From a virus: a DNA stretch of 45,594 nt. The stretch covers positions 1 through 45,594 of the IMG/VR virus record IMGVR_UViG_3300043395_003010. One strand, 5' to 3'. Positions 1 through 45,594 of the stretch are shown here, piece by piece. A program made the translations under genes and the position numbers. The notes beneath the pieces are model-generated. The model saw only the letters and a list, made by a program, of their open reading frames with translations. It did no database searches and was not told the origin of the DNA. The first letter of the stretch is position 1. The number at the start of each line of letters is the position of its first letter.

Positions 1-672
1 GATGTCGTCCACAAGGTTTTCCCTTCGTGGAGCGCGGTATCCCCGTTCGTAGGTCGGGTTACGGCAGTTCACCCTGGCATCGGATTTTGCGATATTCAGT
101 GGCCTCATGGCAATGAGCGCGTGTCGTCTGACGAGTTGATGAAAGCCAACTCTCAACTCTTGCGCTTCTTGCCGCCAACCCTCGACCAGTCGATGTTGAC
201 GATCGATGTCATGAAGGCCCGTCAGGCTTCGGCGCCTATCTGGCGCACGACAACCTTGCCCGCCGGTTTCCATAATGACCTCGCTAGGCTTTGGTCTTCC
301 AAAGTTCCGGAGATTGGAGCCTATGATCAGTTGTGGCACCGTTATGCGAGTGTCACGAGTGACGAGTCACTACGCGATGAGGTTGGGAAGTTCTACACGG
401 TGGCGAAGAACATCCCTACCGTGTTGGTTGAAGCTGCGGCGAGGTCGAAGTCGGCGGCCTACTGGGTAGCGCAGAATCGACAATACCGAGCTACACGCGA
501 GGAACTAGCTTCTAAAAAGCCGAACTGTCCGCGTTGTTCAGCGCGTATGCGCCGTACAACGTACAAGATGCAGAAGGGCTCCAAGCACAAGCTATTTGGA
601 TGCCCCCAGTGCTTGTTCCTCATCAAGCATGACGACCTACTAGCACCTGACGGCGCCGCCGTCGTGTGGTGA
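1..672 (+). CDS. Unknown protein with C-terminal zinc ribbon (5' end outside window)
   Basis: The frame is open from the first base of the window, so the gene is cut at its 5' end. A GTG at 121 is only an internal possible start. The first roughly 50 codons read like a small beta-barrel (SH3/KOW-like) stretch containing VGRVTAVHPGIGFCDIQWPHG. The C-terminus carries a four-cysteine zinc ribbon, CPRC then about 22 residues then CPQC, near the end of the protein. Nothing identifies a reaction. It lies immediately upstream of head morphogenesis genes on the same strand, 11 bases before a small protein that also has a barrel-like pattern. A virion or head-associated role is inferred from position only. 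Confidence 0.7.
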   Translation, partial: DVVHKVFPSWSAVSPFVGRVTAVHPGIGFCDIQWPHGNERVSSDELMKANSQLLRFLPPTLDQSMLTIDVMKARQASAPIWRTTTLPAGFHNDLARLWSSKVPEIGAYDQLWHRYASVTSDESLRDEVGKFYTVAKNIPTVLVEAAARSKSAAYWVAQNRQYRATREELASKKPNCPRCSARMRRTTYKMQKGSKHKLFGCPQCLFLIKHDDLLAPDGAAVVW

Positions 673-683
673 GGAGAGATCCT

Positions 684-896
684 ATGGCCTTCACGAAGCA
701 TGGCGTGGCAATGCCCGCCAAGATGGTCAACCTAAGTCCGATGGTCAGTGCCCCTTCGATTGGAGTGGGCGCACGTGTAAAGGTGGGCGGTCGGATTGGT
801 ACGGTGACCTCGGTGGCTGAAGCGAAGGCCGTCGTCGTCCTGGATGGAGACAGTACCGAAGTGGAGTCAAGCCTTTCCTCGCTTGTAAAGGTCTAA
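684..896 (+). CDS. Small SH3/KOW-like phage protein
   Basis: This 70-residue protein starts at ATG 684, chosen because GAGGAGAG lies just upstream. The frame also extends to a GTG at 666 that lacks such a site. The central stretch VGARVKVGGRIGTVTSV followed by KAVVVLDGDSTEVE is typical of a small KOW/SH3-like beta-barrel, with alternating hydrophobic strands and glycine turns. Such barrels often bind nucleic acid or other proteins, but no specific role can be assigned. It sits between the zinc-ribbon gene and the prohead protease, whose ATG follows its stop by one base, so the genes are almost certainly co-transcribed and translationally coupled. Confidence 0.7.
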   Translation: MAFTKHGVAMPAKMVNLSPMVSAPSIGVGARVKVGGRIGTVTSVAEAKAVVVLDGDSTEVESSLSSLVKV

Positions 897-897
897 G

Positions 898-3657
898 ATG
901 GCTTTCTCCAAATTTGCCCGGGCCGCAGTAACCAAGCCAGAGATCACGGCTTCTGGATGGGATGAGGTGCGATCCAAGGATCAGTTCATGAAGACGGCCT
1001 CTAAGGTTGTCTTCAAAGACTATGACCCAAAGGATTATCTCATCACCCACTGCACGATCGTAGCATCCGTGAATACTGAGGATGGTCCCGGAGAGATCGG
1101 GAAGCAGGTGGTGGACGGGTTCCAGATCGATCGCAGGTACCCCAACTATCTTGTCACGACCGAGACGGCCCCCTGGATCAACAACAACAACGATGCCTTT
1201 GAGAGGCGGGTTCTGCTCGCCACCTACAAGACGTTCATCGGCTCACATAACTACGTTGAGCATCTTCAGATCCCAGCCCTGTCGAAGGGTAAGATCATCG
1301 ACGCGGCGGCCCGGGATATCGGGAACTCGATCTACATCGACATCCTCGTTGCGACTGAGAAAAAGCACCAGCCCCTTATTGCAGCCATCACGGGCGGGAA
1401 GCTTCAAACGCTTTCCATGGGGTGCTTCCTTCCAGGGTCGCAGGTGACGATGGCTGACGGAACACGCGTCGCCATTGAGGATGTGTCTCCCGGGGACATG
1501 GTTGTCACCCACAAGGGTCGTGTCCGCGAGGTTCTGAACAAGCAGATAAGGGTTGGCCGTTGGGGCGTTCGCCGTGTCAATGCGGTCGGCTTGCCCTCAA
1601 GTATCACCGCAACGGACAACCACCCGTTTTTCGTGCTTCGCCCGAGGACGCATTGTGCGTGTGGCTGCGGCGAAGAATTGAAAGCGAAGGATCGTGATCC
1701 CGTCCGGCGCTTGTCAAAGCGCTACAAGGTTGGGCATGACAAGCGGGTATTCAACCACAACAACACCTACTCTCTGGAGGAAGCGCGCCGACGGCTCGCC
1801 CAAAAAGATAGTATTCGAGGGTACACCCTCGAAGAGGTGCGGGCCGACGAGCTGCGTACGGGCGACTACCTATGTTTCCCACGCATAGGGTCTGAACTCG
1901 ATTGCCCCGATGACGTGACCATCGGAAAGGCCCGCTTGCTGGGGCTTTTTATTGCGGAAGGGTCCTTCCTCAAGCACAAGGGCGAGGCCACCGAGGTTCA
2001 GTTCAATTTCTCGTTGGATGAGCGTCAGACCCTTGCGAAGGAGACAGTTGATCTTCTCGCACAGGAGTTTGGCGTAGAAGCCTGGGTTCAGGAACGAGAG
2101 GATAAGACGACCTGTACTGTTCATGCCTATGGGCGGGATCTCGCCAAGTGGTTCAAGTATCACGGTGGAGAATACGCTCCGACGAAGAGGCTGTCGTTTG
2201 AAGCCTTCTCCTGGCCCGTTAAGATCCAGAAGGCCCTCGTTGGGGGTTGGCTCGATGGGGACGGTGGTCGCTCTATCGATCGAGGGACTCGTCGCCTTAC
2301 TGGGGTTACGACTTCCTACGCCCTTGTCTGTCAGATGCACGCCATCTTGGCGCGTATCGGTGTCTTCACGCAGATAGCTTGTCGGTTTGGCGGGCACGCC
2401 GTAGAGGTCCGTGAGGCTGTCAATGGGGGTGTCACCCTCAGACATCCTGAGACAGGGCATCTTGCTAGCTTTGAGTTGGAGATCGGTGCTCGTCAGTTGA
2501 GCCGCCTTGATGGTGTTTGCCTCAAAGCCGAGGGAGACCAAGCCAACACAAAGGCTAGACTACGCGTACTTGACGATGTGATGGTGTTTCCGATTACCTC
2601 CGTGGAACCTCTGGCCTATGAGGGCCCGGTTCACGATATGGAGGTTGATGAGGATCACTCCTATATCGTCGAGGGTGTTGCGGTCCATAACTGCACGGTC
2701 GCGTATACCCAGTGCACGAAGTGTGGGAATGTCGCGGAGGACGAGTCGCAGCTCTGTCCGCACATCCGATACTTCAAGGGCAGTGAGTTCTATGACGCGC
2801 TCGGTAAGAAGCGCAAGATCGCAGAGCTGTGCGGACACTACAGCGATCCCGAGAGCGTGAAGTTCATCGAAGCATCGTGGGTTGGCAATCCTGCGTTCCG
2901 AGGGGCCGTCCTTCGCAGCATCCTCACGGAGGAAGAGGCCAACAAGGTTGCTGGGATCCTCGACTCTGGGATGCAAACTCCGTCCACCCCGCCGGACCCC
3001 GATCTGATCCAGAAGGCTGCGATGAGCATCGCATCGGCCGAGTGGCCCAAGCAATCTCAGGGTCAGCAGTTCGACCTTGGGGATATGGGCATGGGGGAGA
3101 GCGACGCGCCCAAGGCTGACAAGAAGGATGAAGACCCCATCGAGAAGCTAGTAGGGGATCTCGCTGATAGCATTCGCGAGCGCGCTCTAAAGAAGATTCG
3201 TGACGAGATAGGCAAAGGTGAAGCTCAACAGGTCAATAACATCGACCTGACAGAGCATAATGAGAGTCTGATCAAATCCGCGATGGCCTATCCGGCCTGG
3301 CGTGTGATTGCGCGGTCTGTTCTGAAGATCGCGGGCTCCCCTACTGCCGCCCGCAGGATCTTGGCTGGTCTTTTACTCCACCGTGCAGGGGGCTGGAAGG
3401 CCGTTCAAGAGAAGGGGAAGTTCTCTGGATCTGAGATCCTAGCCATTTCTAGGGTTATGGATCTGGCCATGCGGAAAACCGCTATGGCAGGGGAGCGGCG
3501 ACTATACAAGGTCGTCGTTGCGGCACGGGGGGTTCAATCCCATCCCTCAGAAACCGAGTACCTAGGGTCCTGCCATAGGATTCTAGGGAGAGACATGACG
3601 GATCATGAGAAAGCGTTCCTCATCGCAAAGGGGCGCCTCTTTTCGATGGGTTCGTGA
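898..3657 (+). CDS. Prohead maturation protease with intein, fused to scaffold-like C-terminus
   Basis: Predicted 919 residues, falling to 496 after removal of a 423-residue intein (residues 176-598). The N-extein has the pattern of a herpesvirus/T4-type prohead serine protease: His117 and His122 in the stretch GSHNYVEH, then KGKIIDAAARD, then Ser173 in TLSMG, matching the S-x-G nucleophile motif. The intein begins directly after this motif. The C-extein starts with Cys-rich TQCTKCGNVA...LCPHI, probably metal-binding, followed by FIEASWVGNPAFRGAVLR. The last roughly 200 residues are charged and helical, as expected of a scaffold or core domain. These enzymes cleave scaffold and capsid proteins inside the prohead. 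It is followed by a scaffold-like gene and the capsid genes. The family call is motif-based. Confidence 0.8.
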   Translation: MAFSKFARAAVTKPEITASGWDEVRSKDQFMKTASKVVFKDYDPKDYLITHCTIVASVNTEDGPGEIGKQVVDGFQIDRRYPNYLVTTETAPWINNNNDAFERRVLLATYKTFIGSHNYVEHLQIPALSKGKIIDAAARDIGNSIYIDILVATEKKHQPLIAAITGGKLQTLSMGCFLPGSQVTMADGTRVAIEDVSPGDMVVTHKGRVREVLNKQIRVGRWGVRRVNAVGLPSSITATDNHPFFVLRPRTHCACGCGEELKAKDRDPVRRLSKRYKVGHDKRVFNHNNTYSLEEARRRLAQKDSIRGYTLEEVRADELRTGDYLCFPRIGSELDCPDDVTIGKARLLGLFIAEGSFLKHKGEATEVQFNFSLDERQTLAKETVDLLAQEFGVEAWVQEREDKTTCTVHAYGRDLAKWFKYHGGEYAPTKRLSFEAFSWPVKIQKALVGGWLDGDGGRSIDRGTRRLTGVTTSYALVCQMHAILARIGVFTQIACRFGGHAVEVREAVNGGVTLRHPETGHLASFELEIGARQLSRLDGVCLKAEGDQANTKARLRVLDDVMVFPITSVEPLAYEGPVHDMEVDEDHSYIVEGVAVHNCTVAYTQCTKCGNVAEDESQLCPHIRYFKGSEFYDALGKKRKIAELCGHYSDPESVKFIEASWVGNPAFRGAVLRSILTEEEANKVAGILDSGMQTPSTPPDPDLIQKAAMSIASAEWPKQSQGQQFDLGDMGMGESDAPKADKKDEDPIEKLVGDLADSIRERALKKIRDEIGKGEAQQVNNIDLTEHNESLIKSAMAYPAWRVIARSVLKIAGSPTAARRILAGLLLHRAGGWKAVQEKGKFSGSEILAISRVMDLAMRKTAMAGERRLYKVVVAARGVQSHPSETEYLGSCHRILGRDMTDHEKAFLIAKGRLFSMGS
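1423..2691 (+). mobile_element. Intein with LAGLIDADG endonuclease in prohead protease
   Basis: The 423-residue intervening protein starts with Cys (CFLPGSQVTMADGTRVAIED, block A). It contains block B TATDNHPF and ends in HSYIVEGVAVHN followed by Cys+1 of the C-extein. Two LAGLIDADG-type helices are visible, LLGLFIAEGS and LVGGWLDGDGG, so the homing endonuclease appears intact. An inserted CACGCGEELK...GHDKRVFNHN segment between block B and the endonuclease looks like a small zinc- or DNA-binding motif. The splice junctions are Gly175/Cys176 and Asn598/Cys599. All splicing residues seem present, so it is probably active. It separates the catalytic Ser motif from the Cys-rich part of the protease. 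Confidence 0.9.
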
Positions 3658-3704
3658 CGATTGTATCTATAACGATTCAGATTGCGAGGAAAGGACCCCA
3701 GAAA

Positions 3705-5000
3705 ATGCGCGTGCGCACAACTTGGAACGAGGAGGCCATCGCAAAGCGAGCCTCGATGGGCAAGCAGGCCGATCCGTACCTCATGAACCAGGATCATGTG
3801 AGAGTACAGCCGAAGGCTGATGACTACATGACTGGGGACCCCTCCACATTCGCAGAGGACGTGGATACGGAGAACCGATGGGAGGCCGAGTACACCAACG
3901 GCCAGACCGCTCGGAATGAGATCGGTATGCCAGAGATGCGTAAGGAGACCTTCAACCATGCGGAGAAGACGGCCGCTATGGACGAAGAGTTTCTTATGAA
4001 GAAGGCGGACCTGGCCACGACCACCGCGCGGCTGATGCTCGGGAAGAGGGCCTCGGACAATGCGGTAGAAGACCAGGCTCTGGCCTTCATGTATATGCCC
4101 GACTCCTCTCTCATCGAGACCTACTCCCGCCTTGCTTCCGACGCCAAGCAAGAGGCGGAGGGCCAGCAGCAGGCACAAGAGGAAGAGGAAGAGGAAGAGG
4201 GGCAGGCTCCGGCTGACCAGGGCAAGAAGAAGCAGGCTAACCAAGACTGCATGGCTCAGCTCCAGCAGGCGGTTCAGGCCGGCGACATGCAGCAAGCTCA
4301 GGCCGCTGTTCAGCAGATGATGCAGCAAGCCCAACAGCAACAGCAGGCTCAGATGAGCCAGCAGGGTCAGGATCAGGTTCAGGCTGCGGTCATGGCGATG
4401 GTCCAGCAGGCCATGCAGCAACAGCAGGCCATGCAGCAACAGCAGGCCATGCAGCAACAGCAGGCCATGCAGCAACAGCAGGCTCAGGGTCAGCAGCAGG
4501 CTCAGGGTCAGCAGCAGGCTCAGGGTCAGCAGCAGGCTCAGGGTCAGCAGCAGGCTCAGGGTCAGCAGCAGGCTCAGGGTCAGCAGCAGGCTCAGGGTCA
4601 GCAGCAGATGGTCCAGTCGATGGACGACATGCTCCTCGACGAGATGCTCGGAGGCCCCGCGCCGATGGGCGTCAACGAGATGGACATCGAGATGGATGCG
4701 TCTCCGATGGACGTTGGTGAGATGGGTCTTGGTCCCGAGGACGAGGTGCTTCGTAGCCTCTTCGCCAATGACAACGAGGCCCAGCAGGCCCAGCAGGCCC
4801 AGCAGCAAGAGAAGCAGGCGTCGTTCGTCAGCCGTACGGCTGCCGTCCGCACCGTGGGCACTCGTCCCGCTGTCGGAGTGAATAAGCTCGGTGGTGCCGT
4901 GGGTGTGAGTGGGACCGCTCCCCCCGTGCACGAAGTCGAGAAGCTCGCAGCTCTCTGGCCGTCCGCACCCGATATCAAGGATGTGTTCGGTATGAGGTGA
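3705..5000 (+). CDS. Glutamine-rich scaffold-like protein
   Basis: About 431 residues from ATG 3705, chosen because AGGAAAGG lies about 10 bases upstream. A GTG at 3654 overlapping the protease stop would add 17 residues. The N-terminal third is charged and helical, with KKADLATTTARLMLGKRA. The middle is an extreme Gln/Ala/Met low-complexity region containing MQQQQA and AQGQQQ tandem repeats. The C-terminal third is acidic and Met-rich, ending with VEKLAALWPSAPDIKDVFGMR. Its place between prohead protease and capsid genes, and its flexible helical composition, suit a scaffold or core protein cleaved by the protease. No sequence family was recognised. It could instead be a minor head protein. 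Confidence 0.65.
   Translation: MRVRTTWNEEAIAKRASMGKQADPYLMNQDHVRVQPKADDYMTGDPSTFAEDVDTENRWEAEYTNGQTARNEIGMPEMRKETFNHAEKTAAMDEEFLMKKADLATTTARLMLGKRASDNAVEDQALAFMYMPDSSLIETYSRLASDAKQEAEGQQQAQEEEEEEEGQAPADQGKKKQANQDCMAQLQQAVQAGDMQQAQAAVQQMMQQAQQQQQAQMSQQGQDQVQAAVMAMVQQAMQQQQAMQQQQAMQQQQAMQQQQAQGQQQAQGQQQAQGQQQAQGQQQAQGQQQAQGQQQAQGQQQMVQSMDDMLLDEMLGGPAPMGVNEMDIEMDASPMDVGEMGLGPEDEVLRSLFANDNEAQQAQQAQQQEKQASFVSRTAAVRTVGTRPAVGVNKLGGAVGVSGTAPPVHEVEKLAALWPSAPDIKDVFGMR
4413..4607 (+). repeat. In-frame 18-bp tandem repeats (hexapeptide units)
   Basis: Four copies of an 18-base unit encoding MQQQQA (4413-4484) run into seven copies of an 18-base unit encoding AQGQQQ (4482-4607). The second set is nearly identical at DNA level, indicating recent expansion by slippage or recombination. 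Both units are whole codons, so copy-number change keeps the frame. The opposite strand shows a long leucine-rich open frame, which is a by-product of the repeat. Confidence 0.95.
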
Positions 5001-5006
5001 AGTTCC

Positions 5007-5030
5007 GGACTCGGGGTTCGCTTCGAGTCC
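5007..5030 (+). other. Intergenic hairpin before decoration-like gene
   Basis: GGACTCG (5007-5013) pairs perfectly with CGAGTCC (5024-5030) around a ten-base loop, six bases after the stop of the Gln-rich gene. There is no T-run, so it is more likely an RNA-processing or stability hairpin than a strong terminator. The rest of the 105-base gap holds only the ribosome-binding site CAGGAGATAG before ATG 5106. Confidence 0.45.
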
Positions 5031-5105
5031 AAAGACCCCCACGCCTGGATTGGCGCCGATATCAAATGTACATCCTAGCCACCCCAGCAATCAGGAGATA
5101 GAACA

Positions 5106-5738
5106 ATGGCAACTTCGCCCCTCGGCGGCCAAAGCTCGGGTGACTTCAGGGAGACCAGCGCTCGTGTTCAAATCTTCCACGTCGTCACCCGCAACAGCGT
5201 GGGTGTCCTGACGCCGGATGCGTTCACACAGGCGAACCCCCCGATTGTCACCGCAGGCGCCAACAAGTCCACGACTCTCGCGGGCATCACCAAGGCAGGT
5301 GTTCTTGGTGGGTCAGTAGCGTTCGCACGCTATGACTACGGCAACGGATACATCGGCGGGCCCGTGCAAGTATCATCGGCCTACGACGCGAAGATTCGCC
5401 CTCTGGGTATCTTCATCAATGACGCCCTCGGCAATGCGTTCGAGAACACCCCTGGTGTTGCGAGCGGCCGTGGCCCGTACCTTTGCGGTTCGGGCTCCGT
5501 GGTCGGGGTTGCGGTCTACGAAACGAAGATCCAGATCGGCGCCTCAACAGCGCTGACCTATAACCCGGGTGACCTCGTCTATGCCTCGGTTAACGGTTTC
5601 CTCACGAACCGTTACCAGGACGCATATGAGTACAACGTTTCGGGCCAGAACCAAGTCTACTTCCCGGCAGTGATGGGAGTGGTCAAGGTGGCGCCGGACG
5701 CCAACAACAGCCTCTTGGTCGTTGACTTGAGGGTGTGA
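5106..5738 (+). CDS. Probable capsid decoration or head-stabilising protein
   Basis: This 210-residue protein starts at ATG 5106 with CAGGAGAT upstream. It is beta-rich and glycine-rich, with few charges, and shows repeated strand-turn patterns such as VGVLTPDAFTQANPPIVTAG and KIRPLGIFINDALGNAFEN. It ends in VVKVAPDANNSLLVVDLRV. No enzyme motif is visible. A small beta-rich gene directly before the major capsid gene is the usual place of a decoration or stabilising protein. That role is inferred from location and composition, not from a recognised family. The gap to the capsid gene holds a small CCTAG/CTAGG hairpin (5739-5755) and a purine-rich ribosome-binding region. Confidence 0.6.
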   Translation: MATSPLGGQSSGDFRETSARVQIFHVVTRNSVGVLTPDAFTQANPPIVTAGANKSTTLAGITKAGVLGGSVAFARYDYGNGYIGGPVQVSSAYDAKIRPLGIFINDALGNAFENTPGVASGRGPYLCGSGSVVGVAVYETKIQIGASTALTYNPGDLVYASVNGFLTNRYQDAYEYNVSGQNQVYFPAVMGVVKVAPDANNSLLVVDLRV

Positions 5739-5783
5739 CCTAGCCCGGTACTAGGACCCCAAAGGAAAGGTAAAGGGCAAGTC

Positions 5784-6686
5784 ATGTTCCCTACTATGGC
5801 AATGCAGACCCAACAGGTCTCCAACGAGGTGAAGCAGAAGGTCATCTCGGAGTACATCAAGACGGCCGCTGGTCGTGCGAAGCTCGCAGCTTCGATGATC
5901 CAGCCTCTGCGTCTCCGCCGTGACTACACGGCCGTGGGTCGTAAGACCTTCTTGGTCGAGCAGCTTCCGGACGGGGCTCTCCCCATCTACGACAAGGACC
6001 CGGATGTCACGGCCTTCGTCGTTGGTGAGGAAGGCGAGAACATCCTCGCGATCCAGAAGCCGCGGCGCGTGATCTTCCCGCTGTTCGAGGTTGCCTCGAA
6101 CCCGGAGATCCCGCTCACGCAGATCAAGGAGCGCAGGTTCGACTTGATTGAGCGTTCGCAAGATCTTGCGAAGGCTCAGATCCAGGCGGCGGAAGACGAG
6201 CGCGTCTTCGCGGTCCTCGACAGCATTGCTGTCTCGGGCTTTGACACGCTGCCCGGCCAGACGAACCCAGACGTGGCCGTTGTCGCCCCGATCTCCCCGA
6301 GCGTCCTCGCGGATGCCTTCGCGGAGATTGAGCGTCACGACCTCCGCGTCGCGCGCATCTACATGAACGCGGTGGACTACGCGGACATCCGCAAGTTCGG
6401 CCGTGACATCCTGGACGTTGAGAGCCAGGCCACCCTCCTCAAGACGGGCCTCCAGGCCGTCCTCTGGGGTGCGCAGATCATCACCTCGCGTCTGGTACCC
6501 GTAGGCTTCGTCTACGTGTGCTGCGAGCCCGAAAACTTCGGGCGCTTCCCGGTCCGCACGGAGCTGACGGTGCTCAGCGCCGACGACCCGAAGGCGCGCA
6601 CGATTGGGTTCTCGTGCTTCGAGAACGTGGGGGTGGGCGCGTTCAACCCACGCGGTTTGACCCGCATGGTGGTCCAGCGCTTCTGA
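5784..6686 (+). CDS. Major capsid protein (HK97-fold type, probable)
   Basis: A 300-residue protein. The pattern of long N-terminal helix (VSNEVKQKVISEYIKTAAGR), extended loop, long spine helix (RRFDLIERSQDLAKAQIQAAEDERV) and a following domain with RIYMNAVDYADIRKFGRDI fits an HK97-fold capsid protein. It ends in strands GAFNPRGLTRMVVQRF, as many capsid proteins do. Codon use is strongly biased to C/G-ending synonymous codons compared with neighbours, which suits a highly expressed gene. It follows protease, scaffold-like and decoration-like genes and is closed by a strong terminator. The nearest subfamily cannot be named by eye. Confidence 0.8.
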   Translation: MFPTMAMQTQQVSNEVKQKVISEYIKTAAGRAKLAASMIQPLRLRRDYTAVGRKTFLVEQLPDGALPIYDKDPDVTAFVVGEEGENILAIQKPRRVIFPLFEVASNPEIPLTQIKERRFDLIERSQDLAKAQIQAAEDERVFAVLDSIAVSGFDTLPGQTNPDVAVVAPISPSVLADAFAEIERHDLRVARIYMNAVDYADIRKFGRDILDVESQATLLKTGLQAVLWGAQIITSRLVPVGFVYVCCEPENFGRFPVRTELTVLSADDPKARTIGFSCFENVGVGAFNPRGLTRMVVQRF

Positions 6687-6715
6687 GCCTAAACAGGCTT
6701 AGTTGAGGCCATGGA

Positions 6716-6747
6716 GGGCCAGGTTGCTTCGGCGGCCTGGCCCTTTT
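6716..6747 (+). terminator. Strong intrinsic terminator after capsid gene
   Basis: GGGCCAGG (6716-6723) pairs with CCTGGCCC (6736-6743). The inner TTGC/GCGG pairs close a TTCG tetraloop, and TTTT follows. It stops transcription of the head operon before the endonuclease-methyltransferase gene, which has its own promoter-like sequence. Confidence 0.9.
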
Positions 6748-6793
6748 GCTATTTGTCCAACCTGCCAGTCGTAAAGCATGTGTAAACAGTTGC

Positions 6794-6823
6794 TTGACTG
6801 AGGCAGGTCGGGTCGTTTACGAT
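6794..6823 (+). promoter_or_regulatory. Sigma70-like promoter for the endonuclease-methyltransferase gene
   Basis: TTGACT (6794-6799), an 18-base spacer and TACGAT (6818-6823) form a reasonable housekeeping-sigma promoter just after the capsid terminator. The expected start of transcription falls at or beside the A of ATG 6830, and there is no Shine-Dalgarno sequence, so the message may be leaderless. The prediction rests on consensus matching only. Confidence 0.5.
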
Positions 6824-6829
6824 TGCTCT

Positions 6830-8749
6830 ATGAGTAAGTCGTTGGACGGTTTGACAGAGGCAGAGCTGCGCCGCCTCTATGTGGACGAGGGGTTGACCGA
6901 GACGGAGATCGCAGATCGGTTCGGCACCTATCAGGTGAAGATCAACAGGCTTCGCCAAAAGTACGGGATCGCATCGATCAGCAAGTCAGACCGTCTGGAC
7001 TTACCCCTCTCCCTTGCCCCACGACTGCATTCGATCCTCATGGGGTCAATGTTGGGGGACGGGGGGCTTCGCCGCACGGGCTCGGAAACCGCGAGCTATC
7101 ACGAGCACCATTCCGAGAAGCAGCGGCCTTATCTGGACTGGAAGGTTGCGGAGTGGGGTACCTTCTTCTTGAGCACCATCCCGGCGGATAAGAAGGGGCA
7201 CCGGGGGTTTCGCATGATGACCCACGGGTGCCGGGTGCTCTTCCCCTTTTGGCAGACGTTTTACCCGAGTGGGAAGGGAGAGAAGGTCTTTTTAGGACTC
7301 GACCCGGACGCCGTCGATGACCTTGCCCTTGCTGTTTGGTTCATGGACGACGGGTCCAGGACGGAGAGCTACGTTCGTTTCTCTGTGAGTCCTGTTGAGG
7401 CCAACCAGCGGGTGCTCTTGCGAGTCCTCAAGCGACATAAGCTGGACGCCCAGGTATACGGCGACCGTGACGATGTTTCGATCCACGTACAGGGGCGAAC
7501 CAGCCTCACTCGATTCATTGACAAGGTGGCCCCCCATCTTGTCCCGTCGATGGCCTACAAGCTAGACCTTCCGACAGCTAGGAAGGCTGGGCCTGCGCCT
7601 CGTCACGTCCTTACGGTCGAAGCGATGCAGCCTCTCAGGGATCGGGGCCTTTCCGCGGAACAGATCGGACAGGTCTTCGGGGTATCCCGACAAAGTGTCC
7701 TTCGTGCGCTCGATCGGGCTGGGATCGCGAAGCCTTCTCCCGGACGCCCAAAGGCGTCCGAACGAACCGAGTTCACCGTCGAAGAAGCGACAGAAGCTAC
7801 CCTCAAACTCACCCCTGGGAGCACCCTTGTGGATGAAGTCCTCGCCATCTTGGTGAAGACGGCCATCCCTATTCAGGCACCTTCCGAGGTTGAAGTCGAA
7901 GCGGACATTGATCGTCTTCGGTCTGCACCCACGGAGGTACTTGGGTCCACGATTGCTCATACGAGCACGGCTGGCGCCTTGACCTGTGCTCGTTTCTTTC
8001 CCCATCGCTGGGATGCGCGATACCGGGACAACCTGTCCCCCAGGATGGGGTGGTACGACCGTGAGGTTCTTCGCAAGGCTATCTGCTTCCAGTTGCGCGT
8101 GGGCGATCCGGTTACTCCCGTTCGAGTGTTTCGCGCTGTTCAAGTCGTGGTGCGCGCCCCCACCAACTTTCGGCCTGCCTTCGCCAAGGCGCTCATTGAA
8201 CACTTCTGCCCGAAGGGAGGCGTTGTCCTAGATCCATGTGCTGGGTACGGGGGTCGCGCTGCGGGGGCTATGGCGTCCGATCGCAAGTACATAGGTGTCG
8301 ACCCACACCCGGACGCAAGTAGAGCCTTCACAGCGCTCGCCACCGCCTTCAAGTCCGGCCTTGTATTCCACAATGCCCCGTTCGAGGAGGTGGACCTAGG
8401 GGACCTTCAAGCGGATCTCGTCTTCACGAGCCCTCCGTACTTCTCCGTCGAGCGCTACTCCAATGAGCCCACGCAGAGCTGGGTTAGGTACAAGACGTGG
8501 GATTCATGGATTCAAGGCTTCCTCACCCCCTTCGTCCAGAAGTCGTTTGCCTATTTGCGCACGGGCGGCGTGTTTTGCGTGAACACAAAGGACGTACGGG
8601 TACGGAACAAGGTTATGCCCATCGGGGGGGAAGTCGTGCGGCTCGCATTGAAGGCAGGCTTCACGCATGAAGCCACGATGACGCTGCCCCTTGGTCGCAT
8701 CGGAAAGGTCGTGCAGTCCGAGCCCATCTTCGTCTTTCGGAAGGTGTAA
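6830..8749 (+). CDS. LAGLIDADG homing endonuclease fused to DNA methyltransferase
   Basis: 639 residues from ATG 6830; an upstream non-ATG extension to 6746 runs into the terminator and is rejected. Residues 1-45 form a helix-turn-helix (GLTETEIADRFGTYQVKINR). Residues about 65-245 are a LAGLIDADG endonuclease with LHSILMGSMLGDGG and LALAVWFMDDGS. A second helix-turn-helix follows (GLSAEQIGQVFGVSRQSVLR). The C-terminal half is an amino-methyltransferase: SAM-binding DPCAGYGGRAAG near residue 468 and catalytic SPPY near residue 534, the motif order of N6-adenine or N4-cytosine enzymes. No intein splice motifs flank the endonuclease. It could be a homing gene carrying a modification domain, or a methyltransferase invaded by an endonuclease. 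The domain calls are firm and the biology is unknown. Confidence 0.85.
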   Translation: MSKSLDGLTEAELRRLYVDEGLTETEIADRFGTYQVKINRLRQKYGIASISKSDRLDLPLSLAPRLHSILMGSMLGDGGLRRTGSETASYHEHHSEKQRPYLDWKVAEWGTFFLSTIPADKKGHRGFRMMTHGCRVLFPFWQTFYPSGKGEKVFLGLDPDAVDDLALAVWFMDDGSRTESYVRFSVSPVEANQRVLLRVLKRHKLDAQVYGDRDDVSIHVQGRTSLTRFIDKVAPHLVPSMAYKLDLPTARKAGPAPRHVLTVEAMQPLRDRGLSAEQIGQVFGVSRQSVLRALDRAGIAKPSPGRPKASERTEFTVEEATEATLKLTPGSTLVDEVLAILVKTAIPIQAPSEVEVEADIDRLRSAPTEVLGSTIAHTSTAGALTCARFFPHRWDARYRDNLSPRMGWYDREVLRKAICFQLRVGDPVTPVRVFRAVQVVVRAPTNFRPAFAKALIEHFCPKGGVVLDPCAGYGGRAAGAMASDRKYIGVDPHPDASRAFTALATAFKSGLVFHNAPFEEVDLGDLQADLVFTSPPYFSVERYSNEPTQSWVRYKTWDSWIQGFLTPFVQKSFAYLRTGGVFCVNTKDVRVRNKVMPIGGEVVRLALKAGFTHEATMTLPLGRIGKVVQSEPIFVFRKV

Positions 8750-8758
8750 TACATACCT

Positions 8759-8944
8759 ATGCCAGCACCGCTCTATGAGATCCTCACCCGTGAGATTCAA
8801 ACCAAACGCAAGCTCGCCGCGGTCACCCTTCGTGAGCTTGAGCCCATGAGCCACAATGTCCTACGGGCCTCTGCGGTGCTCCCCAAGGGATCGCTGCTAC
8901 GTGAGGCCACAGGCGCCACGTGGAAGGTCCGTGAAGTCGTCTAG
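8759..8944 (+). CDS. Small unknown protein
   Basis: A 61-residue frame starting at ATG 8759, ten bases after the methyltransferase stop. The composition (REIQTKRKLAAVTLRELEPMSHNVL, then KGSLLREATGATWKVREVV) is plausible for a real soluble protein, with a helical first half and a short strand-like end. No ribosome-binding site is obvious, so it would depend on translation of the gene upstream. No family recognised. The roughly 90 bases after it (8945-9033) hold no recognisable feature. Confidence 0.5.
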   Translation: MPAPLYEILTREIQTKRKLAAVTLRELEPMSHNVLRASAVLPKGSLLREATGATWKVREVV

Positions 8945-9033
8945 AAGACGTTGCTCTTGGAAGGTGCTCCGGGCCGCTTGCCACGTGGGGAGTACCTCGA
9001 AGGAGTGACCCTTTGATAGTTTCTTATGGTTAG

Positions 9034-9210
9034 ATGCGTGTTTACATCTCGCCCTGGCGCCTTGCGGGCTATACAGTTGCGGCCGTCCCGCTTTTATGGT
9101 TCATTAACAGCCGCCTCACGAAGGGCGAGTGGCACTCTTCTTCGCTCCTCATGTTCGTCTTCTGCGTTGTCGGCTTCGAGCTAGGCGTACGCGCAGGACA
9201 GGACACGTAA
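9034..9210 (+). CDS. Small two-helix membrane protein
   Basis: A 58-residue frame at ATG 9034. Two hydrophobic segments are visible, residues about 10-25 (LAGYTVAAVPLLWFI) and 38-54 (SLLMFVFCVVGFELGV). They are separated by a short polar loop with NSRLTKGEWHS, and the tail is short and polar. Size and topology resemble small class II holin-like or other phage inner-membrane proteins, but the endolysin gene is far away (42 kb), so a holin role is speculative. A bidirectional terminator follows directly, which supports the frame being a genuine gene that converges on the - strand gene beyond it. No clear ribosome-binding site is seen. Confidence 0.55.
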   Translation: MRVYISPWRLAGYTVAAVPLLWFINSRLTKGEWHSSSLLMFVFCVVGFELGVRAGQDT

Positions 9211-9212
9211 TA

Positions 9213-9252
9213 GAAAAAGGCTTAGACCCGCGTTGAATCTAAGCCCTTTTCT
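9213..9252. terminator. Bidirectional terminator between convergent genes
   Basis: GGCTTAGA and TCTAAGCC form an 8-bp stem with A-rich and T-rich flanks (AGAAAAA before, CCTTTTCT after), so it can end transcripts from both strands. It lies between the small membrane protein (+) and the coiled-coil protein (-). Confidence 0.85.
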
Positions 9253-9264
9253 ATTAGAGAACGG

Positions 9265-9552
9265 TTACGAATTCGCGTCCGGGGTAGGTTCAGGAGCCGG
9301 GGTAGGTTCAGGAGCCGGGGTAGGTTCAGGAGCCGGGGTAGGTTCAGGAGCCGGGGGGATGGGAGCTGCGGGGTCGGTCCCTAGGCTCTTCAGACGTGCT
9401 GAGATAGCGGCTAGGCTCGCGAGGGTCTCGGGGGATGGTGCTGAACCGTCCGCGAGAGCTGCTTGGAGGTCTGCTGAAAGCTTGTCGAGGCGTGCGGCTA
9501 CTGCATTGGTCTCAGCGTCGAGTGCAGCAACGAGGTCTTCCAATTGGCCCAT
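9265..9552 (-). CDS. Coiled-coil protein with PEPTPA repeats
   Basis: Start chosen at the ATG at 9552 (reading MGQLEDLVAALD) because AGGAGA lies five bases upstream on the - strand. An in-frame ATG pair at 9651-9646 would add a charged N-terminus (RNRRIEAKVDRILILQEKS) and is a real alternative. The 95-residue protein has a heptad-like helix (LVAALDAETNAVAARLDKLSADLQAAL), a second helix, then a Pro-rich tail of repeated PEPTPA units ending DANS. Many phages encode small proteins of this shape, but their function is not known to me. A bidirectional terminator just beyond its stop supports the strand. Confidence 0.65.
   Translation of the reverse strand: MGQLEDLVAALDAETNAVAARLDKLSADLQAALADGSAPSPETLASLAAISARLKSLGTDPAAPIPPAPEPTPAPEPTPAPEPTPAPEPTPDANS
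9281..9352. repeat. Four 18-bp tandem repeats (PEPTPA units on - strand)
   Basis: Four exact copies of an 18-base unit lie inside the - strand coiled-coil gene and encode the hexapeptide repeat of its proline-rich tail. The unit length equals that of the repeats in the Gln-rich gene and in the gene at 28257. Confidence 0.95.
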
Positions 9553-9764
9553 GGACTTCTCCTGTAGTATGAGGATTCGATCAACTTTGGCCTCGATGCG
9601 CCGATTACGGCCAAAGCATCGATCGAAGAATTGGATGAGGGTGCGCATCATGAATAACCTATCCCCGCAACAGAATCCGTGAATACAGGCTGGGCTGCAA
9701 TGTTTTTGATTGGACGCCTTCACATAGGTAGGTTCCATGGTCTATGGTGTATGTACCGTCGTGA

Positions 9765-10304
9765 AAGGCAGTCTTCGCGGACGAAGTCGCCAAACTCTAC
9801 ACTCAAAGTGTTCTCACATTCGTGCAACGAGAACGTGACCCACACACGGTGTACCTTCTGAAGGGTGCGGTCTTTACCGCCTTGGACGTGGCGGTTTTCG
9901 ACACCGTTTGGGCAGTCCTCCTAGGTCAGGATCCCTGCCACGGAGCGGACCAAACCCTCAGTCAAACCTGGGACCATCCTCCCCTGTCCTTCATGAATAT
10001 CCACAAGGAGCTGAAGATGGGTGTGAGACGTTCACGGACGCTATCCTCAAGTACCCGTGTACGGGTGAAAAACCTCTCGTCTTCGTCTTATGGGAGCGCT
10101 ATGCTCGGGAGAAGAAGGCGTTGATTGACAAGAATCGCCACGCGATTGTCGAGTCCGCCTACCCCTACCTCTTTCTTATGTCTGCGAACCAGGGCGAGTA
10201 AGCCCTTCTCGAAAGTCAACGAAGCGCTCAAGCGGTTTGAACATGAGCCTATCAACTGGCACCTAGCCCCTATGGAAAAGGCATGGTTAGACAGACCCAT
10301 GTAG
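9765..10304 (+). pseudogene. ung: Decayed uracil-DNA glycosylase gene
   Basis: Fragments of family 1 uracil-DNA glycosylase appear in order but in shifting frames. From about 9765 one frame reads DEVAKLYTQSVLTFVQRERD, then VWAVLLGQDPCHG (family motif GQDPYHG, Tyr replaced by Cys), then PPLSFMNIHKELK. A second frame from about 10021 reads CETFTDAIL then PLVFVLWERYAREKKALIDK, matching WETFTDAI...VVFLLWG.YAQKKG, then YPYL where the catalytic HPSP should be. After a stop at 10199 the first frame resumes with KPFSKVNEALKRFEHEPINW, the family's C-terminus. The LLLN region and several codons are deleted. The catalytic His is gone, so no active enzyme can be made. Confidence 0.85.
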
Positions 10305-10591
10305 CCCGTCTCATACAGAAAGAGACCGGGCGGCAGTTCACGTGGTGTAATCAGATATGTACTGACTTTAAGGACTTTGCCTTCATCCTTGCTCGCCTGC
10401 TCAACGTAACCCCGATCGACATTGTCATCGCCCTGGCGAAACAGATCATCGCCCAGGAGGCCCGGGAAGACGGGCCAGATCTCGATGGGGACAATTCCCC
10501 AACCCCAACCCGCCCCGTGAAGAGACGCGTGGTTCCTCTTCAGGCTCGGAAGCACACAGAGGAAGGGGCTCCGCGCCGTATGGCCGTGTGA
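10283..10591 (+). CDS. Unknown protein, possibly real
   Basis: A 102-residue frame from ATG 10283, overlapping the end of the glycosylase remnant in another frame. The middle (FKDFAFILARLLNVTPIDIVIALAKQIIAQEA) is helical and hydrophobic in a protein-like way. The C-terminus is basic and Pro-rich. The ribosome-binding site is poor (AAAAGG too close to the ATG) and no family is recognised. The long opposite-strand frame across this region is considered spurious because it also reads through the glycosylase remnant and the structured repeat. Confidence 0.45.
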   Translation: MVRQTHVARLIQKETGRQFTWCNQICTDFKDFAFILARLLNVTPIDIVIALAKQIIAQEAREDGPDLDGDNSPTPTRPVKRRVVPLQARKHTEEGAPRRMAV

Positions 10592-10797
10592 GTCTTTGCC
10601 CAAGAAGCCTTGATACCTTCGGGGATCTAGGGAGGGCAACGGAAGAAGCTGCGTCTTGAAGACACCGTAAAAAACGGTCGGTACCGCCCGGCTGGGGCGG
10701 GGCATCATGACTTCTGAGGGGAGTTTCCTCCCCGTTGATGAAGTTGGGCCAAAGCTAACGAAGACCTCTATCTAAGAGGTCTTTTATGGGTAAAGCC
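10592..10797 (-). ncRNA. Structured inverted-repeat element, copy C
   Basis: The element is bounded by GTCTTTGCCCAAGAAGCC (10592-10609) and the inverted GTCTTTTATGGGTAAAGCC (10779-10797). Read on the - strand, its interior matches copy B at 40.2 kb over about 100 bases, including AACTTCATCAACG, CAGAAGTC and CCCCGCCCCAGCCG followed by GACCGTTTTTTAC. Inside, GGGGAG/CTCCCC with a TTTC loop (10718-10733) is enclosed by ACTTC/GAAGT. In copy B the inner stem has a different, still complementary, sequence. A 9-bp hairpin followed by TTTT (10761-10785, + strand) may also terminate + transcripts. The transcribed strand is uncertain. Confidence 0.65.
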
Positions 10798-10824
10798 TCC
10801 GTATGATTCCAAGGGTTGTGGCAC

Positions 10825-10843
10825 GCCCTCGGTGTAAGAGGGC
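10825..10843 (+). promoter_or_regulatory. Leader hairpin with GGTGTAA loop (H1)
   Basis: GCCCTC and GAGGGC form a perfect 6-bp stem around the loop GGTGTAA, ending three bases before an ATG at 10847. The same loop, on unrelated stems, appears at 17470 and 28974, each before a start codon. Likely a binding site for a protein or an mRNA structure; function unknown. Confidence 0.55.
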
Positions 10844-10846
10844 CTC

Positions 10847-10912
10847 ATGAGCAACTACGGAAAAAACTACCGTAACGAGGTGCAACGAGGTCTGGCTGCG
10901 AAACCAGAATAA
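10847..10912 (+). CDS. Possible 21-residue micropeptide
   Basis: ATG 10847 lies three bases after the GGTGTAA hairpin and opens a 21-codon frame (MSNYGKNYRNEVQ then RGLAAKPE) ending at TAA 10910-10912. The composition is protein-like and the position relative to the hairpin matches that of other genes. A GAGGTCTGG...CCAGAATAACCTC stem-loop overlaps its 3' end. It may be a real micropeptide, a leader peptide for the gene at 10975, or chance. The remaining bases up to 10974 hold only the ribosome-binding site TAGGAG. Confidence 0.35.
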   Translation: MSNYGKNYRNEVQRGLAAKPE

Positions 10913-10974
10913 CCTCTCGGTATCCCTGTCCCGTTGGTAGTTCGTCGTTACCAGGGTGGTGTAGGAGTACCCTT

Positions 10975-11904
10975 ATGATCCATCTGCATATGGAACCTTC
11001 GCAACTGCCAAGTACGTGGGATGATTTCTGCTCGTGCACTCCACCGTTCTCCGTCGCGCTTGACGGGTACGTTGGAGAAGGACCTCAATTCGACCCTGAT
11101 GGCCCCCGCGTGAACTTCAATCACCATGAAGGTTGCTCTAGACTCGCGACCCGGGCCACGTGCGGTCAGGTTCTCATGGCGATCCGCCAGGGGATGTTCA
11201 AGTGCTTTCGCAACGAAGAAGGGATCCGGGCGGAGGTTTACGCGAACGACTGTGACGAGGATGTCTGCACGTCTTGGTTCCTACTCAAGAATGAACACAT
11301 GGTCGAGAGCGCCATGAACCCATCGCTCAATCGGCTCGTGGCTCTCGAAGACGCGCTGGATTGCACGGCAGGAGCCTACCCTCTCCCGAAGGACTTGCCT
11401 GCACTCAGGGAGCTGGCATGGGTGTTCGAGCCGTACCGGAGGATGCGCCTCAACGGGGGTCTTGAGCGTCGAAACAAGTCGGAGTTCGAGGGTGTGGTCA
11501 CGGATGTGGAGAACCGCATCATGCGGCACGTGACCGGGCATGGGCAGGAGGTCCCTCTGGACACGCGCTACGAGCGTATCGGGGGCGGCTCGGGCTGGGT
11601 GATAGTCAAGGAACTTGGCGCCCAGGCGAGGACGGGTATGTTCGCGGATGGGATTCATGCCTTCGTCTCCGTCCGAGAGCGGCCGGACAAACGGTGGACC
11701 TATACCATCGGGCGGCTCTCTCCCTTCATTCCGTTCGACACACTCATGCTAGCGGATGTGCTAAACGGTGTAGAGAAGACCAGAGCTGATCGTTGGGGCG
11801 GCGCGGATAACATCATTGGGAGCCCACGTATCGCGGGGAGCGGTTTGAGCCCCAATGAGCTGACAAAAGTTATCGAAGAGGCGCTCAAGGAGAAGGCTGC
11901 CTGA
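10975..11904 (+). CDS. DHH-phosphoesterase-like protein (probable)
   Basis: 309 residues with TAGGAG eight bases before ATG 10975. The N-terminal part has acidic and histidine clusters typical of metal phosphoesterases of the DHH type: VALDGYVGEG, then VNFNHHEGCSRLATRATCGQ, then VYANDCDEDVCTSWFLL. Near the C-terminus, RWGGADNIIGSPRIAGSGL resembles the glycine-rich substrate-binding loop of DHHA1-like domains. If correct it would hydrolyse phosphodiester bonds in short oligonucleotides or a signalling nucleotide. The assignment is by motif resemblance and the canonical DHH triplet is not present. A convergent gene lies beyond it. Confidence 0.6.
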   Translation: MIHLHMEPSQLPSTWDDFCSCTPPFSVALDGYVGEGPQFDPDGPRVNFNHHEGCSRLATRATCGQVLMAIRQGMFKCFRNEEGIRAEVYANDCDEDVCTSWFLLKNEHMVESAMNPSLNRLVALEDALDCTAGAYPLPKDLPALRELAWVFEPYRRMRLNGGLERRNKSEFEGVVTDVENRIMRHVTGHGQEVPLDTRYERIGGGSGWVIVKELGAQARTGMFADGIHAFVSVRERPDKRWTYTIGRLSPFIPFDTLMLADVLNGVEKTRADRWGGADNIIGSPRIAGSGLSPNELTKVIEEALKEKAA

Positions 11905-12067
11905 TCGTCGAGAAGACCCCTATCGATACGCCTCGCACGACCATGGCCTGAGGGAGGTAGCCGAGCCTCCTTTCGTCCAGGCGCTTCAAGCGTTGGCAGG
12001 GTCGGCCCGGGAAGGTCATAGTTTCACGTGGCGGACGGGTACCTCAAGGAATACCCCCAAGCCCGGA
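11905..12067. other. Gap between convergent genes, weak terminator
   Basis: The only structure I see in this 163-base gap is GGAGG...CCTCC (11953-11970) followed by TTTC, a weak + strand terminator candidate. No coding frame of note. Confidence 0.4.
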
Positions 12068-13321
12068 CTAAATGATCTCTTTCAACATCTGGATTTGGTC
12101 GTCCGGTAGCTTGTCGAGACAATAGGCGGCGATCATCTCTGCGAAGTTCTCCCCGTGGCTTGTCTTTGCGTAGTTCGACACGAAGGTTGAGGGATGCTTC
12201 TTCGTGTCGAGTCCCTTCGCAGCGATCCAGCTCGTGAGTGGCATCCGCGCCTTGACCCCAAACGTGCCACCAGAGTCCGGCTTCCGGACGAGGTGGACGG
12301 TATCGTAGACTACTTGATCTACCGTGTATTCCTTCCCCTTCAAGACAAGGGTCTCTCCAGGTTGAGGGCGTAGTGCGGGGTCCTGGATCATCTCCCTTTC
12401 ACGATCACGATCCTTCATCCCGAGTTTGAGGTAGATCGTTCGGATGTCTCTGTCCTTCGATTTCAGGAACTTGTAGTGGAGACGGTGGCCGAGTTCGTGA
12501 ACGACGGTTTCGACCGCGGCATTTTTCTTCCCCTTTAGGTTAGCCCGGACGAACATCTCGTCTTTCTCGATAAGGTAAAAGGCGAGAACATTGGCCCTTG
12601 ATAGGGTGTTGGAGATGAGAACCTCTCCGTAGCACACTTTGTCGAGGCCCTTTGCCTGGAGAAGACGCGCTGCGGTCTCGATGACCTGCGACGCTTCAGC
12701 CATGACAGCATCATCGAATCCACCCGTGTTCACGACCTGAAAGGGGCCTGCCTGAATGACCTTCGAGCCTTTGTCATTTCCGGCTGTACCCGTGCCCCGT
12801 GGGACTCCTACCTTGAGGGCCTCCTTGGCTATGGCTAGATGGCTTCGATAGGCGGCTAGGGCCTTCTCGTAGACACTGATAGCGTTCTCTTTCTTTGGCT
12901 TTTGGGCCATGCTCTTGGAGAAGAACTTGGCGCATGTCTCGACCTTCTTGCGTAGTGTGGGAGGAAGATCGAGCTGTTGAAGGATCGAGAGGAACAGCTC
13001 ATGCGCCCCTCCTCGGTAAAGCTCGGCGTAGCCGTAACTCGGGGTGAGCACGAAGTCATAGATGTGGGCGCGGTAGAACTTGAGAAGTTCTCTCTGATCC
13101 TCCGGCATGTCGGGGTCCTTAACGGCTTTCCATTCCCAATCCTTGCCCACGACTTCGATGGTCTTCTCGGCCTCACGCATCCGGGGGATTTCAGGCTCGT
13201 GCCGTGCGTACTTTTCGACGCCGGCCTCGAACTTGCGGAGGAGGTCCTGGGGATCCCCGATCGAGTCCCCTTGAATGGCCCAGGCGTATCGGCGGGCAAC
13301 ATTTTTCGCGATCAGATCCAT
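12068..13321 (-). CDS. Zinc metalloprotease (HExxH)
   Basis: 417 residues from the ATG at 13321. The sequence VETVVHELGHRLHYKFL near residue 272 is a zinc-protease active site (two His ligands and the catalytic Glu). GENFAEMIAAYCLDKL near the C-terminus supplies a plausible third ligand, Glu, as in gluzincin-like enzymes. A helical region of about 200 residues precedes the catalytic part. The N-terminus MDLIAKNVARRYAWA resembles that of the protein encoded at 14035-15156, with a V-A-R-hydrophobic core, and may be a virion-targeting or cleaved leader. Substrate unknown. It could be a capsid-packaged protease or modify host proteins. No strong ribosome-binding site is seen. Confidence 0.75.
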   Translation of the reverse strand: MDLIAKNVARRYAWAIQGDSIGDPQDLLRKFEAGVEKYARHEPEIPRMREAEKTIEVVGKDWEWKAVKDPDMPEDQRELLKFYRAHIYDFVLTPSYGYAELYRGGAHELFLSILQQLDLPPTLRKKVETCAKFFSKSMAQKPKKENAISVYEKALAAYRSHLAIAKEALKVGVPRGTGTAGNDKGSKVIQAGPFQVVNTGGFDDAVMAEASQVIETAARLLQAKGLDKVCYGEVLISNTLSRANVLAFYLIEKDEMFVRANLKGKKNAAVETVVHELGHRLHYKFLKSKDRDIRTIYLKLGMKDRDREREMIQDPALRPQPGETLVLKGKEYTVDQVVYDTVHLVRKPDSGGTFGVKARMPLTSWIAAKGLDTKKHPSTFVSNYAKTSHGENFAEMIAAYCLDKLPDDQIQMLKEII

Positions 13322-13377
13322 TACCCAGAGACCCCATCGAAAGTTTTCTCGTGGAGGCCAAGGGTATGCCTACGGTC

Positions 13378-13447
13378 GGCTTTGCCCAAAAAGTCTTTCC
13401 TTCACAGCCCCATGAAAGTCCCCTCAATGGACTTTCATGGGCAAAGC
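13378..13447. repeat. Inverted-repeat hairpin element, copy A
   Basis: GGCTTTGCCCAAAAAGTC (13378-13395) and inverted GGACTTTCATGGGCAAAGC (13429-13447) pair over GCTTTGCCCA/TGGGCAAAGC. A nested, partly competing hairpin, CCCATGAAAGTCC/GGACTTTCATGGG (13409-13441), has a perfect 13-bp stem, extended by CACAGC/GCTGTG. The left arm is identical over 19 bases to that of copy B at 40224. It lies between divergent genes, where it could act on both promoters. No T-run follows. Confidence 0.7.
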
Positions 13448-13463
13448 TGTGTAGTGTTAGCTT

Positions 13464-14030
13464 ATGACCTCGATACAATGCTTTTTACTTGAACCTACGG
13501 CTCGCCTTCAACGAAGCCTACGTCGATATTGTAGCGGTAAAGAGAGGCGCCTATGCCAGAAAACATCCAACTATCACAACGCAAGCACGCCCTTTGATGT
13601 GGTGTCCGTTGTGTTGGATGAAGACGGGACGTACCGTGGTGATGCCCCGGACTCGGAAAAGCCTGCGAGGGATGACTCAAGGTGGCCTCGCAAATGCGAC
13701 ATGTGTCCTTATCTATTTGAGGACGGCGATGAATGGCAAGTCTTCCAAGAACTTCTCTACGTGTGCAAGGTCACCGGTGAAGAGATGACCCTACGAAAGG
13801 CAAGAATTGGAGCTATGTGGGATGCCTCTTGGTACCTTGAAAAGGGACCTGACGGGTTGAGCTTGGTCGTGCGCCTTCCAGACGGCCACGACTGGCACGT
13901 AGACGGTCCTGCATCGAATGGTGGGGGCTGGACAAGAACTGGAGATGCCCCACGAATCACCGTGCGTCCCAGTATCCTGACTCCAAAGTACCACGGATGG
14001 TTAACAGACGGTCAACTTGTTGAGTGTTGA
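13464..14030 (+). CDS. Unknown phage protein (DUF6527-like pattern)
   Basis: 188 residues from ATG 13464. It contains LEPTARLQRSLRRY, NYHNAST, a cysteine pair CDMC, DEWQVFQELLYV, GAMWDASWYLEKGPDGLSLVVRLPDGHDWHVDGPASNGGG in two continuous blocks, and YHGWLTDGQLVEC at the end. This order matches phage proteins I recall from many environmental and actinobacterial phages, which are uncharacterised. Their conserved Trp, His and Asp positions hint at a compact fold, possibly metal-binding, but no reaction is known. The ATG choice is supported because the first residues also match that pattern. It converges with the next gene with a four-base gap. Confidence 0.65.
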   Translation: MTSIQCFLLEPTARLQRSLRRYCSGKERRLCQKTSNYHNASTPFDVVSVVLDEDGTYRGDAPDSEKPARDDSRWPRKCDMCPYLFEDGDEWQVFQELLYVCKVTGEEMTLRKARIGAMWDASWYLEKGPDGLSLVVRLPDGHDWHVDGPASNGGGWTRTGDAPRITVRPSILTPKYHGWLTDGQLVEC

Positions 14031-14034
14031 TTGA

Positions 14035-15156
14035 TCATCTAGATTTTATGAGCGCGATCTCGAACCAGTCGGTAACACGCTCGCCCTCACGCGGAAGTTC
14101 GCGAATTTCCCAGTTATCGATCAACCACTTGTAAATCTTCTTTTCCTTCTCCACTCCACGAACATAGCTGTCCGCTTCCTGTTGGTGTGTCTCAAGCTTC
14201 TGTTTCCACGCATACTCCGGCATTTCTGACTTGCGGAGGATCTTTGCAGGCGCCCCGACATCCCAGCGGTTCTGGTTGAACGAGTCGAAGCCCGGCTTCC
14301 TCACCTCCTTGGCGTAGGCCAGGGCATTTTCAAGAGTCTCGTTCACGGCCTTGAGGATACGCTTGGTAGCTTCGCAAGAAAGCTCGTACGGCTGATAAGC
14401 ACCACCCCAACACTTCCCGATAACGTACCCGTGCCCCGGTCGATTGTACCCGTGCAGGGCCATGACTTTCTCAGAGGAAGATTCTTTGAGCTTGATGTTG
14501 CGGAAGCACACGGCGCACGTGCCCGTGTGATCCCTTGTCCGCGGCGCCGCTTTCTCGTGGGGCTCCATGCCGAGCAGTTCATTGATCTGCGCGAGGTACG
14601 TGGTCTCCTTCTTGATCCACGGGAGCACCTGGAAAGGTCGAAGGTTCTTCCGGTCTTTCGTGGCATCGTACTTGCCCGGAAGAAGGTCGAAGGTCTTTCC
14701 CTCTGGATCCCTGAAGCGATATCCAGGGACGCCAAGCCACATACGATACGTAGCACCGTAGAGGGTCGTACCACCCTGAACTGTCCAAGAGCTGAAAGGC
14801 TCCAGATCCATCACATAACGCTGCCCTTCCTTTGGGCTTGCGGGCAGTGACGTAACTGTATCGACCTTCAGCCGCTCGTAGTCGGACTTCATAGCAGCTT
14901 CATTCTCCCCGGCAAGAAGGGAGGGCTTGTCTTCGTACTTGCCATCATACCCGTGCATCTTGAGGGTACCGACGATGGGCTTAACCTCCCACCCGCCGAG
15001 GAGGGCTAGCACTTTCAGGAGCTGCGGGAAGGACAGCGAGGCATCTGCACCTTTTCGCAGCTTCAGTAAAAGGGCCTTCATACGGTCATCGATCGGCTCT
15101 CCGGTCGCTCGAATGAACCGGGCAACAACCCTATTCGGAATAGACTTGTCGTTCAT
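14035..15156 (-). CDS. Unknown protein with CxxC and LHGYxRPG motif
   Basis: 373 residues from the ATG at 15156. The central region has GTCAVCFRNIKL followed by MALHGYNRPGHGYVIGKCWG, a Cys/His pattern (CxxC...H...C) that suggests a small zinc-binding module found in assorted phage and viral hypothetical proteins. The N-terminus, NRVVARFIRATGE, resembles the metalloprotease N-terminus. The C-terminal 100 residues are helical and charged. No enzyme motif recognised, and the protein may be virion-associated or DNA-interacting. Divergent from the gene at 15446 across a 289-base gap. Confidence 0.65.
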   Translation of the reverse strand: MNDKSIPNRVVARFIRATGEPIDDRMKALLLKLRKGADASLSFPQLLKVLALLGGWEVKPIVGTLKMHGYDGKYEDKPSLLAGENEAAMKSDYERLKVDTVTSLPASPKEGQRYVMDLEPFSSWTVQGGTTLYGATYRMWLGVPGYRFRDPEGKTFDLLPGKYDATKDRKNLRPFQVLPWIKKETTYLAQINELLGMEPHEKAAPRTRDHTGTCAVCFRNIKLKESSSEKVMALHGYNRPGHGYVIGKCWGGAYQPYELSCEATKRILKAVNETLENALAYAKEVRKPGFDSFNQNRWDVGAPAKILRKSEMPEYAWKQKLETHQQEADSYVRGVEKEKKIYKWLIDNWEIRELPREGERVTDWFEIALIKSR

Positions 15157-15445
15157 ACCCTTACCCTCGAATAAGAAGTCTTAGACCGTGTCTATAGTTT
15201 ACGAAACGGGGCCTCACCCATCCGATGTAAAGTTAACCCGTGCACGTCTTTGGGGTTACGAGCGGAGTAGCAGGCCCGAATGGCAGTGGCAACGGGGGCG
15301 GCGGCCGTAGAGAGGTTTGGAACGACCCCCTGGCCCTGTACGGCATTTTCGACCGCAAGGTTCTCTTAACGAACCTGACCAAACGGTCAGGTTCCTTTTC
15401 AGATTCTGATAGGTCACCTGAAGGCCGCGGTGTAATGTCTCGTGT
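15157..15445. other. Divergent intergenic region, possible small RNA
   Basis: No convincing coding frame. An intrinsic terminator, GAACCTGACC/GGTCAGGTTC around AAAC (15371-15394), then CTTTTC, ends here on the + strand although no + gene precedes it. This suggests a short untranslated + transcript of up to about 200 bases. CGGTGTAATG (15429-15438) just before ATG 15446 carries the GGTGTAA sequence seen in other leaders, here without a matching stem. Confidence 0.45.
15371..15400 (+). terminator. Orphan intrinsic terminator
   Basis: Perfect 10-bp stem with a four-base loop followed by CTTTTC. It has no + gene upstream within the gap, so it may end a small RNA or block transcription entering the gene at 15446. 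Confidence 0.7.
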
Positions 15446-16048
15446 ATGCAAGTCTACGAACTTTTCCTTCCCGTATATAAGCGAGGCGATGATCTAGCCG
15501 AGAACATGGAACTGTCCAAGACGCCGCAGGAGGCGTTCCTTCTCATGGCCGAGCAATACGACGAGGCGGCTAAGATCTGTCGGGAGGTGGCGTCCTTGCT
15601 CGTCGAGACCTCCGAGGAGATCCACGTTGAGGCCGCGTCACATACGATCTGCCTCATCGCTTCCGAGAAAGCTGTCGAGTCCCTTCTCGCGGAGGATAAG
15701 GTTCGCCTCTATACGGAATCGAGCGAGGACGAGGACGAGGAGGACCCGTTCCGCGACGAAATCCTGCCCGAAAGCGCAAAGGGTATCTACCTGAACTCCC
15801 TGGGCGGCGCCTGGTACATTGACGGAGAGGGCAAGCCGCAGTTTACCACTACTCAGCAAGTTCAACCGGCTTTCCGTGAGTATGATGATGACGGGGCACG
15901 CCGAGATGCCGAAGATCTCCTTTTGGAGTCGGTGCGAGAGTCGGAGAGTATTGATTTCGGCGTCCGCGTCACTGACAAGGAAGGCCGTATAGGGCTCATT
16001 CTCTTCCTCCAGGAAGATCGGGCAGGAGCTTCAAAAATCGACTCTTAG
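15446..16048 (+). CDS. Unknown acidic protein
   Basis: 200 residues from ATG 15446, which lies 15 bases after the T of a GGTGTAAT sequence and has no Shine-Dalgarno site. The first 80 residues are helical (TPQEAFLLMAEQYDEAAKICREVASLL). A very acidic linker (SSEDEDEEDPFRDE) follows, then a beta-like segment GIYLNSLGGAWYIDGEGKPQF, ending in RVTDKEGRIGLILFLQED. No family recognised. The acidity resembles DNA-mimic or chaperone-like small phage proteins, but that is a guess. Confidence 0.55.
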   Translation: MQVYELFLPVYKRGDDLAENMELSKTPQEAFLLMAEQYDEAAKICREVASLLVETSEEIHVEAASHTICLIASEKAVESLLAEDKVRLYTESSEDEDEEDPFRDEILPESAKGIYLNSLGGAWYIDGEGKPQFTTTQQVQPAFREYDDDGARRDAEDLLLESVRESESIDFGVRVTDKEGRIGLILFLQEDRAGASKIDS

Positions 16049-16085
16049 ATTCAGCGCTACTAGACTCCTTTTCCGTTGGTGAGAT

Positions 16086-16565
16086 ATGCCGAATAGCACC
16101 TCTCATACGCGGCACGAGATAGAGCGGAAGTTCTTGGTTCGTAAAAGTAAGTTGCCCGCCCTTGGGCAAGGTGCACGTATTATCCAAGGCTATCTGTCCC
16201 GCCGGCCTACGGTTAGGGTTCGTGTCACTACGAAAGCTGGTGTGGAGTCAGCGTGGATCACTATTAAGGGGAAGGGTGCGATCGTACGCCCCGAATACGA
16301 GTACGAGATCCCTGTGGGAGACGCTAAAGCACTGCTCAGGATGTGCACCTTCTCTCTGGAGAAGGTGCGCTACGAGATCCGCTACGAAGGCTGTGTATGG
16401 GAAGTGGACGAGTTCAGCGGCCCGCACAAGGGACTGTGGCTCGCAGAGTTGGAGCTAGAGAGCGTGTCTGAAAAGTTCCCGCTGCCTCCTTGGGCTGGGG
16501 AAGAGGTCAGCGATGACCCCCGCTATACCAATGCAGCCATGGCTGAGGCTGGTAAAGCTCCGTGA
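16086..16565 (+). CDS. CYTH-domain triphosphatase-like protein
   Basis: 159 residues that follow the CYTH (triphosphate tunnel) fold from end to end: EIERKFLV at residues 12-19, IQGYLS, RVRVTTKAG, TIKGKG, EYEYEIP, VRYEIRYEG, WEVDEF, LAELELES and EEVSDDPRYTNAAMA. The charged residues that line the tunnel and bind triphosphate and metal (ExExK, RxR, KxK, ExE, D) are all present, so it is likely active. Short single-domain members hydrolyse inorganic triphosphate or related phosphates. Its use to a phage is unknown, perhaps trimming nucleoside or polyphosphate pools. A terminator hairpin overlaps its stop codon. Confidence 0.9.
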   Translation: MPNSTSHTRHEIERKFLVRKSKLPALGQGARIIQGYLSRRPTVRVRVTTKAGVESAWITIKGKGAIVRPEYEYEIPVGDAKALLRMCTFSLEKVRYEIRYEGCVWEVDEFSGPHKGLWLAELELESVSEKFPLPPWAGEEVSDDPRYTNAAMAEAGKAP

Positions 16566-16585
16566 ACTCATACCCACGGAGCTTT
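16554..16585 (+). terminator. Terminator overlapping stop codon of CYTH gene
   Basis: AAAGCTCCGTG and CACGGAGCTTT make a perfect 11-bp stem. The stop codon TGA starts inside the first arm. The T-tract is only TTT within the stem end, so efficiency is uncertain. Confidence 0.65.
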
Positions 16586-16661
16586 GACTTAAGACCCTTG
16601 TTCTACACGAAGGGCGGCTCAAACCTTTTGCGATTGCAATCCGCGTGGTACACACCCCCTC

Positions 16662-16907
16662 ATGCCTAGAAGAGTACCGGGTGAGAAGGAGGGGAAAGAC
16701 GATATAATGTCCTTTAATGGAGCTGTCGTAGAAGCCCTTCGAGGCTCAATGTTTCGAGTAAAGTGCGATAACGGCTTAGATGTCCTTGCCACTATTAGTG
16801 GGAGGATGCGGAAGAACTATATACGTATCCTTCCTGGAGACAAGGTGACTGTAGAGGTAAGTGCCTATGACCCTTCGAGGGGACGCATCACGTACCGTAG
16901 CAAATGA
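16662..16907 (+). CDS. infA: Translation initiation factor IF-1
   Basis: 81 residues that match bacterial IF-1 along the whole length: [40 protein letters not shown], then [21 protein letters not shown] and RITYRSK. This is a single OB fold that binds the ribosomal A site and aids start-codon selection. ATG 16662 is preferred over ATG 16707 because the usual IF-1 N-terminal K-D-D-I stretch is encoded before the second ATG. A few other large phages carry translation factors, so this is probably a way to redirect or sustain host ribosomes. It is followed after a seven-base gap by a lysine-rich protein. Confidence 0.92.
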
Positions 16908-16914
16908 AGATCAG

Positions 16915-17448
16915 ATGGGAACGAAACCAAAGAGTAAGAAGTCCTCGTCTAAGGCTTTAGTGAAAGTGGCTGAGCGGGTCTATGAACGGCCCAAATCGTC
17001 CAAGTCGCCTAAGCGACCGAAAGATTTGCCGCCCCAGAAAGAGTATCGCGTGTGCAGTCGCCTGTCGGGAGATAACCCCGCGAGGCTTCCAAAAATAAAG
17101 GTGGCGCAAGCACGGGGGAAGGCTGAAGCGAAAGCGCATACCCCGAAGCGTTTGAAGACCAAGCCAAAGAGAGTGACGAAGAAAGCGGCGGAATTCGAAC
17201 CTGAGAGGGGCTCGGGTGTACGCTCCCTTCCCGCGGCACACAAGCCAACGCCAAAGTCTAGGTACTTAGCCTATATCCGCGGGTTTAGTCAGGGGGCGTC
17301 AGGCCGGCGTCGCGCAGAATCCGACAAGGATTTCGCGGACTATCTAACGGGCTACGAGGAAGGCATGGCGGCTCGTGATGCTGCTAGCGATGCTTATGCA
17401 AACGACGTGGGCTACAGACCCATCATACTGAAAGTTCAGGACCTTTAA
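16915..17448 (+). CDS. Lysine-rich basic protein with short C-terminal domain
   Basis: 177 residues from ATG 16915; the longer frame from 16861 overlaps infA. The first 120 residues are dominated by Lys, Arg, Ser and Pro (KPKSKKSSSKALVKVAERV, KRLKTKPKRVTKKAAEFE), as in nucleic-acid-binding tails. The C-terminal part, YLAYIRGFSQGASGRRRAES followed by DYLTGYEEGMAARD, fits a short motif (RGxxxGxxG...Y..GYEEG..A) common in small phage proteins of unknown role. Because it sits directly after IF-1, a ribosome- or RNA-binding role is possible but not shown. The gene end runs into the hairpin leader of the helicase. Confidence 0.6.
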   Translation: MGTKPKSKKSSSKALVKVAERVYERPKSSKSPKRPKDLPPQKEYRVCSRLSGDNPARLPKIKVAQARGKAEAKAHTPKRLKTKPKRVTKKAAEFEPERGSGVRSLPAAHKPTPKSRYLAYIRGFSQGASGRRRAESDKDFADYLTGYEEGMAARDAASDAYANDVGYRPIILKVQDL

Positions 17449-17455
17449 GCATCAC

Positions 17456-17496
17456 GGCATTGGGGGGCCCTTCGGTGTAGAAGGCTCTCCAATGCC
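17456..17496 (+). promoter_or_regulatory. Long leader hairpin enclosing helicase start codon (H3)
   Basis: The bases from GGCATT to AATGCC form an almost continuous 17-bp stem (one bulged base, two G-T pairs) closed by CTTC/GAAG around the loop GGTGTA. The helicase ATG (17492-17494) is base-paired inside the stem, so translation should depend on unfolding. This is the third hairpin with this loop sequence. Confidence 0.65.
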
Positions 17497-20371
17497 AACG
17501 CTTGATGAAATCTACGCGAAGCTCAAAGCCGCCCGGGCATCGAAGACCATCGCCCTGAAGCCCTCTCCGATGCTTCGAGGGCAGATCAAGGCTCCAGACG
17601 GCTCAATGCAGCCGTTCCGGCTCCGCTACTACCAAGTTCAGGGTATCTACCACATGCTCTGGATGGATCGGATGGTCCTTGGGGATGCCTGTGGTATTGG
17701 CAAAACGATCGAAGCTCTTTCGACCCTCTGCTACCTATGGGACGGGAAGGCGCCCAGCCTACGAGCCATCGTGGTCGCGCCAAAGTCGGCTCTTCGTCAG
17801 TGGGATGGGGAACTAGATCGATTTGCGACAGGTGTTCGCACCTTCGTTGTACGCGGCAAGTTCGAAGAGCGCAAAGCCATCTATAAGGAATGGGCGTCCT
17901 CCCCTACCGGCGTGGGGAAGGGCAACGTTCTCATCATTAACTACGCCATTCTCGTCCGAGACTGGGACGCAGAGGGATTTCAACCTCTCCTCCCGAATGG
18001 GCACCCAGATCCAAAGAAACCCGTGACCCCAGGTGTCTTGGACGCCGCCACGCAGGACGCAGCAAACAGGGGAGGGCTAGTAACATATTTCGACGAGTGT
18101 TTTGATTACCACACCCCTATTCAGTTGGCAGGCGGTGGGAAAGAACTGATCGGACGCATCGCCACGAAGAGGCTTCCGGTCGAAGTGCTTTCGTGGAATT
18201 GGGAGTCGCAGCAGGTAGAGTCCAAACGCGTGGTCAACTGGTACCGCAACCCGCTCCGTCGCGGGCGTCGCGAAGCGATGCTGAAAGTACAGTCCAGGCT
18301 CTCAGGCGTTGTGAATGTCACGAAGAGCCACTATTTCTATCGGACTGATGGGAGCAAGATACGGGCAGGGGATCTGTCGGTAGGTGACTCAATCGCAACC
18401 TTGGTGACTAACGCCCCATCTCTTATACAGGAACAGATTGTTCTAGGCGGACTGCTTGGGGATGCCAGCGTATCGCATCCAACTAGGGATCTGTGGGATA
18501 TCTGCTTTTCACAGTCTACTAAGCAAGAAGACTACCTCCGTTTCAAGTGCAGAATCCTTGCTCCGCTTGGAGTATCTGAAGTGTCCTTCTACCAGACGGA
18601 ACTCCAATCCGGCACTCAGCAGATGTGTCGCTTCAGGGTGAACGGGAACGCCTTCCTGACTTCACATCTGCGCGCCAACCAATTCATAAGGGATTTCGGT
18701 AAGGCCATCACTCCAGACTTCCTAGATAGGCTGGGGCCTCTAGCACTGGCTGTTTGGTATGGAGATGACGGTTCCCTTTCCGAGTACGTTCGGAGGGATG
18801 GATCCGTATCGCGGCGTATTGTCCTGAACACGCAGGGATTCAAACGCGCAGAGGTCGAACTTCTGGCTGGGTACCTTCGTTGGAAGTGGGGTGTCGTAGC
18901 TCGTGTGAGGAAGGTTACCAATAAGAAGCGTCAATCCAGCTACCACACCCTCTATCTAAACAACCAGGCAGCTAACCGGTTTCTCACATTGCTCCCAGGT
19001 GCTCTCCCTGGTGTGGAATATAAGTTTCCCGGTATGACCCCTGTCGATTTCTCGCCCGATAGCACGACGCTGAGACAAACCATTGTGCGGGATGAGATCA
19101 CCTCAATAGAACCTTGGATGCCGGCTGAGAAGCCACGACTTCAAAACCACTATGTCTACGACCTTGAGGTAGAGGACAACCACAACTACTTCGCAAACGG
19201 TGTCTTAGTTTCCAACTGCACGGCCTTTAAGAACCCCTCGACCAAGACTTGGCAGACGTGCCGCTTCCTATCGGATCGATCGGCCCGATGTTACGGCCTG
19301 ACGGCAACTCTACTCAAGAACAACCTTCTCGAAGGGTTTGCGATCTACAACGTGATTCGGCCCGGGGTCTTCACGACGAAAACCAAGTTTATGAACGACT
19401 TCTGCGTCACGCAGCTACAGCCTATACCAGGCGGTCGTAAGGTTCTCGTCCCTGTAGGTTACAAGAACCTCGATGGGTTCCGGCAGAGGATTGATCCATT
19501 CTTCCTGGGCCGCGCGAAGCACGAGGTTTCAGACGAGTTGCCGAAGCTCATCACGAAAGTTGTATCTTTCGAGATGAATACGGCTGAGGAGGCCAAATAC
19601 CGGGAGGCCCTTGAAGGGATCTTGGAACTCGGAGACGGGGAAACGAAAGAGTACCAAGAGTCCATCGCCTTTACCTCTCTCATCTACTGCCAGCAGATCG
19701 TGGATTCCCTTCACCTTCTCAAGTTTGAGGAAGGTCATGAGATCGATGTGGGCACCTTTGGTGATGAAAACATCGTCAAGGTGAAAGACCGGGGCTCGAA
19801 AGAGCAAGCCCTCGCGGACCTTCTCACCGAAGAACTCGATGAGGAGAAGGTGATCGTATACACCAGATTTGAGAAGCTTGTCGGTAGACTCCAGGCGATT
19901 CTCAAAGCTGAGGGCATCAAGAGCGTTCGGATCACGGGCAAGGAGAAAGCAGATCAGCGTCGAGAGGCTCAGGAACGCTTCCAGGACCACAAGTCTGACG
20001 TAAAGGTTGTGATTGTCACGGATGCCGCGAAGGAGGCCATCAACCTTCAGGCAGCGTCGGCGGAGGTCTTCTACGACAGCCCGTGGTCATGGGGTGACTA
20101 CGTTCAGCTCTTAGGGCGTCCCATCCGAATCGGGTCTATTCATGATACGGTCGTGGCCTATCACCTCGTGGCAGAGCGCCCGTGGAGCAAATGCGCGGAC
20201 CGCCGGACCATTGATCACGCTGTCCTGTCCCTGCTCGATGAGAAGAAGCACCTGGTCGACAAGGTGCTTGGGGAGTCTACGGTGGGAGCGCTTGATTTCG
20301 GGGGAGGCACGGGCAGCGCCACACGTGACTTATTGCGCCTCATGAAAGAGAGGATCAAGAATGCCCCGTGA
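17492..20371 (+). CDS. SNF2-type DEAD/DEAH helicase with intein
   Basis: 959 residues, 586 after splicing. Motif I (GDACGIGKTIEAL) lies near residue 64, motif Ia as IVVAPKSALRQWDGEL, and motif II as YFDE followed after splicing by CTAFKNPSTKT (family DEAHxLKNxxS). Motif III is LTATLLKNNL, and motifs V/VI are KVVIVTDAAKEAINLQ and YVQLLGRPIRIGS. This arrangement is that of small phage SNF2/helicase proteins used in replication, recombination or repair. A 373-residue intein sits directly after the Asp-Glu of motif II, so the precursor cannot hydrolyse ATP until spliced. It heads the replication gene cluster, and the next small gene starts inside its last codons. Confidence 0.88.
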   Translation: MPTLDEIYAKLKAARASKTIALKPSPMLRGQIKAPDGSMQPFRLRYYQVQGIYHMLWMDRMVLGDACGIGKTIEALSTLCYLWDGKAPSLRAIVVAPKSALRQWDGELDRFATGVRTFVVRGKFEERKAIYKEWASSPTGVGKGNVLIINYAILVRDWDAEGFQPLLPNGHPDPKKPVTPGVLDAATQDAANRGGLVTYFDECFDYHTPIQLAGGGKELIGRIATKRLPVEVLSWNWESQQVESKRVVNWYRNPLRRGRREAMLKVQSRLSGVVNVTKSHYFYRTDGSKIRAGDLSVGDSIATLVTNAPSLIQEQIVLGGLLGDASVSHPTRDLWDICFSQSTKQEDYLRFKCRILAPLGVSEVSFYQTELQSGTQQMCRFRVNGNAFLTSHLRANQFIRDFGKAITPDFLDRLGPLALAVWYGDDGSLSEYVRRDGSVSRRIVLNTQGFKRAEVELLAGYLRWKWGVVARVRKVTNKKRQSSYHTLYLNNQAANRFLTLLPGALPGVEYKFPGMTPVDFSPDSTTLRQTIVRDEITSIEPWMPAEKPRLQNHYVYDLEVEDNHNYFANGVLVSNCTAFKNPSTKTWQTCRFLSDRSARCYGLTATLLKNNLLEGFAIYNVIRPGVFTTKTKFMNDFCVTQLQPIPGGRKVLVPVGYKNLDGFRQRIDPFFLGRAKHEVSDELPKLITKVVSFEMNTAEEAKYREALEGILELGDGETKEYQESIAFTSLIYCQQIVDSLHLLKFEEGHEIDVGTFGDENIVKVKDRGSKEQALADLLTEELDEEKVIVYTRFEKLVGRLQAILKAEGIKSVRITGKEKADQRREAQERFQDHKSDVKVVIVTDAAKEAINLQAASAEVFYDSPWSWGDYVQLLGRPIRIGSIHDTVVAYHLVAERPWSKCADRRTIDHAVLSLLDEKKHLVDKVLGESTVGALDFGGGTGSATRDLLRLMKERIKNAP
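18098..19216 (+). mobile_element. Intein with LAGLIDADG endonuclease in SNF2-type helicase
   Basis: Residues 203-575: Cys1 in CFDYHTPIQLAGGGKELIGR (block A), block B-like VNVTKSHYFY, and C-terminal YDLEVEDNHNYFANGVLVSN followed by Cys+1. Endonuclease helices are VLGGLLGDASV and LALAVWYGDDGS. The splicing residues look complete. It splits Walker B between DE and the extein Cys. Confidence 0.9.
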
Positions 20372-20486
20372 CGCAATATATAGCCAAATAGGTATTGAAC
20401 GTGACCATCAGGATCGCCAGTGGGGTAATCTAACTCGGGATGATTATCATACGGCACATGGTCGAAAGCTTGGGACAAGAGCATGA
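20361..20486 (+). CDS. Small protein with ERxxQDxxWG motif
   Basis: A 41-residue frame starts at ATG 20361 inside the end of the helicase gene and ends in TGA that overlaps the next ATG (ATGA at 20483). The core IYSQIGIERDHQDRQWGN matches a short pattern (I..ER.RQ..KWG) that recurs in phage proteins, often within larger ones. The tight overlaps on both sides argue for a real translated gene. Function unknown. Confidence 0.6.
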   Translation: MPRDAIYSQIGIERDHQDRQWGNLTRDDYHTAHGRKLGTRA

Positions 20487-21439
20487 CCGCCAGTGACACA
20501 ACCTCCGTCTGTTCGCTATGTGGCGGAACAGGTACCGTCGATGCTGACGACATGGGGGGCACTGAGTGTAGGTGTCTTCTCGCTAAGAGATTGATACGTC
20601 ACCTTGGTCCGGAGATAGCGGGCGTCCCGTTCCCCAGAGAAAACTGGCAGAGCTTCCTCTTCACCCCTAAGGGCGAGGACTACACGATCCGTAACGTCGT
20701 ATTTAAGGCGTACTGGCGCGATCTGCTTCCGCATCTCAAGTGGGCCCTTGGGTGCAAGGGCCCCATGTTCCGTTTCAAGATACTCACGGACGAAAAGCTA
20801 CGGACTGTCTACGTGGGGGCAGAGAGTTATACATCTAGGCCACGTTCCAAACGGGATGATATGGCGACTAACAACTCCCTGAACGACATCCTAGGGGAGG
20901 AGATCGATCTCGTCATTATCCGCCTAGGCTTCCTGGGGTATAAGAACGTTGCGATGCCAGGGATCCTAAAAGAGTCGCTTATGCTCCGCGAGATCTCTCG
21001 CAAGCCTACTTGGATCGTGGAGTCCCCTGATGCGCCTCTTGTCCCAGGCCACTTCGCATACAGCGAAGACGTGTTCGAATACATCCTACAGCGCTTTACG
21101 AGCGTGAAGATATCTGAGTACGACGAGACTCGTGACGAAGGCATAAGCCCACAGAAGTACCCCCAAACGTCGCCACCTAAGTCTGTCGAGGACGTAGATA
21201 TGTCCACCCCCGTGCACGAGGAAGAAGTGCCCGCAGAGGCTCTCGGGGAACCGCCCAAGAGAGAAACGGGTTTAGAGCGAACTCTTCGAGAGAGGCGGGT
21301 AGTGAAGGTCGTGCCTAAGTCCAATATCCACACGGATTTAGACCTCTCGTCGGTAGACGACACCACACTTGAGGGCATGGGTTTACCCTCGTTTAGCGGT
21401 GGCGGGGGGTATGGCAAGCGGAAAGGGAAATCCAAGTGA
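20483..21439 (+). CDS. Helicase loader-like protein with zinc finger (probable)
   Basis: 318 residues. The N-terminus has a CSLCGGTGTV...CRCL zinc finger as in DnaJ-type and loader proteins. The central part reads like the Walker B and sensor I region of DnaC/DnaI-like AAA loaders: EEIDLVIIRLGFLGYKN, then LREISRKPTWIVESPDAP, though I see no Walker A loop. The C-terminus is a flexible acidic then Lys/Gly tail. It lies between two helicase genes and overlaps the DnaB-type helicase start (GTGA), which is the usual place for a loader. If it is one, ATP binding may have been lost. The alternative is an unrelated zinc protein. Confidence 0.55.
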   Translation: MTASDTTSVCSLCGGTGTVDADDMGGTECRCLLAKRLIRHLGPEIAGVPFPRENWQSFLFTPKGEDYTIRNVVFKAYWRDLLPHLKWALGCKGPMFRFKILTDEKLRTVYVGAESYTSRPRSKRDDMATNNSLNDILGEEIDLVIIRLGFLGYKNVAMPGILKESLMLREISRKPTWIVESPDAPLVPGHFAYSEDVFEYILQRFTSVKISEYDETRDEGISPQKYPQTSPPKSVEDVDMSTPVHEEEVPAEALGEPPKRETGLERTLRERRVVKVVPKSNIHTDLDLSSVDDTTLEGMGLPSFSGGGGYGKRKGKSK

Positions 21440-24222
21440 AGCCGATCCTACGCTCTGTCATCGACTTCGACGGGAAGATCTCGCAGGATAACCTGATCCT
21501 GAACCTCCAGCGTCTAGTCTCCTCTAAGTACGAGTGGACGAGACCCGATGACCAAAGGGTCTACAACTTTACCCTCTCATTTTTCCAGCAGCGCATGGAG
21601 GTTCCCTCCGCGCAAACATTGAAGGACTACTTCGAGCGCACAAAGGATATCGAGGCGGTCGAGCGGGTCAAAGACTTAGAAAACGTCTCCTCCTACATCC
21701 GAACGAACTTCGATGAGCTACTCAAGAACGCTCTCGAAGAGCAGCATCGCATCAAGGCCGTGGCACTCCTCAAGGAGTCTCAGGAGATCATCACCAAGGG
21801 CCTAGAGATCGAGGGTGAGCGCAAGCATGGGGTCCGGGAGGGCCTCCAGCACTTCGCGTCTCGTGCAAATGACCTCATCACGAGTGAGTACAACGCTCGT
21901 ACGCGGGGAGACATCCGTGACGATGGTCAGGATGTTTGGAACGACTACGAGCAGGCTAAGGTCAATAAGGACAAGGTCTGGGGCAAGTTCACGGGCCTTA
22001 ACAACATCGACAAGTGTTGCCACGGCGCTAAGAAGGGTGAACTTTGGGTCCACGCCGCCTTCCCTGGAGAGCTGAAGACCTCTTTGGCGATGAACTGGTG
22101 CTACAACCTCGTCACCAGGTACAAGACGAACGTATTCTACGTCAGCTTGGAGATGCCGTACGCGCAGCTACGCCGCATCGCGTATGTGATCCACTCGGCC
22201 AGCGCAAAGTGGCCCCTCGCCGGTTACGACAAGCCCCTCGACTACAGGAAGGTTCGAGATGGAATGCTCGACCCGAAGGAGGAGGCTTTCTACAAGGATG
22301 TCGTTGCCGACTTCCACCGGAACCCGGACTACTGCTCATTCGAGGTCTGGAGCCCTGACCGTGAAGTGAACATAGATGACATCCGCCTGGAGGCGGAGTT
22401 GCTCCATAAGCGTATGGAGGTCGGGCTGATCGTGCTGGACCACGGGATGCTCATCGAAGCCCGGAAGAAGAAGCGCTCCAAGGACTACGTAGTCGAATTG
22501 AACTCGGTCATCCGGGATTCAAAGAAGCTCGCCCTGCACTTTAACCAAGGCGAAGGGATTCCGGTTTTGATGCTTTTCCAGATTAACCGTCAGGGGAAGA
22601 ACGAGGCGGATAAGAACGAGGGTCGCTACAAAATGAGCGCCCTGACGTACGCAAATGAGTGTTGCGCTGAAGGGACTCTGGTCAAGACCTTGCGCGGCCT
22701 ACGTCCCATCGAGGATGTGAAGCCTGGGGATCGCGTTTGGAGCCATACGGGTTGGAAGGATGTGCTTGCACGCTACGACAATGGTGTTCGAGAGGTCTAC
22801 GACCTCTGGACTAACAGGGGCCTTCGCATCCAAGTCACGGGCAACCATCGTGTTCGGGTGCTCAATGATGGCCGCGTCGAGTGGAAGCGCGTCGATGCCC
22901 TAACGCTGTCTGACCACCTGCTGTGTGACTTTGGGGCGCGTCCTTTTCCGACTACTGTGTCAGATCTGCCCCCTCTCGTGTTTGAGAAGCACGAGAAGCC
23001 GACTGGAAGGTACAAGACCCCCCTAACCGTGCCTGAGCGGATCACCCCCGATCTGGCCTATGTATTTGGGGCGCATATCGGAGATGGCACGTTTGAGCCC
23101 GGTATGGTGGGGTTCACGGGGAACTGTCGAGAATCGGCCGTGTTGGGTCGCCTAACCGCTGCCTTCACGAGCTGCTTCTCCCAAACGATTACGGTGTCGA
23201 AGGCCCCTTCTCGTCCCGGTAGCTTCGACATGCGGAAGTACAGCAAAGCGCTTCACAGGTGGTTCGATCAACTGCGCGTCAACCGGCAACCCGGGCTACC
23301 CCCATGCATTTTGGAAGCGCCTCGCGACTGTGTGAAGACGTTTCTTCGTGGCCTATGGGACACGGATGGTTCGATCAACAACCAGGGGATTCTAGCTATC
23401 GGTCTCAAAGGAACTCATGAGGCAACGCTTCGACAGACACAATTGTTGATGTCGGATCTCGGTATCGACACGACGCTTTCGTTTGGTCTTACGAAGCTGA
23501 GGGGTCAGGAGTTTGATCGTTGGGTCTTGCGCGTGCGATCACGTGAGGGGCGCACGCGCTTTGCCCGCCTGATCGGATTTACTGAACCCAAGAAGCAGGC
23601 CAAGCTCATGAGCTTTGTGGACTGCCACGCCACCTCTTGCAAAGCGGGAGACCGGACGGATTGGCCCGTAGGGTCTCTGTTTCGGTCGATCTTCGAGAGG
23701 TACGCGGGGCACGACTTCCCAAGAAAAGTTAGGAACGCTATCCATAAGCTGGCACGGCCAACGACGCTCGTGTCCGATGGAGCTGTCGCCGCACTGCTGA
23801 GGACGCTTCGGAACGAGCGGTCCGAGGAGCTTGACCTTCTACGCAGCCTCTTCACCTCTACCAAGCCCCAGCGCGTGGCTGTACTAGCTCGCTGGGGTAG
23901 CAGCCGCGTGTTTGACCTTGAGGTCACAGGCGATCATGAATACGCAACAGCGGGTTTTCTCTCGCACAACTGTGAAAAGTCAGCGGACATCATTACGACG
24001 ACGTACTTGAACGAGGAGCACCGTAGGCTCGGTACGACGCTCCTGTGCAACCTTAAGAACCGCGACAACCCGATCTTTGAGCCCTTCCAGGCTGAGGTCA
24101 ACTTCTCGTCGCGCCGGATCAGGAACCGCAACGAACTGAATACCATGGGGGGCCACGGTATGAGCACTGAAGAGCATCATGGCGTTTTCGATGCAATGGC
24201 AGGCATAATGAGTGGCGTGTGA
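21436..24222 (+). CDS. Replicative DnaB-type helicase with intein
   Basis: 928 residues from GTG 21436, 491 after splicing. RecA-fold helicase motifs: GELWVHAAFPGELKTSLAMN (motif H1, an unusual Walker A in which the usual Gly-Lys-Thr is Leu-Lys-Thr), NVFYVSLEMPYAQLRRIAYV (H1a), VGLIVLDHGMLIEA (H2) and IPVLMLFQINRQGKNEA (H3). After splicing it has YANECEKSADIITTTYL (H4 equivalent). An N-terminal helical domain precedes it. This is the ring helicase that unwinds DNA at the phage fork. Neighbours (loader-like, CHC2 protein, DNA polymerase) agree. The intein of 437 residues lies between H3 and the H4 core. Confidence 0.9.
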   Translation: MKPILRSVIDFDGKISQDNLILNLQRLVSSKYEWTRPDDQRVYNFTLSFFQQRMEVPSAQTLKDYFERTKDIEAVERVKDLENVSSYIRTNFDELLKNALEEQHRIKAVALLKESQEIITKGLEIEGERKHGVREGLQHFASRANDLITSEYNARTRGDIRDDGQDVWNDYEQAKVNKDKVWGKFTGLNNIDKCCHGAKKGELWVHAAFPGELKTSLAMNWCYNLVTRYKTNVFYVSLEMPYAQLRRIAYVIHSASAKWPLAGYDKPLDYRKVRDGMLDPKEEAFYKDVVADFHRNPDYCSFEVWSPDREVNIDDIRLEAELLHKRMEVGLIVLDHGMLIEARKKKRSKDYVVELNSVIRDSKKLALHFNQGEGIPVLMLFQINRQGKNEADKNEGRYKMSALTYANECCAEGTLVKTLRGLRPIEDVKPGDRVWSHTGWKDVLARYDNGVREVYDLWTNRGLRIQVTGNHRVRVLNDGRVEWKRVDALTLSDHLLCDFGARPFPTTVSDLPPLVFEKHEKPTGRYKTPLTVPERITPDLAYVFGAHIGDGTFEPGMVGFTGNCRESAVLGRLTAAFTSCFSQTITVSKAPSRPGSFDMRKYSKALHRWFDQLRVNRQPGLPPCILEAPRDCVKTFLRGLWDTDGSINNQGILAIGLKGTHEATLRQTQLLMSDLGIDTTLSFGLTKLRGQEFDRWVLRVRSREGRTRFARLIGFTEPKKQAKLMSFVDCHATSCKAGDRTDWPVGSLFRSIFERYAGHDFPRKVRNAIHKLARPTTLVSDGAVAALLRTLRNERSEELDLLRSLFTSTKPQRVAVLARWGSSRVFDLEVTGDHEYATAGFLSHNCEKSADIITTTYLNEEHRRLGTTLLCNLKNRDNPIFEPFQAEVNFSSRRIRNRNELNTMGGHGMSTEEHHGVFDAMAGIMSGV
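22660..23970 (+). mobile_element. Intein with LAGLIDADG endonuclease in DnaB-type helicase
   Basis: Residues 409-845: Cys1 in CCAEGTLVKTLRGLRPIED, block B VTGNHRVRVL, and C-terminal FDLEVTGDHEYATAGFLSHN followed by Cys+1. Endonuclease helices are VFGAHIGDGTFE and FLRGLWDTDGSI. The N-extein ends YANE and the C-extein begins CEKSAD. Splicing residues all appear present. Confidence 0.92.
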
Positions 24223-24225
24223 CCC

Positions 24226-24858
24226 ATGGCCAGAGACTTCCAAGTAGAGGCTCGAAGAGAGGCGTTTCGCGAAGAAGCCGTCAAGCAATGGGTGCAAGAA
24301 CGCATCAAGACCCTGCATGACAAGGTGACGGCGCATGACGTCCTCCGACGGTTTGGCGTAAAGTTACAGTACACGGCGGATCGAGCAGAACAGATCTCCT
24401 GTCCTTTCCATGGTGTCGATAATAGGCCCTCGGCGCGTGTGTACCCGGAGAGCGTCGAGGGCCCCTCTCATGTGTGGTGTTGGGTCTGCCGCGAACGGTG
24501 GGATTGCATCGGTCTATGGAAACGCCACACGGGATTCGAGGGGCGTTTCACAGCCCTTCTCCGTGACATCGAACGAGCGTTTGGGATCACACCGCCTGAA
24601 ACCCCAGAGGGTATAGGGAACTACGAGCATGATGAGGATGCTGAAGAGGTAGCGGCTCTCTTCGATGTTTGCGAGAAGCGGCTCATGTCGGCCAAGGGAG
24701 CCTTTGACATGAAGGGGTTCTTGACCCTCGGACTCCTACTTGATCGGGTGCGGCACGACTTTAACAAAAAGCTTTTGCCCGCAACGGACGCAAAGATCTC
24801 TCTGCGAAAGATACTAGACAAGATTGGTGAGAAGGTGCGCTCGTGTCCCGACGAGTAG
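24226..24858 (+). CDS. Primase-type CHC2 zinc-finger protein
   Basis: 210 residues. Residues about 40-110 form a DnaG-type zinc-binding domain: VTAHDVLRRFGVKL, ISCPFHGVDNRPSARVYPES, then HVWCWVCRERWDCIGL (CPFH plus CxxC). The remaining 100 residues are helical, and no TOPRIM or other primase catalytic domain is present. It may recognise priming sites for a separate catalytic protein or act as a regulator of the adjacent helicase. It follows the helicase by three bases and overlaps the next gene. Confidence 0.8.
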   Translation: MARDFQVEARREAFREEAVKQWVQERIKTLHDKVTAHDVLRRFGVKLQYTADRAEQISCPFHGVDNRPSARVYPESVEGPSHVWCWVCRERWDCIGLWKRHTGFEGRFTALLRDIERAFGITPPETPEGIGNYEHDEDAEEVAALFDVCEKRLMSAKGAFDMKGFLTLGLLLDRVRHDFNKKLLPATDAKISLRKILDKIGEKVRSCPDE

Positions 24859-25277
24859 ACGTGCCCACGAGAGAGATCGGCGTCCTTCCTCTCTATCTGA
24901 TCTATAACGTGCAAGGCGTGTGGGAGAGCCGATGGAGGCCCTTGCAGGGTCATCCTGTCACTGAGCCTTTCACGGTCGTCCAGAAAGAACTCATCGAGCA
25001 CGCGCTACTCGGTTTGACCTCGCCACTCGTGAAGGCACTCGGGCTCTTCCCAGCAGGATGCTTGCGTAAGTTGCCGCTTGAAGCGCGTGAGTGCGCCGTG
25101 CGACGTAGGTGCCCCTTTTTTAATAAGGCGGCCTGTACGCCTCTCACGTCGAAGATAATGCCCTGGTGCTACGAACCAGAAGGTATTGAAGCTGATTTGA
25201 AGCCGCTCGTGTCCGAAGTCATTGGGCTATGGCGCAGCGGTGTATATGTCACCCTCGTTTGCGAGGAGGCGTCATGA
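24843..25277 (+). CDS. Cysteine-rich protein of replication cluster
   Basis: 144 residues from GTG 24843, with GAGAAGG upstream; a later GTG 24861 is possible. It carries ECAVRRRCPFFNKAACTP followed by IMPWCYEPEG, a four-cysteine set (C-x5-C-x7-C then C about ten later) that could bind zinc or an iron-sulfur cluster. The rest is helical. Located between the CHC2 protein and DNA polymerase with overlaps to both (ATGA with the polymerase), so very likely part of replication. No family recognised. Confidence 0.6.
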   Translation: MSRRVDVPTREIGVLPLYLIYNVQGVWESRWRPLQGHPVTEPFTVVQKELIEHALLGLTSPLVKALGLFPAGCLRKLPLEARECAVRRRCPFFNKAACTPLTSKIMPWCYEPEGIEADLKPLVSEVIGLWRSGVYVTLVCEEAS

Positions 25278-28264
25278 ACGAAGACACTGAGATCCCGGAT
25301 GACTTCTTCGATAACATGGGCAAGATTGGGGACAAGCCCGTGGAGGTGGTCACGCAGGATAGCGGCGATACCCCAGAATCTTTAGTGGCAGCCCCACCCA
25401 TTCCAGCGAAGCCTTCCCGGGATACGGCCCTCCCCTTCGATGATGACGACCCTAATGCAGCCGACAGCTTCTTTGCAGAGGTCCGGGTTGAGCGTGAGAT
25501 CAAGGCGGATGTAAAGCCTTGGATGAAGCACCACGAGTTTATCGTGGTAAAGACGATCCCTGAATTGGAAGCCATCCTTGAGGAGGCTTTCAAAACGAAG
25601 CGCTGTGCACTGGACCTGGAAACCCAGGGACTAGACAGCCGGATCGAATACGACGAAGAAGGTCGCCCGAAGACGAAGCACCAGATCGTCGGGTACTGTC
25701 TATCCCCCGGGGACGGAAAGAAGGGCTATTATGTCCCGGTCAGACATCGCCCACGTGACGGGGGGCCTGGAGATAACCTCCCTCTAGAAGAGGTCGACGC
25801 GCTCATCACGAAGCTATGCCGAGCGTCACAGCCTACGCCAGAGGACGGTGAGGTGGATCCTCTAGGGTTCGTTCGCATGAAGACGCCACCGAGCGTCATC
25901 TTGTATTTCTGGAACGCTAAGTTCGATCAAGAGTTCTTGTACCCCGTGACGGGAATCGACTTCTGGCATCCTGAGTCCTTCGAGGACGGTCTTCTCGCTG
26001 CGTTCGTCCTTTACACGGACGATGAACTTGGTTTGAAGGCCAAGGCAGAGTCCCTTTTGAAGGACCCGGAGGGGAATCCCTATGAGATGATCAAGTTCAA
26101 GGACTTGTTCGTCAAGGGCCGGGCTTTGCAGTTCGACCAGCTATCGCCTGAAGAAGCGCGTTATTACGCCTGTTCAGACGCGATATGCACGAACCTACTC
26201 TGTCAGCTCGATACGATCATCCCTGCGGTGCGGAAGCGAATTAACCTGACCGCGACGTACCGGATCGAGAAGCAGGTCATCCAGGTCACGCGCGTTATGG
26301 AGCGTAACCGGGTCAAAGTAGATCGTGAGCGCCTACGCAACCTTCTCAATAAGCATTTTGAGAGGAGGGAGGCGGTACGTGCTCAGATCGTCGAACTAGC
26401 CGAGAAGCGTGGTTTCAAGGGCTTCGAGCCTGGCTCGTCGAAGCAGCTATCCGACTTCCTCTTCGGGGAGAAGGGCCTCGATATCAAGCTCACGAAAGAG
26501 CACCCGGATTTCCCTGGGGGTAAGCCTCAGATCCTTCAGGCGTCGAAGCAGTACAAGACTGATGCTTCAACGATTGAGCAGCTCGTCAACGAGATGGGCA
26601 GGGATAACGCCCCTGCGGTTCTTAACCAGATGATCGAGTGGCGCGAGCACGACAAGATCATTGGCACTTATCTAGAGAAGCTCGTCAATAACCCAGACAA
26701 GAATGACGAGTTACGGTTCAACTTCAAGGAAACTGGCGCCGCCACGGGTCGTTTCAGCGCGCCGCAGGGAGATTCGACACAGGGATACTCGGGAGTCCCC
26801 GTCCACGGGATTCCTGGGGATTCTGACATGCGTCAAGCGTTTATCGCGCGCGAAGGCTACACGATGGTCAAGTCCGACTACGCGGGCCAGGAGCTTCGCA
26901 TCGCGGCGAACGTTTCCGGGGAGCCCGTGTGGATCGATGAGTTCCTTCGCCCGGGCGGTGGAGATCTCCACACCATCACGGCACGTGCGTTCTTTAGCAC
27001 GGAAAAGCCCACCCCAGAGCAGCGGAAGATGGCGAAGATCGCCAACTTCGCCCTTGTCTATGGCGGTGGACCCGCGGCCATTATGCGAGCCACGGGATGC
27101 GACCGCACAGAAGCTACGCGAAGGAAGCAAGCCTTCGATAAAGCCCTACCTGTCTTTGCGGCTTGGGTCAAGGGGCAGCACAAGAAGGTCAAGGAGGATC
27201 GTGGGATCACGAATCCCTTTGGTCGTTGGATTGCTATCCCGGACGCGGCTGCCAAGGCCGGTGATGTCGTACACGGAAAGCTACTCCTCGAAGAGGATGC
27301 GAAGAAGATCCGGGCTGCCTGCGAACGTCACTCGACGAACTACCCTATCCAGTCTAGCGGCGCCGACATTATGAAGATCGCCCTCGTCAAGCTCCACAAG
27401 GAGTTTCACGTGCGCGGTTGGCTCCGCAACGGTGGGGATGACTCGATTCGTATGCTCCTCACGGTCCATGACGAAATCGTATTCGAGATCCGTCACGATC
27501 GTATGGAAGAGGCGATCCCCCTCATCATTGAGGGCATGGCCTACCCAGGAAAGGTGCCGCGCCTGCCCTTTTCTCCCCCTTGGCGCATCCCTCTTATCGT
27601 CGAGCCTCTCATTGGTGATTCGTGGGGCGGTAAGTATAACTGGGAAATGATGACGCTCGGTAAGGAAGGCGTTATCGCGGACATGAAGCTCAAGGAGCAT
27701 GAGATCCCATATCACATCGAAATGAATGGGCGTGTGTACCACAAGATCCCGCCGTGGCTCGAAGGTCACGTCAAGCCTGGATGGGAGCGCCCCCACGAGG
27801 AAAGCCCTAAGAAGAGCCTTCTCCGCACGGTCGGCGGCCTCCCGTCTCGCCCTCCGGGAGGGTCCAACGGTTCCGTGAGGTCCTCAAACGGTGGGGATTC
27901 TGGAGGGCTCAATGGGGTTTCTGTGCGGGCAGCGATCCCCCCTCCGCCTTTGAAGCCCTCCTTCTCGTCAGCGACAGCGCCCGCGGCCTCACATCTTTCT
28001 GGGAACAAGGTTGTTCGATTCATGATCGAGAAGCTCAGCAATGCCACGGTGAGGACAGTCTATCAGCTTGTGGCGAAGTGCCACGAGTTCAATGGGCCCG
28101 TGCTGGTTCTCACCCACGCCACTTCTCAGGAGACGTTGATCGATGCGTCCTTGGGGATCCGCGTGGATCCCGTAAAGTTTGCGGATTCCCTCAAAGAATA
28201 CACCTTGTCAGACGGGCGGTACGACACGGGGCCTTATCAGAAAGCTATTGGTGCAAATGGATAA
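25274..28264 (+). CDS. Family A DNA polymerase with 3'-5' exonuclease
   Basis: 996 residues from ATG 25274, with GAGGAGG upstream and overlap with the previous stop. A disordered acidic N-terminus of about 95 residues precedes an exonuclease domain (CALDLETQGLDS near residue 110, FWNAKFDQEFL, YYACSDAICTNL). The polymerase domain has motif A SDYAGQELRIAA near residue 534 (family DYSQIELR), motif B RKMAKIANFALVYGGG near 586 and motif C LLTVHDEIVFEI near 732. NYPIQSSGADIMK is also conserved. Beyond the palm, about 180 extra residues form a Pro/Ser/Gly linker and a terminal domain (KLSNATVRTVYQLVAKCHE). This is the phage replicative polymerase. Confidence 0.93.
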   Translation: MNEDTEIPDDFFDNMGKIGDKPVEVVTQDSGDTPESLVAAPPIPAKPSRDTALPFDDDDPNAADSFFAEVRVEREIKADVKPWMKHHEFIVVKTIPELEAILEEAFKTKRCALDLETQGLDSRIEYDEEGRPKTKHQIVGYCLSPGDGKKGYYVPVRHRPRDGGPGDNLPLEEVDALITKLCRASQPTPEDGEVDPLGFVRMKTPPSVILYFWNAKFDQEFLYPVTGIDFWHPESFEDGLLAAFVLYTDDELGLKAKAESLLKDPEGNPYEMIKFKDLFVKGRALQFDQLSPEEARYYACSDAICTNLLCQLDTIIPAVRKRINLTATYRIEKQVIQVTRVMERNRVKVDRERLRNLLNKHFERREAVRAQIVELAEKRGFKGFEPGSSKQLSDFLFGEKGLDIKLTKEHPDFPGGKPQILQASKQYKTDASTIEQLVNEMGRDNAPAVLNQMIEWREHDKIIGTYLEKLVNNPDKNDELRFNFKETGAATGRFSAPQGDSTQGYSGVPVHGIPGDSDMRQAFIAREGYTMVKSDYAGQELRIAANVSGEPVWIDEFLRPGGGDLHTITARAFFSTEKPTPEQRKMAKIANFALVYGGGPAAIMRATGCDRTEATRRKQAFDKALPVFAAWVKGQHKKVKEDRGITNPFGRWIAIPDAAAKAGDVVHGKLLLEEDAKKIRAACERHSTNYPIQSSGADIMKIALVKLHKEFHVRGWLRNGGDDSIRMLLTVHDEIVFEIRHDRMEEAIPLIIEGMAYPGKVPRLPFSPPWRIPLIVEPLIGDSWGGKYNWEMMTLGKEGVIADMKLKEHEIPYHIEMNGRVYHKIPPWLEGHVKPGWERPHEESPKKSLLRTVGGLPSRPPGGSNGSVRSSNGGDSGGLNGVSVRAAIPPPPLKPSFSSATAPAASHLSGNKVVRFMIEKLSNATVRTVYQLVAKCHEFNGPVLVLTHATSQETLIDASLGIRVDPVKFADSLKEYTLSDGRYDTGPYQKAIGANG

Positions 28265-28970
28265 TCGGCGCGATCTGTACGGAGAATGCAATCTCGATGG
28301 GGCGCCTCTTGATGCGTTCGTGGAGGGGTGCTGCAAGAAGTGCATGAACCCCGACTGTTCTCGTAGCCGGTGGGGCACAAGTCGTTTTGAGCGGCGTGTC
28401 ACTTCATGGGAGGACCGTCTCTTCCTGAAGGTCCCTCGTATGGCCCCTGGAGACCCGCGGTACCCGGCACTCACCGCCCAAGGGTTCATGACGATTGATG
28501 TATCAGCCGTGCCTACAGTCGGTGCAGGATGGGACGACCCAAGGGACCTGGCCGTCGCAGCTCCGGCGCCTACCCCTCCGCCCCCTCCTGTAGAAGCCGC
28601 TCCCGTACCGCCTGGGCGGCCTCCTGGCTTCCCCATGCAGCGAAATGAGTCGGAGGCTGCTCCTACGCCGGAGGCTGCTCCTACGCCGGAGGCTGCTCCT
28701 ACGCCGGAGGTAGGGGTCACGAAACCGCAAGTGGTGAATGCTCTGCCTGTTGAGGTGGCCTCTCCCAGCCCGTCACCCCCGGCAGGGGCGGCGCCCATGG
28801 TGAACACCCCGTTCCAAGGAGGTCGTATGTTGCAGGGGGCTCCCACATCTTCTTCCCAGGGAGGGCAGGGGGATCGCTGGAGTGTCCCTTCACCCCAGGT
28901 CCAAAGCCCCGTCCCGAGCGGGATTAAGGTGGTTCCGCGGGGGGCAAAAATTCGTCTAGGGGGGGAGTAA
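28257..28970 (+). CDS. Cysteine-rich, proline-rich phage protein
   Basis: 237 residues from ATG 28257, overlapping the polymerase stop; longer frames lie inside the polymerase gene. The N-terminal 70 residues hold YGECNLDG, then CCKKCMNPDCSRSRWG, then RRVTSWEDRLFLKVPRM and DPRYPALTAQGF. This is a Cys-rich zinc-like motif followed by a conserved helical stretch that I recall from other phage hypothetical proteins. The rest is Pro/Ala/Ser-rich and probably disordered, with three EAAPTP units. It may bind DNA or polymerase, given its position after the polymerase gene. Function not known. Confidence 0.6.
   Translation: MDNRRDLYGECNLDGAPLDAFVEGCCKKCMNPDCSRSRWGTSRFERRVTSWEDRLFLKVPRMAPGDPRYPALTAQGFMTIDVSAVPTVGAGWDDPRDLAVAAPAPTPPPPPVEAAPVPPGRPPGFPMQRNESEAAPTPEAAPTPEAAPTPEVGVTKPQVVNALPVEVASPSPSPPAGAAPMVNTPFQGGRMLQGAPTSSSQGGQGDRWSVPSPQVQSPVPSGIKVVPRGAKIRLGGE
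28653..28706 (+). repeat. Three 18-bp tandem repeats (EAAPTP units)
   Basis: Three identical in-frame copies of an 18-base unit encode EAAPTP in the disordered part of the protein at 28257-28970. Confidence 0.9.
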
Positions 28971-28973
28971 GCT

Positions 28974-28990
28974 GTTCCGGTGTAAGGAAC
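28974..28990 (+). promoter_or_regulatory. Leader hairpin with GGTGTAA loop (H2)
   Basis: GTTCC (28974-28978) and GGAAC (28986-28990) pair around GGTGTAA; adding CT and GG outside gives seven pairs, including one wobble. It lies 15 bases before ATG 29006, with AAGGAG between. It heads the DUF2997/DUF1257/AAA operon. Confidence 0.55.
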
Positions 28991-29005
28991 GGTCAAGGAG
29001 TGCCT

Positions 29006-29179
29006 ATGATCGTCAAAGCTACCATTAAGCCCAATGGAGAGGTCCTCACCGAGGTGATCGACCGTCAACAAGACCTGTGCAGCAAGGTCTATCAGGTCAC
29101 CAACGCTCTCGGCCGTCAGTTATCCGATGAGGACACGGGCCCCGAGTGCGACACCGTTCGAGAAGTCACCAGCGAGTAA
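29006..29179 (+). CDS. DUF2997-like small protein
   Basis: 57 residues from ATG 29006 with AAGGAG upstream. VKATIKPNGEVLTEVID, then CSKVYQVTNALGRQL, fits the DUF2997 pattern (strand, PxGE, then a Cys near an alpha helix with ALG). The protein family has no known function but in bacteria and phages its gene sits with DUF1257 and AAA genes, exactly as here. The next gene starts nine bases after its stop. Confidence 0.65.
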   Translation: MIVKATIKPNGEVLTEVIDRQQDLCSKVYQVTNALGRQLSDEDTGPECDTVREVTSE

Positions 29180-29188
29180 GGAGCCGTT

Positions 29189-29512
29189 ATGAGTAAGAGG
29201 GTCACTACACTAACCGAGATTAAGGACAGGGCCATTGCAGAGAAGGCTCTCCGGGACGCAGGCGTCGCATTTCGATCTGACGCCCATATGATTCACATCA
29301 ACTCCGGTGACCTCTCCGGGGTGAGCATCAATCTCTCGACCGGAGACGTTACTGGGGACGAGGATTATCACTCTAAGTCTAAGATGGGGAAGCTCCGCCA
29401 GCTCTACTCGGAGGCCAAGCTCCGCATCGAGATCGTTAAGCAAGGGGGCAGCGTTCAGTCCATGAAGGCGTTGGCGAACGGCGACGTGGAGCTTCTGTAC
29501 CAGATCGGTTGA
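29189..29512 (+). CDS. DUF1257-like protein (Ycf35-type)
   Basis: 107 residues from ATG 29189 with AAGGAG upstream. The pattern of TTLTEIKDRAIAEKALRDAG, then strands VSINLSTGDVTGDEDYHS, then a helix LRQLYSEAKLRIEIVKQGG ending VELLYQIG, resembles DUF1257/Ycf35 proteins. These are small proteins associated with Ycf46-type AAA ATPases. Function is unknown; a partner or substrate adaptor role is inferred from genomic association. A 14-bp hairpin separates it from the ATPase gene. Confidence 0.65.
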   Translation: MSKRVTTLTEIKDRAIAEKALRDAGVAFRSDAHMIHINSGDLSGVSINLSTGDVTGDEDYHSKSKMGKLRQLYSEAKLRIEIVKQGGSVQSMKALANGDVELLYQIG

Positions 29513-29520
29513 GACCCTAA

Positions 29521-29556
29521 GACGAGATAACCCCTTGCCCTCGGGGTTATCTCGTC
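29521..29556 (+). terminator. 14-bp hairpin between DUF1257-like gene and AAA gene
   Basis: GACGAGATAACCCC and GGGGTTATCTCGTC form a perfect 14-bp stem with an eight-base loop, beginning six bases past the DUF1257-like stop. It is followed by CTCTATACTT, not a run of T, so it may be an attenuator or an RNA-stability element that sets the ratio of the small proteins to the ATPase. Confidence 0.7.
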
Positions 29557-29579
29557 CTCTATACTTAGATGAGGATTGG

Positions 29580-31163
29580 ATGATCACGGATCTGCTCTTC
29601 CAAATCAAGAGCTTGTCACGCGCCATTTACTATGTGACCGATGAAGAGGACCGTCTTCTTCTCGAATTGTCCAAGGAACTTGGCGAAGGCAGCGAGCGTG
29701 CTTGGGTTTTCAATTCAGCGATGGGGCTCCGCAAGATCAAGGAGTACATCGAGGACTGGACGACCAGGGCGCACGCTGTCAACGACAAGCAACGGGACAT
29801 CCACGAAGCCCTCATCCAAGTTTACCGGGACGATCCTAAGAAGCATGTCAACTTCTACATCTTCACGGACGCAGAGCATTACCTCCGAGAGACTATGGTG
29901 CAGCGTAGGATCCTTAATATCCTGCACCAGTCCAACGAACTGAAGTATGTCAAGATTCTCATCTTCATCGGGACTCGCAAGTTCCTCCCGATCAATTTGG
30001 CGCGCTACTTCCAGGTCGTTCAGGACAAAGGGCTCGCGGCCGAAGAGATCACCTCTCTCGTGGGGGATATCTCGACGCACCTACAGATGCCGCCCCCAGT
30101 GGAGTCCGACAAGATCTTCAAGGGGTTCACTTCTTTTGAGATCAAGTCCGCGATCTCTCAGTCGATCATCAAGACGAAGGGCCGCGGGCGAGAGGGCGCT
30201 CGCATCGACCCTGCTTTAATCACGGACTTCAAGCGTCAACAGCTCACGAAGACGGAGCTGGTCCAGTACATCGACACGTCAAAGTTCTCATTCAAAGATG
30301 TGGGCGGTATTCAACGATTCAAGGAATGGGCTTCCCGAACGAAGGCGTGCTGGACTCCAGAGGGTCGGGCGTTCGGCTTGAGACCCCCGAAGGGGGTTCT
30401 ATGTGTCGGTTTGTGGGGGTGCGGTAAGAGCCTCGCAACGAAGGCTATGGGGCACGCCTGGCAGCTTCCCGTCGTACAGCTAGAGATGGGGCGCCTTCGG
30501 TCAAATCAGGTCGGTGAGTCCGAAGCCAACGCTTATCGGGCGCTGCGCATCATCGAGTCCGTCGCCCCATGCGTGGTCTGGGCGGACGAAGCCGAGAAGA
30601 GCCTGTCGGGTGCTCATTCTAGCTCGCATAGCGACGCTGGAACCACCTCACGTATGATCGGCATCCTATCCACCTGGCTCCAAGAGACGGATGCCCCGGT
30701 GTGCTTCGCCATGACAGCCAACTCGCTTCAGACGCTTCCCGTTGAGTTCGTCAATCGTCTCGACGAACGCTTCTTCTTCGACCTCCCATCCGAAGAGGAC
30801 CGGGTAGACATCCTGAAGATCCACCTGCGAAAGATGAACCAAGACCCGTCCCGCTTTGAGTTGGTGGAGCTAGCGGACAAAGCCAAGCATATGGTCGGGC
30901 GAGAGATCGAGCAAGCCATAGGCGCGGCGATGATCGAATCGTTTCACGCGGGCAAGCCTTCTCTGGATCAAGACATCCTGATTGAGATCCTTATGCGCAA
31001 GCCTCGCATTGTGAAGACGATGGTCGAGGAGATTCGTCACGTTCGGGATTGGGTCGGGTGGGATGCGGAAACGAACGATGGGATTCGAGCCCGTTTCGCG
31101 GCTCCTCCAAATAAGAAGGAAGGCATCTTCAACTTTGTTGAAGAGGGCGGAAAGGAAATATGA
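29580..31163 (+). CDS. Ycf46-like AAA ATPase
   Basis: 527 residues from ATG 29580. The first 250 residues form the N-domain found in Ycf46-type proteins (AIYYVTDEEDRLLLEL, KYVKILIFIGTRKFLP). The AAA core has GLRPPKGVLCVGLWGCGKS (Walker A near residue 277), CVVWADEAEKSLSG (Walker B), the sensor region FAMTANSLQTLP and Arg-rich EFVNRLDERFFFDLPSEEDR. An uncommon feature is ADEAEK instead of the usual DEIDK. Such ATPases use ATP to remodel proteins, and the family's substrates are not known. It is grouped with DUF2997-like and DUF1257-like genes upstream, and overlaps the next gene. Confidence 0.85.
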   Translation: MITDLLFQIKSLSRAIYYVTDEEDRLLLELSKELGEGSERAWVFNSAMGLRKIKEYIEDWTTRAHAVNDKQRDIHEALIQVYRDDPKKHVNFYIFTDAEHYLRETMVQRRILNILHQSNELKYVKILIFIGTRKFLPINLARYFQVVQDKGLAAEEITSLVGDISTHLQMPPPVESDKIFKGFTSFEIKSAISQSIIKTKGRGREGARIDPALITDFKRQQLTKTELVQYIDTSKFSFKDVGGIQRFKEWASRTKACWTPEGRAFGLRPPKGVLCVGLWGCGKSLATKAMGHAWQLPVVQLEMGRLRSNQVGESEANAYRALRIIESVAPCVVWADEAEKSLSGAHSSSHSDAGTTSRMIGILSTWLQETDAPVCFAMTANSLQTLPVEFVNRLDERFFFDLPSEEDRVDILKIHLRKMNQDPSRFELVELADKAKHMVGREIEQAIGAAMIESFHAGKPSLDQDILIEILMRKPRIVKTMVEEIRHVRDWVGWDAETNDGIRARFAAPPNKKEGIFNFVEEGGKEI

Positions 31164-32293
31164 CCACCGAAGCCCTCGCTCGTATCGAGATCCACGTACA
31201 CTCCCTTGCGAAGCCATCGGCGGAAGGTCTGCTACATGCGCGTCAAGCCATAGGCAAGAACCAAGAGTTACGGGAGGTATTCCTCAAGGCTCGTGAGGAT
31301 GCATCGACAGCCCCGGCTCTTGCCGAATGCCTCCAGCCTCTTCTGACCAAGGTTCTGGGGACGGACGCCACTGAAGAAGCCCGTTACCTCGCTGACGAGT
31401 ACGTTCAAGCGGGGAACGCTGTCCTCATTATTTCTCGCGAAACCGGACGGGCCGTTGCAAAGGTCACGGACGAGGACCTATGGGTACCGAAGGTGCCCCC
31501 GCGTCACGTGATGGTCAAGGGCCAGTCTGGTGACGCGAAGACTATGGCGCCAAGGTTACGCCCTGAGATTGAGGGATTCCTTGTCCAACGGATGTTTGAC
31601 GAGGAGCGGGAGCAAAATCTGTTCTTCGACATGATGACGAAGGTCGAAGCAACAGCTCTCATAGGGCCTGAGAGCGATCGGCGCCTGCTTCCCGTGACCA
31701 GGAAGGGGCGTAAGACAGCCCTCGAAGAGATCCGGGCGGCCCTCCCAGATCTCCTTCCGACCGGCGCTCTAGGGGCGTCTAGGCAGTTTCTCGACTGCTT
31801 TGATTTCGTGACTTCCGAGTGTTCCCCGACGGGCCTCCTTCGCCTGTCTGGTGTTGCAGAGACGCATGTCTCAGTGCCTATACAGGACCCCAAGGCGTTT
31901 AATCTTCGCCACGATGTTCCAACACGTTTGCTTGCAGTCATCGCGGCTCGATGGTCGCGGCTCATTGCATCGGCTCTAGTTGGGGCAGTTCAACCCACGG
32001 CGGCAGAAGGTGCCCATGGGTGTGCTGTGTGGCTCGCTCCTTCGACTCACGCCGAGGGACTCAAAAGTCGTGCCCCCGTACTCGTAATCGATGGAGGACA
32101 GGCACTCGGCCTACGTGCAAAGGCGGGCAGCGTTCTCTTGGAGCGGGCAGCGGTCAAGTGTATGGCTCGTGAGGTCCATGACCGCTGGGATGTGGGAGCG
32201 TCGATTCCCTACACATTGTGGGTGAACCCTAAGCACGTCTTCCAAGCACCCGCTGTGGAGATCCAAACTAACTTCATTGCCGAGGTCGTGTAA
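31160..32293 (+). CDS. Unknown protein coupled to AAA ATPase
   Basis: 377 residues, starting at ATG 31160 with a four-base ATGA overlap with the ATPase stop, so strongly coupled. It is alpha-beta in character, with helical TTEALARIEIHVHSLAKPSA, LQPLLTKVLGTDATEEARYLADEY and a C-terminal half rich in strands (VLVIDGGQALGLRAKAG, IPYTLWVNPKHVFQAP). No motif recognised. It may be a substrate, adaptor or effector of the ATPase. Overlap TAATG with the next gene. Confidence 0.6.
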   Translation: MTTEALARIEIHVHSLAKPSAEGLLHARQAIGKNQELREVFLKAREDASTAPALAECLQPLLTKVLGTDATEEARYLADEYVQAGNAVLIISRETGRAVAKVTDEDLWVPKVPPRHVMVKGQSGDAKTMAPRLRPEIEGFLVQRMFDEEREQNLFFDMMTKVEATALIGPESDRRLLPVTRKGRKTALEEIRAALPDLLPTGALGASRQFLDCFDFVTSECSPTGLLRLSGVAETHVSVPIQDPKAFNLRHDVPTRLLAVIAARWSRLIASALVGAVQPTAAEGAHGCAVWLAPSTHAEGLKSRAPVLVIDGGQALGLRAKAGSVLLERAAVKCMAREVHDRWDVGASIPYTLWVNPKHVFQAPAVEIQTNFIAEVV

Positions 32294-32580
32294 TGGCCCA
32301 GTTCTACTCGTTCGTTGTATGGTCTCCTGGAGAGGTGCCCGTGCCCGAAGCAATGACTCTCTTGGAGTACGGGTCCAACACGTTCAACGTTGTGGTCAAA
32401 AACCTAGACGAATTCAAGTCCTATCTGGAAGGGCAGGGCGTCAAGATCCATCAATGCAACTCTCTTGATGAATTCGCAGAGAGCGAGATCCCGATCGCCT
32501 ATGACCTTCTCCCAGGTGAGAAACTACAGGGATTGTTGCCAGGAGAGCTTGAAAATGACAGATTCGAGGCCCCCTCCTGA
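32293..32580 (+). CDS. Small unknown protein
   Basis: 95 residues from ATG 32293, overlapping the previous stop as TAATG. The sequence YSFVVWSPGEVPVPEAMTLL and FNVVVKNLDEFKSYLEGQGV reads as a compact alpha/beta protein with acidic helices. No family recognised. Its stop lies inside the next gene, so the cluster is an unbroken operon from 28974. Confidence 0.55.
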   Translation: MAQFYSFVVWSPGEVPVPEAMTLLEYGSNTFNVVVKNLDEFKSYLEGQGVKIHQCNSLDEFAESEIPIAYDLLPGEKLQGLLPGELENDRFEAPS

Positions 32581-32818
32581 AATTCTACGAAAGCGGGTTG
32601 TGGAGATTGTGAACCGTCTTGGAAAGCCCGCGCTGATAGGTATAGTCGCCGTCCAACTTGGATGGTGGGCAACGCTGGATGAAACTGAAGCCCTTCTCGA
32701 TGACCTAGTTCGAGAAGGGCTTTTGCGTAGGCTCACCCCTGATGAAGAAAAGGCGTGTTGTATGAGACACGCCTATGTTTTGGCCGATGTAGATAAGGCT
32801 CACAAGATGGTCTATTGA
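32555..32818 (+). CDS. Winged-helix-like small protein
   Basis: 87 residues from ATG 32555 with AGGAGAG upstream; a longer frame lies in the gene before it. EILRKRVVEIVNRLGKPALI, then QLGWWATLDETEALLDDLVREGLLRRLTPDE is a helix pattern with a turn and strand, typical of a winged helix-turn-helix domain (many regulators share L-x-x-L-x-x-x-G-L-I/L). It may bind DNA or be a protein-interaction wing. Last clear member of the AAA operon. Confidence 0.6.
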   Translation: MTDSRPPPEILRKRVVEIVNRLGKPALIGIVAVQLGWWATLDETEALLDDLVREGLLRRLTPDEEKACCMRHAYVLADVDKAHKMVY

Positions 32819-32836
32819 CTGTCTAGGGTGGACCGA

Positions 32837-33568
32837 ATGCAAAGACTTAGAGCCTTGTGTGACGTGGACGAGGTATTGGGTGACTTTCAATCTCCGGCAT
32901 CAGAGGTCATGGCCCGTGTAACTCAACGACCTTACAATCCGGACGGTATCAGATGGGACCTATTCGCGGACCTCTCCAGAGACGAGCTGAAGGCTGTCTT
33001 CGCAGAGATAGAGCGGCCTGGCTGGTGCTCTGCTATACAGCCTAAACCAGGAGCAGTGGAGTTCATCAACGAACTGCGCACTATCTGCGATGTGTTTGTG
33101 GTGACCTCTCCGTTCCACAGTAAAACGTGGGTCCACGAACGGGACGCCTGGCTGGAAGAACGATTCGGATTTAAGAGGCACGAGATTGTTTACACGAAGG
33201 CAAAGCACCTTGTGGTGGGTGACGTCTTCCTCGACGACAATCCGAAGCATGTAGACGAATGGCGAGCAGCGCACCCAGGGAAGCTCGGCCTCTTGTGGCA
33301 TATCCCGAACACACGCCTGATCCCCCATCAGCATAGGGTTCACACGTGGCAAGAAGTCCTCGACAAGGTGCGCCAGTTTGCAAAGTTCCCCTCGGTTTAC
33401 GACCTCTTACGTAAAGCTGAGTGGCGCTACGCGGAAATGGCCAACGCCCTCGGTATGGAGAAGGTCTGTCTTGACTGTGGGCCAGCGGGGCCGGGCGCGG
33501 GGCACAAGGACGGATGTGCGGTCGATGCCATCCTGACCTCGGTGTATGGGACGGACCGAGGTTCCTGA
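32837..33568 (+). CDS. HAD-family 5'-nucleotidase-like protein
   Basis: 243 residues from ATG 32837; GTG 32828 is a poorer start. Motif I is RALCDVDEVLGDFQS (catalytic DxD; the usual DGV is DEV), motif II is VFVVTSPFHSK, the catalytic Lys region is TKAKHLVVGDV, and motif III/IV is FLDDNPKHVDEW. This layout is that of deoxyribonucleotidases of the NT5C/NT5D type, used by phages to adjust nucleotide pools. A C-terminal extension ends in CLDCGPAGPGAGHKDGC, unlike the family core and possibly metal-binding. Followed by an endonuclease remnant. Confidence 0.75.
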   Translation: MQRLRALCDVDEVLGDFQSPASEVMARVTQRPYNPDGIRWDLFADLSRDELKAVFAEIERPGWCSAIQPKPGAVEFINELRTICDVFVVTSPFHSKTWVHERDAWLEERFGFKRHEIVYTKAKHLVVGDVFLDDNPKHVDEWRAAHPGKLGLLWHIPNTRLIPHQHRVHTWQEVLDKVRQFAKFPSVYDLLRKAEWRYAEMANALGMEKVCLDCGPAGPGAGHKDGCAVDAILTSVYGTDRGS

Positions 33569-33579
33569 TCAGGCAGCCA

Positions 33580-33773
33580 ATGGGGCGTTTCGTGGATTTG
33601 ACCGGCCGTCGTTTCGGCCGCCTTGTTGTACTTCAACGAGTGGGTTCGACCCACGGCGGGTCTGCACTGACTGTAATAGTTACAAGGGCGATCGTACCTA
33701 CGATGCCTTCCTAACCCTCATCTCTAAGATTCACAACCATAAGGTGGCAAATGAAGCTCAAAGTCATAGATAA
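33580..33773 (+). pseudogene. Broken HNH/AP2-type homing endonuclease remnant
   Basis: ATG 33580 begins GRFVDLTGRRFGRLVVLQRV, the standard start of phage endonuclease-like AP2/HNH proteins, but this frame degenerates after about 25 codons. In another frame CTDCNSYKGDRTYDAFLTLI matches the C-terminal part of HNH enzymes (CNxxKGD...F). The central active-site region is missing. The two pieces are about 60 bases apart, so a deletion with frameshift is the simplest reading. The second fragment overlaps the thyX-like gene start (33751). Confidence 0.6.
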
Positions 33774-35079
33774 CCTGTCCCCTGAAGACGTGGCCATGTT
33801 GCAGGCCCTCTATTCGAGGAGCGCCGAGTCTGTAGATGTTCATCTTGCGAAGGTCCGCGCTTCGGATTCAGGTAAGTTTATGGAGCGCTTCTACGTTGGG
33901 TACGGCCACAAAAGCATCGCCGACTGTGGATCTACGACCATCTTCATCGAGGATGTGAGCATACTTGCGGCTAAAGCAATACAGGACTGGCCCTTGTATA
34001 GTGGGCAAGAAACTTCTACTCGTTATGTGGAGATGGCCACAAGGGCCATCGTAGATCCCGTCGGGTCAACGCAGTCGAAGGCTATCCTGGACCGCTGGAT
34101 GAACTTCTACGTGTCGAACCAGGACCGGGTGGCGGCCCACGTTCGAGCGAAGCACCCGAAGCGTGCCGACGAGAAAGAGGACGTGTACGAGCGTGCCGTG
34201 AAAGCCCGTACCTTCGACATCCTTCGCGCCTTCCTACCCGCGGGCATCACGACGCAGCTCTCATGGCATACGAATCTGAGGCAGGCGGGCGACCACCTGG
34301 TGCTTCTAGCGAAGCATCCCTCTGCGGAGATCCGTGACCTGGCTGTCTCTCTGCGAGGGCTCCTCGGAGAGCAATACCCGTCGAGTGGACTTGGGTTGAG
34401 CCTAGCTTCCGTGAGCGGCGTTGGGAACTCGACGGGGGCGCAGGAGCGGGAGGCATGGGAAAGTGGGCTCGCGTCGGAGTATACCTACCCATTCGTCAAC
34501 GCACGAGTCTTCCGATCCTCCGTCGATCAGGAGGAGCTTGGTGCCTATACAGCGACGCTCAAGTCTCGGCCTCGGGGCTCTGTGCTCCCGCACTTTCTCT
34601 CAGACCTAGGGCAGATCAAGTACGGCAGTACGATTGATTTCGGCTCGTTCCGGGACATTCAGAGACATCGGAACGGTGTTTGCCGGATGCCCCTACTCAC
34701 CACGGAGTATGGGTTCGAGCCCTGGTACACTAGCCAGCTCGATGAAGCGTTGATTCGGGAAGCGGAGGCGCTCATCGCGGAACAGACCGCGGCGATAAAT
34801 GCCGCGTCGGAGGACCCCGTGGTGCGTCAGTATTACACGGCGCTGGGCTTCATCGTCCCTTGCCAGGTGACCTACGGTCTCCCCGCGGCCATATACGTGA
34901 TGGAGCTTCGCTCGGGTAAGACCGTGCACCCGACGCTCCGACGCTTTATCGCGGGCATGATTCGTCAATTCGAGGCGGAGTTCCCCTACGTGAAGCTCCA
35001 CGTGGATAAGGACCCCGACGACTGGGACGTGCGCCGAGGGACGCAGACGATCGTCGCGCGGGAGTTGCACGCCCCATGA
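33751..35079 (+). CDS. ThyX-like (flavin-dependent thymidylate synthase family) protein
   Basis: 442 residues. The opening, VAMLQALYSRSAESVDVHLA, then ERFYVGYGHKSIADCGSTTI and DWPLYSGQETSTRYVEMA, has the fold and motifs of the long ThyX-like family present in bacteria and large phages. The central helices LSWHTNLRQAGDHLVLLAKH and later DIQRHRNGVCRMPLL follow. The diagnostic RHRxxSxNExSxRY motif of active ThyX is replaced by QRHRNGVCRMP, while STRY is present near the N-terminus, so flavin use is uncertain. It may make dTMP or a variant nucleotide. Overlaps the next gene by ATGA. Confidence 0.7.
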   Translation: MKLKVIDNLSPEDVAMLQALYSRSAESVDVHLAKVRASDSGKFMERFYVGYGHKSIADCGSTTIFIEDVSILAAKAIQDWPLYSGQETSTRYVEMATRAIVDPVGSTQSKAILDRWMNFYVSNQDRVAAHVRAKHPKRADEKEDVYERAVKARTFDILRAFLPAGITTQLSWHTNLRQAGDHLVLLAKHPSAEIRDLAVSLRGLLGEQYPSSGLGLSLASVSGVGNSTGAQEREAWESGLASEYTYPFVNARVFRSSVDQEELGAYTATLKSRPRGSVLPHFLSDLGQIKYGSTIDFGSFRDIQRHRNGVCRMPLLTTEYGFEPWYTSQLDEALIREAEALIAEQTAAINAASEDPVVRQYYTALGFIVPCQVTYGLPAAIYVMELRSGKTVHPTLRRFIAGMIRQFEAEFPYVKLHVDKDPDDWDVRRGTQTIVARELHAP

Positions 35080-35660
35080 AACTCGTGAAGGCCAACGCAA
35101 AAGACGGCGCCTGGCTCAAAGATCTTGAAAAGGAGATATGGCCCACACCTCCAGCCCCACCTCCCGAGAAGCGGGATTCTGTTGCCCCCGTACCTCCACT
35201 CTCTGAGGAGAACAGGAAGTGGATGCAGGATTTGGAGAAGGAGCTATGGCCCAAGAGCCATAAGAACGGCGTCGTTTCTCTGAAAGCTTACCGGTTCCTC
35301 ACGGAGGGCGAGCTAGAGCACTTGACGAGCATTCTTGAAAGCGGCTCTGTCGTGGTGGAGATGATCTGTACGAATATGTTCGGGGGTTACGGTATTCGGA
35401 TCTACGAGCACGAGCCTTACCCGCACGTGGGACCGCAATTCATCCTCTGCGTAATCGAAGACCATCTACCCCTCTCGGATGGTCGAAAAGCGCGGCCGGG
35501 GGGGCACCACAAGCTTGACGACGAGGATCACGTTCCCGGATCTGGTTCGACGCGTGCGTGGGAGTACTTTTCGAAATACACGCACACGAAGTCCATGAAG
35601 GCTATGTGCGAGCACTACAAGTTGAACAAACCGGAAGAGCGCTCCTACTATGATTATTGA
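35076..35660 (+). CDS. Unknown protein with duplicated WxxDLEKExWP motif
   Basis: 194 residues, ATGA overlap with the ThyX-like gene. The N-terminus contains AWLKDLEKEIWPTPPAPPP and again WMQDLEKELWPKSHK some 40 residues later, an internal repeat with a Pro-rich link. The rest (FLTEGELEHLTSILESGSVV, GGYGIRIYEHEPYPHVGPQF) is an alpha/beta domain without a known motif. The repeat could bind a partner twice. Start is firm. Confidence 0.6.
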   Translation: MKLVKANAKDGAWLKDLEKEIWPTPPAPPPEKRDSVAPVPPLSEENRKWMQDLEKELWPKSHKNGVVSLKAYRFLTEGELEHLTSILESGSVVVEMICTNMFGGYGIRIYEHEPYPHVGPQFILCVIEDHLPLSDGRKARPGGHHKLDDEDHVPGSGSTRAWEYFSKYTHTKSMKAMCEHYKLNKPEERSYYDY

Positions 35661-35673
35661 CGAGGCATCCTAA

Positions 35674-36045
35674 ATGAGCGGTACACATCTTTTCGCTGTG
35701 CAGGCCCTAAAAGGGGACTCTCGCGCGAGTGTAGCAAAGACCATCTTCGATAAAGCACGTGCTCGAACGATTGGTTTCGCAGCCTTGGAGTTCATGGATG
35801 AGTTCACCGTAGGGTCCCATCGGTTTCTACGGTTCCGAATAGATGTCGATCCTTCCCCTATACTCAACGATCTTCTTTCCGAGAGAGGCGTGATCGGACG
35901 GTCCGGCTCGTATAAAGTGAGGTTCCCGTCAGGACGTACGGCGGACATTTCGCATACGACAATGCAGAGCGAACCCCGGGCGCTGTACGTGTTTCGTGGA
36001 ACCAATAGCAAGCACTGGGAGAGGCAATTCGCCGACCTCTCTTAG
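35674..36045 (+). CDS. Unknown protein
   Basis: 123 residues from ATG 35674. Strand-rich and basic with FAVQALKGDSRASVAKTIFD, FAALEFMDEFTVGSHRFLRF and LYVFRGTNSKHWERQ. No known motif. Located between the repeat-bearing protein and a long zinc-motif protein, all on +, so probably in the same operon. A hairpin leader follows. Confidence 0.55.
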   Translation: MSGTHLFAVQALKGDSRASVAKTIFDKARARTIGFAALEFMDEFTVGSHRFLRFRIDVDPSPILNDLLSERGVIGRSGSYKVRFPSGRTADISHTTMQSEPRALYVFRGTNSKHWERQFADLS

Positions 36046-36058
36046 ATTTCTTATGCAC

Positions 36059-36083
36059 AGGTAGGTGAAGGGAGAGCCTACCT
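36059..36083 (+). promoter_or_regulatory. Leader hairpin placing the ribosome-binding site in its loop
   Basis: AGGTAGG (36059-36065) and CCTACCT (36077-36083) form a 7-bp stem, and AAGGGAG, the likely ribosome-binding site for ATG 36085, lies in the eleven-base loop. The ATG follows one base after the stem, so access could depend on temperature, RNase or a protein. Confidence 0.5.
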
Positions 36084-36084
36084 C

Positions 36085-37818
36085 ATGTTTTTCATTATGG
36101 CCGCGGATAGACCCTTAGGTGGGACGGATGCTGATTTGCCTCGTTACGAGGCCCTCCTCGATTCGCTTAACGAGCTGGACTTGCGTCCGCCGTCCACGAG
36201 CGACGCCTATTGGGAGCGTATCCGTGACCGTTTACTGTCGTACTCGGTCAGTCAGGAACTCCCTAAGGCCATCAAAGAGTGGGCTCGAAAGGGAATGCCT
36301 ACGGAAGAGCCGGGATCGCACTGTGAACTTTGCGACAAGTTTCCGATTACGTGGAAGTTCCCCATCTATAATAAGGCCCGCCGCAAGACCATCAACATCG
36401 GGTCAGAGTGCATTGTCAATTTTACGCACATCCGGTTCCAGTCAGATCTCGACACGATTAAGGTTCTGACCCTAGGTGAGATCAAGAACATCCGCCGTAG
36501 GCGCGAGAAGAAAAAGACTCGGACCCGAGAAGAGAACGAGTCCGATGACCTGCTCGACCTAGAGCGAGCGATCAAAGACTTCGTACGCATTGCCGGGACG
36601 GGAGAGGACTTTCCCATCCTGAAGCACATGTATGCGATGAACGACATCCTCAGGGTTTTGAAGCTCCTTGGAGTGAAGTCCCCGGCGGTGGTATCGGGCG
36701 ACAAGGCCCTCATGGCTTGCGTATCGATCAAGCACCTAGCGACACCTCTCGGGATAACCGGCAACCAGGATCTCGGTATCGTGGAGCTAGCCCGAGAGAT
36801 CATCCACAGGAGGAACTTGCGGAGCCGGAAACAGCTCCTCCAGTCACTTCGGGATCACCTGATCACTGTCTTCAAGCCTGTCCCGAACGAGGCCCTCATC
36901 CGCCTTTACGACGAGTTCGATGACAAGCGTCGCACCATGGTTTCAGACGTCCGCGCGAAGAAGGTAGCCTTCGACGAGAAGATGCGGGCCAAGTATCAGG
37001 ACTTTTCGAAATTCGTAGATCGATACGAGCACCTCCAGTTCACACTCGAAGCGGGCCTCACGGCGGCCCGCAAAGAGACCGAGGCTCGGGTCCAGAAATA
37101 CGAAGCCCTTGTCATGGATAAGGGCCTCATAGCCCGTCTAACGCCGATGAGTGGGGCCGCAGTCCCACAGATGTTCGATACATCTGCGTTGTTTCCGGAG
37201 GTGGAGCTTCGCCGCTTTCCTTCGGCTCTGACGAAAGCCGCGGCCAGCTTGGCGGACTTCCTTTATGCAGTCCGCCATGGAGATGACAAGCGGGTGGTGA
37301 GTGCTCTAGCCGATAAGTTCAACCGTCCCATTCAGGACGTAGCGGGTGTGCAAGCCGCTCTACTGCAAGCAGCAGACGATAACATCGTTCTGCCTGAATC
37401 CCGTGGAACGAAGACGATCGACGACTTCATCGAACTTATGGAACTACAGTCCCCGGCCGTCGTGCGTCTTCTCATCAAAGAGGTCGATGACCTTTCAAAT
37501 GTCCGCTTTGGGGAGGCTCTCCTGTTTGACAGGATGCAGAAAGAGCTAGGCTTCGACGTGGAGGATACGTTCCGGTACTTTGATGCCTATAACGACGCGG
37601 ACGCAAAGGCGTGCCGGAAGCTTGTGTCGAACTTCCAGGTAGGCAGGAAGCCGGGACCTGACGAGTTGAGGATCTTCCTTGATCGGCGCACGTCGAAGCC
37701 GGCCAAGCCAAAGCTAAGTATGCTCGACCAGATCCGAGCGGAGATTGGATCTGATATCGGGTGGGTCATCAAGCAGGCGCGCAGGATGGCGCTCGCAGCT
37801 CTCTGGAGGGTCGCATGA
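36085..37818 (+). CDS. Large unknown protein with GSECIxNF zinc-like motif
   Basis: 577 residues, ATG 36085 (ATG 36097 also possible). Near residue 80 it has HCELCDKFPITWKFPIYN followed by TINIGSECIVNFTHI, a two-part motif (CxLC ... G-S-x-C-I-x-N-F) that recurs in many phage and bacterial hypothetical proteins and looks like a treble-clef zinc site. After this a Lys/Arg-rich helix (KNIRRRREKKKTRTREEN), then a long helical region. It may bind nucleic acid. The next gene overlaps its stop. Confidence 0.6.
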   Translation: MFFIMAADRPLGGTDADLPRYEALLDSLNELDLRPPSTSDAYWERIRDRLLSYSVSQELPKAIKEWARKGMPTEEPGSHCELCDKFPITWKFPIYNKARRKTINIGSECIVNFTHIRFQSDLDTIKVLTLGEIKNIRRRREKKKTRTREENESDDLLDLERAIKDFVRIAGTGEDFPILKHMYAMNDILRVLKLLGVKSPAVVSGDKALMACVSIKHLATPLGITGNQDLGIVELAREIIHRRNLRSRKQLLQSLRDHLITVFKPVPNEALIRLYDEFDDKRRTMVSDVRAKKVAFDEKMRAKYQDFSKFVDRYEHLQFTLEAGLTAARKETEARVQKYEALVMDKGLIARLTPMSGAAVPQMFDTSALFPEVELRRFPSALTKAAASLADFLYAVRHGDDKRVVSALADKFNRPIQDVAGVQAALLQAADDNIVLPESRGTKTIDDFIELMELQSPAVVRLLIKEVDDLSNVRFGEALLFDRMQKELGFDVEDTFRYFDAYNDADAKACRKLVSNFQVGRKPGPDELRIFLDRRTSKPAKPKLSMLDQIRAEIGSDIGWVIKQARRMALAALWRVA

Positions 37819-38711
37819 TCCCTTATGGGATAGTGTACCTGCTCACAAACACGGTGAGTAAAAAGGTTTACGTGGGGCAGACCACCAAGTCCTTGATGGC
37901 TAGGTGGGGGCAGCATGTGAGAGCAGCCAAGACCCACTCTCCAGCCCCCGTGCATAGGGCTATCAGGAAGCACCAAGCCGTGGCGTTCAAGGTAGAAATA
38001 CTGGAGCAGTGCCCAGATCAAAACATCCTGAACCAAGCCGAGGCTAGATGGATCGCCTTCTATCAAAGCGATCGATTGATCAGCGGGTATAACTGCACCA
38101 GCGGCGGGGATGTGGCGTACACTTTCACCACCGACGCCAAGAAACGAATCTCCGTTACACAGCGACGACGCCTCGCCGATCCGTGTGTCCGGCAGGCCAT
38201 GTCGGACCTCAGTCGCGCGCAGTGGCAGGACCCGTCCTTCCGTAAACTAAAGTCAGAGCAGGCATCGACCCAGTGGGCGACCCCCTCCATGCGCAGGATC
38301 CTGTCGGATAAACAGCGGGCTTATTTCGCAGCACACCCAGAAGCCAAAAATACCCTTAGCAATTACAACAAGTCCCCGGCTGGGCGAGAGGCCAAGTCCA
38401 AGTCACGCAAAGCCTTCTTTAAGGCAAACCCACAGGTTTGCGACACGTTCCGAGAGGTTCAGTTGGCACGTCAGCGTAAGCTCCACGGAGCGTCTAAGCC
38501 AGACCTTGTACTTGCTGCTATCGAAGCGGGGGCTGTCACATTAGACATCTCCATGGCTACAGGGCTACCCGTTCGCAGCGTGCGAGAAGTTCTCGGGCGC
38601 TATCAACGGAGAGGGTTGATCCGGTCTCGGGCACTGTTTCCCAATGAGCGGCCTGAAATTGAAGGAAACGCCAGGAATAGAACCCGCGTCTGGTTCAAGG
38701 AGAGTGAGTGA
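37815..38711 (+). CDS. GIY-YIG homing endonuclease
   Basis: 298 residues from ATG 37815. The N-terminus YGIVYLLTNTVSKKVYVGQT carries the GIY...YVG catalytic motif, and later residues KSLMARWGQH and EARWIAFYQS supply the Arg/Glu found in the family. The remainder is a series of basic repeats (SQxx..RRRLADP, SVTQRRR, AKSKSRKAFFKANP) typical of NUMOD-type DNA-binding modules, with a helix-turn-helix at AGAVTLDISMATGLPVRSV. It overlaps both neighbours (ATGA and TGATG), so it was fitted neatly between them. It would cut intron- or gene-free alleles at a specific site. Confidence 0.85.
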   Translation: MIPYGIVYLLTNTVSKKVYVGQTTKSLMARWGQHVRAAKTHSPAPVHRAIRKHQAVAFKVEILEQCPDQNILNQAEARWIAFYQSDRLISGYNCTSGGDVAYTFTTDAKKRISVTQRRRLADPCVRQAMSDLSRAQWQDPSFRKLKSEQASTQWATPSMRRILSDKQRAYFAAHPEAKNTLSNYNKSPAGREAKSKSRKAFFKANPQVCDTFREVQLARQRKLHGASKPDLVLAAIEAGAVTLDISMATGLPVRSVREVLGRYQRRGLIRSRALFPNERPEIEGNARNRTRVWFKESE

Positions 38712-39505
38712 TGCCCCGCGTCGCCGCAGTTCAGTTTGCTCCTATCTTTGGGGACAAGACGGCCAACCTTCGGCGCATGGCCCTGCTCGTTGCGGAGGCC
38801 GCCGGCAAGGGTGCCGAGCTGATCGTCTTCCCTGAGCTGGCGACGACGGGCTACTCGCTCATGGGCATGAACGACGCCGTGCGGTTCGGTGAGTTCATCG
38901 TCCCTGACGCCTTCGTCTACAACGTCGCGGACACGACGCCTCCTGTTGACCCGTGCCCAACGATGCGCGTGATGCGTGCTCTGGCCTTGAAGTACAAGGT
39001 CCACCTCGTCTGGGGCATGGTGGAGAACCAGGTCGGGACGGAGAACTACTACAATAGCCAGGTTTACCTCGGACCGGACCTCAAAATGGAGTCGTACCGC
39101 AAAGTCAACTTGTGGGGTAACGACTACTTATGGGCGCAAGAGGGTCGGGGGAATCCGCCAATCATCAACGCGATGTTCTCTACGGGGATGAAGCGCCTGG
39201 GCCTTCTGATCTGCCGTGATGTGCGCGACAAGAAGGACGACAACTGGAAGTCCTTTTACGAGAAGGGCGATGCAGACATCGTGGCGTTCTCCGCCAACTG
39301 GGGCGACGGTGGCTTCCCTGCGGTCGCGTGGATGGACTTCGCGAAGGAGAACAACGTGTCTCTCGTTGTCTCGAACCGCTACGGGCAGGAGACGTGCAAC
39401 AACTTCGGTGAAGGCGGCGTCTGCGTCGTCGAGCCCAAGGGGAAGGTCCACTGCGAAGGGCTCAAGTGGAACGCGGACTGCATCGTCTATGCGGAGATCC
39501 CGTGA
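38711..39505 (+). CDS. Nitrilase-superfamily hydrolase
   Basis: 264 residues from ATG 38711. It has the three catalytic positions of the carbon-nitrogen hydrolase fold: Glu in ELIVFPELATTGYS, Lys in ESYRKVNLWGNDYL, and Cys in RLGLLICRDVRDKK. It also has the usual MPRVAAVQFAPIFGDKTANL start. Members cleave amide or nitrile groups (ammonia release, carbamoylputrescine, or glutaminase in NAD synthesis), but the substrate cannot be told. In a phage it could act on nucleobase modification or NAD/polyamine metabolism. Codon use is more C/G-ending than in the neighbouring genes, hinting at later acquisition. Confidence 0.85.
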   Translation: MPRVAAVQFAPIFGDKTANLRRMALLVAEAAGKGAELIVFPELATTGYSLMGMNDAVRFGEFIVPDAFVYNVADTTPPVDPCPTMRVMRALALKYKVHLVWGMVENQVGTENYYNSQVYLGPDLKMESYRKVNLWGNDYLWAQEGRGNPPIINAMFSTGMKRLGLLICRDVRDKKDDNWKSFYEKGDADIVAFSANWGDGGFPAVAWMDFAKENNVSLVVSNRYGQETCNNFGEGGVCVVEPKGKVHCEGLKWNADCIVYAEIP

Positions 39506-39571
39506 AGCCCCGTTTCGTTGTACGCGGCTTTGCACAAGTGACCCAGGTCCCCTACGAATGATCGAGGCTGA

Positions 39572-39613
39572 GGCTGCCCAAGAAGTCGTCAGATGGCCTT
39601 CTTGGGCAAAGCC
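39572..39613. repeat. Inverted-repeat hairpin, copy D
   Basis: GCCCAAGAAG (39576-39585) and CTTCTTGGGC (39598-39607) form a 10-bp stem, with GGC and GCC around it. It lies between convergent genes and shares the TTGGGCAAAGCC arm with the other copies. It may also work as a transcription stop in both directions, though no T-run follows. Confidence 0.65.
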
Positions 39614-39614
39614 G

Positions 39615-39875
39615 TTAGTCGTCTTCGATGATGGTGAACACGAAGCGCTCTCCGTAGTCCCGCTGAAGCGCCTTAATGATCGAAGCGGGCGTCAAGATCT
39701 CGACGCTCGTTGGCCTAGGGTGTTCAGAGGGTCGGAGGACAATCTTTTCTAGGCACCCGAGTAACTTGCGAGGCCAATCGCAGGGGAGGGTCTTATAGTG
39801 TCCTTTCCTAACTTCAACGGCCACTACACGAATTGGATCGACAGGCGCCCTTTGGGCTTTCCGTATCGCGGTCAT
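39615..39875 (-). CDS. Small unknown protein
   Basis: 86 residues from the ATG at 39875, preceded on the - strand by GGGAGGG four bases away; a longer frame lacks a site. MTAIRKAQRAPVDPIRVVAV, then GHYKTLPCDWPRKLLGCL and SVEILTPASIIKALQRDYGE read as a mixed alpha/beta protein with two Cys. No family recognised. Downstream of the gene at 39928-40209 on the same strand with a 52-base gap. Confidence 0.55.
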   Translation of the reverse strand: MTAIRKAQRAPVDPIRVVAVEVRKGHYKTLPCDWPRKLLGCLEKIVLRPSEHPRPTSVEILTPASIIKALQRDYGERFVFTIIEDD

Positions 39876-39927
39876 GCTGCCCTCCCGAGCTACGGTTCTT
39901 CCGCTTGAAGCAACGGAATAGGAGGAA

Positions 39928-40209
39928 TTAACTTCGGCCCGGAGGCTTGAGAGGTAGTTTGCCTTCCCACAGAAGGGTAGTTGTCTGAGCACTTACGCGC
40001 TTAGGCGCGGGTCTTGGTGGCAAGGGCTTTCCGTGGAGGTCTAGGTCTGTGTAGCGCTTCTCGACCCAGAGACGCTGTTGCTTGGAGAGTCCGACCATCC
40101 TTCCTCTCTCCAGGTCATCGTACATATTTTGAAACGCTTTCCTCTCGCCCATTGTGAGCTTCTTGGTGCTGAGTAGGGCCCATAGCATCGTGAGGTCAGT
40201 CGGCTTCAT
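39928..40209 (-). CDS. Small unknown basic protein
   Basis: 93 residues from the ATG at 40209. TKKLTMGERKAFQNMYDDLE, then LSKQQRLWVEKRYTDLDL is helical and has the LSKxQRLWVExRY pattern common in small phage proteins, with a Pro/Lys-rich tail. Function unknown. Copy B of the structured element begins 15 bases before its start codon, on the other strand side, so the element's edge may carry its promoter. Confidence 0.55.
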   Translation of the reverse strand: MKPTDLTMLWALLSTKKLTMGERKAFQNMYDDLERGRMVGLSKQQRLWVEKRYTDLDLHGKPLPPRPAPKRVSAQTTTLLWEGKLPLKPPGRS

Positions 40210-40223
40210 CTGGTCCCACTACA

Positions 40224-40595
40224 CGGCTTTGCCCAAAAAGTCATTTGTGAAGACTTTCGAGGCTTCGGCCAGACTTCATCAACGTCTTAGATCTCTCAAC
40301 GAGATCTATTCCTCAGAAGTCGTGATACCCCGCCCCAGCCGAGCGGTACTGACCGTTTTTTACTGTTCTTTCAGAGTCCAGCTTCTCCCGCTTTGACTCC
40401 TAGACCCCTCAAAGGGGATCAACGATCTCATGTTGACGCTTCTCAGATTTTACCCCACAGAAGACTTCCCGTGGGAACCAGATACCTTCTCAAATCAACG
40501 ATCGTCCCCGGAGGAAATACGTCAAACCTCCAGGTAACCCACCCCTCTAAAGGGACACACGGGGGATGCCAAGAAAGACTTTTTGGGCTTTGTCC
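40224..40595 (+). ncRNA. Structured inverted-repeat element, copy B
   Basis: The left arm CGGCTTTGCCCAAAAAGTC (40224-40242) equals that of copy A; the right arm GACTTTTTGGGC (40577-40588) is its exact 12-base inverse. The first half corresponds base by base to copy C (opposite strand): GGCTTCGGCC, ACTTCATCAACG, then hairpin AGATCTC/GAGATCT (40289-40307) within GACTTC/GAAGTC (40272-40321), then ACCCCGCCCCAGCCG and GACCGTTTTTTAC. Copy C has GGGGAG/CTCCCC at the same hairpin. More hairpins follow, such as CCCCT/AGGGG and GGAGG/CCTCC. No coding frame of note. Candidate non-coding RNA. Confidence 0.65.
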
Positions 40596-40650
40596 GGTAA
40601 GTCCCGGTTGTCCGCCAAATGGCGGAGCTGCCTGAAAGATGCTCTGAGCG

Positions 40651-40693
40651 GGCTTTGCCCAAAGAGTGTGCCAAAGGATTTATCAGGCAAAGC
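40651..40693. repeat. Inverted-repeat hairpin, copy E
   Basis: GCTTTGCC (40652-40659) pairs with GGCAAAGC (40686-40693) in the gap between copy B and the gene at 40726. GGCTTTGCCCAAAGAGTG continues the family arm. Between copies B and E there is another small stem, CCGCC/GGCGG (40612-40625). Confidence 0.55.
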
Positions 40694-40725
40694 GTCTCTT
40701 TTGGTGTAGCTTTCACGGACGGGCA

Positions 40726-41244
40726 ATGCTCATCGACTTCACAGGTCGGTCAGTTCGGGTCGACGCTACAGATCGACCCTACATGCTGACGCTTCGAGCA
40801 GCCTCCTCACAGGATTTCTCTGCTCAAGTTGTCCAGGGTGTGCATGATGATAGGGGTCGTGTGGATGGCGGGCTTCTTCCCGATGAGGAATGGGAAGACG
40901 ACGACAGGACCACCTTCAAACGCTTTCGTGAGTGGTCTTTATGGCAGGGTGTTTTCGATGATCTGCCCTACGACGGAAAGTACACCTTTACCGTCGAGAG
41001 CGCCTATTTGATTGACGGAGAGAGTGATCCCCTTCTACGAGTCGTTGAGATCTCACTGAGCCCCACCAGGTCGAGCTGGGAGCTTGAGTTGAAGGTCATC
41101 CGGGATGACGAAGAGCCCGTGTCCCTTCTCCTATTTGTCGAGGATTATGATCCCGCAATGAGGCCCGAAGAAGAGTACGTGGAGCCACATCAAGGGGAGG
41201 CGTCGCTGGAACTTACGTGCTTCGAGCGCCTTTTCGATGACTGA
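40726..41244 (+). CDS. Unknown acidic protein
   Basis: 172 residues from ATG 40726; the longer frame begins in copy E. Strand-rich (FTGRSVRVDATDRPYMLTLR, RSSWELELKVIRDDEEPVSL) and acidic (DEEWEDDDRTTF). No motif recognised. It ends before a strong hairpin and converges with a lysine-rich peptide gene on the other strand. An upstream TTTTGGTGTAG shares the GGTGTA sequence but lacks a paired stem. Confidence 0.55.
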   Translation: MLIDFTGRSVRVDATDRPYMLTLRAASSQDFSAQVVQGVHDDRGRVDGGLLPDEEWEDDDRTTFKRFREWSLWQGVFDDLPYDGKYTFTVESAYLIDGESDPLLRVVEISLSPTRSSWELELKVIRDDEEPVSLLLFVEDYDPAMRPEEEYVEPHQGEASLELTCFERLFDD

Positions 41245-41253
41245 TGGAATGGT

Positions 41254-41282
41254 GAAGGCCCGGAGGGACCCTCCGGGCCTTC
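41254..41282. terminator. 13-bp hairpin between convergent genes
   Basis: GAAGGCCCGGAGG and CCTCCGGGCCTTC pair perfectly with a three-base loop. It is a GC-rich bidirectional terminator candidate, without a long T-run, between the gene ending at 41244 and the - peptide gene ending at 41320. Confidence 0.75.
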
Positions 41283-41319
41283 GATGAACTTCCGCTGCGC
41301 GGTAGGTTCTTTTGCCGAG

Positions 41320-41481
41320 TCAGCCCTTCCGAGTGGCGGCTGTCTTGGCGGCTGTCTTCTTTGCCGGGGCCTTGGCGACCTTACTGGCCTTCTTCGTGGT
41401 CTTGACCGTGGTCTTCTCCGTCGTAGCTTTCGCCGCCGTCTTCTTCGGGGCCGACTTGGAGGCCCCCTTCTTTGCAACCAT
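41320..41481 (-). CDS. Histone H1-like lysine/alanine-rich peptide
   Basis: 53 residues from the ATG at 41481, preceded on the - strand by GGGAGG seven bases away. The whole peptide is built of AKK/TAAK units (MVAKKGASKSAPKKTAAKAT, KTTKKASKVAKAPAKKTAAK, ending TRKG), like bacterial histone-H1-like proteins and HU tails. It should bind DNA through charge, and may compact or package phage DNA. The other frames here are arginine-rich shadows. Confidence 0.7.
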   Translation of the reverse strand: MVAKKGASKSAPKKTAAKATTEKTTVKTTKKASKVAKAPAKKTAAKTAATRKG

Positions 41482-41556
41482 AGCAACCTCCCATACGGGT
41501 CTGAATCCGATCTATTCGGATACTGAAGGTAACTCCATAACTGATCTCACACCACG

Positions 41557-41764
41557 TCAAGACAAATCGTTACCCTTCACGTACGATTTGAACCCCTTGG
41601 AGTTAGGATTCCTAGTCCCCGTTCTCACCGTCCGGCCAGGCTTTCGCTTCCAGCGGTTGTGCTCCCGTGCGCTCATCTCGGCACGGGCTCGGTTCATGGT
41701 CGCACGGATGGAACCTTTGGATACCCCGCGTTCATTCGCTACTTCTGACGTAGTGAGACACCAT
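41557..41764 (-). pseudogene. Frameshifted small helix-turn-helix gene
   Basis: An ATG at 41764 overlaps the endolysin stop (TGATG) but its frame ends after ten codons. The other frame, without a start of its own, reads LTTSEVANERGVSKGSIRAT, a clear helix-turn-helix, then MNRARAEMSAREHNRWKRKP and a basic tail to TGA at 41557. A gain of one or loss of two bases near the start would join them. Alternatively a 46-residue peptide starts at the ATG at 41697, or UGA readthrough appends it to the endolysin. Could also be a sequencing error. Confidence 0.45.
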
Positions 41765-42561
41765 CAATCGACTTCGGCCAGCTCGAAGTGCATTCCGTCG
41801 GCACGTCCCTTTCCTTTGTATCCGAAATGCCCACCCCAAAAGAACCCGAGAGAGTTCGCGATGGGGACCAGCTTACGAACAGACCCTCGGTGGCCTACAA
41901 GAGCGGGTTGAGAACCTAGAGGGTTCCACGCGACGTTAATGTCAAAAGCACTGGCAAAGGCATGGTTGGATAAATAAGTCCTGGAACCTCGAACGAATCG
42001 CGGGGCATAGGATCCCCCCCACGAGAGCACGAGGTCAATGAGGCCCGCCTGCTGCCACGCATTGAAGAGGGTCGTGAGGTGCTTTACGCCGTGCTTGTGG
42101 AAGAGGACCGAGCCGTCATGAGGAGCCCCCGGGACCCCCGCGAGCTGCGGAATGAGAACGCGGGAGACGTTGGTGTTATACCAGTTATCAGTAAGCCGGA
42201 TGGCCTCAGGGTTGCCCGCTGTCGGAGCCGGGACAAACGTGAACCTCCCGAAGGCTTTTGCCCGCGCCTCCGTGGAAATAAGAGGCTGAAGAGCTGGCGG
42301 CGGAGGCCAGTCTGGGCCCTCTTCTGCAACACTCGGGTCTGCAACGACGGGAAGGCCCAGGGAAATCGCGACCCCGAGCGTCTTGTTCCCGACCACCCCA
42401 TCTGCTACAAGGCCGTTCGCTGCCTGAAAGGCTTTCGTTGCGTCGTTCGTAGCGCGGTCGAAAACGCCGTTCACTTCACCCGGGTAGAAGCCCAAGCCGG
42501 TCAGGAACGTTTCCCAGAGCCGGACATCTTCACCGCTCGCCCCCTCCCGAATAACTCGCAT
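41764..42561 (-). CDS. Endolysin: peptidoglycan-binding domain plus M15 peptidase
   Basis: 265 residues from the ATG at 42561, preceded by AAGGAGG. Residues 3-65 form a PG_binding_1 domain (GEDVRLWETFLTGLGFYPGE, VNGVFDRATNDATKAFQ, VADGVVGNKTLG). A Pro-rich linker leads to a VanY/M15-type D-Ala-D-Ala peptidase domain with LSNHAFASAFDINVAWNPLG (zinc-binding His and Asp) and GRADGMHFELAE (second His). It would cut peptide bonds in peptidoglycan for lysis. No signal peptide is visible, so a holin or other export is needed. Confidence 0.88.
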   Translation of the reverse strand: MRVIREGASGEDVRLWETFLTGLGFYPGEVNGVFDRATNDATKAFQAANGLVADGVVGNKTLGVAISLGLPVVADPSVAEEGPDWPPPPALQPLISTEARAKAFGRFTFVPAPTAGNPEAIRLTDNWYNTNVSRVLIPQLAGVPGAPHDGSVLFHKHGVKHLTTLFNAWQQAGLIDLVLSWGGSYAPRFVRGSRTYLSNHAFASAFDINVAWNPLGSQPALVGHRGSVRKLVPIANSLGFFWGGHFGYKGKGRADGMHFELAEVD

Positions 42562-42674
42562 GGGAACCTCCTTAAGAGGGGCTCCACAATTGTGTTTTAT
42601 GCGGAGTTTTCAAGTTGTCCGCAAGGGCCCTTTTCTTGGGCTCGCCGCGGAACCCTCGGTGTAATCAGGAGAGC

Positions 42675-43016
42675 ATGAAGAAGAACCCCTCATCCGGTAA
42701 GGCTCGTATCCAAGCATTCCCCGAGGAAGTTGTGGAGATCTACAGGGCCCTTGTCGAAGAAGGGAACTCTAATGATCGCGAAGAACTTCTAGAATCGCTG
42801 GCCCAGACGTTTGCAGGTGAAGTCTCGCGGACAGATGTGACCCTTCCCGAGTCCTTGCACACGCTTCTGGAGCGTTTGGACGCGGCTCGTTTGGCCTTTG
42901 ATCAGGCCGCTCTCAGGCTCGGCCGCGCGCTTCTTCCGGGGCTCGCTCAGTTTGTCTCACAGATGGATGACAAGGCCCTGGAGCTTCCGCGCAAGCTGGA
43001 TAAGACCGCAAACTAG
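42675..43016 (+). CDS. Small helical protein
   Basis: 113 residues from ATG 42675 with AGGAGAG upstream; CGGTGTAAT lies just before (42659) without a clear stem. Helical throughout (PEEVVEIYRALVEEGNSNDR, LHTLLERLDAARLAFDQAAL, ending LDKTAN). No motif recognised. It ends one base before the stop of the - gene, so the two are convergent without a terminator. Confidence 0.55.
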   Translation: MKKNPSSGKARIQAFPEEVVEIYRALVEEGNSNDREELLESLAQTFAGEVSRTDVTLPESLHTLLERLDAARLAFDQAALRLGRALLPGLAQFVSQMDDKALELPRKLDKTAN

Positions 43017-43691
43017 CTAGTCGAGAGGCCCCATCCCACCGATGAGCCGATCTCGGAGCGTTGGCACGCGCACGGGTTGTTGAGGGGCCGCCTCCACCCG
43101 TGTTGATATCGGAGGGGCCGGGGGCATTTCGGCCAGGGCCATTTCTCTTTGAGCCTGTTGCCGAGCTGCCGCCCGGACCTCAGCAATCGTCATCCCACGA
43201 TCGGCTACCCCTCGGCCAACGTAGTCCCCATCCTCCACGATGGCGCCTCGCGGAACGAACGGGTACCTTGAAGGTGGCGGGGGTCTATCTACCCTGAACC
43301 TAGGGCTCGTACGACTCGCCTGGATGTCTGGTACTTCGATGCCGTCGAGCCCGAACTCGATGCCGAAGTCGTCCGCAGGTACGTCCTCGATGCCTTGCCT
43401 CCAAAGTCGTTCCAGACCTTCGCCCGTTGTTTCCGCGGTGCGTGCCATCGCCGTTACGCCCCGAAGGGAAGGCGTCTGCATGGCCCTAACCTCTTCGAGT
43501 GTGGCCTCGGACATAAGGTATTCAATAGGGAGGTCTGGTAGTTCTTCCGGGGCTTGGTGTTCCGCGTGCGTAGCCTTTGTCGCGAGGAGCGCACGAAGAC
43601 TGCCCTCAAGACAAGAGCATCCTCCGTAGGCGCCGTCTACGTCGTAAACGGGTAATGAACAGCGAGAGCACCAATCGACCTGTGTGGGCAT
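43017..43691 (-). CDS. Zinc-ribbon, proline-rich unknown protein
   Basis: 224 residues from the ATG at 43691, without an obvious ribosome-binding site. The N-terminus has WCSRCSLPV...GGCSCLEG, a small two-CxC/CxxC metal-binding element. The middle is helical (SEATLEEVRAMQTPSLRGVT) and the C-terminal half Pro/Arg-rich, probably disordered, ending TLRDRLIGGMGPLD. No family recognised. Possibly virion- or scaffold-associated, like other phage zinc-ribbon proteins. Confidence 0.6.
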   Translation of the reverse strand: MPTQVDWCSRCSLPVYDVDGAYGGCSCLEGSLRALLATKATHAEHQAPEELPDLPIEYLMSEATLEEVRAMQTPSLRGVTAMARTAETTGEGLERLWRQGIEDVPADDFGIEFGLDGIEVPDIQASRTSPRFRVDRPPPPSRYPFVPRGAIVEDGDYVGRGVADRGMTIAEVRAAARQQAQREMALAEMPPAPPISTRVEAAPQQPVRVPTLRDRLIGGMGPLD

Positions 43692-43722
43692 GGCTAACTA
43701 ATGGTTCGGGGTAGGCATTTAC

Positions 43723-44616
43723 TCAACGCTTCAGCCAAGTCCCGCCCTCCCGATTGTACCACTGAAGTGCCCAACCGTCGGAGTAAGCGCCCCCGGGCTT
43801 CTTGAACCGTTTGCGAGATTCACTCAGCGCTTTTTCCCAGAGCGCTGGATCAGAGGGTATGCTGGCGCCTGTCCCGACTTTTTGCGTTGCATACCGGAGG
43901 AGAACCTTCTCGACAATTGATAAGCGTTTCGGTCGAAGAGGATCCTGTTGGCTTACTACTTTTGCACGCGCCTTCGGAGGTGTCAGGGTTTGCGGGCCCC
44001 CCTCCACGTCATGACCGCGTAACATCGCAATCCGAATGAACCCCTCGAAGGTGGCCTTCTTGAGGTTGGCGGCGGCCTGTCCCTTGTTTCCGAGAGACAG
44101 GGGAGCTGTCATCACGATACGCTCATCGGCATTGTCACCGCCCCAAAGAACAATCTCGTGCGCCCCCCAGGTGACCACGGGGAAATGTTTGTCCACGGCA
44201 TTATCCGTGTGCACCGTGGGATCGTTGGCGTAAGCCAACGTGACATGCGGGCAGAACTCCTTAAACCTCTTTGAATACGGGATACCCGCCTTGTCGAAGG
44301 CTGCCCGCAGTCGCATGTGGAGGTCCTGGACTTCGTTGGAGTCGATACGGCAAATGACGGGTACGGTCTTGTGTTCCGGATGCGGGGGGAAGGTCGTGAC
44401 GTGGGAGGTTTGGACCGTGAATGGTCTGGTCGCGGACGCCACCTCGACCAGAGGCTCCAGTGCGGCGGCCACGTTTTCGAGGGGCATCTCCTCGCCCAAG
44501 TTCAGAAGCGTGATGTGGTAGGCACTTACGGGTTCAGGGTCCCCGAAGTCTCCGTAGTCGATCGTAGACAGCAAACGCGCCGTCTCGGGAGGTACACGAA
44601 GTCCTACAAACGCCAT
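43723..44616 (-). CDS. 2H phosphoesterase (LigT-like) with DUF5872-like C-terminus
   Basis: 297 residues from the ATG at 44616; the frame extends further upstream but over another gene. The first 190 residues have the two HxT motifs of 2H phosphoesterases, SAYHITLLNLG near residue 40 and FCPHVTLAYANDP near residue 120, with YxT/L spacing of LigT-type enzymes. The C-terminus, SDPALWEKALSESRKRFKKP followed by SDGWALQWYNREGG, matches a short domain common in phages and giant viruses. 2H enzymes cut 2'-5' or cyclic phosphodiesters, and phage relatives can break cyclic-nucleotide defence signals. An anti-defence role is possible, not shown. Confidence 0.78.
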   Translation of the reverse strand: MAFVGLRVPPETARLLSTIDYGDFGDPEPVSAYHITLLNLGEEMPLENVAAALEPLVEVASATRPFTVQTSHVTTFPPHPEHKTVPVICRIDSNEVQDLHMRLRAAFDKAGIPYSKRFKEFCPHVTLAYANDPTVHTDNAVDKHFPVVTWGAHEIVLWGGDNADERIVMTAPLSLGNKGQAAANLKKATFEGFIRIAMLRGHDVEGGPQTLTPPKARAKVVSQQDPLRPKRLSIVEKVLLRYATQKVGTGASIPSDPALWEKALSESRKRFKKPGGAYSDGWALQWYNREGGTWLKR

Positions 44617-44677
44617 GAGTGCTGATCGCTCCTGTCTACAAGGATCCTCTAAAGAAACTTCATGGACGAGAGGCCCT

Positions 44678-45469
44678 ATGGCGAGAGATGTGGTACTGTC
44701 GGCGTTTGCCTGTTCTACGATGGCTCCCTGCGGAAAGTGGGCGAAGGAGCTATTCCGGGAGGAGCCCTTAGTTCTCACCGTTCCCGGCTCGGGCGGCGAT
44801 TTCATTAAGAGGGGGCGTGAATGGGCGGCCACGGGGGATGCTTTTCGGGCTGCGCTGAAAGAACTGGCTCCCCAACACAAGAACATCGAGATCCACAGGC
44901 GAGCGCTCGTCACCTTCAGTGCCGGGTGGCAGCTAGGGGATGAGATTCTCAAATCGAAGGCTGATCGCGAAGCCCTGGATAGCTATTTAGTGGAGGATGG
45001 CATCCACACGAAGGGCCTCGATCATTGGATTAAGTTCGCGATGCGGGCGGGCCGATCAGAGGCCCTCATGGTCATGGCTCACACGCAGATCGTGCCCCCG
45101 TTCATCTCGACAAAGGAGACCAATACCACCGTCTTCAATGAAGCCGTGGCGCGTCTCGGGGCCAACGCCAACCCCTACGGTGTTGAGCCAGAGTGCATGA
45201 CGAAGCCTAAGTTTCCAGCAGAGGGAGTCTCAATTCGGAGCGGCAACCCCCCTACAACAAGGAAGTGGACTGCGGACCCCCTTGTTGCCTCCGAGTGGAA
45301 GGGAGATCTCTTCCGTTTCGAGTACGAAGGGAAAGACGGTCCTTCACATATGTATATTGCATGGCATGTAGCGCCGCGCCTATGGCAGATGCTTGCGACG
45401 CGGTGGAACGTCATCGCGATTCCGACGATTGAGATCACGGGCGGTGATAAGCCCGTGGGCGAGGCGTGA
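44678..45469 (+). CDS. Alpha/beta-hydrolase-like protein
   Basis: 263 residues from ATG 44678 (GAGAGG upstream); GTG/ATG codons further up overlap the - gene. LVLTVPGSGGDFIKRG resembles an oxyanion strand-loop. RALVTFSAGWQLGDEIL has the nucleophile Ser in F-S-A-G-W, SYLVEDGIHTKGLDHW supplies an Asp/His position, and ALMVMAHTQIVPPFISTKET the His. The same arrangement occurs in predicted hydrolases I recall from environmental bacteria and phages. Substrate unknown; it may act as an esterase on the cell envelope or be virion-associated. Confidence 0.6.
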   Translation: MARDVVLSAFACSTMAPCGKWAKELFREEPLVLTVPGSGGDFIKRGREWAATGDAFRAALKELAPQHKNIEIHRRALVTFSAGWQLGDEILKSKADREALDSYLVEDGIHTKGLDHWIKFAMRAGRSEALMVMAHTQIVPPFISTKETNTTVFNEAVARLGANANPYGVEPECMTKPKFPAEGVSIRSGNPPTTRKWTADPLVASEWKGDLFRFEYEGKDGPSHMYIAWHVAPRLWQMLATRWNVIAIPTIEITGGDKPVGEA

Positions 45470-45524
45470 TTGTTTAAAAAACGCTATTGTTAGCTCTTAT
45501 GCAGAACTACCTGGAGGTGCCGCC

Positions 45525-45594
45525 ATGCCTTTACGCCTTCGGAACTTGTGCAATGCTGCCAGGGCTCTCTCTCAGGCAGTGGAAGTACGTCTGC
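45525..45594 (+). CDS. Start of a gene cut by the window end
   Basis: ATG 45525 has GGAGGTG seven bases upstream and opens MPLRLRNLCNAARALSQAVE, continuing past the end. Another open frame starts at ATG 45499 without a ribosome-binding site. Too short to identify. Confidence 0.45.
   Translation, partial: MPLRLRNLCNAARALSQAVEVRL

Follow-up and report, generated by a model that had tools for sequence, protein, structure and literature searches.

Gene Content of the Window

We analysed a 45,594-bp IMG/VR record (the window), which is one fragment of a larger phage genome. Its genes include those for a family A DNA polymerase, a DnaB helicase, ThyX, the translation initiation factor IF-1 and an endolysin, together with several inteins and homing endonucleases. 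The major head protein is 99% identical to that of a 67.9-kb contig (G001), 93% to that of a 529-kb record (G002), 83% to that of a 485-kb uncultured phage and 38% to that of Bacillus phage G. Because of these matches, the window is assigned by protein similarity to a huge phage. G001 is its nearest relative, and the two are syntenic with a nucleotide identity of about 64–82%.

Inteins or LAGLIDADG insertions are located at 898–3657, 6746–8749, 17492–20371 and 21436–24222, which is unusually many for 45 kb; their hosts are a prohead-protease-like protein, a DNA methyltransferase, an SNF2 helicase and the DnaB helicase. A free-standing GIY-YIG endonuclease (37761–38711), which is absent in G001, lies just upstream of the cluster of elements C, D and E described below. 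IF-1 is encoded by the phage at 16662–16907 (Pfam eIF-1a, E 1.7e-24). The gene at 43723–44952 on the minus strand is a possible counter-defence gene; it encodes a LigT/2'-5' RNA ligase-like phosphoesterase that also weakly matches the anti-CBASS protein Acb1. Tandem repeats of 18 bp occur at 4404–4610, 9279–9368 and 28651–28710; the first is Gln-rich in its open frame, and its counterpart in G001 is repeated differently.

Arms and Extents of the Five Elements

An initial annotation had pointed to five places that carry an arm close to GGCTTTGCCCANAAG paired with its inverse. Such an arm was found at all five of them (5/5), and all five lie between genes. The elements are called A to E here, and their orientation is named by the GGCTTT-first arm.

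10592..10797, minus strand: element A, 206 bp, long form; arms at 10592–10603 and 10786–10797; interior homologous to D
10640..10719, minus strand: core of A, 85% identical to 40311–40390; matches the covariance model by construction only
13378..13448, plus strand: element B, short hairpin form with both arms
39526..39613, plus strand: element C, 88 bp; outer arms and an inner hairpin at 39575–39613
40225..40596, plus strand: element D, 372 bp, long form; about 150 nt extra ahead of the right arm
40262..40408, plus strand: core of D, with the interior repeat matches to A
40651..40696, plus strand: element E, weakest copy; left arm full, right arm partial
40225..40702, no strand: D and E together, taken as one insertion that G001 lacks; it is bordered by CTACAC and GGTGTA, which belong to the two divergent genes on either side

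We compared the number of arms with that in shuffled sequences. Allowing at most one mismatch, GGCTTTGCCCA occurs at 8 sites in the window, whereas shuffled sequences average 0.8 (at most 5 in any of 200); all 8 lie in the places first described or in C as extended here. Inward-facing arm pairs within 450 bp number 3, compared with 0.005 in shuffles, and all are intergenic. In a weight-matrix scan of the window, the 8 element arms score 16.3–18.3 and the next site 11.8; only the gap between these scores is informative, because the matrix was built from the same 8 arms. A 19-base arm identity was confirmed; it holds between the second and fourth places (CGGCTTTGCCCAAAAAGTC, at 13377–13395 in B and 40224–40242 in D).

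The extents first proposed stood in part. The five places are real, but C had been drawn too short: its outer left arm (GGCTTTGCACAAG) is at 39526, 46 bp beyond the start of 39572 given before, and its inner hairpin uses a shorter second arm. Terminal inverted repeats, a criterion for miniature inverted-repeat elements (MITEs), are clear across the dispersed copies A, B and C. At D and E the right arms are imperfect, and the left arm of E is full. In the right arm of D, only the inner 12 bp (GACTTTTTGGGC) match, and the outer part is GGGCTTTGTCC with a TTT/TTT mismatch; the right arm of E consists of GGCAAAGCG only. B, C and E have only the arms in common, with interiors unrelated to those of A and D, and no conserved coding sequence was found within the elements.

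The elements had also been described as often adjoining strand changes. B and D/E lie between divergent genes, and C lies between convergent genes and ends just ahead of the stop codon of the next gene (39615). A begins directly after a stop codon (10591) and has co-directional neighbours.

A Core Common to Elements A and D

A and D belong to one family in opposite orientation, a relationship that the initial annotation had missed. Positions 10640–10719 of A (minus strand) and 40311–40390 of D (plus strand) are 85% identical over 80 nt, and a second interior match reaches 87% over 23 nt. Overall, A and D are about 70% identical over about 200 nt, and D is longer by the extra stretch before its right arm. 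The central block runs for 77 nt without gaps and is conserved better than its flanks.

We compared the folding of the elements with that of shuffled sequences. A folds better on both strands (z = −4.9 for minus, −2.8 for plus), as does B (z = −6.9 for plus, −4.9 for minus), and D also folds better than its shuffles; E is barely beyond them (z = −1.7 and −0.6). The core of A and D is predicted to form hairpins. On an alignment of the two sequences fitted by hand, which leans towards the structure, the consensus fold is better than that of column shuffles on either strand (z = −2.5 and −3.5); hairpins at equal positions differ in sequence, and there are 8–9 double-sided changes. On an automatic alignment of the same two sequences, the consensus fold does not stand out from shuffles (z = −1.4 and −0.1). 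A conserved structure, modelled in this way on the hand-fitted alignment of just two homologues, is suggestive at best. The strand of a transcript was sought in G-U changes; one helix favoured the plus strand of D and other helices the opposite strand, and this attempt was dropped.

Flanking Sequences and a Start-Proximal Motif

No target-site duplication was found at any copy; the longest flank repeats are 2–5 bp (p = 0.06–1.0). The right arm of B runs straight into GTGTAGTG, 7 nt ahead of the ATG at 13464, and the left arm of D likewise runs into GTGTAGTG, 7 nt ahead of a start codon. The starts preceded by this kind of motif are as follows.

8759, 10854, 10975, 15446, 17492 and 40726: starts preceded by GGTGTA
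13464 and 40209 (minus strand): starts preceded by GTGTAG

GGTGTA occurs within 30 nt upstream in 6 of the 32 gene starts tested, compared with 0.2 expected, and G001 has it too, on both sides of its empty D+E site. GGTGTA is thus a more general start-proximal motif of the phage, and at D it belongs to the gene and not to the element, because it is present on both sides of the empty site. It may be a phage promoter whose leader is very short, or it may act in translation as a signal within small hairpins (CCCTCGGTGTAAGAGGG, CCTTCGGTGTAGAAGG).

Comparison with Related Phages

Whether relatives have empty sites was one of the checks first proposed, and G001 has them: A, C and D+E are all absent at its orthologous places. 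The space at A is 73 nt in G001 and 255 nt in the window. At C, the convergent genes of G001 abut or overlap and leave about no space, compared with 110 nt in the window. At D+E, where the flanks were compared with 58460–58540 of G001, the space is about 43 bp in G001 and 515 bp in the window, where an insert of about 478 bp replaces 5 bp of G001 between the CTACAC and GGTGTA motifs. To the base, GCTACACC-GCCAT-GGTGTATCC in G001 corresponds to CACTACAC-[478 bp]-GGTGTAGC in the window. In G002, where gene order is only partly kept, no such element was seen in the sequence examined, which covered the homologue of D's left-hand gene and the stretch between the homologues flanking C.

We looked for copies elsewhere. 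Viral contigs, phages, plasmids, species genomes and Rfam yielded no homologue of the elements. Exact and gapped patterns of the A/D core gave no match, or single matches without flanking similarity, in viral contigs and one species-genome scan. Arm patterns occur in viral contigs in about the chance number, and none has an inverted partner within 450 bp. A blastn search in phages and plasmids gave nothing of weight, and Rfam returned no family over the window or over A and D/E separately. The covariance-model search that had been suggested was carried out with a model of A and D instead of all five copies, and gave no match over 48 related viral records. The initial annotation had named a lack of further copies in related phages as part of what would refute the family. 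None turned up among the searchable records, but with one close relative among them this absence is not decisive. No comparable repeat family of its own was found in G001; among the tests used for this, the one with exact k-mers is too strict to recover even the family in the window.

The scanned window proteins include no transposase, and no autonomous element with the same ends was found in this fragment. A retron, an attC site, a group I intron, a CRISPR-repeat mimic and an IscB/TnpB guide RNA were considered and rejected, with no matching scanned protein gene and no Rfam match.

Possible Origins of the Elements

The initial annotation had offered a mobile element, a terminator or processing site, and a phage RNA family. 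We tentatively favour the first, with a confidence that falls somewhat short of even: the elements may be non-coding, non-autonomous insertions of the MITE type that form a small family specific to this lineage, with a folded core in the long copies. The arms are far above the chance level and face inward, and the elements lack conserved coding sequence. The mutually inverted homology of A and D and the empty sites in the syntenic G001 are also consistent with insertion, and the phage is rich in other selfish elements, namely inteins and the GIY-YIG endonuclease that G001 does not have. Insertion would account for the arms, for copies that are scattered and face either way, and for the empty sites. 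It would leave unexplained the absence of duplications, the lack of a transposase in the fragment and the unrelated interiors of B, C and E. Against it also stand the failure to find a copy elsewhere and the divergence of A and D, which at about 30% is as large as that between the genes of the window and G001. Because of this divergence, a recent burst of copies seems disfavoured, and a loss of elements in G001, instead of a gain in the window, is possible.

The predicted folds keep a second explanation in play, which we consider possible but rather unlikely. A and D might be paralogous genes, about 200 and 370 nt long, of a phage-specific structured RNA family. The arms might then form the closing helix, B, C and E might be reduced hairpin forms, and the RNA might act as a decoy, scaffold or regulator. 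The folding of A, B and D (z = −2.8 to −6.9), the ungapped central block and the double-sided changes on the hand-fitted alignment agree with this, but the automatic alignment stays at the shuffle level, the helices conflict in strand, and the core is missing from B, C and E. A sigma-70-type promoter was not found at D, nor was there an Rfam match or an outside homologue. A further reading, unlikely in our estimate, would make A and D the first two known representatives of a new class of phage-encoded structured RNA, of which B, C and E would be minimal forms. Occurring on both strands of a single huge-phage genome, and possibly dispersed through the inverted repeats, such an RNA gene would be mobile while encoding no protein.

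The arms could instead be operator-like, that is, inverted repeats bound by a phage protein which controls the adjacent promoters, with the interiors as filler; the extended start-associated sequences (ESAS) are comparable. B and D invite this idea: their arms are identical over 19 bp while the remainder differs, B and D/E lie between divergent genes, and the two arms lead directly into GTGTAGTG. But the left arm of A and both arms of C point into gene 3' ends, and the A/D core is not explained. The arms are also not needed for GGTGTA, because it occurs without them at other genes of the window and in G001. Such a role fits B and D only, and as an account of the family we regard it as decidedly improbable. 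Intrinsic terminators that arose independently, or hairpins that insulate the boundaries of transcription units, have very little in their favour beyond C, a strong hairpin between convergent genes. Terminators are unlikely because B, C and E are not followed by a T-tract and because the genes on either side of B, D and E diverge; near the elements, terminator-like matches are no more frequent than expected by chance, and a common arm sequence would not be expected among independent terminators. They fit C at most.

If the elements are MITE-like insertions, their conserved part would be the ends that they have in common, the inward-facing GGCTTTGCCCANAAG and its inverse, and a protein would probably recognise these. 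A transposase or recombinase supplied in trans, from elsewhere in the phage or from the host, may act on these ends and place copies in either orientation. The interiors would vary as they do where a family consists of derivatives with internal deletions or captured sequence, and only copies that landed between genes would have survived. This presumes a gain in the window rather than a loss in G001, and neighbouring genes may also be affected.

Nearest Described Systems

In the open-access papers searched, no described system matches on all defining features, and an earlier description is possible. Bacterial MITEs are alike in being short, non-coding, intergenic and multi-copy, with terminal inverted repeats, a variable interior and an empty site in a relative. 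Here, however, there are only five copies, without target-site duplication or a cognate transposase found, the interiors are mostly unrelated, and the host is a phage. The passage on MPMEs, the mycobacteriophage mobile elements (PMC3029335), presents very small phage-borne insertions with inverted repeats that are absent from close relatives, as here, and in it an ordinary target duplication is not described. MPME1 as given there is a single 439-bp sequence, identical between phages, whereas the window elements vary in length and interior and show no conserved open reading frame.

REP or GTAG palindromes are extragenic and imperfect, are thought to be mobilised in trans, and form clusters with several units in some cases (PMC3733652). 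The window elements are likewise extragenic imperfect palindromes, but they span 46–372 bp, compared with 20–40 bp for REPs, which carry a GTAG tag at one hairpin end (PMC3733652). This tag is absent at most arms in the window; CTAC/GTAG stands outside only some of them, and at several it is part of the start-proximal motif of the gene. ESAS of Cluster K mycobacteriophages are 17-bp imperfect inverted repeats with a variable spacer beside a start-proximal motif; they are confined to one phage group, and their function is not known (PMC3203893). The arrangement is similar here, but ESAS spacers are mostly 4–13 bp and lie before starts, whereas the window spacers measure 20–330 bp and neither A nor C is located at a start.

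Bacteria commonly carry tiny inverted-repeat elements. In the compact genomes of phages, descriptions of families of this kind are few, and the MPMEs are the example found. If confirmed, the family would mean that huge phages give some of their scarce intergenic space to passengers without proteins or to RNA genes. Because the empty sites are well defined, this idea is testable in related genomes.
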